Positions 1 to 64,000 of a DNA stretch of 64,000 nucleotides are shown in pieces. The position numbers and the translations under genes were made by a program. The notes beneath the pieces were generated by a model. That model was given only the letters and a program-made list of their open reading frames with translations, was not told where the DNA came from and made no database searches. This stretch comes from Branchiostoma floridae (lineage: Eukaryota; Chordata; Leptocardii; Amphioxiformes; Branchiostomatidae). The DNA lies in assembly GCF_000003815.2 (NCBI RefSeq), contig NC_049981.1, positions 19,610,559 through 19,674,558 of the forward strand. Direction: 5' to 3'. How positions within the stretch are numbered: position 1 is the first letter of the stretch; every line of letters starts with the position of its first letter.

Positions 1-10
1 ATCCTCATAC

Positions 11-182
11 CACCAGTTTCTTCTCCAGATCTCCCTTGATCCTGGTGTTCTCAGTCTGCAGCTTGTCCCCCTCCTCCTGCAGCTGCAGCACCCTGTTGTT
101 CGCCATGGCCAGCTTCTCCGACAGATTACTGTTATCCTTCTCCAGGTTCTCAATCCTGGCCTGGAGGTTGGTCACTGTGGCA
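11..182 (-). CDS. RUFY3: RUFY exon 8, coiled coil (last visible exon)
   Basis: Acceptor CCCATCTCAG, donor CTGGTG|GTATGA at positions 10-9, so the next exon lies outside the window. Encodes [20 protein letters not shown], then heptads rich in Leu/Glu/Lys, including [17 protein letters not shown]. Confidence 0.92.
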
Positions 183-3100
183 CTGAGATGGGTAGGAAAA
201 AACAAGCAGCATCATGTAGAATGCCCCCAAAAAAGGCTAGGGACAAAAGACGTTTGCAGTTGGGTAACAGGAAACATAGCATTTTTCCCAGACCTAAAGG
301 ACAAATCACTGCTCCCTTTAAATAGAAAGACAATGGAAATTAAAATAACTTTGAATTCTCTAAAAAGGCATCTCTATCAATTCATCGGGAACTGCTTTCA
401 TTTGATGGGAGAAATTTCACATTCAGCAACAAGTCGCTACTTGAAGGAGTAATGAATATGATAAGATTTCTAACAAGTGATCAGTGTTATCTAGTAGGTA
501 TATGTCATTCTACAGAGAAACAAGGGGTAACTGCATTCATAAGGTGAAAAAAACAAGCCAAAGAGTTGATTTCTTGTAAATAATTGGATATCTGAATATA
601 GCATTTCTCCATGAGCTAAGGAATGAGGATCAGTTGTCCTTACTTCAGGTGTCTGTTCAGTTCCTCCACATAGTTCTTCTGGTCCAGCACTGCTGTCAGG
701 TTGGCTTGGCTGGAGTCAGTGGAACGTCTAACAGAACAAAAAAATATTCCAGCTTTTAACTTCATGACAACGTGTGATATTGATGACAAAAATGGAAATA
801 GAAACACATTCCATCAATGTGTTGCTGTGCAGTCTTTTCACTGTACCTTACATAATCTTTCCCATTGGCAAAGGCATGTCTATAGTAGCCACCTGTCCAC
901 ATAGACCAGATTTTGTTGGTCCCCAGAGTAGTTCTCTGGTGCAGGATACATATAGAATACAACACGGTGTATTCCGTATCACCCGAGGTACCAGCCCGAC
1001 CCATGGGCGGGCTGGGACCATCATACCCACCTGGGAAAACCCCTGTTTTGATGCGAAATGTGTCAGAAGTTTAACAAATTTGGTGCCCTTGAACAAAAAG
1101 TGTTGCAACAGTAATGTTCCAACGTCCGAATCAGGTACATGTATTTGAACTTTCGATGGCGCCGCACTCGGTCCGCTCGAAACAGTTAGTTTATTCGAAT
1201 GGAGCCCGTGTGATACGCCTTTCGAACCTGTGCGATACTGAAGTTATGGCCCGGTCCGAAACACCCGTATCAAACGTTTTTGCGTCACAGGTATGACAAA
1301 AACTGTATTATCAAGTCATATCTAAGCATACAGTGATACCACACAGACTTAGATGGTACCTATAATTCTCAAGAAGTTGAAGAATATAAGTAAGGAAAAT
1401 TTTGCTCCTTAAATAAATACATGTATGATTGTAAACTTACCATTCAGGGTAATGAGTTAGCAGCATGTAAAGTACATAAAAGCAAGGACATTATTTGACT
1501 GGGTTGTTAGTGTATACAAACACGCAGAAATGTGACATGTTGGTGCTGACTTCACAGTCACAGAATAGATCTTATTCAAAACATGAAACCAATCAAGTTA
1601 AGACATATACTGTAAATGCATTTAAGTTCGCTGGGATTTAATTTCGCAGTAGCGGGAAAAAGGACTTTTCGCGGTGGTTTTAATTTCGCGGTAGCACCTT
1701 GCACTGTAGTATCTTAATGCCCTGGAAAAATGTTCGCGGTAGTTTTAAATTCGTGGTGAAATGGCCAACGCGAAAACCGCGAACATAAATCCACCGCAAA
1801 CATTTCTGTACTTGCAGTATTTTCTTTAGTTTAACACGTGAAATTTGTCGATTTCCTTAAGACACCATCTTAGAGTTTGATACTGAAGCCAATGTCATGG
1901 GTCAGAAATCTGCTCCAGCCCTATCTTAATCCTATCAGGAAACATGAAATACTGTACTGCAGAATGTACATAAAGATGGCCTGCATAAATCCTTTCACAG
2001 AACTGCACATGTGCCATTCAAAGGTGTACATCAATGTACATCTGCAGATACATTTGGCCTCTTTTGGGCCATTAGCATTATAATGTCTAGATGTGTCTTG
2101 TTTACGACCAGCTGCCTTGACATGCTCATGTGAATGGATTTATTTTGTTGCCCACCCCAGGAGGTCCTGGTGACTTACCGGCTGGCCTCTCCTGGTGACC
2201 TGTCTGTGTAGTTCCCAGGATCCTTCAGGTACATGCTGAAGTCTATCACACCCAACTGTAGATGAAAGGAAATACAAATAATGAATAAACATTTCTTCAT
2301 CAATATAGAGTTCTTCCATCTCAATCCTTTCCACACAAAAAATCAAGGAAAAAAGACAGTGTCATTTATCAGAGGGGGTAAAAAGTACATGATTTTGTAC
2401 ACCCATACATAGTCATCCATGGATTCAACTTATATTTCCGTATTTGTCAATAAAACTGGAAAAAATGGACGGTGCTCATTTATTTATCCATGAAAGAGGG
2501 AAATAATCTACTCATCCCTTCAACATTGCAGACCACTCAGTGTACCTATCAGAGTTAGTGATATACAACATGTAAGACTGTTGTACCTGTGAGTCGAAGT
2601 CATCTTCCTTCACACAGAAGTTACAGTCAATAACGTTCAGCCCCACCAGCAGTCCTGCTAGCACCATCCCCTCCTCTTCCATCAGGAGGGCAAACGGCTC
2701 ATAGAACTCCCTGTGAAGTGGAATTATTATAGCAACTTGTAAAACTCTGTGTTACCATGGACAGAGATGACATGAACTACATTAACACTGGTCACTTTTT
2801 AGACTTATAATAATAATAGAGGAGGATTTTCCAAATTGTACATGTCTTTAAACAATTAAATAGCTCTTGGTTTATTTGGCAAAATCTAATTACATGTCTA
2901 CTTCCTTTGCACGAAATAGAACATCCTGGAGATAGTTGCCATGCATCAGCAACTGGTGCTTACAAATGATCGGTTGATCGGTTGATTGATTAAGAAATGA
3001 GCCTGACTTACCCCATGACATCCTTCTTCTCCACCAGAGTCTTGACGTAGTCTGCCAGGCGTTTCTGCATCATGGCCAGTCGTAGCCAGGCACGGGCCTT

Positions 3101-6100
3101 TCCTGGATACGTCCTGCAGTCAAGCACATTGTGTACGTGTTAGTGCCAAGGGTTGATTTTGGAGACTGTATCCCTTGTTCATGCAACTTTGAATTTCAAA
3201 CTTCAGTCATGGCCACGTGATGTTACACTATGCAAATGATGTCACAGCTGCCATGCTGGTTGATTAAACCTATAAGAGTAAATCATCTTAACCCTTGTTT
3301 GTGCTCAAGTATGCACACAAACAAATCCAATTTGAATACGCAACTTCCTTTCATATCCATCCAGGATGGTGGACAATAGTGCAAACATCTTTAAGTTAAT
3401 AGAATCAACTATATTCAAACCTGTACAAGTGAACACATCTGAATATGAACTGCCCTGCCAATGTGACTACTATCCTAAAATAATTTTTTTTCTCTTTACA
3501 TGCAAAAGCATTAAGAATCCTGTCTATAGTTACCAACACTTCACATATTCCAGATTTTATTGGTCTCCAGAGTGGTCTTCCTGTGTAGTTTTTACCGTAT
3601 GTCTATGTGACCATCACCGTATAAAGACCCAGTGACCCAGTGACCCAGTAACACTTATTACATTGTAGTCGTCTTACTTGATCTGAGGCAGTTCTCGGAC
3701 ACTGTTGTTGATCTCAGTAGCTTCAGGTTCCAGTTTCTCCACAGCCTCCAGAGGACCCCACACATGTTTGTTGGTACTGAGGATACTCTTCTTAGCTGGA
3801 GAGCAGGGTTGTACAGAGTTTGTTGGTCATATCATATTTACATATAAAAAGGCACAATGTTTTTCATAGTGACTGCATGTTACTGTTCTAATGGTCACCA
3901 GTTAGTCATGACCATAACTCATAAGAAATTAAACAAAAGGCAATTCTACTGGTTAACTAAAACAGAATCTTACACCAAAAAACAAAGGATTTCTTCGTCA
4001 ATGCCCTATATGAGAAGATCTAGATTGGATCATAACTCTGGCCAGTGAACTCTTAGTCTTAAGCAGTTAGCCTGGTCACCATACTCCACAGCTTGGGTTA
4101 GGGGCCCAGTCTGCTAAGTATCTGACAGCCTACATCTGTATCTTTCTGATTGGACTTTTGAGTCATGCCACTGTCATGACTGAAGTCATTCTGTAAAAAA
4201 TCCCTGGCATGCGCTTATGAAAGGCAGGTGGGTAACACTTCTCCCAGCCCTGCAAAGACATCGCCATGCTCAAAACAGTATGGTTACCAGTAGGGGTGGG
4301 TACCGGTACAGAAAATTCAGGTCCAGGTCCGGTTCAGGTCCAGAGGATCAGGTCCAGGTCCGGACCTGAACCTGGACCTGATTCTGTATGACTAATATCA
4401 ATGGTCCATTTCACTACAAAGGAATCTGTTTGGTGGACAATTGGACTCACACTGGCGGTTTAGAATCCTACAACGCTAACTGCACCTGTACGATTGACTA
4501 TAAAACTTGGTAGGAATGACTATAAACTCTGTACTCTAGTTCACTCTTGTTATTCTCTTCCACCTGCAAGCGCTAAAACGTGTGAATGCCTGATAAATAG
4601 TCTGTTAATTTTCTAATCGGTCCAACATCCGGTCTACCTAATTTTTTCAGGTCCGGTTTTTCTGGACCGGTCCAATAAGAAAAACCGGTTTTGTATCGGT
4701 ACGCTGTACCGGTACCCAGCCCTAGTTTTTATTTATTTATTTATTTATTTATTCCACTTCACAGATTGCGTACAATCTGAGGGGAGCCGGCAACAGGAAT
4801 CTAGTTCCTCTACGAGGCCGACTCCCCCAGAAAATATACAAAGTTGAGATAAAAACAATAAATGAAAGACATGTCTGACATCAAATACTAAAAGAAATAC
4901 ATTAAAAAAATGAGAGAGTAATAAGGTCAAATGATTAGGAAAACAGGGTAAACGGTTAAGCTATGTCACTATGCAAGATGAGCAACGGCAAGTGGTCGTC
5001 CAAGTACATAAGTTATCAACAGTAAATGTATCACTTAATCGGGATCTATAATATGAAATCAAGAGTTTTTTAACGGACTGTAGAGTGAGGTTTGAGTACA
5101 TATGTTGGCGAATGTCTAGTGGTAAATTGTTCCAGATGACGGCAATACGACTACAGTAAGAGAATGAGAATGATTCAGTTTTACATGGCCGTGGTACAAG
5201 TTGAAATTGGTCTGTAGAGCGAAGTGATCTAGTAGGTCTGGATACATTGAGGACATGAGAAATGTTGGTACAGTACACGTTACGGAAACATTTGAAAAGA
5301 AATAAGATATCAAAAAGTTCTCGTCTGTAACACAATGGTAGAAGGTTGGTATGGGTTAATCTGTCATTATAGTTAAGTTCGTAATCATTACACATGTACT
5401 TGGTAGCACGTCTTTGAACACCTTCTACTTTGCGCAGATACAATCTTGTATGCGGTGCCCATACCTGAGAACAGTACTAGTAGTCTAAATGTGGTATCAC
5501 CAGTGATCGATACAAATTGAGTTTAACAGTAAATGGGGCATTAAAGCCTACTGATCTCTTGATGATTGCAAGTCTTGAGTTACATGTTGATATCTTCAAG
5601 TACATGAGAATTCCAGGATAAGTTATGTTGTACATGAACTCCTAAGTCACTAGTTACCAGGCTATCGAGCAGTAAGCCTCACCTTTGAGTCCATGCTTGA
5701 GCACGTGTTCCATGACTATGAGGAACTGTTGTAGAGGTGCAAAGTCTTTGTCCAGCGTGCGCCCAACCTGGTAGGATGACTCGATCAGGCTCTTGATGCT
5801 GAGTTTGACCATGTTCAGCAGGTTGGCCCGTTCTATGGCCGTGGGGTCCTTGGGTGGGTCATTTTCCTCAGGCACTACAAAAGGGTACAACAGATGACAT
5901 GTCTGTTTACATGTACAAAAAAAAAACTAGCTAATTCAGGGTACAGCAAGATTGCAGCACATTTATAAAAAAGGTCCTTGTTATAATCAGAAGAAACATG
6001 TCAACATGTCAACGTAAAGGCAATAGCATTCAATGTCTAACCCAAATCAGCTTCCTTATAACACAGAAATGCATGAAACTTACGAGGTTAAGTGACAAAG

Positions 6101-9100
6101 GTACAGCTATAAAATTCTGTTGCCCAGGTCTTTAAGTTTAAATTACTCAAGGGGAATGATCTAGCTGTTAAAAACCTTTAAAACCTCCTCAATTCCACAC
6201 TGCTACTAACGGTACTAGTACATGTATTATAACAATATCACATGCCTTTTGCTTTGATTACAATCATGAAATCCCCACCTGGATATATACATCATATAGA
6301 TAGCTATAAACAACAATGCATGAGATACATGTGTCTGCATTGAGTAAACCTTATTAAACGTGGATGACTATAACCAAAGTAATTTCAAGCCATTCTATAA
6401 TAACAGGCATTAACCAAGACTTTGCAGGAAAATCTTTCTTGTAATAAGAAGCTATGGGCTGTGCATGTGAGGTTCTTACCGATAGTGTGTCCAATAGCAA
6501 GAACCATTCCTAAACATAGAGAACAGTGGTGTCAACTTTGAGGGCATGCACATTATGTGGGCATAGAGATGGGTGGACCAAGGGGAGAAAAGTATCATCT
6601 TGTACATGTAGAACAGTAACAGAGACTATAGCAGGCAACCTTATAAATGCCTCATGATGAGAAGTTGAATTATCAAAAATCCATATGTCTACTTTGTTCT
6701 TATACAAGAACAGGCAAAAATTTCTTACATTTCAAGCATAAATATTCTACACATATTGAAATAGTACAGTGGTACCTATCTGTAGAACTGTAACTATCTG
6801 TGGTAGATATCTTTGAAATGATTCTATGATCTTTTGCAAGATGAAGCACAATGCATCTAAGTAAGGTAGTTGAATTTCAAAACTGCATAAATTTATATGT
6901 AATTGCACTGTATCACCATGTTGAAATTGCCCTAACTCATGACAAAATGCATGTATTTTTTCATGCATACTGTAGACCATATTGTTCTTCCGCATAAAAA
7001 ATGAAATGAAACTGTCGATGATTGACGTACAGAAATTACATTACAGGGGTATACATGCAATGCTGGTTTTCCCCTACATGTTCATGAAATGAAGCACACA
7101 TGTATGCATGTTAGCAAGAAATTAGCTCACATTTAAGAAGAAAAAAATTAACCAGGAAAACAGTCTCCGTAATGGAACGTGTCGAGTCAATAACATGGCT
7201 GGTTACACCACACTCAGATACAGACCATGGAACTTAGCATCATGAATACAATCATACACCTGATGCCTGTGGTTTTGTTTCTTGGTTATCATCATATTCA
7301 GATCATACCTACTGCTATGGTTACTTGCAGTACGTTTCACATTTGCAAATAATACGGTTCAATACAGGCATTGTACAATGAAATTCCTTACACAGAATGT
7401 GAACAAAGAATCTGACCATGAAAATGATAGCAGAGAGATAAAATAGATGAACCAATATTAACCTTCCTGAGGTGATTCCAACTGAGGTGTAACACTAAGG
7501 TCACCAAGCTCCCGTAGGCAGAGCCACTCTCCATCCACCGAGACGCGGAAATTACACAGGTAAATCGTCTCTTCTGCCATCTTGAAACCTAACCACCAGC
7601 TCACTTAATATTCAAAAGACACTGGTCCTAACATGCTATAAAATTCTCTACAGCGATGAACAGCTCTAGAACCATCTCTGGGCTAAAGATTTCACCTCTC
7701 TGAGAAAAAAAGTAGGCAAATTTTGCAGACTGGAATAATTCAGATGTAGAGGCGGGGTAGTAGACAGTCAGAATAGCTAATGAGATGATCACATGACCCA
7801 GGACGTGGGCCGTCTGTAGGGTTATATGATGGCGCCATTATTCAGAGGAAAACAAAAAAAAGCATATCTGCATATTCCCCATGGACATCTAACAGTATTG
7901 GCAAAAACAATTGCAACCATGGGCCAAGAGGTCAGCAGTTTTTGCTCAGCAAGCAAAGCAGGCTGGCACAGTGACAAACAACAGCTATAAAAGGATTTCA
8001 CACAAAAATCAGTAGAAACTCTTAAATAAATAGCAAAATTCTGAATGATCACATGAATACTTAAACGTCCCAGACTCCCCAAGGAAATCTTATGGGAGAT
8101 GACTTTATTAGTAATGAGGTTGACAATAAATTCATTATTCATGAATTCCACATTGTAAAATGTGCAAGGCAGTCAAGCGATGACAGCATTGGAGTGAATC
8201 TGGGTCAGGGAAAATGGTGATTTAATTTTTCAGCCTACAGATAGAGATTCTTTCAAATCATAACTTACAGTTTATAGCAACATTAAAAGATTACTATAAT
8301 GACAACAAAATGCAACAAGTCATAACAAGACAGAAACCTACTGAAATATATCTGCAAGAAAGGCAAGAAATCAAGATTATGAATATGAATATGAAAAAAG
8401 AAGGTTCATTTTAGGAGTAAAACATAAAGAAACAAGATATACTGAGATTAAAAGTCTAATAAAAGTCATATAAACATGTGCCAAACATGTGGATTTGTAA
8501 GTTATTTGTGTTGGACAAAAAGACCAGGTTGCAATGTTACAGGGACAGTCAAACCTGTCTATAGCTGCCACTCAAGGGACTGGAGAAATGTGGCCACTAT
8601 AGACAGGTGGCCACTATAGAGAAAATGCTAAGCAATTGACCGACCAATAAGCTACACATGATTTCAGTACCCACTGATCTTTCTCAACCAAGTAACATTG
8701 TCTCGACCGTCTCGAATTCTACTGACCCTGCCAAATTCAAATCTACCAAAATGATTGATATTGCCATGCACAATGTTGGTAATAAAGTACGATTTTAATT
8801 TAAACCCTTCACAGGGAAACATATGGTCACTGTATGGTCGCAAAAGGCAGTGTTTCTTAATCTCCAGCAGATCTTGCTGTGGCAAATGGGAAGGAGTTTA
8901 GCCGGCAGAGGAGTTATAGCCTGGGTACCATCCTATTTCTACCGGGGTTCCCTACACTCACTTCCCTAAAAATTTTTTAGGGGTAGCGAGTGTAAGGAGC
9001 CCCGGTAGAATACGGATGATACTCAGGCTAGAGGAGTTATTGGCCACAGCGAAGATCTGCTGCAGAACGCACCGGTCAAAGGCAATTATCAGGCAATTAA

Positions 9101-12100
9101 ACTGCGTTAGGAAGAAGGTGCGAATTGCCCCGGGCGTGCGGGGCCAGGGATCCCGTCACGGGTCGGCTGTAAGAGTTCATCGTGTTTTCTGTGACATCTG
9201 GGGATTTCTTTGCTTCTTTGGTGTCAATAACGCGTCAATAACTTACTACGTACTGGAGGGAAACAACAGCAAAACGCGTCAGCACGATGCGACAGGACGC
9301 AAGTGCAGTGGGGAGGGGGGCGCTGACGTCGATTTCCCCCAACGTTTCATGAAGCCACGGCGCCCGTTTGTTTGCCTGAGAATGCACCGGACGCCGTTAG
9401 AAATAATTCAAATCGGCTTTGCTGAAAATGCACGTGCTGATTATGTGGATACCTTTCCAAAATTTCAAGTTCTGTCTACGTTTTTACACGCCGATGTCTG
9501 TCCGTCAAATGTGACGAGCGTGGGTCTTTGAACCGAATCCAAGCGTATATGATCGGTAAAGATTTGAAGTTGCAGACATGAAAAAATGATACAGGAAGTG
9601 TTTAGCGCAGCTTTTATTGCAAAATATATACAAGTAACAACTAGATAATAACTTGTTATTTGTGTACAACTGATAATTTCATATGTCGATACGTTGTCTT
9701 GGTGCGCTGTGATGCAGTCTGCTCCAGCGGTTTCGGGGGGAAGCCCCCGCTGTGAACTGGCGCGGCTCGCCGCGTTTGTCCCAGATACTGGCTCGGAAGG
9801 GTTGTAAAACGATAATCCCGGCCAAATTTAGCCAATTTGCACGTTGGAGGTAAGTGGATACTAGGAGGAGCAGAAACACGTTTCTGAAAAGATCGCTCCT
9901 CCCGCTGCCTTTGACCGGTGCGTTATGCAGCAGATCTTCGCTGTGGCCAATAACTCCTCTGCCGGCTAAACTCCTTCCCATTTGCCACAGCAAGATCTGC
10001 TTGGAGATTAGTGTTTCTGGTATCTATGGGACCGGAAATCATGTGGCCGTGGCCACGTGGCCACTATAGAGTCCATTCCAAGATACCGTGAGGGTTTTTA
10101 GGCGATATTTATAATTAGTCTGAATTATTTTGAATAAAAGAATATCTGAGCCACAATAATTGAATTATTTTCAAAAAAATTGACTAAGAAAATACTCAAT
10201 TATTTGAATTTCTTTGAATATTTTATAAACATTTTGAAAGTAACTGTACAAAAATATCTTTATTTAGAATAATTGTGAAACCTCTTTGTGATTATTTCAC
10301 ATTTACAAATATTTACAAAAAATGGTAAACCTGGCCAAATGGTAAAATTAGTTTATTGCCCCCATAAAAGTAAGCCCTATTGTTGCATCTGTATATTTTT
10401 AGACTTCACTGCTGGGCACTGGTGGATCCTTTGTGGTGGGCCATTGTTGCATGGCACCCAACCATACTTTGCAAGGATGTGTGAATTGCTATATTCCCAG
10501 CCCACCGAACCATTTGCAAAAAATGGTAGAAAATGGTAGAAAATGGTAAATAATGGTAGAATGCTGCTATCATTATTTAGAAACCATTAGAATTATCCAA
10601 TTCCACACCATGAATATTTCCAAAGTTTTACAGGACCAGGGAAATATTTATAAAGTTGAAACAGTGTTAAAAATATTTCTGAAGTATCAAATGTCCTAAA
10701 CATATAATTACAAAACTTTAAAATCAATTCTAAACTATGGCAACAAACATCCGCATGGTGTCTTGGAATGGACTCTAGACTATTTTGTAATTCTTAGGTC
10801 AATGGCAAAAATTCAACGGACCGACAAAAAGTGGCCGCAATGGCCAGGCGGCCGCTAAGCAAAGGTGGCCATTAATGCAGTTTGACTGTACCGAATATAT
10901 CATACATCAGTTTGCATCAATCTCTCCAACCCCACAAAAGATCTAGTAGCTACAGGGTGAACCTCAAAAGGTCACAGCCCATCTGCATTCTGGGAAATGT
11001 ATGACATCACACTTGTCTGCCAGATGCTACGTGATTGGCTGACAGCCAAGATGTGGTAATAAACTTGTTTAACCTCCTTCCTGCTAAGGCAACCTTTTTA
11101 GACAAAATCTCCATTGATTACCGGGTTAAGGCCAGAAGTAGAGTATGATGTAAAATGGGCTTGTTCGGGTTTTGTTATATGATTTACATATTATAAGTAT
11201 TGTCAAAAAAGAGCTCACTTCATGATAGTGTTCACTTGCAGTTGTATACATATGATATCGAATTGAATAAAGCAACATTGAATACAATGGTGCCACCTGG
11301 TGACAAAAACCTGCAATGCATGAAATTTCTGGTGCTGGTCACACTGCAGTTCATCTCTACACCAATAGGAAGCACTGCAACTCCACCAGCATCTTTGGGA
11401 TTGCTTTTATCGTAGGCAATAAACATAAATGATATCAAAATTTATGTATAGCTAGCTACTACAGCCATGATGGTCGGATAAATATAGCAATCATGGCAAT
11501 AAACTCAAATGCACAAAGAACAACTCTAATGGAGAAATAACTTGCAGATACAAAATGCAGCCATGTTGAGAAAATCAACTATTTCTTATGCTCCAAGTAT
11601 GGCAATAATCCATCTCAACACATATCAAAGCAGGTATTAAAACAACACATAACACTACTAGTAGTCATATCCCTGCCAATTTTAGTTTGTGGTATATAAG
11701 GCTTGCCATGAGCATACAAAGCTTGTCATGAGCACACAAGGCTTGCCAACTACCTGAAATATGAAAATCTAGCTACTACATCCTTCATTTTTCATTTGAA
11801 AGGGACAGCTAAAAATAGTAAAATAGAACTCTCTCTTTCCTTGTAAAACTAATGTGGTGCACAGTAGATTGCTACTTTTGACAGTCTTTAACCTCAATGA
11901 ATTGAAATCATGAATTAAGTATTGCCTTACCTGTTTCCATGACAAGAAATACACCTAAAACACATCACATCTACCAACAGCACCCAGTCTGGCCCTTAAC
12001 ACAAAAATATTATATTGAAATTTAGGAGGGGCCTACAATTGATCTGACTGCTGGCCCAGACTGTTGTTAATATGATTACACTGGACCATTTATACCTTAC

Positions 12101-14782
12101 CAGCTGTTACACCATGTAAACATGACAGTTAATTGAATTTGGCCTTGCCCCAGGCCCACTATCACAACAATTACACTGGGACTACACATCTTTTGTCCAA
12201 ATACGGTCATCTACTAGCACTCTGTCACTTGTTCCTGTCATTGGGTATGAGTATTCAGAGACCTCTATCTGTAGGCAACACTGACAAGATGAGCACTATA
12301 TAGTATATACTTGTATATAGTTGCATTAGCATAAAAGTTCATCTGTGTTGGTAGAATACATTATAGTAATTGCTAAATTTTCTTTCCAATACTGAAATTG
12401 ATATAGGGACTTACCCTAAATTTACGTTAAGTCCCTATTTTAATTTCAGTGTTGAAAGGAAAGTTTAGCAATTTCTATAATATAGTTGCATTGTTTGGGT
12501 ACTGAGGTTGCCAGAATAAAAAGCCAGTGACATCATAAAAAGTTGCAAAACTAGATGAACATATTAATTACTAAGGCTATAATGTCACTAAAATGGCATC
12601 TACTAATCTATGATACTGACATTATAACTTAACTGTCAGCAAAGACCTTAATAACTCAGGATTGTACATAAAATATTTTGTACTTAAAGTGCTATAGCCT
12701 CAATATACTTATTAGACACAGTACATGTACTACATAAATATGATATCTATTATAATTGAATCATAGTCAACTATAGGACCGGCAGGAACATATACTCTTG
12801 AGGCCACAGATCAAAAATTATTACCTATATGGAACTTCAAGTCCAACCGGCCTAAATTAAAAAAGACACTGGACTGAGTCTCAAGTCTGTGGAAACAAGT
12901 GCAAAGGACCATGCAACTGGGTTTACGGAAAAGGCTGGGCTGTCTACCTGGGCTGGCTATCACGTCAGGCTACTTGGACCTACGAAAGCCCATTGGGACA
13001 AAAGCTGTTTTAGCAGTAGCGGTTGTTTGTGCTCAATGAAGAAGCTATGTGTGAAGGAACTGTATGTGCATGGGCTGTATGTGAAGGAGCTGTGTTTGAA
13101 GGAGCGGTGTGTGAAGGGGCTTTGTGTGAAGCAATTGTGTGTGTTACATAACCCAGAGGTTCTGCCCTTGGGGAGGGCTATTAACACGACTTATCGGGCT
13201 GATTGGATTAGTCTTAAGACTTGTGGCAAGTTGGTCAAAGGCGTCCAGGAGCCATTCTTTAGTGGCTGTCAGGGTCCAGGCTTCTGCGCCATACATCAGG
13301 ATCGACAATTGTGAGGAGCTGACGGAGAGGAGCAAGAGGCCAGTCCCTGGCTTAAGCACTGGCAGGTAGCCAGGTACTCACTGTAGGCAGGCACTAATAT
13401 CTCTAGCAAACAGTAGCAAACAAATGATATTTCATCATTGCAAAACTAGATACTACCTAGATGGTAAACAGTCCTTGGCTCGACCATACATGTCCAGATA
13501 CATGTGGCCCCCGTCCCCAACAGGATCAACAAACAGCATATAACCACCCCCCCCCCCCCAAAAAAAACGTGTTTACATGCATCAGTTAAGCACTCAGAGC
13601 TGTAATCTATTATCGGTGCACACCCCAGTTCTTCCGCGACCGGGGTCCGTGGTAGTCCGCGACCAAAAAGTGACGAAAGGCTTCCGAGGGCCCATGTTTG
13701 AGTTGACATTTCTCATTATTTCCTGCGAAATGACATTAAACGGTTACATGGCTGAAAAGCGTAGGAAATGCTGTGTTTTTGGTGCAAATTGTGTTTTGGT
13801 CCGCGCGTTGCTTCCGCGATATCCCTACGCCTGAATGTAAAGAGGCCGGTGACCTAGATTTACCTCTGAAGTGCTGTGTCAAGCAAAGTTGCAATGCCGC
13901 GCGCCGTGGATGATTAAAAAAACTGTAGTACTAGAATTTTCTTTATAATTGGCTGGATTACTCTTTAGATTTTCCTCTTTCTGGCAGTATCAGTCGTGCT
14001 TGCCGGAAAAATCTTCTTCATCTGTTTTATCCAATGCGAATATGTCCGATTTTGTGCATCATTTTTGACATGAAAATAATGTTTTTTCCCTATAATTTTT
14101 CAAAATTAGAGAAGTTGAAGGATCGAAACTCAGTTGTTCTTGTAGCTGAAGCTATATCCTCTCACCCCATATACAGTTATTTTCCTTCAGGATAATTCCC
14201 TGGAAGAGATGGTCGCTAGACTTGAGGGTGTGCCGCCTCCATTTGAACCCCCAAATAAACTGGTGTGTGCCCCCTTAAATCAACTTCCATACTGGCCTTC
14301 AATGCCCTATCTGATCAAGGAGGTTGAAAGATGTAAACTAGGTCATGATGCAAACAGGAAACGTACAAGTTTTTAAAGATCAAAAATTGTGCACGTCAAC
14401 TAATTACCGTAAGCAACGGCAAGGTAGACCTCCAGCGAACTCTTCTGATTACGAAACTGTCTGCGCTTCCTCCTTACGATATCAAAAATGCTGCAGCGGA
14501 AAGCTGCAAGAACACACCGTTATATAACGCCACAAAAAAACAACGATCCAAACCATATCATATCGTACCACCAGGCATGCCATGCCACGCCTCCAACTCA
14601 CCGGTCTTTCTCGGCGCTTCTCTCTTCCCAAACAGCACCGGCATGGGCCAGCCTCCTTCACCGACTCCCCAAGATCCCCGTGCATCGGATGCTATCCTCT
14701 TCTTACTCCCTTCTGTCTCGCTAGGTCCTCCAGAGCCTCCTACAGCTGTCATCTCCTGCGTTTGGGACGATTCTGCCGCCAT
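11..14782 (-). CDS. RUFY3: RUFY2/3-like RUN-domain endosomal adaptor (partial, 3' end off window)
   Basis: Joined minus-strand exons: first exon 14707-14782 or 7463-7580, then 5683-5874, 3678-3795, 3012-3113, 2587-2710, 2179-2255, 644-727 and 11-182. All have AG/GT borders and matching phases. From the 7580 start, 329 residues are visible. The N-terminus reads [19 protein letters not shown], very close to vertebrate RUFY3; then comes a RUN domain (about residues 50-230; markers [27 protein letters not shown] and DFSMYLKD) and the start of a coiled coil ([14 protein letters not shown] onward). In the family, the RUN domain binds small GTPases, RUFY3 links Arl8-positive lysosomes to dynein, and some members end in a PI3P-binding FYVE finger; that part lies left of the window, so FYVE presence is unknown. 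The family call is firm; RUFY2 versus RUFY3 is not resolved, since one ancestral gene may correspond to both. Confidence 0.9.
183..643 (-). other. RUFY intron, no further feature seen
   Basis: AT-rich intron between the exons at 11-182 and 644-727. I see no repeat, ORF or RNA feature in it. Confidence 0.8.
644..727 (-). CDS. RUFY3: RUFY exon 7, linker to coiled coil
   Basis: Acceptor TTCTGTTAG, donor CTGAA|GTAAGG. Reads [20 protein letters not shown], then [20 protein letters not shown] is a RUFY hallmark at the start of the coiled coil. Confidence 0.93.
960..1290. repeat. GC-rich block with palindromes in a RUFY intron
   Basis: Sharply GC-richer than its surroundings. It opens with the hairpin GAATACA-acacgg-TGTATTC and is followed by a palindrome centred on CCCATGGG (about 990-1015). 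It looks like a transposon remnant, but I could not match ends or a target duplication. Confidence 0.3.
1608..1819. mobile_element. Short MITE, copy 1 of the TACTGTAAATGC family
   Basis: A 212-bp element with imperfect terminal inverted repeats (TACTGTAAATGCA at the left; TACTGCAAGTACA read inward from the right) and internal TTCGCGGT-type repeats. A second copy of nearly the same length lies at 47104-47314, in a GRHPR intron. The ends suggest a TA target site. Located in the RUFY intron between 728 and 2178. Confidence 0.75.
2179..2255 (-). CDS. RUFY3: RUFY exon 6, end of RUN domain
   Basis: Acceptor CATCTACAG, donor CCG|GTAAGT. Encodes [20 protein letters not shown], then [17 protein letters not shown] closes the RUN domain in vertebrate RUFY2/3. 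Confidence 0.92.
2587..2710 (-). CDS. RUFY3: RUFY exon 5, RUN domain core
   Basis: Acceptor TTCACAG, donor TCACAG|GTACAA. Encodes [19 protein letters not shown], then [22 protein letters not shown], the most conserved stretch of the RUFY RUN domain. Ends on a codon boundary. Confidence 0.94.
3012..3113 (-). CDS. RUFY3: RUFY exon 4, RUN domain
   Basis: Acceptor CTGCAG, donor ATGGG|GTAAGT. Encodes [20 protein letters not shown], then [13 protein letters not shown]; the RAWLRLALMQKKL motif is characteristic of RUFY RUN domains. Confidence 0.93.
3678..3795 (-). CDS. RUFY3: RUFY exon 3, RUN domain
   Basis: Acceptor CTCTCCAG, donor ATCAA|GTAAGA. Encodes [20 protein letters not shown], then [21 protein letters not shown], matching the RUFY segment KSF...WGPLELVEKL.PEA. 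Confidence 0.92.
4291..4724. mobile_element. hAT-like non-autonomous transposon
   Basis: 434 bp with inverted ends TAGGGGTGGGTACCGGTAC and CTAGGGCTGGGTACCGGTAC. The interior has palindromic runs of GGTCCAGGTCCGG and CCGGTTTT. The 8-bp target copy GTTACCAG lies at 4283-4290. Its partner is displaced to 5653-5660 because a LINE landed in it. The 8-bp duplication and TA(G)-ended repeats are typical of hAT elements. A half copy lies at about 36060-36137 and a longer relative at 25706-26725. Confidence 0.8.
4728..5649 (-). mobile_element. 5'-truncated non-LTR retrotransposon (CR1/L2/jockey-type RT C-terminus)
   Basis: Minus-strand reading gives the end of a reverse transcriptase [31 protein letters not shown], a stop, then [24 protein letters not shown], and later [14 protein letters not shown] before the stop near 4961. 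The 3' end is an (AATA)n tail at 4728-4753. It is flanked by CTAGTT on both sides (4722-4727 and 5650-5655). It lies in the RUFY intron in the same orientation as the gene, and is dead (truncated, internal stop). Confidence 0.85.
5683..5874 (-). CDS. RUFY3: RUFY exon 2, start of RUN domain
   Basis: Acceptor TTTTGTAG, donor AAAG|GTGAGG. Reads [20 protein letters not shown], then a helix ending [14 protein letters not shown], matching RUFY2/3 almost residue for residue. A hAT/LINE transposon cluster begins only about 22 bp past the donor. Confidence 0.93.
5875..7462 (-). other. RUFY intron, no further feature seen
   Basis: AT-rich intron between exon 2 and proximal exon 1b. Short open frames on both strands show no codon bias or family match. 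No repeat with recognisable ends was found. Confidence 0.7.
7463..7580 (-). CDS. RUFY3: RUFY first coding exon (proximal, 1b)
   Basis: Encodes residues 1-39, matching the conserved start of vertebrate RUFY3 ([20 protein letters not shown]). The ATG context is CAAGATGGC. The donor is GAAG|GTTAAT, leaving one base of a codon. No convincing acceptor lies directly upstream, so it is probably a first exon with its own promoter. Confidence 0.88.
8858..10010. mobile_element. hAT-like element with long inverted arms
   Basis: Inverted ends TAATCTCC and GGAGATTA are flanked by an exact 8-bp duplication GTGTTTCT (8850-8857, 10011-10018). The arms (about 8858-9077 and 9903-10010) are inverted copies containing GCAGATCTTGCTGTGGCAAA and GACCGGTGCGTTATGCAGCA-type sequence. 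The left arm is interrupted by a 114-bp MITE. The 1.15-kb unit encodes no transposase. A shorter relative lies at 45618-45837. Confidence 0.8.
8917..9030. mobile_element. Hairpin MITE with 9-bp target duplication
   Basis: A 114-bp foldback with ends TAGCCTGGGTACCATCCTAT and TAGCCTGAGTATCATCCGTA. It is flanked by GAGGAGTTA at 8908-8916 and 9031-9039. The opposite arm of the host element shows the uninterrupted site. A 9-bp duplication points to a Mutator-like element. A degraded relative may start at 30191. Confidence 0.8.
12361..12480. repeat. Near-perfect foldback hairpin
   Basis: Two 53-nt arms (12361-12413 and 12428-12480) pair with about 7 mismatches around a 14-nt loop. A 13-bp direct repeat ATATAGTTGCATT lies at 12315-12327 and 12480-12492. 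Most likely a MITE; if the long RUFY isoform is transcribed it would form an intronic RNA hairpin. Confidence 0.7.
13038..13142. repeat. Degenerate 18-bp minisatellite
   Basis: About six imperfect 18-bp units of the type TGTGTGAAGGAGCTG. Their translation would be a Leu-Cys-Val-Lys-x-x repeat. The surrounding 141-residue open frame is a product of this repeat, not a supported gene. Confidence 0.6.
13160..13370 (-). mobile_element. LINE reverse-transcriptase fragment
   Basis: Minus strand reads [18 protein letters not shown] followed by LLDAFDQ, the LLYGAETWTLT-type segment found downstream of the reverse transcriptase in many non-LTR elements. Only this scrap is recognisable. Confidence 0.55.
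14707..14782 (-). CDS. RUFY3: RUFY alternative first coding exon (distal, 1a)
   Basis: The ATG at 14782 sits in the context AAGATGGCGGC and opens a Ser/Thr/Gly-rich 25-residue leader ([19 protein letters not shown]...). The exon ends at donor A|GTAAGA. It finishes one base into a codon, exactly the phase needed by the exon at 5874. If spliced there the junction codon becomes Met. It lies 289 bp from the divergent MTHFD2 start codon. The leader is not a recognised domain; the call rests on phase, donor and promoter context. Confidence 0.6.
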
Positions 14783-15071
14783 CTTGGTCTATTTTGTCAC
14801 ATGACCCATGACCTTTCCCCTGGTTATCGAAGTTACTAGGTTAACGTGAGTTATACAATTACTTGATTTAATCAGGCGAGTTAAGATTAACTTGTTAAAA
14901 TGCGTGACAATAATATTGATGGCTTTGCATAGAATCGAATCAAAAGTCGATTATTTTAATGCAAAGCGATTCATAGATCGTTCAAAATATTGACTTTTCC
15001 TAGGTGGCCTCTGATTGGTCACCACTCCGCGTTCCATGCAAATCAGCCGGCATCTCAGTAAGTCTGAAAAT
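14783..15071. promoter_or_regulatory. Bidirectional RUFY/MTHFD2 promoter
   Basis: 289 bp separate the divergent start codons. Visible sites: AAGATGGCGGC over the RUFY ATG and ATATGGCGGCC over the MTHFD2 ATG (YY1-type), GTCACATGAC at 14796-14805 (E-box resembling the TFEB/USF CLEAR motif), and GATTGGT at 15013-15019 (inverted CCAAT, NF-Y). No TATA box is evident. Site functions are inferred from motif knowledge only. Confidence 0.65.
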
Positions 15072-15169
15072 ATGGCGGCCGCTAGCAGGACGTGGTTCCG
15101 GCTCTCTCCACAATTCCTCCGAAGTTTGCGTCGTTCAGATGGAAAACTTTTCCACACTGGGAGAAGAAG
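15072..15169 (+). CDS. MTHFD2: MTHFD2 exon 1a, mitochondrial presequence
   Basis: Encodes [20 protein letters not shown] and 12 more residues ending in HTGRR. It has many Arg, one Asp and amphipathic spacing typical of import signals. Donor GAAG|GTAGGA; the genomic frame stops at once after the donor. Ends two bases into a codon, fitting the exon at 27084. The ATG lies in a TATGGCGGCC context at the shared promoter. Confidence 0.82.
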
Positions 15170-18100
15170 GTAGGATGATATCTCCTCTTTGTATCAGGGT
15201 AATTAGATGTGTGTCATACGCCATCCATCTGCATGCTTTTGAGCGAATTCTGGACATAGCTCGCCCTGCTGTCGAGCGTCGTCTGCAACAGCGTGGACCC
15301 TTGACGGCCGCGCGCTAGCGACTGACAGCTGGCGTGGAAAAACCCTCCCGGCTTTGTCACTGGGATTCCGCTGAACGTCCACGTAAAGTACATTTTAGGG
15401 CAAATATATGCCTATGATTTCGAGCTAAATAAACAGCGTTGCCTGTAAGAATAATAACATCGTGCCACATTTCCAAATATAGGGCGTTGTGTTTTTGTTT
15501 GCGTCTTTTTTGCTGGTCGCTTGCCACATCGGTGATTCATGAAAAATAATCATTTGATTCATATATTTCTGTAGAGGACCTACCTTGACTGTGCAAGATA
15601 TAATATACAATGATGACAATCCCTTGTAAATCTAAAGGAAATCCAGCTCGCTAAAACACGATCTTTAAATCTCCGGGGAAAGCCAGAAAGATTATCTCGT
15701 GGACCGTTATACAACACTTCCTGATCCCGGACGCCTCACCAGAAAAAGTACCCAAGAAAAATCGTGTTGTTCACACTTCTGCGAAAGCTTGTGTCATCCA
15801 ATAAGTCCTACTCAAAGAAAAGAATTTGAGCAAGGAGATTAACGTTATGGCGGCCCAGACTTTAGCCGATCTTTCCTGTACTAGTGTACACTTCCACGTG
15901 GCAAACTGGAATGTTGAGCGACGTTTGCAAGTTCGCGAAAGCAAAACATCATCATCATCATGATCATGTGGTCTTCGTACAAATGTTAAATCATACGGAT
16001 TATTTTAGCAAAATTATGGAGGTTAAATCAAAGTCCGAGTATAAAATTTTTTTCTGAAATGAATAAATTTTACTGATGTGACAGCTGCCATAATAGATGG
16101 GTGACCTTCTTACCAGTTTGCAGAAAAGATTTGGATGAATTTGGTTGAGAATTCAAAGGTGAGAATATTTGCAGATAATCTAAATCTCATTTCAAATTAA
16201 AAGAATTTTTTCAATCCGCACGAACTGTAATTTTTCATTATTTTGGTTTCAATAGTTTGAAGGAAAAACATTACTAGTATGTCATGATGCTCAGAGCTGC
16301 ATCATGTACAAATTATTCCTGCATTCTTGTCATGTCCCTCAATGTGACGAATGACACTAGCATGGGTGATCACAGAGTTTTATGAAGATTCTTGGCTGGA
16401 GTGATTTCACGGTTCTTTGCCAAGTTCCCTTACACCAGTCATCTAGTTCTAATGGGGTTGTGCTGGGGTGGTGTGCCTCTATTCATTAAGGCATGTACAG
16501 ATGAATTACTTCAGCACTCTTTTTGAGAGTCATTTGTTATATCTGACATCTGTGGCATTCAAGTTTGTCTGCCTACAAAATTGTGTTCTCCAAGCAGAGG
16601 TTTCAGTCGGGGCCTTGTAGTGGCCTCCCTCGGAACTACTTCTAACCCTTGACAGAAACCTCAGAGAATATAGCAAAGCTGCTGTTTACTAACAGTATAG
16701 CTTGTTTTTGTATTGTTCTGATCTTGTGTGCGATTTTGTTTTGTTTTATATGGAGCAAATGAGGGATGTGAAGAATAATAACAGTTCTCCTGTAATTTAA
16801 TTACCAGAACTTGTCAGTCAGTATTGTGAATTGCAAAAGGAAGTTGACACCAGCAAGTTAATGTGCATGTTGTGACACATGTTTAATCTCATTGACAAGT
16901 CAATTAGCCTGATTGGTTAGTATTCAACAAATTAGAGGCATGAAGAACTTCATTTCAAGTAGTTGTTATATCATATTGATGTTAATTGCACAGAGTAATG
17001 AATCCGCACTTTTTGAGACAAAGGGGCAAAAAATTATCTTTTAGAATGATGCTAAATGTGATAGGAAATGGCTTGTAGGTATTTTAGCAACACCTTCAGT
17101 AGGGGAAGAACAGCAGTCTAAAGTGGACCTGGTAGTCCTAGCTGCCCCTTCATCTTTTATGGAATACTGTCATGTTTTATAGAAGTCGACAACCCCACTT
17201 ATCTCCAGGCTCTACTGATTGGCCCTTCCAAATCCAAGGTATCAGGTCAATTGCTGCACTACAGGGAATACTGGCAGCATGATGCATGGAATTTTCCCTC
17301 TAGAAGAAGATCTGCTTGGACATCAGCACGGAAAGTGAATATGCGATGCTTGAAACACAGGTTTGTTCTGAAGAAAATTGCCAACATCAAAGCAAGTCTG
17401 GACTCTGGAAACCTCTAAACCAGGACCAAATGAATGCAAAACTTGTGTTTACAGTTACACTGTTAAAATCCATCCTAAGTGTGCTACACTAGATAAAAAC
17501 TGATGCAGGTCTTTCCAATCTTGAGTATGCAAGTCACAGACTTTTACTTTGAGGGATCTTTCCTTAAATGGTATATCTGTGATTAAATGTCAGCGTTTAT
17601 AGATATTGATTTTACTGAACAATAGGCCTGGTGTGGTTTCAGTTACAGCCCTTACAAGAATCAGTACATCAGCAGCTGTGCATGTATTGATCATACTTTA
17701 CCAATGGTGGCATTCTTCTCAATATTGATTAGGTCATCCCAATCCTTGGATAATCTTAATAGAAGTTACCATTTAAGTAGTTATTAAGAATGTATTGAAT
17801 GTTTGAAAGATCCTTACGATGGGGAAAATTGCAAGTAAAATTCTTGATACGCCAAAAACTTGAAAAAGCAGTTACTCAAGTCAAGCAACTGGATGTATAA
17901 TTTCGGAAAGGGTCAGACATTTCAGACATTTCTTATTACCTGGATGTCTAACCTTCATCGACAATTCTTTATAGTTTAATGGAGTGGTGAGGAATGGACC
18001 CAAGAGGCTCTAAAGTGTTTGGTCTGGGTAGGTCTCTCACTGCAGACTGAGACTGCTGACCTACAGGTGACCAGTTTGGTGGTATACTATGAGCTATCTC

Positions 18101-21100
18101 CACTGGATTCTTCATTTGAGATTAGGGAATGATTTACCAGAAGACATAGCTGGCCAGTTTAGCTATCTTCTGCAGGCTAACTCCTTTGACAAACAAGTCA
18201 CATTCTTTCCTCATTTGCAACTTTTTTTGTTCAGCTACCTTTGGAGTCTATTGTATTGGCACTTATCTCTTTGATGGGCGACAATAGCTTTGATGTAACC
18301 AGTAGTGACAAAGGGTGCTTACAATGGATCTTGATTTAAACATTGAACAATGATCTCTGGTGTGAACATGGAAAGTTTAAAAAGGTGTGAACTGCAAGGA
18401 TAGACATGACATTCTAAATTCATGGCAATTGTTTGACACATTACACATAGAAATGAACTAAATCAACACACATTAATGGACTGAGGAAACTGTTGTAATA
18501 ACTTTGTAAATTTCTATGTTTTTTTTATCTCCATACATTTTTAGAGTGCCAACAACCAGTTTGAAATACAATCCATATCTATTTTCATAACATTTCCTTG
18601 GGGGTGGGGGTGTTGAGGACAAGTCACTTTCCTTTTTTAAAAAGCCAGTTATCATTCAGTCTGCCACCTGTACATCAGTGCCCAAATATTGAAGTTTTAA
18701 TAAAACCTTGTGGCATTGTAACTAGAACCCAGTCAGTGATGCAGCTATGGAAAATCAATACTCTGCATCTGCACATGTGAAGCATCAGCATAGTAGTGGA
18801 AAGTTGTAAAAGTCAACAATCCATCTGAATGGTCATAAAGTTTGGTCAAAATAGCAGATGTTTAAAATGATACCATAAGTACTTATTTTTGTACTGGCTG
18901 TGAGAAGTTTGATTTTAACTCAACGTCATTGTGGCTTTTCAACTGCACACAAGCAATGTAATTGCTGAATATCGACCCCTTTTTGGAAAATCATTTTTAT
19001 TGTAACATGCATTATAAACTTATCTTTATTTGCATATCTAGGTACTTTTACCACATGTTTATAGCAGAATTCAACAGTAAAAGAAAATAGAAGTTTCTGT
19101 GACAATTGATCCTTTCCCTTATTTCATTTTATCACCTGAGAACTTAATGCCAAGTGTCGTATCTCTGGTGTATATCAACAGTAAGACTAGAAAGACCAGT
19201 TAAGGGAGATCAACAGATCACAGTTCCCGTGGCAACGATCATTTCTCGAAAATCCATCAGCGATAGGCGGATCGTTCTGGTCGGGTTAACGGTAATGGAA
19301 ATTCTGGGGAAGCACCTGGGTCCTCTGGGGGGATTATGTAAGAACGGCCTCGTAAATGTAGATAGCACGCCGGGCGGAGGCTTGTATTAATTGCTGAGTT
19401 TTAGATAAGGGGTAATTTTGCGATTCAATTACACTTGAAATGAATTTGGAGTTACCGTGGTGGCGTGTCAGGAGAAAAGGGAGATTGAAGGAGGAATCCC
19501 CTGATACTGGGAGATTACAGGAGATGTTGCTGGAGACATGTAATGAGAATGTCTATCCAAAACTGATCAGTCAGGCAAGGATACAGCATGGTTAATCGAT
19601 TCCACGCAGCTTTTGTCACTTTCAATTATCTTTCATATTTGGCTAGGGAAATGAAAGACGCCTTTTCTCTTGTTTTATTTCCTTTTTATAGCATTGAACA
19701 GTCCAGCTTTAAACGATAATGATTATACTATTTATTTATTGATAATAACAATTTATTTATCAGTGTTTTGGAACAAATCATCTTAATTTTTTTGGGGGGG
19801 TAGATATGCAGGTTTTATAACTTACTTGTCAAGTACTATTTTTCACTAATTTTTAGAATGCTATCCTAAGTTATTTGCCAAGGAGTGAATACATAGCCAC
19901 CTACCCTTTTGATATGTAGCTCTTTTCTCTAAAAAATAAAAGAAACAGGCATATTACCATTAACTTAATAAATGCAAACTTGCTTTGCCAAAAGTAAATT
20001 TTACCAGTTCTAAATTCTTTTATATTCCTATAGCCATCTATGAATCTCATGTTTGAAGTCAACTGAATGATGTTCTAGCTAACAGTATGACTGACGATTA
20101 TTAGCTCACATGATGAATCTAGGAAATCTAAGCAACATTCCACAGGGCTAAATATAGCACCGGCCTTTCCATATATGGTGTTAGCAAGCTTGGTATCCTA
20201 ACAATAAGCTACTCAGTAATGACAGCATATTGACACAAGAGCTGAATGGATGTGCAGTTTACCTGGGTACCATCGTAGTATGGTAACTTTCCACTCCCAT
20301 AGTATTAAAAAATGGAATGAGTGGAAAACTACCGTAAATAGGTATGGTACCCTGTAAAAATTGTAAACTTGATGGGGATTGCCTTTTCGCCATTGACAAG
20401 ATGCGATTTCATACATAATTTCCTGTTATCGTTGGAAGGTAACAGTGTCATTACTACCTCATCTTTGAGCTGGTAGCTTTAGATTTGTCTTGAGCTCTAA
20501 AGCATCTATAGACTATAGTCTCTATACACCATTAGAATCCACTTATTATTCAGTGACATTACTAACAATAATCTTTTGTAGTTTGTCATCCTTTTCTGGA
20601 AATTTCCAGGTTTGTTATCAGAGTTTACAAAATGCTTCCTTATCTGATGGGTTTTAAGCTATTTTTCACCCAAAAGTATACATACTAGAGCTCTGTACCT
20701 AGACAAATCTCAGCTGCAGGCACAGGTACACCGTACAGTATCTGGGCCTGTACCGTATATTCTCGAATAAAGTACGCACTTTTTTAACTTTTCAAAATTG
20801 AAAAGGTGCTACAAGTTGTTGCCAAAGTTGGGGTGCGTACTTTATTTGAGGTCATGGCACATAAAAATGGTAAAAAAAGCCTAAAATAAGCAAGGTGGAG
20901 CTACACTTCTAGTAAATGTAACATGCACATTGTTGTTGTCTTGTAGTTGTCTAAACATGTAACAAAGAAATTGTCTAAACATGATTTGCATAAGATTGGC
21001 ATTTGCATACAATCCTTTTGAGTTAGTGACTTTGACTTGTACAACTGGTTTGTCCTGATTTCTTCTACCAGTTCTCAGTGATTTTTACAATTAGCAGTAG

Positions 21101-24100
21101 GCAATTCACAAGTTTATAGAGACAATGACAGTGTAAATGCAGGTTATTTCATGCAAAATAACCTGGGGAAAACATCATAAATTCAAAATTGGTGGAGAAG
21201 GGGTGCGTACTTTATATGAGTTTTTCCATTTTACCTTTCAGTCCCAAAGATCTGTCTAAGACTTGTCCAAAATCAGTGGTGCGTACTTTAATTGGGGTGC
21301 GTACTTTATTCGAGAATATACGGTACCTGTACCTGAACAATTATGGTCAATTATCTGTAAGTTATGCATGTCTTTCTAATGCTAAAATCTCATCTTTGTA
21401 TGAGAATTTACATATTTGAGTCTCAAGTCTAAGTTTTCTCAATCGCGAAGTGGTAGGTCAATAGAATTGCCATCTTTGAGACAGAATCTTTAGTCTTTAG
21501 TTTTTTTTAGGTACAGGTACAGGTACAAAGGATGACTGAAATGAACAGGTACTGGACCTGTACCATAACCATCTACAGTACAGGTACAGGGTTCATACAG
21601 ATCACCTGCATACTGACTGAGGTAGTGATTATGTCCATGGTATTTGCTTGACCTAATTAGTACTAGTAGTACCTGGTAACTGAAAAACAAATTAAACAGC
21701 AATGCAAATGAAAACTCCAATCCTTGATGGTAAACAATTGAAAAGGTCACCACCTTGTCTTGTCATCACAACACTATATTCTGTCTCATTTTGTTCTATT
21801 GACCTACAAACTAGCTAACTAGAACATTCATCCCTTCCGTATTTGGAAGTACACCTCCGCTGCTATTGTACTCCCGCTACCACAGTGTATCTGGTTTCCC
21901 TGAGCCGCACTTAACCGGTTTGAATGCAGGCCAGTCTATAGCAGGTTGTTACACATAAGCTCCGGGTGTGTGGAAGTATCCTGCAATTGTCAGCTGATTT
22001 TGTCTGCAGCATTTGGTGTTTCACCATGCTCCGTTCCCTCTTGAGGTTCAAACATTTGGCTCGGTGAGTGCAGCGTACTTGTTAACTGGTTCTGTTGATC
22101 TTACAGCAGCTGTTTACTTTCGAGTTTGCTAAGTTGGTGCTACATCTTACTGTTGTAACTGGGCTTTATACCTTACTTTTAAAACATCCAAAAGAACCAA
22201 AACTGCTTTAGACTGAGGGGTAATGAAACAAATGATGTGAAAATGAAAGGAAAACTTAATATCTGTTGCTACACTGACCTATTTAACGTTGCCTTTAAAG
22301 CTGAAGTCTATACATTTCTAGTTTACATTGCAGTGTAAGTAACACCGAGTGGCTGACGTAATGTGACAGTGAATACCTTAATAAGGGCTGTGTCCAGCTT
22401 TAAATATTTTCCCATCTCACTCATTGTTTGGGAGCCTATGTTGTTGAATCTATCATTTTTAAGCTCATGAAAATACATGTCAATCAAGTCTGATGTCTTG
22501 AAGTCCCAATTTCTTTGACACTCAGGGTAAAAGTTTTGTTTGTCCCAACAAGCAAATTTTCAAACAGTTTAACTAGAAGTAGAACAGAAGAACAGATTCT
22601 GGAGACAGCCTTGGGCTGAATCAGGTAAAAGTTAGCTGAGTGAAAAACATAGTTGTGATACTTTTTGAGATTCGCAATCTACTATTACTCCAAATGTTTC
22701 TTTATGATTTATGCACAGGTGACGTGTTTGACAGATGCCACTAGTTTCATCAAACTGTCAGTTGTGTGCAAAACTAGCTATTATTTTTTACATTGTCACC
22801 TAGGCATCTATAGCAATTACACGAATAATTGTTGGTTGTAGTTACTAGTAATCAATGTTCAACGAGGTTAGAGTCCAAGGGACCAAGGTAGTTAGTTGTC
22901 AACAATCACTCCTATGATCAGGTTACCTTAGAAGAAAGGGGAGAAGAGGGTATGCTGAGGGCATGGCCTGAATTGACCAATAGGAGCTTTTGTTGTGAAC
23001 CATGGTTTTGTTCAGTGGGTGCTTTAAACTAACCCCTGACCCTAACGGTCTCGCTTCCTTTCATTTCATTGGACAAAGGCTACAAGTCAGACCAACAGTT
23101 TGTTTTATGCACACCGACCGTCAGAAGTGATCTAAACTTCATGTGAGCAGCGAAAACTGGCAACAATTCATGATGACTTGGCATTACATTGTATCATAAT
23201 TTTAGTTTGAGACTTCAGAGAGAATTTTATTTACATGGTAAATGTTTGTAGCTTTGTATTTTAAAGGTTACTGGAAATGTTAAAGTCTAAATGTAAAAGG
23301 AAGTATGTTCATTCAGTTTATATACAAAATATTGCTATACAGTATAACTTAATACATTAAGTATCAGTATTTTATTTCCTTGGTTCTCTGACATTTAAAT
23401 GTGAAAGTCTAGCAAGCAGACATCATAGAAGCAGAGGGCTGGGAGGAAAACTTGAATGTGACTGTATTTGCCGCATAATTTGTTCCCCAGGATTTGTTTT
23501 AAGTATGGTTTTCAGCTAAGCATATTTTTTTATTAACCTGAGAACCCAACATATCGAATTGTTGTGGCCTAAGTTTGATTGATTTCCCATCTCAGTAATT
23601 TGTGTTTGGTAGCCTTATACTATAGTAATAGCCAAACACTTTTAGCCATACGTTCCTTCTTACATCCCATCCCACAGTGCAAGAAAGTGTGCAAGTCAGC
23701 AGAGCTAATGATGTCAAATGCAGTTTGACCTTACTTTACAGCCATCCCACCTGACATTTAAAAATGGCATTTAGATGAGGATCATAGATCATGTAGGGTT
23801 GGAAACTGCAGATAAAGGTTTGGTAGGTGCTGGAGGTGTATCAGGGTCTCCTCTAGGCAAGGCTAAGCCATTATGGGCCCCGACTGTGTAGGGCAATGGA
23901 TCAGATGATTACATATTGACCTCAGGGCCCAGCTGTACTTGGTGTGGTTATCGGGGTATGTCTGATTGAGGAGATGGGAGAGGGGGAAAGTTAGTGGTTT
24001 GTGGAATTAGGATGGACTGAAGTCTCCGTAGCAGGTTCCACTGGCAGTGTTTTAACAATTCACCTTTACCAAGATTCCAAGAACATTAAAATAAAGCATG

Positions 24101-25101
24101 GATCGGAGGAACTAAGGTGCTTGGTAAGGAAAGAAGGGTATGGTAGAGTGTTGTTTCTTTGTCTGTGTGTTTGTGGACAGCATAACTTGAGTTATGTGGA
24201 TGGATCCTTATAATGTTTATTGTGCTGGTAAGGATGGGGAAAACGAAAGCCAAATTCAACAATGGGCCTTCTGGTGGCTTTCTGTGGTTCTGCAGGAGAA
24301 CTTTAGAGCTTTGATATTTGGTGTTTTGGACATACTATGGTTGGGATTTTAATTGATAGATTATAAGGTCTTGGGACAGAGAATAAGTGGTGTAGAGGTG
24401 GGCCCCCTAGCAGATTTTTTCATCATTTACTTGTACTCTTTACTTATTCATTGCTACATGTATTATAGCATTCTAATATCTGTTATTACTGCTGAGTAGA
24501 ATCTCTGAAAAACCCCTGAACAAATAACTGCCAGTGGGTGGCAGCCATGAGACCACAGAAGCAATCAGAAAACAGTATGAAACCAGCAAAGAGATTTTTA
24601 AAAATAGCAATCTCAAAATATTGCCTATGGACCCCCTATCTAGTAGTAAATCCTAGTAATCTAGGCTGAGAACTAAGGGAGCCACAATCAACAAATTCAT
24701 GAAGTTTGCACATCCCGCTTTAATCATTAATGGTCTCTCTAGTCCCCTAATCCTGAAATGAATAGCCAGCAATTCCTGATCTTATTTTTGCTGCACATTA
24801 ACCTTTAGAGTGCACAAGTATTGGTAAATCAACAGCAGGTATAATACATGGATGTGTACAGTGCCATGTATTTTGAGTTACCAGTTGGATGCCAAGCACC
24901 AGATGAGCATATATTTTAAAAGGGCAGATAGTTGATGGATTAAATCTGTTATGCTAGAACCTGTGCAGTTGAAACAGTATAAGCAGCAAATCATGGGCAG
25001 CAATGTTTCTGTGCCATAACCGGGCATAAGGTAGCCAGGTCATCTAGCTGTCAGGATGCCAAATCTTGGAGGTATAGCCTTGGGCCTATTTGTTTGTTTG
25101 T

Positions 25102-25144
<43 letters not shown>

Positions 25145-28100
25145 CGTGTGTGTGCATGTGGTACTGTGTGTCTACTAGTAGATGTGTGTTCCTAAAGCAA
25201 TAACTTACAAATGGATAGGTGTTGGGGACACACAGAACACGGACAATTTTGGGTGCCCTGGTCACTTTTCTTGGTACTGCAGCAAAATTTCCGTTGTTGT
25301 ATCTTTTCTTTTTGACTTGGGTCTTGATTTCTTATTACATTTTGATAAGAGCCATACCTTTTGTACTTCAAAGAACCCAATTCACTTATTCATAAAAGCA
25401 AGGATATAAATTGATCCCTTTTGACAGCGCATTTTAAGGCCTGGCATTTTCAGTTGTGCTTTGTGTTCTCATCCACATGGTTTTACTGCATGCGCCCCTA
25501 GGATTTAATCACATTCAATCTTAGCTAATAGCCACTAGAAATCGGAACTCTTTCTGGTTAGATTGAAATAGTGCAAATCCCATTTCTATGTCAGAGTCAG
25601 CTTACTGAAATGAAGAAGAGCCCATTTAGGTCAGGACCAGATAGTTTTGTTTCATCCAAATGGTGGAGAACCAATTTCTAGGGTATCAAAGTATAAGGCA
25701 ATAAATAGTGGTGCGTACCGGTTCGCCGAACCGGACTTGGACTTGCTATAACTTTCGGTTCAAGTCCGGTTAAAACCGGAACGTCAAAAACCGGTTTTCT
25801 GGAAAACCGGAAATCTCTTTCTTGTTGTATACTAGTATCATCTAAAAACAACGCTAGATGCCTATGTAACTTTTTAATCGCAGCCAACAGGCCAGAAAAT
25901 AACGTATTTCTGCGTATTGTCCTACCGCCATAAGCGGGCCAAGCACATGGTCGCGCCACGGGAACCTTCTTTCAAAATCCGGCAACGCGGCAAAAATGAC
26001 AGGTTGACTTTAGCAATATTACTCATGAAAATAAAGCATGTGGATTTGTTTATCTCCTGGTATGGGTTTTAAGTCCCATATCTTCTGAAAATGAAGAAAA
26101 TTTCCAAGATAAACAAGCTAAAACAAATCTCCGGCGCAGCGACATTTGCCGCTTGCCGGGATACTTCACTGAAACCATGGGTGAGTAGCTTGTTAAAAAG
26201 AAACACTGGCACGTTCTATTTTAGAAAAAGTTTTAAGTTTATGAACTTATTTTATACCTCCTGCATTTATCTTTGTAACGAATAAATTTAAAATTAATTT
26301 TACGGTTGAATGTAGAAGATAAAAACACCGCACGCATCATTTCTAGCCGCATTACAGTAGGCTATCCCATTGACCCCTATGACCTCGCAAGCGCCATTTT
26401 GAAATTTCGGCCGTCAAAAAACAAGCGGAAAATGTCGAATTTTGCCGTGATTTCCCGATAGTTTTTATTAAAAATCAATGTTTCTACACCTTTGAAAATG
26501 ATGCAGTCGTCTTAGGTAATATTTTGATAGCATGTGGCCCAGCGGCGGGTGCCGGATACGCAAAATGGGTCGCCTAGAGCAAGTCGCTTTATGCTTGTGT
26601 CTAACGTTAATTGGGAAAATTTAGCGACCGTAAAAAAACCGGACTTATAAGTCCGGACCTGAACCGGAATCTTTGGACTCGAGTCCGGACCTGAACCGGA
26701 ATGTGAGCTTCGGTACGCACCACTAGCAATAAACCTTGAAGTAGGTGGATTCAGGTCCTTAGAATCAGGTCCTTAAAATCCTTTGTATGTTGAAAACCCA
26801 GTTTCAGATAAAAGTTGAATTTACATTGGACAACCACTGAATTTCCCTAAAAAGCCTGTACTAGTTTGAAGGGTTTCTGGCTGGAGACAGATCAGAAACT
26901 ACTGGATACGTTAAAGCTATCTTTTTATAAGAACAAGGTTGTGCAGAAGAACATGGTGTAATCACAACATAAGGATAACAATGTAATCCTGGAGCAAGTA
27001 TGGATAAACCTGCTATAATTTATAAATGAACTGTTGCATGTGTGGCATCTGGCATGTGTACTAACCCCACCTCCTCCACCCAGACTGCAGACCAAGCCCA
27101 GCAATGGAGCTGCTAGTGTCTATCACATGGCAAACACTGAGGCTCTGCCAGAGTACAAGTAAGCACCGTTGCACTTCACTTAATCCTCCTTGGAATCCTA
27201 AGGAATCAACCTAGCATCTTGGAGGGAATGTTAAAGTTTAAACTCACAAGTATGATCACTAACTGTGCTAAGCTAGCAAGGCCAGTAATTGTAGATATAA
27301 TGTAAGACTTTTCTCCATTCTCCTCTTTTTATCTGGCTTCAAAAGAATCTATCTATACTTTGTTAGATGTTGAAATAGGAAGGGTATAAGTTTATCACAT
27401 TATGGTGTATCAAATTTCTAGTGTATTTCCAACCTATAGAGTGTTCATGTATAGATTGTTCTTAATGTTGATTGTCAATGATAGATTCATTTATCAATTG
27501 ATCCAGACACCAGGCCAAGATCATTGATGGGGTTGCCATGGCGAAGGAGATCCGTGAGGAGGTGAGGATGGAAGTGGACCAGTGGGTCGCTAAGGGACAC
27601 CGCGCTCCACACCTCAGTGTTGTCCTCGTAGGAGACAACCCTGCAAGCGCATCATATGTAAAGGCCAAAACAAAAGCTGCCAAAGGAGCTGGTAAGTCAA
27701 ATGTAATAATTTTCACTTCATGTCAGTATTCCTCTACTTCAAAAGCTTGGGAAGGTTGAGCCTATAGTATAATGGTACTAGTGCAATAGATTGGTAAAGA
27801 AAAACTGTCATATTTACTTGCCCGTATTACAAGTCAAGGTAAGGAAGTTAGATAGAGATATAATCTCCTATATAACCTCCTTGGTCAATGGTAAAACGGT
27901 AATCAAGCAGTCTTCCTGAGCTTAAGTGAAATATGATGCTTTTTCAACTAGCTAATGGTTGTGCAATATGGCTTCACCATGACTTGCATTTTGCCAACTA
28001 CACTGGGTCACCCCCATTCTCCTCGATAAGTATGTTGGGTTCTTTTACCCGCATCAGTTAGATGCTTGAGGTAACGCATAGAGCTCCCCCAGCTTTATGT

Positions 28101-31100
28101 CCCCCGTCGAGAGGACGATGCAGCGCTTTTCCAGTCATATTCAGACCAGGGTCACTGGCTCCTCAGAAATTTTTAAGTATAAAGCTTTATCATTGATGCA
28201 TATGCAGAAAGACAGAACATCTGACTGTCCTCTTCCCTTTTGTAGGTATCACCAGTGAAACCATCCTCAAACCAAGCTCTATAACAGAAGAGGAGCTGTT
28301 GGACCTGGTGGACAAGCTGAACAAAGACGACAGGGTGGATGGCCTCCTAGTCCAGCTACCGGTTCCTGATCACATGACAGAGAGAACCATCTGTAATGCG
28401 GTCTGTAGTTTCTATAATGTTATTAGTTAATCAGTATTTTGTGATGTTATCAGTGCATTTGCCACCATATTGTTGGCTATTTTTGCTCTTCAGTGATTCT
28501 TCAGTAATAAACACTCTTAAGTGTCCAAACAGAAGAATGTTCAAACTTTCTCCAAAAGACTGACTTGTCTGTTGGCACTACAGGTGGCACCTGAGAAAGA
28601 TGTGGACGGCTTCAATGTGGTGAATGTGGGGAGGTTTTGTCTGGACGAGCCTGCCTTCCTCCCAGCTACACCATATGGGGTCATGGAAATGATCAGGAGA
28701 ACAGGTAAAATTCACTTCATCTGAGTCATGTTATGATTTTCATCATGATATAGATAAAGAGATGGGCGACACAACTTTTTGTTAGATATTTAAACCCACA
28801 AATCCAGTCAAAAATTGATTTTGTAGCCAAATTGGCCACATGCCCTTTTGAAATCTTATAACAGGCAACACTGCATGGTCTGTGTGAGACAGTCTCATCT
28901 GTCTAGTCAAAGCTATCAGGGAGCCTTTATGTCAATGGGAGCATGATACATGTATGTACCTTTGTTTTGTCTCAGAAATGACATCGTCCCATTTGTTTCC
29001 CATTATGTTGTCCTTAAGTGTCATGGTGTTTAGTTGAAGGGTACATAGAATAGTCATCCATTCAATGACACCTTCTCCAGGGTAAATCAAACCTCAATCA
29101 TTGACCATCCAACTGTGAAGGAACTGTGATTTGAATTACTGAGTCCCTCTTTTGTGGACCAATCACAGATGTGGTCCTGTGATTTTGTTTGGCGGTCATC
29201 TCAATGTCAAAGAAGGATTGTAGGAGGCTTCAGGGCATGAATTAACAAGGTAGTTCCTGGGAATGCAATCAGAAAATTAGCAGTACTGCCAGAAGTGCTG
29301 ATTATATGTATGTGATTGAATTGAAAGGTTGCCTTGAATCATAATGTTTGCCTCAAGAAGCTGTTTTTTTTAAAGTTGGGATAGCTAAACTTCGAAGTTT
29401 AAAAACAGAATACCATTGGTTAAAACAGAAATTTGCGACAAAATAATGGTAATAGACAGAAATAGCAGTATCATTTCTGTTAGGTTGCCATGGTATACTG
29501 TTTGTTATGTTAAGAATGATATAAGTCCTCTCAGAAATCAGATTTTTCATCTTAATTAGAAATATTGTTGACAGATGATGTTGACTTAATGTTTCAATAC
29601 AAACCAAACAAACTTAATAACCAAGCTTGATCCTTAACTTTAAGTCACTGCAGCATCAACAGATCGTATCATATTTATCTTCACACAAACTGAGCAGGTT
29701 GCTTGGCCTGATAGCACAAGATATACGAGTCAAGGGACTGCCTTATCTTGTTTTTTCATCACTAAAGCTTATAACAAATTCTATGAGCTGCTACATCATC
29801 AGTTAATCACCCTTGGTCTTGTACAGGCATTGGAGGTTTCAGGAATGGTAAAGAGCTGATAAGGAGAAACAGGAAGCTGGTGTTCACAGTCTGTTTGTAG
29901 AAGCACTGTGGGGAATAGTACACATCACATTATTCTTTGTCAATTTTCCAGTTGGTTGGAGGTGATGTGAGGCATGATCCTGGTTTTTCACCCATGAAAA
30001 GAATATGCCATGTTGGGATTTACAATGAGAATAGAAAATAATAATTCTCCATTCATTACCTTTATTAAATGAAAGGCATGCAACTGTACCTGCCATCTCT
30101 TGTCTTGATGCATAATAAATGGATTTATCAAAGAATGAATGAAAGATTGATTGGTTTATTTGAAATACCTTTAACAGTCACATACTTACATAGCCTGGGT
30201 GCTATCCAATTTACTACCAGCACTCCTATACTCCCTTAAAAAATCGAGAGAGAAGTGTAGAAGCCCTGTTAGTAAATAGAAAGACAAGTCACAAGGTAAA
30301 TTACATACTTTTGTAAGTTACTTTAATCACTCAACTTTTACAGACTGAGCTGCCCTGGGCAGATGAAGAGTAAGTACATGTACATAGAAAACACAATATT
30401 GTGCTGTTAATGGTCTTTCTTTGTTTACTGCAAATTTAAAGTAACCAGCCTTATTTGTTTTGAACTTTGCAGGCATAGAAACCTTTGGGAAGAATGCTGT
30501 TGTGTGTGGCAGGTCGAAAAACGTGGGGATGCCCCTGGCCATGCTGCTACACACTGACAAGGAACATCATGAGATCTGTGGTAGGGAACTTTTCCCTTCA
30601 ACTTGTAGACTTACTTTCCAGTGTCAGATGTGCACACATGCTGGTACTTTTAGATAGATGTCAATATGTTTTTCACTACAAATTTGCATCAAGATGGAGC
30701 TTAATTACTTAAAGGTAATACCCTTCAGTGTGTGACTATGTTAATCATCATCTTGTTATACTTGCAGTGAAATATTCATTATTCATTTAAGAAATCTCAG
30801 TTACCTGTTTAATGCACATATTCTAGTAATTGAACAGACTGACACTTTGTACAATGTATACTACCCTCTGGCCAGTTTTGTCCAAAATCATGCTCCAAAC
30901 TTACAGCCCATACATAGAGCTACTTGTTACATCAGTACATTACAGTTACATCATGCACAGTTTTAGCAATACACCTTAAAACAGTCTTTAGAGACAAGCA
31001 GTGATGTTATATGTTTCTCTAAAACCTTGCATTGCTTACGGATTTGCTAGAACCTAGAGTGAACTTAAAATGCCATTTAAATGTGAAATATGTTTCAATT

Positions 31101-34100
31101 ACCACAGTATTAAAATGCCATTTTTGCTCTAGCGATGTGTTTGGATAATTAGACATTGAGAGATGGTGGGATTTCCAGGAAACATTATTTCTAATCCTTG
31201 AAGAAAAATGGAATATTCAAAAGGTATTCACCAGTATCACTTACTGCGATAATACCATGTCTTTGTAGACTTTGATTTCAGTGTAAGGAGTTAGAACCAC
31301 TATCTTGACACACAACATGGTGGTAGAAGACAGAAAAGGTACTTTTTAGCAACATAAAGTCTTATTTTACACACTAATGGATTGTAACGGGAGGTGCCCC
31401 AACACGGTACGCTTTTTCTTGCGCTCAAACTCATGGCGCTCCATCGCTAGTTGCCTGAGAGTGGTCAAAGTTTGATGACTGAATTTTTGTCTTTCGCCGC
31501 GCTTCCGCGGCGAAAGGCAATCAGACTGATATTAGATTGCTGTCCGTCTGTCCGTCCGTCCGTCCGGGTCGACCATGCCATACCGTGCTAGCGAGATATT
31601 CTACCCTGCAGATTCGATGGTATTGCCAAAGGCCATGCAAGTACTAGTATGTATGACATACGTATCGGCCTGCCATGAATGTGCAGCTTGGTTTATACAT
31701 GGCTTATTAGCAGGAATAAAGGACCTGCAATGTGCCCTGCACAACGTATTTGTAGACGTCTATTCAACCAAAGACCTCCGCGATTCAACTTGTACTATAT
31801 CTGCAAGGTAAAGAGAAAACATTTAAGGTATCTTTGCGTACGTGTATTCGATGGATATCAGTCACACTTCGTTTCTCTTAGTGAACGCGGCGCGTACGAA
31901 AGGGTCCAAACGTTGTGGTGTCTTTCCTCCCAGTAGGTAGGGGTAGGTCGGACCTTATGATTAGGCGGTCAAGAAACACTGGGCAAGTTCCAAGGACGTT
32001 ATCGTCCTTGGCAAGTTCAGAGGATAACAACGTTACAATGCCAGCAGTTGAAGGAAATCTTCATCTCACAATCTGTCACTACCACACGGCAATATTGCAA
32101 TGTAATTGTGGAATATAGCGTTTTTCGTGTGCGTAGAAATGAAAAAGAAATTTTCTTTGACACGGGTGGGCGCAAAGCATCATGGGGCAGCAAAGAAAGT
32201 AGATAGCGGGGAACCCCCTACAGCTGTAGGATCAACCAATCAGAGGTGCGTATTGCGATCACGTGCACGTCTTAGCTAGCTGCAAGCGTAAAAAATCCTG
32301 GAATTGGGCGGGCAGTCTTCAATCCCAGTGTCAAAGATATTTCCACGGCTTGCGGAGCTAGCGGCAATGCGAAAAAAATCCTCGGCTTGCGCTGAGGAAC
32401 TGGGCGGGCAGTCTTCAGTCCCAATGCCGTCGACTGGACAGCGGCAAGCACGTCGCTAGCTCGTGAAACACACAATGACGTAATTGCTGTTTGTTTTACT
32501 AGGGGTGAAACCGTCATTTCACCATGTTTCACTCTTTTGTCACGTAGGTGCAATATTTGCTTTCACCCTTCCATATTTACATGGGAACAATGCGAATCCG
32601 GGTGACACATTTTCACCGTGTTTCACCAACATTCACCCATTATGTGCCATTTTCACCGTACGCCGTGTCGTAATGATCAAGGAGGTTAAAAAGAGATGGT
32701 AGTTGCAATGGAAAGAGATCCTAAAATCTTCCTAAACTTCAACCTACACAAGAACAGCATCGGCTGTCCCGACATAGTCAGGAGAAAAGCAAGGTAAGGG
32801 GTGGACACAATAAACTATACAGCAAAATATGACTCTTAGCAAGGAGGTTAACCTCGTTGCTTTTAGTCCTTCTTTAACCTCCTTGCTTTTAGTCTTCAGA
32901 TGCGCCATATGCATGACGGGTAAAATGTTGATTTGTACCTGTTTTTACAGATTTCATGTTTTTAAGAAACTGACAAATGTCGTAAGTGTTGTCCAAAATT
33001 TAACATTATTTGGCGGATATCCACAGTATTTGTTGTAGCATTCTAAAGCTATGAAAACTTCATAACTAAATAAAATGATAACATGCTCTTGGCCACAAAA
33101 GAAGTGACCAACAGTAATTATATTGTCTGGCTATGTTACATTTGCTATTTGACCTGGAGTCCAAATTTCTGGAGAATCATTATTTGTTTGATTGTTTGGT
33201 TGTTTGGAGGTTTGGAGGTTTGGTTGTTGAACCTCATATTTAAAACAAGGAGAGTTTTCGGTTTTTACAGTGAGTAGGTTAGTTCCAGTGCCACAAAGCC
33301 TGTGTCTACATCGAACATGTGTCTAGTTGTAACATATTTTGATTACCCCACAACTCGCTCATTTTTGCATCCCCTTTCCTTACAGAGAGAGCATTAAGCA
33401 GGTAGCTAAGCTGTTGGTGCAGATCCATGCCTTGGACCACGCCCTGCAGGTCGCCAGAGAACACAGCCTCAAGGATCTCAAACAGATGGTTGTCGGGCGG
33501 TAGCACATGGTTACCACACAGGATACTATACATCCTTCAGAAACTTGGGAACATGGGCTTTCAAAAAACTTACCACCTGTAGCTTTTACACTGGTCAGCT
33601 TGTGGTCATCTCATATGGTAAAGGATATCTAGTCCATTGTATAGTAAGTCCTTTCATGAACTAGTGATATTGAGTAGCACAAACTTAGATGGGGGAGGGG
33701 AGGACCAGGTCGGATCAAAGAAATCTCCAATTGTTTCCATCTCATGTGAACTGGGTTGACAGACATGATGTAAGATTTTGGTGTAGAAATGGCAAGNNNN
33801 NNNNNNNNNNNNNNNNNNNNNNNNNNNNNNNNNNNNNNNNNNNNNNNNNNNNNNNNNNNNNNNNNNNNNNNNNNNNNNNNNNNNNNNNNNNNNNNNNNNN
33901 NNNNNNNNNNNNNNNNNNNNNNNNNNNNNNNNNNNNNNNNNNNNNNNNNNNNNNNNNNNNNNNNNNNNNNNNNNNNNNNNNNNNNNNNNNNNNNNNNNNN
34001 NNNNNNNNNNNNNNNNNNNNNNNNNNNNNNNNNNNNNNNNNNNNNNNNNNNNNNNNNNNNNNNNNNNNNNNNNNNNNNNNNNNNNNNNNNNNNNNNNNNN

Positions 34101-37100
34101 NNNNNNNNNNNNNNNNNNNNNNNNNNNNNNNNNNNNNNNNNNNNNNNNNNNNNNNNNNNNNNNNNNNNNNNNNNNNNNNNNNNNNNNNNNNNNNNNNNNN
34201 NNNNNAATCAGGGGTGCGTACTTTAATTGGGGTGCGTACTTTATTCGAGAATATACGGTAAGTCCTTTCATGAACTAGTGATATTGAGTAGCACAAACTT
34301 AGATGGGGGAGGGGAGGACCAGGTCGGATCAAAGAAATCTCCAATTGTTTCCATCTCATGTGAACTGGGTTGACAGACATGATGTAAGATTTTGGTGTAG
34401 AAATGGCCATTGTAACAAACCTATAATTACCGGTATGTAATTTTAGTACGCCTTATTCTTATAAAGGATTCATACCTTCTGTAACATCTGGAGTCTGTAC
34501 ATGTTCATAGTGTGTACTGGTGCAGTCTCTCTGCTAGCAGGTAGTGAAGAAATACAGTCAGAATATGATGTCCTTTCCACTTTTACATTGTACAACTCAA
34601 GTGATGGCTATCATGAGGAAATATCTGCCTTTGATCAACATTCATTGAACGGAAAAAAAGCATCCATCCTGAATCTTAGCACATTCTAATCGTGTTTGGT
34701 GAAGACTGGTGACAGTGTATAGATTGACTTGAGTAGGGAACTGTGAGCATTGTACATACAGGAAAGATGTGAAAGCTATATACAATGTATCTACTGAGTT
34801 TTGTGGAGGTCTACTGTCAAAAGAGTCAAATAAAACTTGATTTTTTTTTTTTGCATACAAAAATCGTTACCGACTGAATTTGTCAGTTATTCTATTTATG
34901 AATCTCCTAAAGGCACAGCATCAAGTTCTCTGACGAGGTCTTTTTTAACCTCCTTGGTGTTATTAAACAGCCGTCGGGGTCTCGCTGGCGGCGTCTCGCG
35001 TCCTCCCCAGCCATGTGGAAATTTTGGAAGGTCGGTGACCGGAGAGAGCTCGCCCGGAACGTCGCATGTATAGACAACTACTTTTGTATAGTTGCATATG
35101 TTGGAACAAATAGCAATTTATTACAGGCCTGCGATAACAAAACCTACTAGTATATTGTTTTCGTTGGCGTCCATGGGCGCCACCANNNNNNNNNNNNNNN
35201 NNNNNNNNNNNNNNNNNNNNNNNNNNNNNNNNNNNNNNNNNNNNNNNNNNNNNNNNNNNNNNNNNNNNNNNNNNNNNNNNNNNNNTGTCGCGATTTTGAT
35301 GTGTTATTACGATGTTCAATTTTAGGACCATATATCCGTGCACAAAATAAAGCGCTTATATACCGACGCTTTCGATCAGTCCTCTGATCCTTCTCAAGTT
35401 GAAATGACCCAGAGCCTAAGTCACGATGTGGAGAATTACCTCTATGAAATCCAGAATTGTGCAGAGATCTGACGTGGGGTGGGTGGCGGTTGCATGTGGA
35501 AAATTGCTTACTACTCGAAATTTCAAGGGATCTTCGTGGAAGAAACTTCAACAAAAGTGTATCCCTCTTTGATATATGTAAAATACACTGACTAATATTT
35601 TATCTAATTGATTTCAAATGAGAAGATTCCAAGCTACCCCGATGGAGTGAGTTTGTGGCCCATAACCACTGACGTAATGAATCAAAATCTCAATAATTTT
35701 GCTTTCCGAAAAGAAATGAAACGTTCCTTTCAACATACCACAATGAAACTGCATTTGCATTTTGAAACTCATTAAGTACAATTTTATTAACAGACACAGA
35801 CCTGACAAAAATCAGTAAACTGGATGCTGCACCAATTAGAAAATGAACACATTATATCAGCAGGCATCTATACGTTTAAGGGCTTACTGGTGCAATAAAT
35901 TACGAGAACAAATTGAATAAACTTTGTACGTCAACGTACAGAACAAGTGTTGTTCACATGAACATAGGACTTTATAACACCAGTGGTAATCAGATACTCC
36001 ACTAATTCCTTAGTAGCGAAATGGACAATTGTTTTGAGTATCGCCCCTTCAAAAGTTTGCACAGACCATCAAGTCCGGACCTGCACCTGATCCTTTGTAC
36101 CTGTACCTGAATTTTCTGTTCCAGTACCCACCCCTAGTTCATACCATTGAAACTGTTCTGAAACTCATCTGGTAAAAGTTTTACCTACACAATATAAGTA
36201 AGCGAAAGACCAGCTTTTTTTAAAAGCTCTTGTTTACACATAGATTTGAACAACATACTTGAATAAGAAATGCATTCATGTGGTTCATGAACCTTTCGCG
36301 CTGCGTGTTACGGCAAACACTGTGAGACAATTTCGTGTATGTGACCTTCCAATTTTGTGCTACGCTGGACAGTGTGCCTAACTCGGTACGCTTTTTTACA
36401 TTTTGCTCTCTTCAGAAGTAAGTGGTAAATTTAAGTACACAGAAAAAAATCAATAGTATGATATTTTAGATTACTTTTAACAGTAAAATCGTGACTGTAT
36501 GTACTTTCTGTCTCATATGAGGAAGGCTGTACCTAGAACAATCCAGCTGATGTTTTTACGGGCAATGGGCTGAATGCACTGATTGTGAATGCCCGACTAA
36601 AAAAACCATTACGAAAAAACGACACCACCAACATCAACAAAACTCTGTGTGATTATATGAAAACATCATATACATCTCTCTATCAAGTCTTATTTTCATA
36701 GACAGCACGATTCATTTGTTACAGTCAAATAAATCTTTGGAGCGTTCTCTTGTCTGCCACATTCACGGCCACACTCCCTTGGGAGTACAATGGTGGCAAT
36801 GTTTATGTCGCTTCCTTTTGGTTGCTTTTCTACTCAACAAACATTTGAAGACCCATATCCATAGTGTTTTATGGAGCTTTATTTATGTGTATCATGGCAG
36901 TCGTGTGACTGCTTGGACGAGTTTGTATAGTTAGCGACACGAGCCGCCAATACGCAGAGGCCGGTGACCGCAGTGATTCAGCACTGTCGAAATTACTGTT
37001 AGAATTCTGTTTTTAAAAAACATGAAGTAAATATGTTAAAGTATACTTGGAATGCAAATTAAAGCTGTGTGCATGGACTTGGTTCATTTACCTTTGTAAT

Positions 37101-39906
37101 CAGCATAGTCAGTGGCAACAAACACGGTGTACTTATGGATAATAAGATCAGAAAAAAAATCCGTACCGTCTTAGGACGGGAACCGTCTTAGGGCGGTCCC
37201 CGTTAGTACACATTTATAGGAATACTAGCCATTCATATAAACTCCCTATTAGAAGAACCAAATAAACTAAACAGACTGGTACAGCCGATAGCAACTTTGA
37301 TGCATGAGTTAGAATATCCCATGTGATGCATAGAATACATTTCCCTTCCCTAGGGAAACAGTTCATTTTTTGCCACTTTTCCTCTATCTTGGCTTTCCTG
37401 TCCATCCAATTCATAGGTAGGAATCGGTAAAAACTTGGTGGGATATAGATGTTATTTGAAACAGCCTGCCTCCATGTATGGCTGTTGTGTTTCAGTCACT
37501 TTGACAAAACATCACATTCTCTCTTGATGTCTAGTTTTGAGATAACACCATGGGAGATGAATTCCTTATTTAAAAGTTACGTTCATAAGCATGGCTTCTT
37601 TGTGCATCAGTCATTATGTTTCTTCCTGTATTTCACCACATGCTCTCCTAGATAAACCACAGAGCAGCATTCCTCCTCTGGTGAATGTGTAAGGAAAAGT
37701 TGGAGGAAACACTGACAGGTTGGGAGGAAACACTGGCCTTACATTTCCTTGCTTTGTTTCCTGTTAGAGAGATCAAGCAGCCATCCCAGCATTCCTTGCA
37801 ACACACATTGTACTACACACATCCCTGATGGCTGACTGTGGGAAACAAGCATATAGCCTTGTCATATTGCCTTTGACTGTGTAGCAAGTGTACAATTTGA
37901 TCACTTAATTTTCTTTTCTTGAATCTGCTTTCCTGTGCAGCTGATGCCACCACGACGATCTGCCACCGGTACACCCCCGGGGACCAGCTGGAAGTGTTCA
38001 CCAAGACGGCGGACATCATCATCGTGGCGGTGGGCCAGCCCAACCTCATCACTGCAGACATGGTGAAGGAAGGGGTGGTGGTGATAGACGTGGGCATCAA
38101 CAGGGTCATGGACCCCGCCACTGGCAAAATGAAGCTTGTTGGAGATGTGGACTTTGAAGGTCTGTAAATTTGCTTGTGTTTGCTATCAAGATCTCCTAGG
38201 GTGATTTAACATGTTTTCTCCTATGTTCTTCAACATATCGTTTTTGTGTTTGATCGTACATCAACATGTCTTTTTTTCCATTGATTGTTTATATTATTCA
38301 TCTTCTATCTTTGTATATGCTGTATTTTACTTAATGTAATCGTATCATATTTTTGTATTATTGATGGAATAGCTTCTTATACATATTTTTCTTTTTGCCC
38401 GATCCTCAATAAACAAAGCAATAACCTAATAATGTTCCATCATTTTTATCCTCACGTTAATCGCTAGAACATAATTACCGGATTACAGGATACCATGAAG
38501 CTAGCTACCTTTTACCTTATTTCTTCCACTCTTGCTCAGTTTTTTGGACCAATGTTATGCTTTGAATTACGACTGTAACCAATATGTAACATGAAGATAT
38601 AAGAAATATATGCAGTGTATGCTGTTGTTGTGTAACAACTCACCTGTCATACAGGTGTGTCCCAAAAAGCAAGCTACATCACCCCAGTGCCGGGAGGTGT
38701 TGGCCCCATGACAGTGGCCATGCTGATGAAGAACACCATGCAGGCAGCTAAGGGCCAGTATAGCTGGGACTGATTCAGTACTACTGACAACATGCAGATA
38801 ATACAAAGTAATCTGTTAGTCTACATGTGTAGCTGTAACATGCTTCCTGTAACATGTTTCCTGTTTTTTCGTCCTTTATTTTGCTACAAACAGCATATTG
38901 ATCACAGAAAGTAATCTATCACCCAGCTACCCACAGCTCCTGTAATCGTGCTTTTAAACAAAGCCTTTTCTTTTGTTTCCTTGCAAACAACAGAGCACAT
39001 GTATTTTTCAATTTGCTTTTGAAGTGTGCATTAATTCCTTTTCAGACTTTTATTTCCAGCTGTACACTACCCTCCCAAACCCACTGGTCCTACCCTCTTG
39101 CCTTAGTTCTGCTGCACAGATAATGCAGAATATGTACTCCTAGTGAGACAACCATAGCAAAGGAAAGAACCTTCATAGCTCTGCTCTTCCCATCCCGAAT
39201 ACCACCATTTTTAGCAAAATCTTTCCACACTATGCATAACACAGGTCACTTTGAATTTGTTAAGACAGTAGGTAAATGAAACATAACTGTAAAAGTTATG
39301 TAAGGAACAAATATACCATGATGTATCTTTCCCAAATGCCATATAAAACTCTATAAACTCATGAACAAGTCGAAACAAAAAGGTTAATTCTGATAAGTGT
39401 TTAAAAGTAAGCATTTTTTTTCAAACTTGAAGTGACCTGTATTGCTATACTTGTATGCTTTTCTTTTACTTGATTTAAGTTTTACCACAGCTTTGCTTTT
39501 TGTTTCAAGAAGGTCCTGCTTTCCTCCATTGTCTTTTTGTTGGCTTCTTTTCCATCACAGGACCCCACCTGCAGTGTTGATATCAATATCTTCTTGTATC
39601 TGGTTTGTCCCTGCTGTTTTTTTTGCAGTGGTTTGTTCCGTTGTTACTCTTAACGTCGGATCAAGAGTTTAAAATTATATGACAGTATATTGAATGCTTA
39701 ATAAAATGTATTAACATCTGTATAATGATTCTGTCCTTCCAACAGGAGTGTCCACGAAGGCTAGCTACATCACACCGGTGCCAGGCGGGGTGGGGCCCAT
39801 GACTGTTGCCATGTTGATGAAGAATACTCTGGCTGCTGCCAAGAAAGACCCCAGCTATGGCCTGTCCATGCACCCAAAGAAAACACTAGGCCAGGAAGTC
39901 TCATAA
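15072..39906 (+). CDS. MTHFD2: MTHFD2-type mitochondrial methylene-THF dehydrogenase/cyclohydrolase
   Basis: Exons 15072-15169 (or 22026-22063), 27084-27158, 27507-27691, 28246-28400, 28584-28704, 30473-30580, 37941-38159, then 38655-38773 or 39746-39906. Product is 359 or 373 residues (human MTHFD2: 350). It oxidises 5,10-methylene-THF and hydrolyses the methenyl product to 10-formyl-THF in mitochondria. Catalytic Tyr108 and Lys112 (SYVKAK) are present, with signatures [11 protein letters not shown] and [10 protein letters not shown]. Arg225 (GRSKNVGMP), Asp249 and Arg257 (CHRYTP) match human Arg201, Asp225 and Arg233, the phosphate/magnesium residues that allow NAD use, which argues for MTHFD2/2L rather than MTHFD1. 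The N-terminus is Arg-rich, as expected of a presequence. Vertebrate MTHFD2 and MTHFD2L may both descend from this gene. Confidence 0.94.
20258..20358. repeat. Short foldback repeat
   Basis: Arms of about 37 bp (TTTACCTGGGTACCAT... against ...ATGGTACCCTGTAAA) flank a loop rich in A. MITE-like; no target duplication identified. Confidence 0.5.
20753..21323. mobile_element. TA-flanked MITE with 27-bp perfect inverted ends
   Basis: 571 bp. Both ends begin CCGTATATTCTCGAATAAAG and continue GTACGCAC, perfectly inverted, with TA on each outer side (20751-20752, 21324-21325). The interior repeats GGGGTGCGTACTTTA. A TA target suggests Tc1/mariner-type mobilisation. The right end of another copy follows the gap at 34206-34258. 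It is embedded in DNA rich in GGTACAGGTAC (20694-21610), related to the hAT-like family at 4291. Confidence 0.8.
22026..22063 (+). CDS. MTHFD2: Candidate MTHFD2 alternative first exon 1b
   Basis: ATG in TTTCACCATGC, then CTCCGTTCCCTC..., encoding [12 protein letters not shown] plus two bases before a strong donor CG|GTGAGT. The peptide is a compact Arg/Leu import-signal type. Its phase matches that of exon 1a exactly, so splicing to 27084 gives a junction Arg and an in-frame protein. No homology or transcript evidence is available here. Confidence 0.4.
25091..25160. repeat. (TG)n microsatellite
   Basis: Almost pure TG/GTTT repeat over about 70 bp, in MTHFD2 intron 1. Confidence 0.95.
25706..26725. 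mobile_element. hAT-like element, 1020 bp, exact 8-bp duplication
   Basis: Inverted ends TAGTGGTGCGTACCG on both sides, flanked by GCAATAAA at 25698-25705 and 26726-26733. Subterminal regions carry CCGGTTTT and GGACCTGAACCGGAA repeats like the element at 4291. Inside, ATG at 26091 opens a 24-residue-plus frame that reaches a strong donor CCATGG|GTGAGT at about 26182, perhaps a leftover first exon of the autonomous parent. No transposase core is visible. Confidence 0.85.
27084..27158 (+). CDS. MTHFD2: MTHFD2 exon 2
   Basis: Acceptor CCACCCAG, donor TACAA|GTAAGC. Encodes [20 protein letters not shown], then LPEY, a linker between presequence and enzyme. Phases match both neighbours; the linker itself is poorly conserved in the family. 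Confidence 0.8.
27507..27691 (+). CDS. MTHFD2: MTHFD2 exon 3, catalytic Tyr/Lys
   Basis: Acceptor GATCCAG, donor GCTG|GTAAGT. Encodes [20 protein letters not shown], then [20 protein letters not shown]. Tyr108 and Lys112 correspond to the catalytic pair of the family. Confidence 0.95.
28246..28400 (+). CDS. MTHFD2: MTHFD2 exon 4, family signature 1
   Basis: Acceptor CTTTTGTAG. Encodes [20 protein letters not shown], then [10 protein letters not shown], the first THF dehydrogenase/cyclohydrolase signature. The donor GCG|GTCTGT is non-consensus after the GT but is required by the frame. Confidence 0.95.
28584..28704 (+). CDS. MTHFD2: MTHFD2 exon 5
   Basis: Acceptor CACTACAG, donor ACAG|GTAAAA. 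Encodes [20 protein letters not shown], then [14 protein letters not shown], matching KDVDGF and PATPWGV of vertebrate MTHFD2. Confidence 0.95.
30473..30580 (+). CDS. MTHFD2: MTHFD2 exon 6, nucleotide/phosphate site
   Basis: Acceptor CTTTGCAG, donor TGTG|GTAGGG. Encodes [20 protein letters not shown], then [10 protein letters not shown]. Arg225 in GRSKNVG matches the human phosphate-binding Arg201. Confidence 0.95.
31380..32690. other. CpG-rich block of unknown nature
   Basis: Markedly richer in CG than the intron around it. Includes a TCCGTCCG run, the hairpin CTTTCGCCGCG/CGCGGCGAAAG near 31490-31520, and two tandem copies of a unit containing GGGCGGGCAGTCTTC (about 32275-32335, 32355-32430). 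ACACGG...TACG at the left and CGTACGCCGTGT at the right may be inverted ends, suggesting a transposon. No homologous ORF recognised. Confidence 0.4.
33386..33503 (+). pseudogene. Orphan terminal-exon-like frame inside MTHFD2 intron 6
   Basis: A strong acceptor (CCCCTTTCCTTACAG) is followed by a frame with many G/C third positions, reading [20 protein letters not shown], then [18 protein letters not shown] and TAG. The helical, charged composition looks like real protein, but I do not recognise the family. The opposite strand is also open and ends at a GTAAGG donor, so the strand is not certain. It may be a gene fragment copied into the intron or an exon of a nested gene. Confidence 0.3.
33797..34205. 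other. Assembly gap (409 N)
   Basis: Run of N. Long open frames across it are artefacts. Confidence 1.
34206..34258. mobile_element. Right end of TA-flanked MITE, copy 2
   Basis: Ends with the same inverted terminus (CTTTATTCGAGAATATACGG then TA) as the element at 20753-21323; the rest is in the gap. Confidence 0.85.
35186..35285. other. Assembly gap (100 N)
   Basis: Run of exactly 100 N, the usual placeholder for unknown length. Confidence 1.
35330..35420 (-). repeat. Possible retroelement terminus
   Basis: Minus strand contains GATCAGAGGACTGATCGAAA, then GCGTCGGTATATAAGCGC, resembling end sequences of Penelope-like and related retroelements. The assignment is weak; the adjacent gap hides the rest. 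Confidence 0.25.
36060..36137. mobile_element. Half copy of hAT-like family
   Basis: Read on the minus strand it starts TAGGGGTGGGTACTGGAAC and continues with CAGGTACAGG repeats, matching the left end of the element at 4291-4724. The other end was not found. Confidence 0.6.
37941..38159 (+). CDS. MTHFD2: MTHFD2 exon 7, NAD-domain
   Basis: Acceptor TCCTGTGCAG. Encodes [40 protein letters not shown], and [20 protein letters not shown], ending LVGDVDFE. Asp249 and Arg257 (HRYTP) support the NAD-dependent mitochondrial type. The donor is again GTCTGT (GAAG|GTCTGT) and faces two competing last exons. Confidence 0.95.
38655..38773 (+). CDS. MTHFD2: MTHFD2 alternative last exon 8a
   Basis: Acceptor GTCATACAG. 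Encodes [38 protein letters not shown] and TGA. Carries the second family signature PGGVGPMT and its own stop, with no donor inside. An AATAAA at 39700 could serve its 3' end. Splices in the same phase as exon 8b. Confidence 0.88.
39700..39705 (+). promoter_or_regulatory. Candidate poly(A) signal for exon 8a form
   Basis: AATAAA 927 bp past the exon 8a stop and about 40 bp before exon 8b; use of this site would exclude exon 8b. Confidence 0.4.
39746..39906 (+). CDS. MTHFD2: MTHFD2 alternative last exon 8b
   Basis: Acceptor CTTCCAACAG with a better pyrimidine tract than 8a. Encodes [20 protein letters not shown], then [18 protein letters not shown], a longer basic tail and TAA. Over the first 32 full codons it differs from 8a by 3 amino-acid and 16 silent changes, so both copies look maintained by selection. 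The tail is 14 residues longer than in 8a. Confidence 0.92.
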
Positions 39907-42400
39907 ACCATATAGCACTCACTGGTCACTTGCAACTTAGGAATATGTCCTAAATTTGAAGAAAAAAAATCTAGCAACCTCTTGTTGAGGGATATGTAGC
40001 AATGGAAAGAATCACTTTTACATATCTTCATCTCTGTCACACCCTTCATAGTTATGGATATACCTGACTTACTGGATTTCATGTGACTAGTATTTGGAGG
40101 CATTAGCATTGAAATGCAGGGCAAGTATACACACACTCAAGATTAGTATCAAGAACCATGGGAGAGACAGAGCTACCTGCAGCACTGATTACTTAAGATT
40201 CAGGAAGTACTTACTTTTTCCAAGCCTTACATTACAATCTTACTAAATGTACTATAAAGGTTGATCTTTTTCTATGAAAAATTCATCCTTTAGTAGTTTC
40301 ACATAAAAGAGCCCTACGGTATTTCTCTTTTGACATTCTCATTGAACCCTGATGCAAAGTTTCATTCACGTAGAAGTGACCTTAGAATATATACTGGTAT
40401 ATAGTAGAATTAAGCTGGTATACTAGAATTAAGCTGTAGTCAGTATGCATACTGAACATTCTATACATTGAACCTTCTCCATATTACCTAAGCCTGTGAG
40501 AACCAAGATTGGTCCCAAAAGGCTAAATCAGCAGGTAAAGGCTAATTGACTAGCTCTTCAAGTATTAAACTTGAATAGACTTGTGTACAGACACAAGTAT
40601 TACATGGCTAAGAAACCTATTTTCTGCAACTTAAATATCCTAGAATAATGAAAATTATGTACAAAAAATAATATAATGATTGGTCATGCTCTGCTCTTTA
40701 GTGAAGAAAATCATTGAAAATCTAGTGTCATTTCCTGAATCTATGGTCAAGGAAAAGAAGGAAAATTTTGAGAATGCTTGCTTAGTTGTCTTAGGCACAG
40801 CAACTTATTTTAGAGCAGCAACTCACAACTGTAACAATTTCAAAGCTCTGCTAACATCCAAACAACTACACTTACCTGCATGCATCGCCGCTGTTTATTT
40901 ATCGCACCATAAAGAACCATTTTAAGTACTAATATATGTACATGTATTTATAGGTTGTGGAAGAAGATATATTTTCTTTAAGAATAGCTAACTTAAAGTA
41001 GGTTTTAGCAGTGTGTCAAGTTGCTCAAAGCTTTAGAGATAATGAAAGTACTTGCACCCAACATTGAGTCATGAAACTGTGTTGTAAAGTGGTTGCTAGC
41101 TGGAAACTGCTGTGAGATAACATTAGTGTCAAACTGCTGTGAGAGACCATCATGGCTATATTGGGATAATGGTAATGGAAAATTACTGGTTCCGTTGGAA
41201 TTGAGATTTAATCCTGCCAGAGGAGACGCCATCTGCTGTCTGATGACAATTGTCTGACAGTTTACTCGCATGTGCCACATAGAAATATTTAAAGAATCAG
41301 AAATTTGAGTGGAAAAATTTACGTTGTTATGTAAAAATTAAGTTATACTAAGAGGTAGGTTTTAGCCTTAGTTTTTTAGTACTGTAACAGTAACTTTAAT
41401 TAGATGTTGTGCCAATCAATTAGAGCGATTCTTCTCTATAGAAATTTACAGCAGTCCAAGCTTTAATGTGTCACAATAATTCTCTTTTGGTGTAATGACA
41501 AATATTTCTAGTTTTACAACAGATCTCACAATCAAGGATAGAATAATTGATATATAGAAATCTGTATGGGGGAAGTTTACTAGCTCAGCTGATGCTAAAA
41601 ACTGGTACCAGGAAAAACAAGAATTCTGTTGTACAAAAAAAAAGAGGAAAAAGCTTTGTCGAATATTCTAAGATACATTGTCCTGGGACATATACTACAA
41701 TGTATTGTACATACATGTAGTAGGAAGTTATATCAACTTTATATTGGAATGTCATACTTGTACTTAAGTCAGTATTGTCTTTTTAAATACTAGTATACTG
41801 GTAGCTTTTAGTAACAAGGAATGGTTGTTGTGTTCTTGTCAGTTTTTTAATGTGCATCTTGCCTTTTAGGTATTTTTTATGGCTGCTGGTGTTTAAAAAT
41901 GTAAGGCGCCATTCTTTGCCAAAGGTACTTAAACTGTGTTAATAGATTATCAATATCTTGCCTGTTGTTTTGTCAAGTAATGTTGGAACAATGTACATTT
42001 TGGTTCCTTTCAAGTTGAACATTTGTTTATCTATTTTATAAACTTTTTGTTTTCATTATATCTTACTGTTTCCCATGTATGGTTATCCTATTCTTCTCAT
42101 ATTCTTTGCATAAAATCGTTCCAGCCATGTGGCTTTTTTCTGATTTAAAACAGAGAGGCCAGTATGGCATATAAGGTAACAAAACTTATCAAATGTACTG
42201 TTTTATGTTAAACTCCTTTTAACCTTTTTTAATGATATGCTGTTATTGGTAGTCCCAAGTCCTTTCAATACTGTTAGTGTGCCAAAGAACTTGTACAATG
42301 TATTTTCAAAGCTGCCAAATGTCACAAATTATTTTGCATTTAAATTTGCATTTCCTGTGTAACAAGTCATCATGATTTATCTTGTGTAATAAATTGCTGT
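39907..42400 (+). other. MTHFD2: Probable MTHFD2 3' UTR
   Basis: AT-rich, no coding sequence recognised. AATAAA occurs at 42388-42393, with further AATAAA at 43723 and 43981. True 3' end is not determinable from sequence alone. Confidence 0.4.
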
Positions 42401-42552
42401 TACAGTACGGTACCCATGTACATGATTCCTTTTGTTCTTTTACACATCCTCATTCAAGTTCTAAGCCCTTCACTCTACACAAAATGATAAAAATTATTGC
42501 TTTTGTCTTTAGAGTGCTACTACATGTACCAAATATCCTCACATGTGAAGTG

Positions 42553-42706
42553 TAGAAACCACAGGAACATGTCATGAATATTGCAGACAAAAAATAAGGT
42601 AAAAAAGAGCTCCTGATTTGCATTAGTATTAGAAACCACAGGAACATGTCATGAATATTGCAGACAAAAAATAAGGTAAAAAAGAGCTCCTGATTTGCAT
42701 TAGTAT
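42553..42706. repeat. Tandem duplication, 2 x 77 bp
   Basis: Units 42553-42629 and 42630-42706 appear identical (start TAGAAACCACAGGAACATGT). Either a recent tandem duplication or an assembly artefact. Confidence 0.9.
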
Positions 42707-43177
42707 CTGATAATGTCAATCATTCTTCAAGGTAAATTGAATGTACCAAAAACCGTTGCCCTCTTCAAACCTGCTATATGCACATCTTCTATCAGATTTA
42801 TGCATCCACACCTCATAAGGGCCCTTTTGTCTCTTGCTGGCATCTTCAACATCAGTCATCATCCAGACAGATCTTTTCACACAGCTTTACTTCAGAGCTT
42901 CTAACATAGCTCCTCTCCAGGCTAACCTATTGATCTAGCACATTAATCCTACCAGCCATGGCCTGGCGTGCATGAACCCAATTTCCTGCCAGCGCTCAAG
43001 AGGAAATAGTGCAGCATCCATTCTCAAGCAGTCATCCATCTAAAAAAGTGGAGTGGCTTGAAATTATATGGCTAATTCTGGCCAGTTGAAACTTGTAGGG
43101 ACCCTAGAAATTTGGAACCTCTTACAGATTTCTAAGGCCACACTGACTTGTCTATGTGGATGACAGCCATGCTCCCA

Positions 43178-43475
43178 GCAATTTTTGTCCGTTTGTAATA
43201 CAAAGGTTTGCAATCATAAAAAGATACTGCAAAATATGCAAAGAGATGCTGTAAATTGCAAAATGAAATCAACCAATGGAATCTGATACTAATGTGAAAT
43301 CTTCCAAAATCAACGGTGTGAAAAAGCAGAAATAACAAATCTATTGTTTCTATTCACTGTTCCCCATTCCCCATGTGGTCACAACATATATTTCATAGAG
43401 AAGGCAGTTTTTTTAGTCTTGCATCAGCTTTGGGGTGCCCAGAGGATGTCATCCATATAATCAGAATGGTCTCAG
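43178..43475. repeat. Dispersed repeat, copy A
   Basis: Shares ordered segments (AATTTTTGTCCGTTT, AATCTATTGTTT, GCATCAG.TTTGGG, GATGTCATCC) with 49843-50160 in the same orientation. Family not recognised. Confidence 0.5.
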
Positions 43476-44135
43476 ATATGTCTTCTTGCTGGGGCATTTT
43501 ATGATGGAATCTGACTTTGGCACATGAGCACAGAAGAAAACCTGGCTCCTTCAAATGGCATATGAAGCTACAAGACTCCGTGCAGGAACAAGTTGACCTG
43601 ACATTTGGAAAATGACCTCCCATATTATTAAAAGAAACCAATGTTACTGTAATAAATGTAATTTTACAGTGCACATCGCCCTGTAGTATATGCCTCAATA
43701 ATGGATGAAAGTGAAGACAAGCAATAAAAACTGTTCGATCACTTGTATTTTTATCTTGATAAAGTGGGTATTTACATGCTTCATATTTTATGCAGCCTTC
43801 ATGATTTTTATGTGTACAACAAGGTACCTCCCGTATTTAACATTCTTAAATTGCTGCTTGCACAAATTGTTTCAGATAACTTTTATCGGACAAGCAGCTT
43901 CATTTTTTGCCTTCATAATACCAACTGTATACAGGTAGATCTAGTTGCAGTACACTTTGGGCATTTCGTTACATTTTCACAATAAAGTATTTAGATAGAG
44001 GTTTCCTCACATTAATTTCAAACCATCAAACATGCATCGACATGAGTATCTACACCACAATTTGATCAAGACATTACCAAAATTGTTACGTTTGATGTTT
44101 TATGCTAATTGAGGTCAATGTTGCAGTGTACGGGG

Positions 44136-44257
44136 TCAAAGTTGAACCTGTGCTGGCATCTTCTCTCCCTTTAATCCAGCCAGCAGGTTACGTGCGGCCA
44201 AGACAGCCATCTCTGTCCGCGTCTCCACTGTAGCGCTGCCGATATGTGGCAGGACAA
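44136..44257 (-). CDS. GRHPR: GRHPR exon 10, catalytic His and stop
   Basis: Acceptor CTCTTATAG. Encodes [20 protein letters not shown], then [19 protein letters not shown] and TGA. No AATAAA is seen on this strand in the next 450 bp. Confidence 0.96.
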
Positions 44258-47200
44258 CTATAAGAGTACAGACAACAAATTAAGGAAAGTGTAATTTTAA
44301 ACAAATACTCCTAACTTGTCTATTATCATGCTAATGATGCTATCTACATAAATACTCAGGTTTGATGTTACTTGCAGTAATATTGCAGTGCTACACACAG
44401 ACAAAATTAATTTCAGTAATCTAAGAAGGGTGCTTTAACCCTTAAACTGCCAAAACTGGATATATCCGGCACGCATATACATGCCTTGTGTGCCGTGCCC
44501 GGTTATAACCGGGATAGCGTATTCCCCCGAAGTAGCAGCTTTGCGTGCATGTAGCGCACGAACCCCGGACGTTAGGGACTTCGGCCTTGTTCGGTTGTCT
44601 CTGTTCGGGGGTCAGCGGCCAACCTCGGCACTAATAGCATTTTATAGGGCTGAAGCTCTGGCAGTTTAAGGGTTAAAACGGTGCATTTATAGAATCTACT
44701 TGACTCTATAATTTTAGGAGAGACATCTAGCACACACCATCAAAAGTGCAGCTTTTCATCAAGAGCAGCAACTTACGAGTACATATTACAACCTGCAGAA
44801 GATCACCTTTTCAGTTGGCTGGATCAGATGGAGATGAATGTCCTTTTCAACATCAGTCTAGGTATTATTTTAATGTGTCATGCTATGAGACAATGTACAG
44901 ATTATGTACCTGGTAATAAAAAGACAAACAAACATACCACAGTTGTCCAGAGTTAGGAGTGGATGATCAGTAGGAAGTGGTTCTGGCGTGGTGACGTCCA
45001 GTCCTGCTGCCTTGATGGTTCCCCTCTTCAGGGCCTCATACAGGTCCTCCTGGTGAACCACACCTCCTCTGAAGCAAAACATACAGTCAAACCTGCCGAA
45101 GACAAACCTTGCAGTGCCTAGTGCAACTGTCCTTTATCTGTAGCAGGGAATATTGTTACAGGGAAGGGTTGCATGCCCTTCCCCTTTAACATGCTCAAGG
45201 CAACTCAAACATCAGACCACTATTTTACATCCCTTTTAAAAGACGGATGCAGCCCTGACCAAGATACCCTAACTAGGATTGAACTGGGGGTCTCCCACTT
45301 ACCAACCAGATAATTAATTGTGAGGCTGCCACCAGTTAAACTACAGGGACATTCAGTGAACCTTTAAAATCTGGTCTAAGCAGGTGTTGATGGGAAAAAT
45401 GTGGTCACATTGGCGAGGTAGTCCCTATGTACAGGTGGTCATAATATGCCTCAAGCCTGAAGGAGACTTTACATGTGACTTGCTTGCAATACTTTTTCTA
45501 CTCACTAGATGTCTCTTCTACCAGGCAGTACCAGTACTGCCTTCTTGGTCCATTGAGTAGATTACAGCGACTAGATGTAACGTTTGCATGGCACTATCTT
45601 CAATAGGGAGATGCAGCTTACTCTAAAAGCAGATCCTTTCAGCAGCATAAGATAGTATCAAAATCTGTGCATTGGCTACCATTTCATTTACGTCACGATT
45701 GCCTGATACTAGCATTTGACCAGTGCGTTATGCTGCAGATCCTCATCAGGTAGCCAATGCACACTCCTAGGCCTGCTACATTCCTTTACCAGGTTTTGAT
45801 ACTATCTTATGCTACCGTAGAATCTGCTTGGTGATTAGATGCAGCTAACACTTTCAATTTGGACTGACATCAGGAATTTGAAAATCCAAGTATAAATGTA
45901 TTTATCTATGTAACTATCTTTTTGGCATGTGAAACTCAGCAATCTACAATAAAGTTGAAATTCAAGGCAAAGGCTGATTACATAGATTCTTTTAGAGGGA
46001 TAAATATTTGATTATATTCGTGAAGAATTTTGAAGATGAAGCATGGCATCTTTACCTGCTTGTGTTAATAAAGATTGCAGAAGATTTCATCTTGCTGAAG
46101 ACGGTCTTGTTAAACATTTCCTTGGTCTCAGGTGTAAGGGCGCAGGTCGCAATCACAAAGTCTGACTCTGACAAGAGCTCCTCCAATTCAACTGGAAATC
46201 CAACACAGCCACAAATAAGATTAGATACCAAAACAACAAGTTCTTCTGCAGTACTATTGGACCCTATAGAAAGCTGCTTGGAGGCCTATTATCAAACTTG
46301 ACATTCACTTTCCTGACCCGTACCAACCTACCAAATATCATGAGGATCCATCCACGGCTTCTTGATTTTTTACTATATCTAGACAGATAGACACACAAAC
46401 ACACAGCATAGAAAAATAACTTTCTTGATGACGGTAACATTGGCCATGGAATTTGGAAAGGCACTACATATTTGGACAATGCTAACTTATATTTCAACCT
46501 TCTTGTTGCAGGAAACTTCAATTCTCACACACAATCAACATACAAAACAACAGTTACTGTACTGTAGCTGTAAATAATGCCCAGCATACAAGAATCAACT
46601 GAAGCAAATATATTCTATATTTGATGAATACAATTCATTTTCTGTGGTTGAATCAATTCCAGCAGCCTGAGTACACTGACCATGCACTGCTCCAACCTTC
46701 CCAGCTGCCTCCGGTTTGGGGTTCCTGCCATGGTACAGAAACCTGGAAACTCCAAATGGTTTCAGTCTTTCAGCTACTGCAGCACCTGTTGTGGATCAAA
46801 AGAAATTAACATGTGCCAAATTACAACAAGAATATTCTATTTCACTTAGATATATCTAGAGCTAGATCTATCAATTTCTAGATCTAGATCTATCTATTTG
46901 CCACTAAGGATATTTGGTAGTTGTAAAGCGGAAAGGATTGCGGTGAAATGACAAATAAACTGTAAATGGACATTTGCTAAATAACATTCTAACACAAGAA
47001 TTAATTAAGCTACAGGACAATAGGACCATGCCAACTTGGCTCAGTCAATACCCAGAATTCGTATTTGGCTAGGGTTAGGGAGGCTAAGGGTTTTGGGCCA
47101 AGTTACTGTAAATGCATTTAAGTTCGCAGGGATTTAATTTCGAAGTAGCGGGAAAAAGGACCGTTTGCGATTGTTTTCAGTTTGCGGTAGCACCATGCAA

Positions 47201-49716
47201 TGTAATCTCTTACTGCCATGGAAAAAACGTTCATGGTGGTTTTACATTTGAGGTAAATTTGTAATGCAAAAATCGCAACATTAAACCACTGCGAAAATTT
47301 CTGTATTTACAGTAACCAGGGTATTAGTTCAATTTGGTCTAATTATCCATAGGACAAGCTAGTAGAGGATCATAGCAACAAACAACAGAAGAAAGAAATG
47401 CAACCAATGGCACTGACCTATCCTACCCAGGCCTACAATCCCCACGGTACTGCCAGACAGTCCTGAACCACACATCCACAGGGGGATCCACGTGCCCCAA
47501 CCACCACTGAACATAGGAGGAGAAAGTAATAAGTGTCAGTACCATACATTCTGGTGTAGCTATAAACCATTTCATAAAAAAGGAAAAAGAGTGCTTCTCT
47601 TTACACTCTTGTAAAACATCATCATAGTCATAATATTGCAGATACTTGACTTAAAAATAGGTAAGTATGAATTACAGTAGAATGTGACCTTTTGACCTCA
47701 TGGACTCCCTCGACCAGCCTCCTGCTTGTGGTGAGCAGCAAGGCAACTGTCAGCTCTGCCTGAGGACATAGATGGAAACATTATGGATCCATTCATAACA
47801 TCTAGGTTGAATAATGATGACTTTTCAATTAGAAATAGTTTTGAAATCTTCACACTAATAAAACATCATGATCAAAGATCTGGAAATGTCATATACCATA
47901 ACAGAGTATATGTAATTCAAATCTTAAAGAACTTACTGTTGCATCTGTTAACACATCTGGAGTATAGCCTAGTGGGAGCTTCCTGAAAATATATGTGATG
48001 TAGATTTAAGGTTAACACAAACACTATTGCAAATTTACAGTATCAACTATACCTTTTGGTCACTATAAGGATTTTGTTTAGGGGGTTTCTTTTGTACATT
48101 TTGGGGACTAAGGAACACTGAAGGCCCGAGACAAGTAATGTAGGCACCAGCTTTCTAAGGGAGTCCAGGGGCATCACTGTAAAATTTGTAAAATTAGACC
48201 ACTGAAATGGCATTTCCCTCATTTTTTAAAAAGATTTCAAGGTAAAAAAAATGGAGATGATAACATTAACAACGCTGTCAAGAGAGGATTCATTGATCGT
48301 CTCTTAGGGGTACCCACAAGTATGTATGAGTATGGGTCATCCAAACCCCCCTTTACCTACAGGCATGATACTGACCTGGACTTGAGGAGCTGACTTACCT
48401 TTTCCTGAGTTCTGGCAATGAAATATGGTCAAACCCCACAGACATGGTGCTCACTGCCTTCAGTCCTGGTCCTGATAAACACATAGCAACATGGTAAGGA
48501 GAAAATAGACACAAGCATGTTTGGTTATGTCATGAGTATTGACTATAGTATTAGTCCCTCTCAGGCTCTCCCCAGTACATTTTCATATTGAAATTGGGAT
48601 TAGAATGATTTGGCCATATACCAACTTGGCCCAGTTAACTCTGAGTCAGTGGAACACCCTGGTCAATTAGGCCCAACATCCTGGTGAGCTTGGTCAGGTT
48701 GAGGATCTGGGTGTTGGGATGTCAAACACTTAAAATTGTTTGACATTCCTAAAGTTGTTCACAGCAAAGACTTACATGCTACTTGCTATAAGCTTTTACT
48801 TCTCATCGCGTAATAACACTTAGTTACTAAATAAACAAATACATGACTGACCCACCTGCTGCATCCAGCACCTCTGCATCAATCTTATCTGTCAGCAGAC
48901 AGTACAGCCCATCTATACCCTTCACTCCCTTCAGCAGTTCTACCCTGGGAACAGGGTCATCTGCATCCCACTGGGCCACACTACATCTGGAACAGGATAC
49001 AAAGTATTCACTTTATGTTTGAGAAGACTGGGGGGGGGGTTAAAAAAAACAGCTACAATTTTCAGCGTCTCCGCAAAGGAGGAGTGGCTATTGTAAAGTA
49101 ATTTGGGAGAAACTAGCATAACGCTACAAGATACTCAACTGGATATGTCTCTGATGTCTCCCTAGCTAACTGATTATATATCCAATCATTATGATTTATT
49201 GTAGATTGCCTCACTATAGAAGTATTTCTTTTAAAAAATGGTTCGAAACAGCTGTGTATTTTGCCAATTATCTACAATGATAGTCCAAGCTGATCTGGGA
49301 AAAAGGTGTAAATATAGGGGGCGTGGCCGTGGCGTAAAATTGGCGGGTATAATTGATTCTTTATGCTGGACTCACGAATCAGTCACGCTTGTAATGGAGC
49401 ACAAATTTCTATTCTCCACATATATATTTACATAGACGTTGATTGAATTATTGGCAAATAGCAGAGTACACTGGAGTGATTGGACGTAGCTCATGACAAT
49501 GTATTAGAATCATATTCATAAACGTAACATGAAAACTCACTCTCCCTGCAGCAAGTCCAGCGCTTTCTGCGGTATCCTACGAGTCACATACACATTTGGC
49601 TTCCCTGCTGTGCTCATTCTTCTCACATGTATCCCTCTGGACCCTTCTCTCTTTATAAAACACCCAAACAAGGCAGGTTTCGTGCAGAAATGTTGAAGTT
49701 TTGGGGCAAAGTTCAT
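44136..49716 (-). CDS. GRHPR: GRHPR, glyoxylate/hydroxypyruvate reductase
   Basis: Ten minus-strand exons: 49541-49617 (extension to 49716), 48856-48986, 48399-48471, 47937-47982, 47689-47759, 47418-47506, 46681-46785, 46056-46191, 44938-45068, 44136-44257. From the Met at 49617 the product is 326 residues (human: 328). It reduces glyoxylate to glycolate and hydroxypyruvate to D-glycerate with NADPH. D-2-hydroxyacid dehydrogenase features: nucleotide motif [10 protein letters not shown] (GLGRIG at 158-163), Arg183 after strand 2 ([13 protein letters not shown] type), and catalytic Arg243 (NTSRGG), Glu272 (TTPEPLP) and His291 (LPHIGSAT). These equal human Arg245, Glu274 and His293 with a constant offset of 2. 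Ends in VQL, not a peroxisomal SKL. Three donors are of the GTC type. Confidence 0.95.
44435..44676. mobile_element. piggyBac-type MITE
   Basis: TTAA at 44435-44438 and 44673-44676 flanks perfectly inverted ends CCCTTAAACTGCCA / TGGCAGTTTAAGGG. TTAA duplication with CCC-starting ends is the piggyBac hallmark. 234-bp CpG-rich interior without transposase. In GRHPR intron 9. Confidence 0.85.
44938..45068 (-). CDS. GRHPR: GRHPR exon 9, catalytic Arg and Glu
   Basis: Acceptor TTGCTTCAG, donor TGTG|GTATGT. Encodes [20 protein letters not shown], then [20 protein letters not shown]. The catalytic Arg codon straddles the upstream junction. Confidence 0.96.
45137..45352 (-). mobile_element. tRNA-derived SINE
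   Basis: Minus strand shows an A-box-like TAGTTTAACTGGTGGC (45343-45328) and a B-box-like AGTTCAATCCT (45285-45275), spaced as in tRNA genes, then an unrelated tail ending near TTACAGGGAAGGG. A tail-only copy of the same family lies at about 53788-53875. In GRHPR intron 8. Confidence 0.6.
45618..45837. mobile_element. hAT-like foldback, relative of 8858-10010
   Basis: 220 bp. Long inverted arms (CATAAGATAGTATCAAAA against TTTTGATACTATCTTATG). 8-bp duplication GATGCAGC at 45610-45617 and 45838-45845. Shares GACC.GTGCGTTATGC.GCAG and the GG.GATTA end with the element at 8858. Confidence 0.7.
46056..46191 (-). CDS. GRHPR: GRHPR exon 8
   Basis: Acceptor GATTTCCAG, donor AGCAG|GTAAAG. Encodes [20 protein letters not shown], then [20 protein letters not shown] and INTS, running into the catalytic Arg. 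Confidence 0.95.
46265..46410. repeat. Partial copy of dispersed repeat
   Basis: Matches 62355-62500: CTACCAAATAT, GGATCCATC, GGCTTCTTGA, then an AGACAGA-rich end. In GRHPR intron 7. Confidence 0.65.
46681..46785 (-). CDS. GRHPR: GRHPR exon 7
   Basis: Acceptor CACAACAG, donor CATG|GTCAGT. Encodes [20 protein letters not shown], then [14 protein letters not shown]; the LYHGR Arg is placed to contact the NADPH 2'-phosphate. Confidence 0.94.
47104..47314. mobile_element. Short MITE, copy 2 of the TACTGTAAATGC family
   Basis: Starts TACTGTAAATGCATTTAAGT and ends TATTTACAGTA; parallel to 1608-1819 along its whole length. In GRHPR intron 6. Confidence 0.8.
47418..47506 (-). CDS. GRHPR: GRHPR exon 6, dinucleotide-binding motif
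   Basis: Acceptor ATGTTCAG, donor ATAG|GTCAGT. Encodes [20 protein letters not shown], then VGIVGLGRI; GxGxxG for NADPH. Confidence 0.95.
47689..47759 (-). CDS. GRHPR: GRHPR exon 5
   Basis: Acceptor GTCCTCAG. Encodes [20 protein letters not shown], then EVK. The donor AAAAG|GTCACA is weak but required by frame and homology. Confidence 0.93.
47937..47982 (-). CDS. GRHPR: GRHPR exon 4 (46 bp)
   Basis: Acceptor ATTTTCAG, donor GCAACA|GTAAGT. Encodes [28 protein letters not shown] continues into the next exon. Confidence 0.94.
48399..48471 (-). CDS. GRHPR: GRHPR exon 3
   Basis: Acceptor TTTATCAG, donor AAAAG|GTAAGT. Encodes [20 protein letters not shown], then LRK; STMSVG.DH is a substrate-domain hallmark. 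Confidence 0.95.
48856..48986 (-). CDS. GRHPR: GRHPR exon 2
   Basis: Acceptor TTCCAG, donor GCAG|GTGGGT. Encodes [20 protein letters not shown], then [18 protein letters not shown], matching CEVEQWDSDEPIP and GLLCLLSD of human GRHPR. Confidence 0.94.
49541..49716 (-). CDS. GRHPR: GRHPR exon 1 with optional N-terminal extension
   Basis: The conserved start is Met at 49617 ([17 protein letters not shown]). The frame stays open upstream to ATGs at 49716 and 49803. From 49716 it adds [20 protein letters not shown], then an Arg-rich stretch ending HVRR just before MSTAG: a plausible cleavable mitochondrial signal. Donor GGAGA|GTGAGT. A five-codon upstream ORF in another frame (ATGGCCGCCGCCGTC then TGA) lies at about 49737, within a YY1-like motif. 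Confidence 0.85.
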
Positions 49717-49840
49717 GTTTTCAGACGGCGGCGGCCATTTTGAATGGGCAATGCCTCCTGGGAAATATTCCCATGTGGGACGTCCCATCAGTGGATGGGC
49801 CATGTTGATTTGATTATGTTATAACGTTACCCCCGCACAT
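49717..49840 (-). promoter_or_regulatory. GRHPR promoter region
   Basis: Minus strand holds CAAAATGGCCGCCGCC (about 49740-49725), a YY1-like element usually close to the start of transcription. If transcription begins there, the ATG at 49803 is not in the mRNA and 49716 is the first in-frame start. Confidence 0.4.
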
Positions 49841-49842
49841 AA

Positions 49843-50160
49843 ATTTTTGTCCGTTTCCCCCAAAATAAGCTTTTTGAGCTTATGTCAATCGTATGAAGCA
49901 GCAAAAATAACCGTTACCAATGTCGTGGAATGCCAAAGTCAGTTCCAAAGCCAAAGAAGATGTGAAAGAACAGAAATGAAGAATCTATTGTTCACTGTAA
50001 CAATTATGTGTGTTTAGTAATTTATTCAAATTTCAACTATTTCAATTTCAACATAACAGAGACAACTTTAATTTTTGCCAACCTTTTCTTATTGCACACA
50101 AGCCAGCATCAGTTTTGGGTTGCCAAAAGATGTCATCCGTGTAAGGTCATATCAGCATGG
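49843..50160. repeat. Dispersed repeat, copy B
   Basis: Colinear with 43178-43475 in several blocks; family unknown. Confidence 0.5.
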
Positions 50161-51069
50161 TCAAAAAAAAAAAATGGCTATAGGCACGCTCAGTGTGTCA
50201 ATAGCCACAGCGAAAAAGAATTAGGGCCAGTGACTTTCAACAGAATGACAAGTAAGACAAAGACACATTCAAACAACGAAGAAAAATGCAACTAATGGTC
50301 ATATTTGGTACATTTTCTAGGATCATTCATGTCAGACCAAAACTCAACTTCAATGTGACTGTGTGGACAAGACAGACCTAAATAGACCTGTAACGTTAAA
50401 TCTTCAACAAACAACATTGTCATGTTGTGACAATGTTGCCTGCTATTCTGATTAGCACCACTTGTCTGTCTACCACCTGTCTCAAAACAAACAGTTCCAT
50501 GTATTCAGTAGAGACTAAATATCCACAACCTAAAGCACAGGATAAGCATATTAGTGAAATCATCAGGACAACAAACAAGATGTTTACAGATTTAGTGCGA
50601 TTCCTATTTTGTCAAGATCTAACATCCATTGGCATAATACCGGTCGGTTTACTGCAATTTCTCAAGCAATGCTAATTTGGCAAATGATCAACGCATCATT
50701 TTCTCCAGTTACATGTTGCTGTTACAGCTTACCTTTGCCACTTCTTCTGTGTAAATTATTTTGTCTCTCTGGTCCTGCTAAAAACATAATATCGTAATTG
50801 GAACACACCGCGGAATTGCACGGAGAACGGGCGCGTGGTTGGAAGGGGGTGCACTATACCGGCCGAACGAAACACGGCACAATTAACTGCCGCTATGTAC
50901 CTTTATACATCCTCTGTTGTTCCTTTCTTTCCTGTTAGTAGTTGCACAAAACAAAAATCTGCATGAGCATACAAAAAGTCATGAGAAAATGGGCGTATAC
51001 TGACAAGAATTTTCATTTAATTTTGGTCCGTCACAACCGCTATGACGTAAAACTTTACTGCTGGCCGTA

Positions 51070-52375
51070 GCATTAAAAATGGCGGGAAAATGGCGCCGTA
51101 CGTTCAATTTGACCCATTCAGCCGTAGATCCGGGCGATAATGCAACGGTTCCTCACACTTTTACAAGAGTTGTAGGTCTGTAGGAAAGAAATTCAAGATT
51201 GTTGTTGAATCATGCTCGTCTTGTGCCGTGAGCACATGTGATTATTGTCTACAAATCTGGCGATGAACGTGACAGTGTGTTTGTCCCACGACGAGCTCGC
51301 CTGCCCCGAAAATGACCTGAAAACTTTTGGCCTTGTTGTCTTCGAATGCATTGTTATCGATGCTTTGTAAATGATGTATTGGACACCTAGATGTCTGAAG
51401 TGTGCATACCTCAGAAATAACTATTGTTGCATGTGTAGATCTCTTTAAGTTCCACTATTTTTAATCGACCGGTATAAGGCTTATGACCGGTATTATGCCA
51501 ATGCATGTTACCACGCTTGATTTACGCTTTTTAGTAAAGAGAGAAATCTAATTCAAACTCTTCGCTCTTCGTTGATTCAGATAGTCAGCTGCATAAATAA
51601 ATGACAATGGCTGCGATACCTAAATTGGATAAAACTCCTCAGCTGTAATTACCATTAAACCATAGTTTATTTCCGCCTCCATTACCAAAAATTTATATCA
51701 TAAACATTTTTTAACACAACACAGCACCACTGAATAGCAGCGATCAATGTCACCCCCACCATAACTTTGAATTCGTCCAGTCCGCACCTAGCCAATCAGC
51801 GCTCGTTCCGCGAACTTTTCAAGGCTTGATTACAATAGCGGGACCACTCGAGCTTGTTGTTGTGGCTGTCAGGCTGGGTTTCAATGGCTTTTCTGTCCTT
51901 CTGGGCGTGATCATCGGCATAGGAGCCCAACCGGAAACGACAAGAACAACTTAGAGACGGTTGGGAATAGCCTGCGTGTCGAAATTCCACTGTTTCTTCA
52001 GATTACGTGTGTTTGCGTGGTGTCCGTGGTTTAGGGAAGAGTTGTGGCATGCAGTCGGGAGGCCAGGTCTCAGTGCCCCGCCGCCACGCGAACGTGCTCT
52101 GGGTCTAAAAGGTATCTTCTCTGGACTCGGACCAAATCTTTCACCTTCTAGTTCGGGAAGTTTCACCGTTCCTCGGGTGTAACTAATGGTGAGCTTGACC
52201 TCAATTGGAGAACGGTAACCATACAGCGAGCTGGGGGTCTGAATCCAACAGAAGTCGGTATTCTCTTCCGGGCCTTAGACCAGTGCTATTTGCCGGTCGG
52301 AAGGCGTGCCAAAATAGGTCCTGGTGGGAGACCGGATCCCGGCCACAGTGTGGATCCCAGTGGTACTGGTCGCAG
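51070..52375 (+). promoter_or_regulatory. Promoter-like block with possible noncoding first exon
   Basis: At 51079-51097 lies ATGGCGGGAAAATGGCGCC (E2F-like GGCGGGAAA plus YY1-like). ACCGGAAAC (ETS-like) occurs near 51930. A strong donor CGCAG|GTGAGT at 52375/52376 could end a first exon starting around 51960. Only short ORFs lie in that stretch, so the exon would be 5' UTR. Candidate second exon 57211-57346. Confidence 0.3.
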
Positions 52376-55300
52376 GTGAGTATTTTCATTTTAATGGTCC
52401 ACCATATAATACTAGCGAGAAATATAGAATGGATAGCTTGTGTCACGGTAGCTGAAGACTGTCGGATCCATGTCCGATCCACAAGACTCCGCTTTTTATT
52501 GCCAATCCCCTTTATACTATAGAATATTCGTCATTAATTTCTCGGTTGGAAAAGTTGTAACCTCACCCCTGCGTGTACATTTTAAGTCCTATCTCTTTCT
52601 CCAAGTATGTATATAAGACCTAACTAAGACATTTCTTCTATTACATGTAATATCTACGTTGTACCACGAGCATTGTCCCTACCCTCACCTGTGCCCAGGT
52701 GAACAGTACACTACTGTAACCAAACACGGCCAGGCACCGGTAGCTCGTTACTGTAGCGTTACGGTCCCACGGTCTCTTAAATACAAGACTTAGACACGGA
52801 TTCTTTCCTTTTCTCTTCCCTACTTTTGTAACAGGGAACAAACACACCCTGAGACCCTGATAAACAAATCCCACCCTTCCATAAGCACAGTGGGAATTCT
52901 TCTAAAGAACCTGAGACAGCCATTATTAGTGAGGAGAGTCGCCAAGAGTGGAGCAATTTTCTGGGGCCATGGTGCAGCAATGTGCACCTTAATTGGTATT
53001 GGTCGGTATTTTCCCAGGGGAATTGGCTGACAAAACGTTTAGCATGTTTGTGTGACTGTACCATTGAAGCATGGAGCACAACGTTGCTGCAACTAGTGAC
53101 AAGAGAGCTCAGATTCCTTTTGAGGAAGCAAACAATCATTTATAGATAACTTAATGATAATATTGTACTGCTAAATTAAACAATGAAATCAACAAGCATA
53201 TACTTTTTCTTTGCATAAAATAAATATCTTGAGACTGAATTGTTATGTCAACCACAGCAAATTTTCAACAGCAATGCTACACCCACCTGCATTTTTTTCA
53301 TAACTAAAAGTTTAAACATAACGTTATTTCTTAATTTGGAAATGAATGTGCATGTATATATTGTGAGATCAAGTTCTTTGTAGATGAACTTCTGAAAAGA
53401 AAAGACATGGCTATGCTCCTAAAGACCACACCTAGACCATGTCCACAAGTGAAAAATTCTTCAGCCTTCCCTCTACATTCCAGAGAATTTTCCTCTTCAA
53501 AATGTGGGTGTTTGTCAGAGGTCATGAGGTGTTAAGGTTATGTTCGTAAATTGACAATTAGCATCCATGGTTACATTTGCAGAGGACCACACCCATACAT
53601 AATGGGTCTCTAGGAGCTCCAACCTTGGCAACACCTGTTTCCTTGATGTTAGCTCATCTCCAAGCAGATGTGTGGTTCAGGTTTCTTTGGCTTGTCTTTC
53701 TGCACTAATTGTTTGTTGTTCACCTTGTAGTGCCAGGTGGCACATGGCTCAGCAAGTTTCCTTACTGTTTCTATACAAGGGTATGTTTTACAGGGAGGGG
53801 GGTGCTAGTCCTTCCCCCTTTTAGTGCTTGAGGCAAATCCTCCAACATCCCCAATTCACATCCCTTCCAACCACAATGCCTTTCTCATTTATTATGGCAT
53901 GATTTGACTTGAGATTCGGCTATGTAAACGATCATACATGTGTGTGTAGACATTACTTTTGCTTGCAAACACACATTATTACAGACTCAGAGAGACCACA
54001 AGGACTGAGTAAGGCTTTTAATTGATTCTGCATAGTCCCTACCTCCCAAACACTTCCAATCAATTTTCCAAGCAAGATTTCCTCTTCATTATGGAGGAGC
54101 AAGTGAGATGGAACAGGGTCCACCAGGAGTGTCACCTGTGAAATTGATGCCACCAGGTGTGACCATTGTAACATGATTCCCTAGTAGATTCCTGATGAGA
54201 GCTCCAAATGAAGTCATGTACCATATTCTTAGAAAATTACCGGGATGTATCAGGAGAGAAATTGCTGGAACAGAAAGTGGTTATGGCCAGCACAAGTATT
54301 GGATCATGATTCAGGCTGTTGGTAATGATGTAAAATGGTTCAACTCTGAGATTGCTACATTTACTACTAACAATGGAAATAGTTGCTCCTTGGGTATTCC
54401 ATTCAATTCAGATGAATTTCTATTTCAGAAAACAGAATAAAAGATTGTTAAATCCTTTACTGGAACAAAATATTTATACCTTGGTAAAAATGATAAAAGA
54501 TTAAGAACATTGTATTCCATTGAACGTATCTGTATTCGATTCTTTCAACATGGCAGAGCCTATAATACCCATTTGTTGCATATTCCTAAAAGTAAAAAAA
54601 AGGCTAACAAGATATTTGCTTATAACACAATCATTTTGTGACTACCAGTCATTGAAAAGGTAATAGATGCTTGCAGAGCAAATATTGTTCGTACATGAAT
54701 ATGATAACAACCAGGCACAAATTTACAACAGTTAGTTGTTTTTGCACTTTGATTTTTGTCTAAAGATCTTGTATCATCCATGAAACCTATATTCTATAAT
54801 GTTCTTGGCAAGGACTTTTTTGCAAACATCTTGTCCACACCAGAGCTTGTTAAGCTGTTTGCTTGGCTGATGACCAATATCTCTTTAGTACTCTCCACAC
54901 ACCCACTTGGTAAACATCTGTCGCAGTATACAAGGGCACTGGTAGTACCTACCACTGTTTGCACATGTTTGAAGCATGAAGTAAACCTATCTGTTACGTA
55001 CAAAGCATGTAGGTACACAGTAGAACCTGAGTAATGCAGGTGAACCTCCTCTGCTCAGGTAAAGTTTGGCAGGGTGTGAAATTTCCACCTGTAACCTTGT
55101 AGACAAAAACTCAGACACACACACACACAAAATTGAATTTCAAATCAGCAATTCTCTTACAAAATTCAATTAGCTTTTCATAATCTTGTATACTTTTTCA
55201 AACAAAAATCAAATGTAAAGAGAAAAAAATGTATTAGCTGCAATATCATATAATGTTTGATTATTTTTTTAAAGATTTATTGTCCAAGTTAAGATCTTCA

Positions 55301-58300
55301 TATTATCAGGAGATCAACATAAAACCTAAATATAATATCATGTAATGTCTGAGAAAACTGAGCAACAAAGTGTGTTATCGTACTTAACAGTTCCATGTAT
55401 AACAATACACCATCCGGTTTGCCTCACCCTCTTATTGATCTGCATATTTCCAGCCATATATAAGTGTGGGAAAAATCAATTTTTCCCACTTGAGTGGATA
55501 GGAGTGCCTTTCTGTGAATAAAGGACTTGTATGAACTCTGACCTCATCACATTTCACCAAGTAAATTTGGATAACAAAACCAACTAATGTTTCAGGAGCA
55601 GTCATGAATTACTGTCATATATGTCAGAAAATTTACAGTCTAATATTTTTATTCTAACAAATGTAACACTGTACCGTAACTTACATTCTTATCTATATTA
55701 TGATTCTTTTGTAAATAATGTAAAATCATTTTTTCTGTGCTGTCTCCTGCCTAACTAGTCTAAAATTCTAATAAGAAATAATTTTGGTGTTCAGATATAG
55801 CATTTACATAAAGAGACAAATAAAAAGAATGGGTCTTCAGAGAACAAGGGTCAATTCAACCATCATGTTAAAAAGGACTTCATTTGACCCTGGAACAGAA
55901 AGGAACCAGTGAGGACAAAAGGAAACTGAGTTTGGAATGGCAAGAATCTGCCAGGACCATGGATTCTGTCACATCATATGATGTGGGTATTCAATCAATG
56001 TGCCCTCTAAATATCTAGATCTGCTATGTTGAGAAGTTTTTAAAAATTGCCAGTTGAGATACAGAGAGACTTGGATATATGAATATTATCTTTGCAGTCC
56101 TTTGTATACTCAAGACAATGAATTTGTGCTAATGTTTGTTTACTAAGTAGTTTATTTCTTTACATAATGTGTACCAACCTTAATTGTACTTGTAGCTATT
56201 CTTTACTGTCGCTGGTTTGAATGAATAGATCTACGTGGTAAGACTTGTTTTCATACAACAAATGCTTGCTGCAACACATTATTTCTGTATTGAAAAATAT
56301 GCATGATTGAATAATAACATGGTGCAAGATATACCCTTATCCTATAGAGCATAGATGACCCAGGACCACAGTCTAGCTCCAATTACACGGCTATGCAAAC
56401 ATCAACCCTATACTTTAAGACCATTACCTTCTTGGCTCAAAAAGCAACAACGCTTGTCCAAACAAAAGTCCTGTTTTCTACAGAGAAAAAGACAGGTCAA
56501 AGGCCTTGCTGCAGGGAGCATTTATCTTTGGTAGGGTTTCTTCCTTGGGTGATCCTTTCTGGTACCCTCTGCTTTATCCATAGAAGCAGATGCTTACTTT
56601 ACGCTGACTTGATTTTCTGTACACTGTCCTAGTGTGTTTGTTTTCCTAGCCTGTAGTTTTTGTGCATGACTGCTTGCCCCTACAATGACAATCCATATAG
56701 ATCAGGTCCAGGTATTATTAAGTACGTATATAAGCTCTTTGTCTCATAACAATGGCAGCAGCATTTGCATGACAAAGCATTGCAAGGACATGAAACATGG
56801 AGACCTTCCATAGCTGAATTGAGAGGGTGAAACCTAGGGGAAGTATTCCCGTGTGGTATGAGGACTCAGTCCTTACTGTTGGGTTGATGCTGAATTTGAT
56901 TTTGTGTCCTTGTAGGTTAGAGTTGAATGACAGAGGGTAAAAGGATGGGGCAGGCTTTGAAAGTTCAGCTGAGATCAGACATCACTAGAAATGGCCAATC
57001 ATAACATCTAGAGCACCAGTAGTACGGATTTTGAAAACTGACCATTTCTTACTCATATCATAAGAATTAGGTTGTAATTTTCTGTAAGATTCAAAAGCAT
57101 CATCTGTGGAGGAGCTATGCTATTTCTGGGAGCATGTTGACCTGGTCGAGTGAGTGAGTGAGTGAGTCTTAATTTGCTTTTTTACTTTTTTAAAAATCCT
57201 GTCTACCCAGGATGTGCCACAGTCATCTCAGTGAATAATCAAACCAAAGTTACCAGACATAGAAGAAAGGAGACAACTGAATCCAGGGGCAAAAACCTCA
57301 GCTTCTGGACCAAACTTTCAGAGTGACATCTGGATAACATTCCCAGGTGAGTGAACAGATTTACACTATCTTTTTTCTTATCTCAGTAGCATTTATCCCA
57401 GTCAAGACTTTAAGCCAGCACTATTATATATGTGTTGATTTTGGGAACTGATAGCTATTTTCTTTAGACCTGTTGAGCCTTGTATTCAAACATGTACTTT
57501 GTGTTGATGGCTGTTTGTAAAAGCTGTTTACCGATGTAAACAATCCTGTGTAATAAATACACCATACTCCATTTTCCAGCCATGAACAATTTGATACCTT
57601 TTGCTACCTAAACAAGAAAAAATCTTCACATCAGGACGTCTAGCTCTAATCAGTCCAATAAAAGGTAAATAATGTAAAAGTAATTATAAAGCCCTTTTAA
57701 GGCCTTCGTTAAAGGCAATGGGTTGTTATTTATAATGTGTCTAGAGCTCAGTATTGGAAGACAGAGACCTGGTCCCTCTCCCTCCACTACTTTTTACCTC
57801 CATAGCCAAAGCAAAGTCAGTTACCAATTGTGGAGTGGGGAAAGTTGTGTTTAGTCCCTTTCTATAGGACGCAACATCTAGCCAAGAGTGCCAGGAATCA
57901 AACCCATAAATCACAATTAGCCTTCTCCCTGCTGAGGTCCGACCTTTAGGCACCAAATTTGTTTACGGTTATGCAACAGGGAGGAGGTTAAACAGTCTTT
58001 ATGATTAGAAATATACAAAGATAAGATAACCTGGAGCTATATTCCATAAGTATAACACCTGGTTTCCTATGCTTAACACACATTACAATCTTACTTTCTG
58101 GGACTTATTCTGGGGGCCTAGAAGCTTGATTTAGTCAGGTTATACAAAGTTCTAACTGAGGTGGTACATTCAGCAACAAAATGACAGATTTGGCTCTAAA
58201 TTCCTTTGAAGGACAGCATCTTTCCAGGATCAAAGTGTCCGATGCTCTGTCCTTCCTCTGAACTCCTGGCATGGGCCAAGAAGTAGGTCACCCCTTTTCA

Positions 58301-61300
58301 CCCTGCTGCACATCCTGAATGGGGCGGAACAAATGGCATATTTGCAGGCCCAGATAGATCTCCCAGGGCTAAAGCAGGGGTCCTGTGGATAAACAAGCCA
58401 TAAAACAGTCAGCACTCATTATTTCCACATTATAAGTGCTGATCTAATTGCACACAGCCAGTATATTAAGGAGACATTATGGGTGTATACTAAGTAGGAG
58501 GAGCTCTTGTACAAACAAAGGTGTGGCAAGTTGTTAGCAAGATAATAAAGATTCACAACTCTATAAAATGCACATCAATAAAACAATGTTTCCTACACAA
58601 GTACTGTAGTATGACTAAGAGGGAAAGATTCCGTAAAATTGAAGAATTGATTTTTTACCAATGTTTTAACATCTGATTTCTTCTTATTGAATGTAAAATT
58701 TATTTATTTATTCATGATGTGATATAATATCAGCAGCAGCTGTGCACCAGAATATCTAGATATACTTTGCAGAAAATATCACATTCTATAGTTAAAATTA
58801 GTACTTACAATCACTTACTATTCTAAAGTAATTTTATTGGGAATTTGACATGTGTAGGTGAGGTCTGCGGAAAATGTTTCAAGCACTTGGTTATGGAGGA
58901 AAATGGCCCTTGAAATTGCTACAGGTAAATGCATTTGCAGGTAAAGTTCATTGATAAAACATGTAGATGACTAGACACAACAACTGTGGGTGAATTGTAC
59001 ATTAGGGTTTTTTAAAAACCCTTGTACGTTGTACGGTTGTAGGCACTTTTACCCATTTTTGTCAGGTACATAAAGAATTCCCAAGTGCACCATCTCTAGA
59101 ACATCCCAACTGCTTACCCTAATTACATTTTTTCATGAATTCTTCAGGAATGAGTAATTTCAGGAGTCAATCAGCCCTACTTGATAAACATGAAATATCC
59201 ATTGAAACATAAAGTTGAACACACAAGCAACTTTTGACAATGCTAAATGTACTTTTTATGTTATTGGTTGTTTCATGCCATTAGAATTTCAATGATGCAT
59301 GCCACAGAAATTGACAGTTTTGTCATATTGGTGGTAGACTGAATTATTAAACTGTTCTCTTTCTTATGCACTATTATCATCAATATTCTCATCTACTCTT
59401 GAGACTCAATGTAAAAGATACTCACTTTTTGAAAATCCAAATTTTTTCTATATAATGTAGCATAAACTCTCAGTGTCTGTTAGACCACCTGGATGCTAGA
59501 TGCCACAGTTGGGTCTGTATCTAGATGAAGATTAATGTCAGTCCTCTGGGTATCATCCTTGGTGCAAGTTAATTTGTAGGTGGTAAATTGTCCAGTAATA
59601 AAGCTTTCAGGGGCTGTATGTCAACAAATTAACAGGTCATGTCCACACATTGGCTGGTGCAATGCTGACAGCAGTTCACCTTTTGCTTGTTACATCAGGG
59701 AGGAAGACCTACATGCCTTCATTTTAAGTCCAAATATGACAAAATTTTCTTTTCTATGTCCATGTGAAAATATGAAAATTGTTTTTTGTCCAATTGTAGT
59801 TGGCTAAAACTGACTGAAAAGTCAATGGGTCCAGACACCATTTGGAATAGCTGGTGTCAATCTATGGCTGTCATGTTTCCTCCCCTCTAGATCTGGAAGT
59901 ATAATTGTTCTCCTCTGATGTACATGTACATTGTATGTATAAATCCACTGTTGTCATCTGGTGTGGACATCATGTGATGTCATCCTTCTATCCCACTCAC
60001 TGAGCTTTTCTGCTGAGCAATGTACAGAGACAGATAGCAAGTAAAAGACTGGTTGGAAGGGAATTTTTTACATGCAATATGGCAGATGTTGCCCAGTCTA
60101 TGTTGACCCTGGAAGGTTATGTTGGGAACTGCCATGGGATTATCCAGGACAGTTCATCATCAAATGAAATAGAAAGACCAGGAACCATTAGCCAGCTGAG
60201 TCCAGCCGGCCTGCCCCAGTCATGGTGTAGTACCAACACCTGCACATGTACTTTCTAGCACAAGCTGTAGGCTGATGAATTATTCATAGCACCTATAGAT
60301 TATAGAGGGCCATACAGGTGGTCTATGTCAAGGCTGTCTCAGGCTTCAAATGTTTTATGTCCCACTTATAATTTTCAATATCAAATTTGTCAATTAAGGG
60401 TATACAAAAAGATGTTTTCAACGATTTCAAGATTTTTGGATAGACAGCGTAATTTTTTCTGTCCCAACATGCAAATTTTGAAGGGACAGGTCTATGTAAA
60501 TCTTGGGTTTGTAGAAAGTGGTGTTATGTCAAAGTTAGGAATGTAACTGTTTGATTCAGTCATATCTTCTATTCTATTAAGTTGAAACTGAATTCAAGTC
60601 TTAGCTTTGGTAAGAAAACTGTTGTACCAAAGTACTTGTAAATCATACCTTTCATATTCTTGAGTTTATGCAGCATCAACTTGACAAAAATGGCCTTTGA
60701 ATTTTATGTTAACTTTATTTCATCAGCTTATTTTGCATCTACAGCAAATGTAGACAAGTACTATGAAATTTTTGAGAATTTTCCCATGGACAACAGAGAT
60801 TTGAAGAAAACAAAAATATCAGTCTCTTGTCTGTTAGTACATGCTTGCATGATTGATGTTGATTAGAGACAGCAGAGCTTATTAATCTTTCATTTACCAT
60901 GGCACCTTCTGCCGTCAATATCATGTCCCAAATTGTCTAATAGTAATGGAAGAGCGTCGGGTGAACAGGTGTCGTGTGACTGGTGTGGGATGCAGCTGGT
61001 GGGATTATAAAGGCCTAACCTTGTCAACAGTATGTTCATAATGGCTGGCACTGGGTACTGTCATGTTCTGTGGAAAAGTCGCTACTAGTATGATGTCCTG
61101 CTTTGAGGTAAGCTTATGGACGTTCTTCAATCATACATAGCACCAGATAACACTGACTACTGTAGATTTAGAAAGTAAATTTATAGACAACTAGATTTCC
61201 ACGAACACATACCTTTGCCAAATAAACCAGGTTTGTTATGTAGAATGATGTCTGTAGACATAAATATGTTACTCATTACATTTTATTTTATATGCCAGGA

Positions 61301-61380
61301 GTTGGTTCATAACATTTCGCCATTGCTTATACAAATTAGATCCCTATTTACATAATGATATTAAATTGTATCAAGCATCA
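52376..61380. other. AT-rich noncoding stretch, no coding gene recognised
   Basis: Apart from a SINE tail near 53790, a SINE at 57770-57955 and a few exon-like splice-flanked pieces (57211-57346; 58874-58924 reading MFQALGYGGKWPLKLLQ before a GTAAAT donor), I find no homologous coding sequence on either strand. Could be an intron of a gene continuing to the right. Confidence 0.5.
57770..57955 (-). mobile_element. Probable tRNA-like SINE
   Basis: Minus strand has a good B box GGTTTGATTCC (57904-57894) about 50 bp after a plausible A-box region (GTGCCTAAAGGTCGGACC), followed by a non-tRNA tail. Confidence 0.45.
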
Positions 61381-61385
61381 CTTAA

Positions 61386-62468
61386 ATCAGCATACCAAAA
61401 ATCATGATGATCCTTTCATCCCTTCTTGACTTATTCTCTTTCAAAGTAGGAAACTAAACCGGCTCCTGCAGTTCAAGAAAAGACATTACCGGACCCACAC
61501 AAACACCTCTTAGTCTCTGCCATCTTTCTCAGTTCCATATGTGTCAAGTTTGAAAGTCCTATCACGAAATGCAGTGGATTTATCAACTTTTTATCAAATT
61601 TATATAATTAGTATCTCATTATGTACGTTTTTACTTAGGATATCTACATACCAAAAAAAGGCAATCCGTCAACATGTTCATATTTTGCCATTAATTATGC
61701 AAATGAGATCATCATCTGCATAATTAATATGTATAGATATTTCTTTATTTCTCAGCTACAAATGTGACAAGTTTGAAAGTCCTATAAAGGAATGCAGTGG
61801 ATTTACAAACTTTCCTCATTAATTATGCAAATTAGCTGTCAATTTGCATAATTAGAATTCCATCATGTAAGTCTTCCCTGTGGCTATCTACATACCAAAA
61901 ATCATGACGATCCGTCAACACGTTTATATTTTCTCATTAATTATGCAAATGAGGTCTCTATTTGCATAATTAATATGCATTGATATTTCTCTCTTCCTCA
62001 TCTATATATGTGACAAGTTTGAAAGTCCTATCATGAAATGCAGTGGATTTATAAACTTTCCTCATTAATTATGCAAATTAGTTGCTGATTTGCATAATTG
62101 GTATTCCATTGTGTACATTGTTACTTGGGCTATCTACATACCAAAAACCATGACGATCCATCAACACGTTCTCGAGTTATTCTCGTCCAAAGTTTGAAAG
62201 GAAATCGGCGACTGCAGTTCCAAACAAGCTGCTAGGGGGTCCAAACTTAAAGCGCTTACTCTCTGCACCAAGGGCTATCTACCACTCAAAAATCATAACC
62301 ACAGCAGGTCCAGAACACGAGATAAAAAAAATTGAGGTTTTGCTGCAGTACCTTAGCAAGCCGCTAGGGGGCCCAATATCAAACTTGACCTTCGTTTTCC
62401 CGACCCCTACCCACCTACCAAATATTATTGGGATCCATCAAAGGCTTCTTGAGTTATACTGTTAACAC

Positions 62469-62499
<31 letters not shown>

Positions 62500-62550
62500 C
62501 ACAGACTCACAAGCCTAAAACATAACCTTAGCCATTCTGGCAAAGGTAAT
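61386..62550. repeat. Satellite-like repeat with inverted POU octamers
   Basis: About 2.5 units of 223-246 bp begin GACAAGTTTGAAAGTCCTAT-like at 61541, 61764 and 62010. Each unit has two half-units of 118-128 bp built round ATGCAAAT and ATTTGCAT. Seven exact octamers: 61697, 61825, 61842, 61943, 61960, 62071, 62088. The block ends in a dispersed-repeat tail and an (ACAG)n run at 62468-62500. Confidence 0.8.
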
Positions 62551-63146
62551 AAAGTCATGTCGTATTGGTGAAATTCTAGTATACAGCATTGTCACCCTGG
62601 AGACTATTTACGAAAAACCGCATTGCACTACTGCTTGAGGAAAAAAACGTCATTCTTCGACTGATAAGGATCAGAAAAAAAGATAAGATGTTTTGGTCCC
62701 TACGCGCAAATCTTCATCCTGGGTCCTGGAGACAGCCCTGCTTACGATATTAGTTTTCCTGAAGTACATGTAGCTCGATCTGTCAGACTGGACTTTGCTG
62801 ACTTGTTCTATTACAATCCTCATGATTGTGATATGTTCAATTTGACATAGAATGATGGAGGATGATATATTGGGATGTAACCCTTAAATGCATAAATCAA
62901 TATTCCTCCAATATTCTTCCACCACTCAGATACACGTACCAGGAATCTTCATTCAAGTCAAATTGGTACTGATATCTAGTCAGGGCTGTATCTGTCCAGA
63001 AAATAATCTTAACTTCATGACATGATACTGATTAGAGTGTTTTTTGTAAACTTAAAGTGGCAGATTTAACAATGAAAATTAAAATCATGGGGTTCCAAAC
63101 AATGCATCATGGGGACAAAAAGGAATTTTCTACTGAATGCTAGTAC

Positions 63147-63246
63147 NNNNNNNNNNNNNNNNNNNNNNNNNNNNNNNNNNNNNNNNNNNNNNNNNNNNNN
63201 NNNNNNNNNNNNNNNNNNNNNNNNNNNNNNNNNNNNNNNNNNNNNN
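63147..63246. other. Assembly gap (100 N)
   Basis: Run of exactly 100 N. Confidence 1.
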
Positions 63247-64000
63247 TCCGGAGCCGAACTCTGCTTGGAGAGTACATGAATGAACAGCTACAGTACTGGG
63301 GCAAAGTGCGTACTCAGCCCAAACCCGCTCTACAACATAATTTTCCAGGCTATATTTGGGACAACCACAGACAAGCAGAATGCCTGCGAGCGAGATTACA
63401 CCGATGACATGTGATGGCTTCTGAGAAACAGCCTCAGTGACTTGATGTCCACCTTTCTTTTATCCTGTCAAGTCGTCAATAATCCATCAAACGAGTGAAT
63501 GACCATTGCGTCGCACTATTGTTTAACCATTGATTTTCATGCCCAGCACACAATGATATATATTAAGAAGTCGATCAAGAATGTTCTGGTTGTATGCATC
63601 AAAACGTTCTTGTAGCATTCACGTGTAACATTCTCTGCAGTTTATATCCGATAGCAACAGTATTCCCAAGTTGATATCAATTAGAAAGGTCTGTTACGAA
63701 TACACACATTTTCCATCGTACCAACAGTATGATGAAAAAAGTCCACCGGAAAGTTATCACATTTTAGAGAAGCTTTTTCGCACAACCTACCCATGAGAAA
63801 TATGTTTACAGTTCTCCCCACCACGCACCCTCCCCAACTTACAATTATTCACGGCTTTCTGACATTGTCTACTAACTAGGCTGGGCGTGCGATATCAGAT
63901 CCGCCAACACGTCTGTAAAAGCACTGCACCGCAGCCTGGGTATATCCTACGTTAATCCTCACAGTGCAACACTTCGCTACCTCATAATTACCTTCCTCTC
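63247..64000. other. Noncoding sequence after gap
   Basis: No open frame with family resemblance and no repeat with clear ends. CAGCCTGGGTATATCC near 63932 resembles the end of the hairpin MITE at 8917. Confidence 0.4.

Follow-up and report, generated by a model that had tools for sequence, protein, structure and literature searches.

Results and Discussion

Can a single gene supply two versions of a mitochondrial folate enzyme by choosing between two last exons? The question was raised by a window of 64,000 nt of Branchiostoma floridae (GCF_000003815.2, NC_049981.1, positions 19,610,559-19,674,558, forward strand), in which a sequence-only reading had pointed to two alternative terminal exons in an MTHFD2 gene. 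In our gene model, one MTHFD2-type gene has six shared coding exons (window positions 22026-38159) and, downstream of them, two alternative terminal coding exons (Table 1). The exon earlier numbered 7 comes sixth among the coding exons of this model, and 8a and 8b, the names of which we keep, are alternative seventh coding exons. On the evidence of the genomic DNA, probably an old tandem duplication of the terminal exon took place in a single-copy MTHFD2 gene, and the copies now serve as mutually exclusive alternative last exons that yield two enzymes.

Table 1. Features of the MTHFD2-type gene, in window positions
Feature	Position	Strand	Remarks
Coding exon 1	22026..22063	+	ATG; donor gtgagt; phase 2 join to exon 2
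Coding exon 2	27507..27691	+	
Coding exon 3	28246..28400	+	Pfam PF00763
Coding exon 4	28584..28704	+	
Coding exon 5	30473..30580	+	Pfam PF02882
Coding exon 6, last shared exon	37941..38159	+	219 nt; phase 1 end; single close match in genome
Alternative terminal exon 8a, coding part	38655..38773	+	acceptor tacag/GTGTGTCC; stop TGA ends 38773
AATAAA	39700..39705	+	candidate poly(A) signal of 8a mRNA (putative function); 40 nt before 8b acceptor
Alternative terminal exon 8b, coding part	39746..39906	+	acceptor caacag/GAGTGTCC; stop TAA ends 39906
ATTAAA	40564..40569	+	candidate poly(A) signal of 8b mRNA (putative function); first AATAAA/ATTAAA past 8b

Identity of the enzyme

Both protein forms, queried without exons 1-2, matched PF00763 and PF02882 (68.7 and 213.7 bits, respectively, for the form with 8a), and MTHFD2/MTHFD2L rather than MTHFD1 was the best match, as expected of an MTHFD2-type enzyme. 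Among PDB entries, those of the mitochondrial enzyme (MTHFD2) ranked first, followed by 7qei ('...cyclohydrolase 2'), which we take to be MTHFD2L, and then by FolD and cytoplasmic C1-synthase entries. The frame ends directly past the dehydrogenase/cyclohydrolase domain, as that of an enzyme lacking a synthetase domain would, and the start of exon 1, read by eye, looks like a mitochondrial presequence. MTHFD2 is presented in abstracts as a heavily studied cancer drug target, and Val308-Pro309-Gly310 of the human enzyme is described as having roles at the folate site (PMC10134251). In our own alignment the VPGG of the terminal exon falls on this stretch, and therefore an mRNA with neither copy of the exon should yield no working enzyme.

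Two terminal exons in one frame

The two last exons were found as claimed, exact to the base, both in phase and each with its own stop. Splicing the donor of exon 6 (...GAC TTT GAA G/gtctgt at 38159) to 8a or 8b gives Gly-Val-Ser at the junction, phase 1 being kept by both acceptors, and from a single ATG the spliced frames are open to their own stops over 314 aa and 328 aa. The putative presequence, the catalytic core and the PGGVGPMTV loop of the folate pocket are common to both forms. Among the 33 residues of the last fold element that can be aligned, 3 are different, and the tails are unlike each other (GQYSWD in 8a vs 20 residues in 8b). The two exons are thus adjacent and homologous, equal in phase and each equipped with an acceptor and a stop, an anatomy expected of tandem-duplicated alternative last exons.

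We strongly infer from the sequence evidence that the gene makes two enzymes. After the long-ago duplication, splicing of exon 6 to 8a, together with cleavage near 39700, would give one form of mitochondrial methylenetetrahydrofolate dehydrogenase/cyclohydrolase, and skipping of 8a with splicing of exon 6 to 8b would give the second, both junctions presumably being used in vivo. The weaker acceptor of 8a may compete with the stronger one of 8b, and the poly(A) signal of 8a may overlap the branch-point region of 8b, which would couple the two choices. A catalytic change is not implied, because the difference sits mostly in the tail; the tails might instead alter stability, partners or regulation.

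Divergence and constraint

When the split Gly codon is counted, 13 of the 33 codons shared by 8a and 8b are identical, 17 differ silently and 3 carry replacements; an earlier hand count, which gave 16 silent and 3 replacement differences over 32 full codons, agrees with this tally once the split codon is set aside. There are 24 nucleotide differences in the shared codons, 18 of them at third positions. By the NG86 method dN was 0.080 and dS 3.2 over the 32 full codons, and dS became undefined (saturated) if one codon was dropped. When the same 24 changes were placed at random on 8a, a mean of 15.2 codons were replaced (minimum 8), and three or fewer in 0 of 20,000 placements. With silent change saturated and replacements this rare, the proposal that both copies are selected stands, and purifying selection is indicated for each, as judged from a single pairwise comparison. 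Beyond the shared coding part, the matches per 20-nt bin were 6, 8 and 8 upstream and 8, 7 and 3 after it, and the flanking introns of the two exons lack clear similarity.

To judge from this pattern, neither copy was free of constraint for long; a recent loss of use by one of them is conceivable. On such a reading, a single exon is in use today, and its counterpart was retired recently enough for the reading frame to be still intact. The acceptor scores (rough consensus) would suit this, since 8a scored lowest of the seven that were scored (1.1, compared to 5.6 for 8b). However, the silent divergence is saturated with 3 replacements in 33 codons, and neither copy has acquired a stop or a frameshift or lost its AG, which argues against it; moreover, the two copies are about equally near to human MTHFD2 (159.8 bits for exon 6 plus 8b and 159.3 bits for exon 6 plus 8a). 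We regard a retired copy as unlikely. Weakness of the 8a acceptor alone is no mark of regulation, because two other acceptors, those of exon 2 and exon 6, score only 1.8 each. No yTnAy branch-point match was found upstream of 8a in the stretch searched.

Copy number and assembly

Two exon copies inside 1.1 kb, in a window that has assembly gaps elsewhere, might also be explained if one of them were the last remnant of a tandemly duplicated second MTHFD2 gene, or an assembly duplicate. Exon 6, 8a and 8b, however, lie on one gap-free stretch, with no N run between 35286 and 63146, and 20 of the 33 codons differ; the doubt that had already been voiced about an assembly duplicate is upheld by both facts. 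No second copy of exons 2-6 was present within the window, and no second close copy of the exon 6 peptide in the genome, where among the best-scoring candidates there was one full match and the best other hit, on C1, had 39% identity. PF02882 (E <= 0.001) gave six pieces genome-wide, namely exon 6, 8a and 8b, plus three more at C1:11.62 Mb, where the locus resembles MTHFD1. These genome searches used the exon 6 peptide and the PF02882 domain and covered the best-scoring candidates, which makes the single-copy status a lower bound. Within this scope there is one shared upstream gene and no second gene copy. With no second close exon 6 and the PF02882 family found, among these candidates, only here and on C1, neither exon resembles a gene remnant or an assembly duplicate; we therefore reject this explanation as highly improbable and return to duplication of the exon alone.

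3' processing and splice signals

The AATAAA noted between the exons at 39700 is the sole one there, accompanied by weaker variants. Its position is weak evidence for a role in the 8a mRNA, because 65 of 2,019 YAG-ended 50-nt windows of this sequence contain such a hexamer. Past 8b, rarer signal variants occur at 40253, 40302 and 40386, and the first AATAAA at 42388.

If the signal at 39700 is used, the 8a mRNA would have a 3' UTR of about 0.9 kb, distinct from that of 8b. It is possible, though we would not favor it, that the choice mainly swaps 3' UTRs, and with them the stability or location of the mRNA or its control by microRNAs, the tails being incidental; elsewhere, duplicated terminal exons are described as accompanying 3' UTR choice (PMC9013439). 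We have no point to set against this possibility, which is compatible with two alternative last exons of an old duplication, and the conserved coding parts show just that both ends preserve the enzyme.

Competing RNA structures like those of PGRP-LC were considered and, on inspection by eye, rejected. Of the 21 inverted-repeat pairs listed in 37940-40400, none would connect the intron ahead of 8a with sites immediately preceding both exons; in one pair, 12 nt long, this intron is matched with 8a itself. Across the whole window, neither Rfam (gathering threshold) nor a tRNA scan gave a hit.

Comparison with known systems

A close likeness is with KRAS, whose exons 4A and 4B are described as homologous, mutually exclusive last coding exons with four replacements in the human shared part (PMC9882654). 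In both genes the shared first part completes a globular domain with few replacements and the tails differ. In KRAS, however, the tails act as signals for membrane targeting and exon 4A derives from NRAS, a paralogue (PMC9882654), whereas the 8a and 8b tails have no signal that we recognise and no MTHFD2 paralogue was found among the best candidates in the genome. In a survey of human substitution events between tandem-duplicated exons, 77 of 236 fell in the C-terminal class, which has the architecture seen here, a homologous C-terminal region being swapped for another; duplicated exons with ligand-binding residues, for example in ACOX1, are reported there to be more conserved than those without (PMC9741552). 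The main texts of two such human surveys do not name MTHFD2 ('mthfd' occurs 0 times in PMC9741552 and once, as MTHFD1L, in PMC5740500), which agrees with the earlier statement that no such arrangement was known for vertebrate MTHFD2 but does not prove it. Among the matches listed, no title, abstract opening or passage reported two MTHFD2 last exons. To the extent of these sources, the arrangement is known from other genes and looks new for MTHFD2.

The duplicated exons of KHK, PKM and OGDH are internal, whereas the MTHFD2 pair is terminal, so that 3' processing takes part in the choice. All three are enzymes tuned through the choice between duplicated exons (KHK and PKM, PMC9741552; exons 4a/4b of OGDH, PMC7969005). 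Vertebrates likewise have two versions of one mitochondrial enzyme, but in two genes rather than one: MTHFD2 is described in embryonic cells and tumours, and MTHFD2L is thought to be the adult one (PMC4602236). It is a rather improbable idea that the exon choice mirrors this split, 8a and 8b serving proliferating or embryonic vs adult tissue through a collision of splicing and polyadenylation, in which the 8a poly(A) signal sits beside the 8b branch-point region and either end removes the other. We found no evidence to pair either exon with MTHFD2 or MTHFD2L.

No clear role for the MTHFD2 tail past the last conserved helix is known to us. A natural pair of enzymes told apart by just three aligned residues and their tails would offer a ready means of probing tail function. 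It would also serve to ask whether, in one-carbon metabolism, the choice of a splice form can stand in for a duplicated gene and vice versa. The exon pair points to no new kind of mechanism.

A repeat element in intron 5

Two pieces, 30344-30370 and 33387-33503, were considered as joined exons of a PAXBP1 gene and rejected, in that the human match covers only residues 8-47 of the query and that piece is part of a repeat. The captured PAXBP1 exon had 6 substitutions in 3,393 bases, compared to 474 in 113,602 for the rest of the element. Despite this lower rate, selection on the captured exon is unsupported: each of the 6 is a replacement, and collecting the copies with the peptide of this exon as the query favours intact ones. 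The element itself, lying in intron 5 of MTHFD2, is a recent Helentron-like one with the captured last exon of PAXBP1, and is one of about 30 near-identical copies.

A gene with two terminal exons

The genome searched comprised 513,431,437 bases in 431 contigs, and the window corresponds to G000:C3:19610559-19674558 in it. The sequence-only reading, that an MTHFD2 gene ends in either of two last exons, held in our model: after the shared exon 6, the protein has 314 residues with the proximal exon 8a and 328 residues with the distal exon 8b. Both predicted products, queried without exons 1-2, matched Pfam PF00763 and PF02882, and human MTHFD2 was the top match for exon 6 joined to 8a as well as for exon 6 joined to 8b.

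Coding exons of the MTHFD2-type gene in window coordinates
Feature	Position	Strand	Remarks
MTHFD2-type coding exon 1	22026-22063	+	GT donor, compatible phase
MTHFD2-type coding exon 2	27507-27691	+	AG acceptor, GT donor, compatible phase
MTHFD2-type coding exon 3	28246-28400	+	AG acceptor, GT donor, compatible phase
MTHFD2-type coding exon 4	28584-28704	+	AG acceptor, GT donor, compatible phase
MTHFD2-type coding exon 5	30473-30580	+	AG acceptor, GT donor, compatible phase
MTHFD2-type coding exon 6	37941-38159	+	AG acceptor, GT donor; ends in phase 1
Terminal exon 8a	38655-38773	+	after exon 6; own stop
Terminal exon 8b	39746-39906	+	after exon 6; own stop

Exons 8a and 8b share 33 codons, of which 13 are unchanged; 17 show silent differences and 3 show replacements, and third positions account for 18 of the 24 nucleotide differences. 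In line with the earlier view that both copies appear selected, the NG86 method over 32 full codons gave a dN of 0.080 and a dS of 3.2, a dS that becomes undefined with one codon fewer; maximum likelihood on the same codons gave a dN of 0.070 and a dS of 24.5, which is saturation. Random placement of 24 changes on 8a, repeated 20,000 times, replaced 15.2 codons on average and at least 8 in every trial. Outside the shared part there was no clear similarity, with 6, 8 and 8 identical positions in the upstream 20-nt bins and 8, 7 and 3 in those downstream. The two exons thus stem from an old duplication, and neither has drifted freely since.

Within the window, no MTHFD2 exon other than 8a/8b is repeated. 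The best genome candidates for the exon 6 peptide included a single full match and, on C1, another at 39%, and those for PF02882 included at least six pieces, three here and three at G000:C1:11619643-11621992; both counts are lower bounds, because only the best candidates were scored. By its sequence the C1 locus (L003 / L020-L022) is probably MTHFD1. It was the only other PF02882 locus among the best candidates, and one counterpart of 8a/8b was found there. According to the list of N runs, exon 6, 8a and 8b all lie within one gap-free stretch (35286-63146), so that their order is independent of scaffolding. Exons 1-5 precede the gaps, so linking exon 5 with exon 6 does depend on it.

Proposed choice between the exons

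In human MTHFD2, inhibitors contact the backbone of Gly310 and a lipophilic cavity including Val308 and Pro309, according to PMC10134251. An alignment set on VPGG suggests that the 8a/8b exon codes for this Val308-Pro309-Gly310 stretch. An mRNA with neither 8a nor 8b should give no working enzyme, so every mRNA would need one copy; as each copy carries a stop, no protein would contain both.

Splice sites were scored against a rough consensus from textbook frequencies. The 8a acceptor is weak (1.1), and the stretch searched for its branch point contains no yTnAy match; that of 8b is better (5.6), with TTAAC 32 nt upstream. A score of 1.8 for the exon 2 acceptor, and likewise for that of exon 6, advises caution on reading much into the weakness of 8a. 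The shared exon 6 donor, AAG|gtctgt, scores 1.5 and is not the weakest, since that of exon 3, also gtctgt, scores -1.6. The AATAAA noticed previously at 39700 is the sole one between 8a and 8b. It lies 40 nt upstream of the 8b acceptor and immediately before the branch-point match, so cleavage there would take away the 8b acceptor. Coupling of splicing and polyadenylation at this site would be an attractive mechanism, tempered by the control, in which 65 of 2,019 YAG-ended windows (3.2%) contained AATAAA. Three aligned residues and the tails, GQYSWD in 8a against a longer one in 8b, set the two predicted proteins apart; we would expect the tails to affect stability, interaction or regulation, not catalysis. 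Use of both the exon 6-8a and the exon 6-8b junctions is predicted.

According to PMC9741552, 77 of 236 human tandem-duplicated exon events exchange C-terminal regions, and conservation is higher in duplicated regions that include ligand-binding residues than in the others; the string 'mthfd' is absent from its main text. A fly gene with mutually exclusive terminal exons is the subject of PMC9013439, which also cites a competing RNA-structure mechanism in PGRP-LC. The main text of PMC5740500 mentions MTHFD1L a single time, listing it with genes that have mutually exclusive exon clusters. The nearest functional analogue of 8a/8b is KRAS 4A/4B (PMC9882654). No report of two last exons in MTHFD2 was among the literature matches listed, which lack most subscription journals. 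Tandem-duplicated terminal exons are thus an established kind, to which MTHFD2 appears new within the literature searched.

A repeated element in intron 5

Intron 5 contains a genome-repeated stretch of 4,752 bases (31484-36235), including two assembly gaps. Within it lies an exon whose product matches human PAXBP1 at its C-terminus (8ro2_PX, E 1.3e-6, within a 47-aa query). The peptide of this exon had 31 matches in the genome, namely the likely parent, the window copy and 29 others. The match at C9:12515633, with a GCFC-domain match about 3 kb away, is the likely parent, and the parent gene is likely PAXBP1 at L034 (G000:C9:12509000-12518900); at E <= 0.001, GCFC-domain matches numbered one at L034 and four at C2:17.24 Mb. 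The parent's last exon is identical to the captured exon at 110 of 117 bases, with six silent and one replacement codon, and the stretches adjoining it are 81-90% identical to the element. It appears that the element captured the last exon of PAXBP1 with its adjoining intron and 3' region.

All 29 other copies (L025-L033, L035-L054) were compared with the window copy, and substitutions outside the exon amounted to 0.05-0.79%, indels left out of the count. The 117-base exon was identical to that of the window in 22 of the 29, carried one substitution in six (all six replacements, one common to two copies) and had a 3-base insertion in one. The borders, described from ten of the 29 loci, are sharp in nine copies at the left and nine at the right, L026 stopping short of the right border and L030 of the left in the alignment; they show T runs at the ends and flanks unrelated by eye. 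On folding, the left end gave a strong hairpin (z -4.8) and the right end a weak one (z -1.9; 6 of 200 shuffles equally good), and GTCTTTCGC is present again in inverted form near the right end. Sharp borders, T runs, an end hairpin and an inverted repeat are features that we take to be those of Helentron/Helitron2 elements, and the repeat looks like a recently amplified Helentron-like element that lacks any recognised gene belonging to it. In MTHFD2 it lies in sense orientation, the acceptor and stop of the captured exon are intact, and an AATAAA is found at 34829; the insertion is possibly a ready-made poly(A) trap.

Both N gaps, at 33797-34205 and 35186-35285, fall within the element. The first is absent from all eight copies compared, and the roughly 150 bp found on both sides of it in the window are present once in each of the eight; this gap therefore appears to be an assembly error. 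In place of the second, 8/8 copies have 36 bp. The copy on C10 (L033) is interrupted at 6392-7099; the interrupting sequence shares 88-91% identity with 20751-21326 of the window, which is a dispersed repeat distinct from the Helentron-like element.
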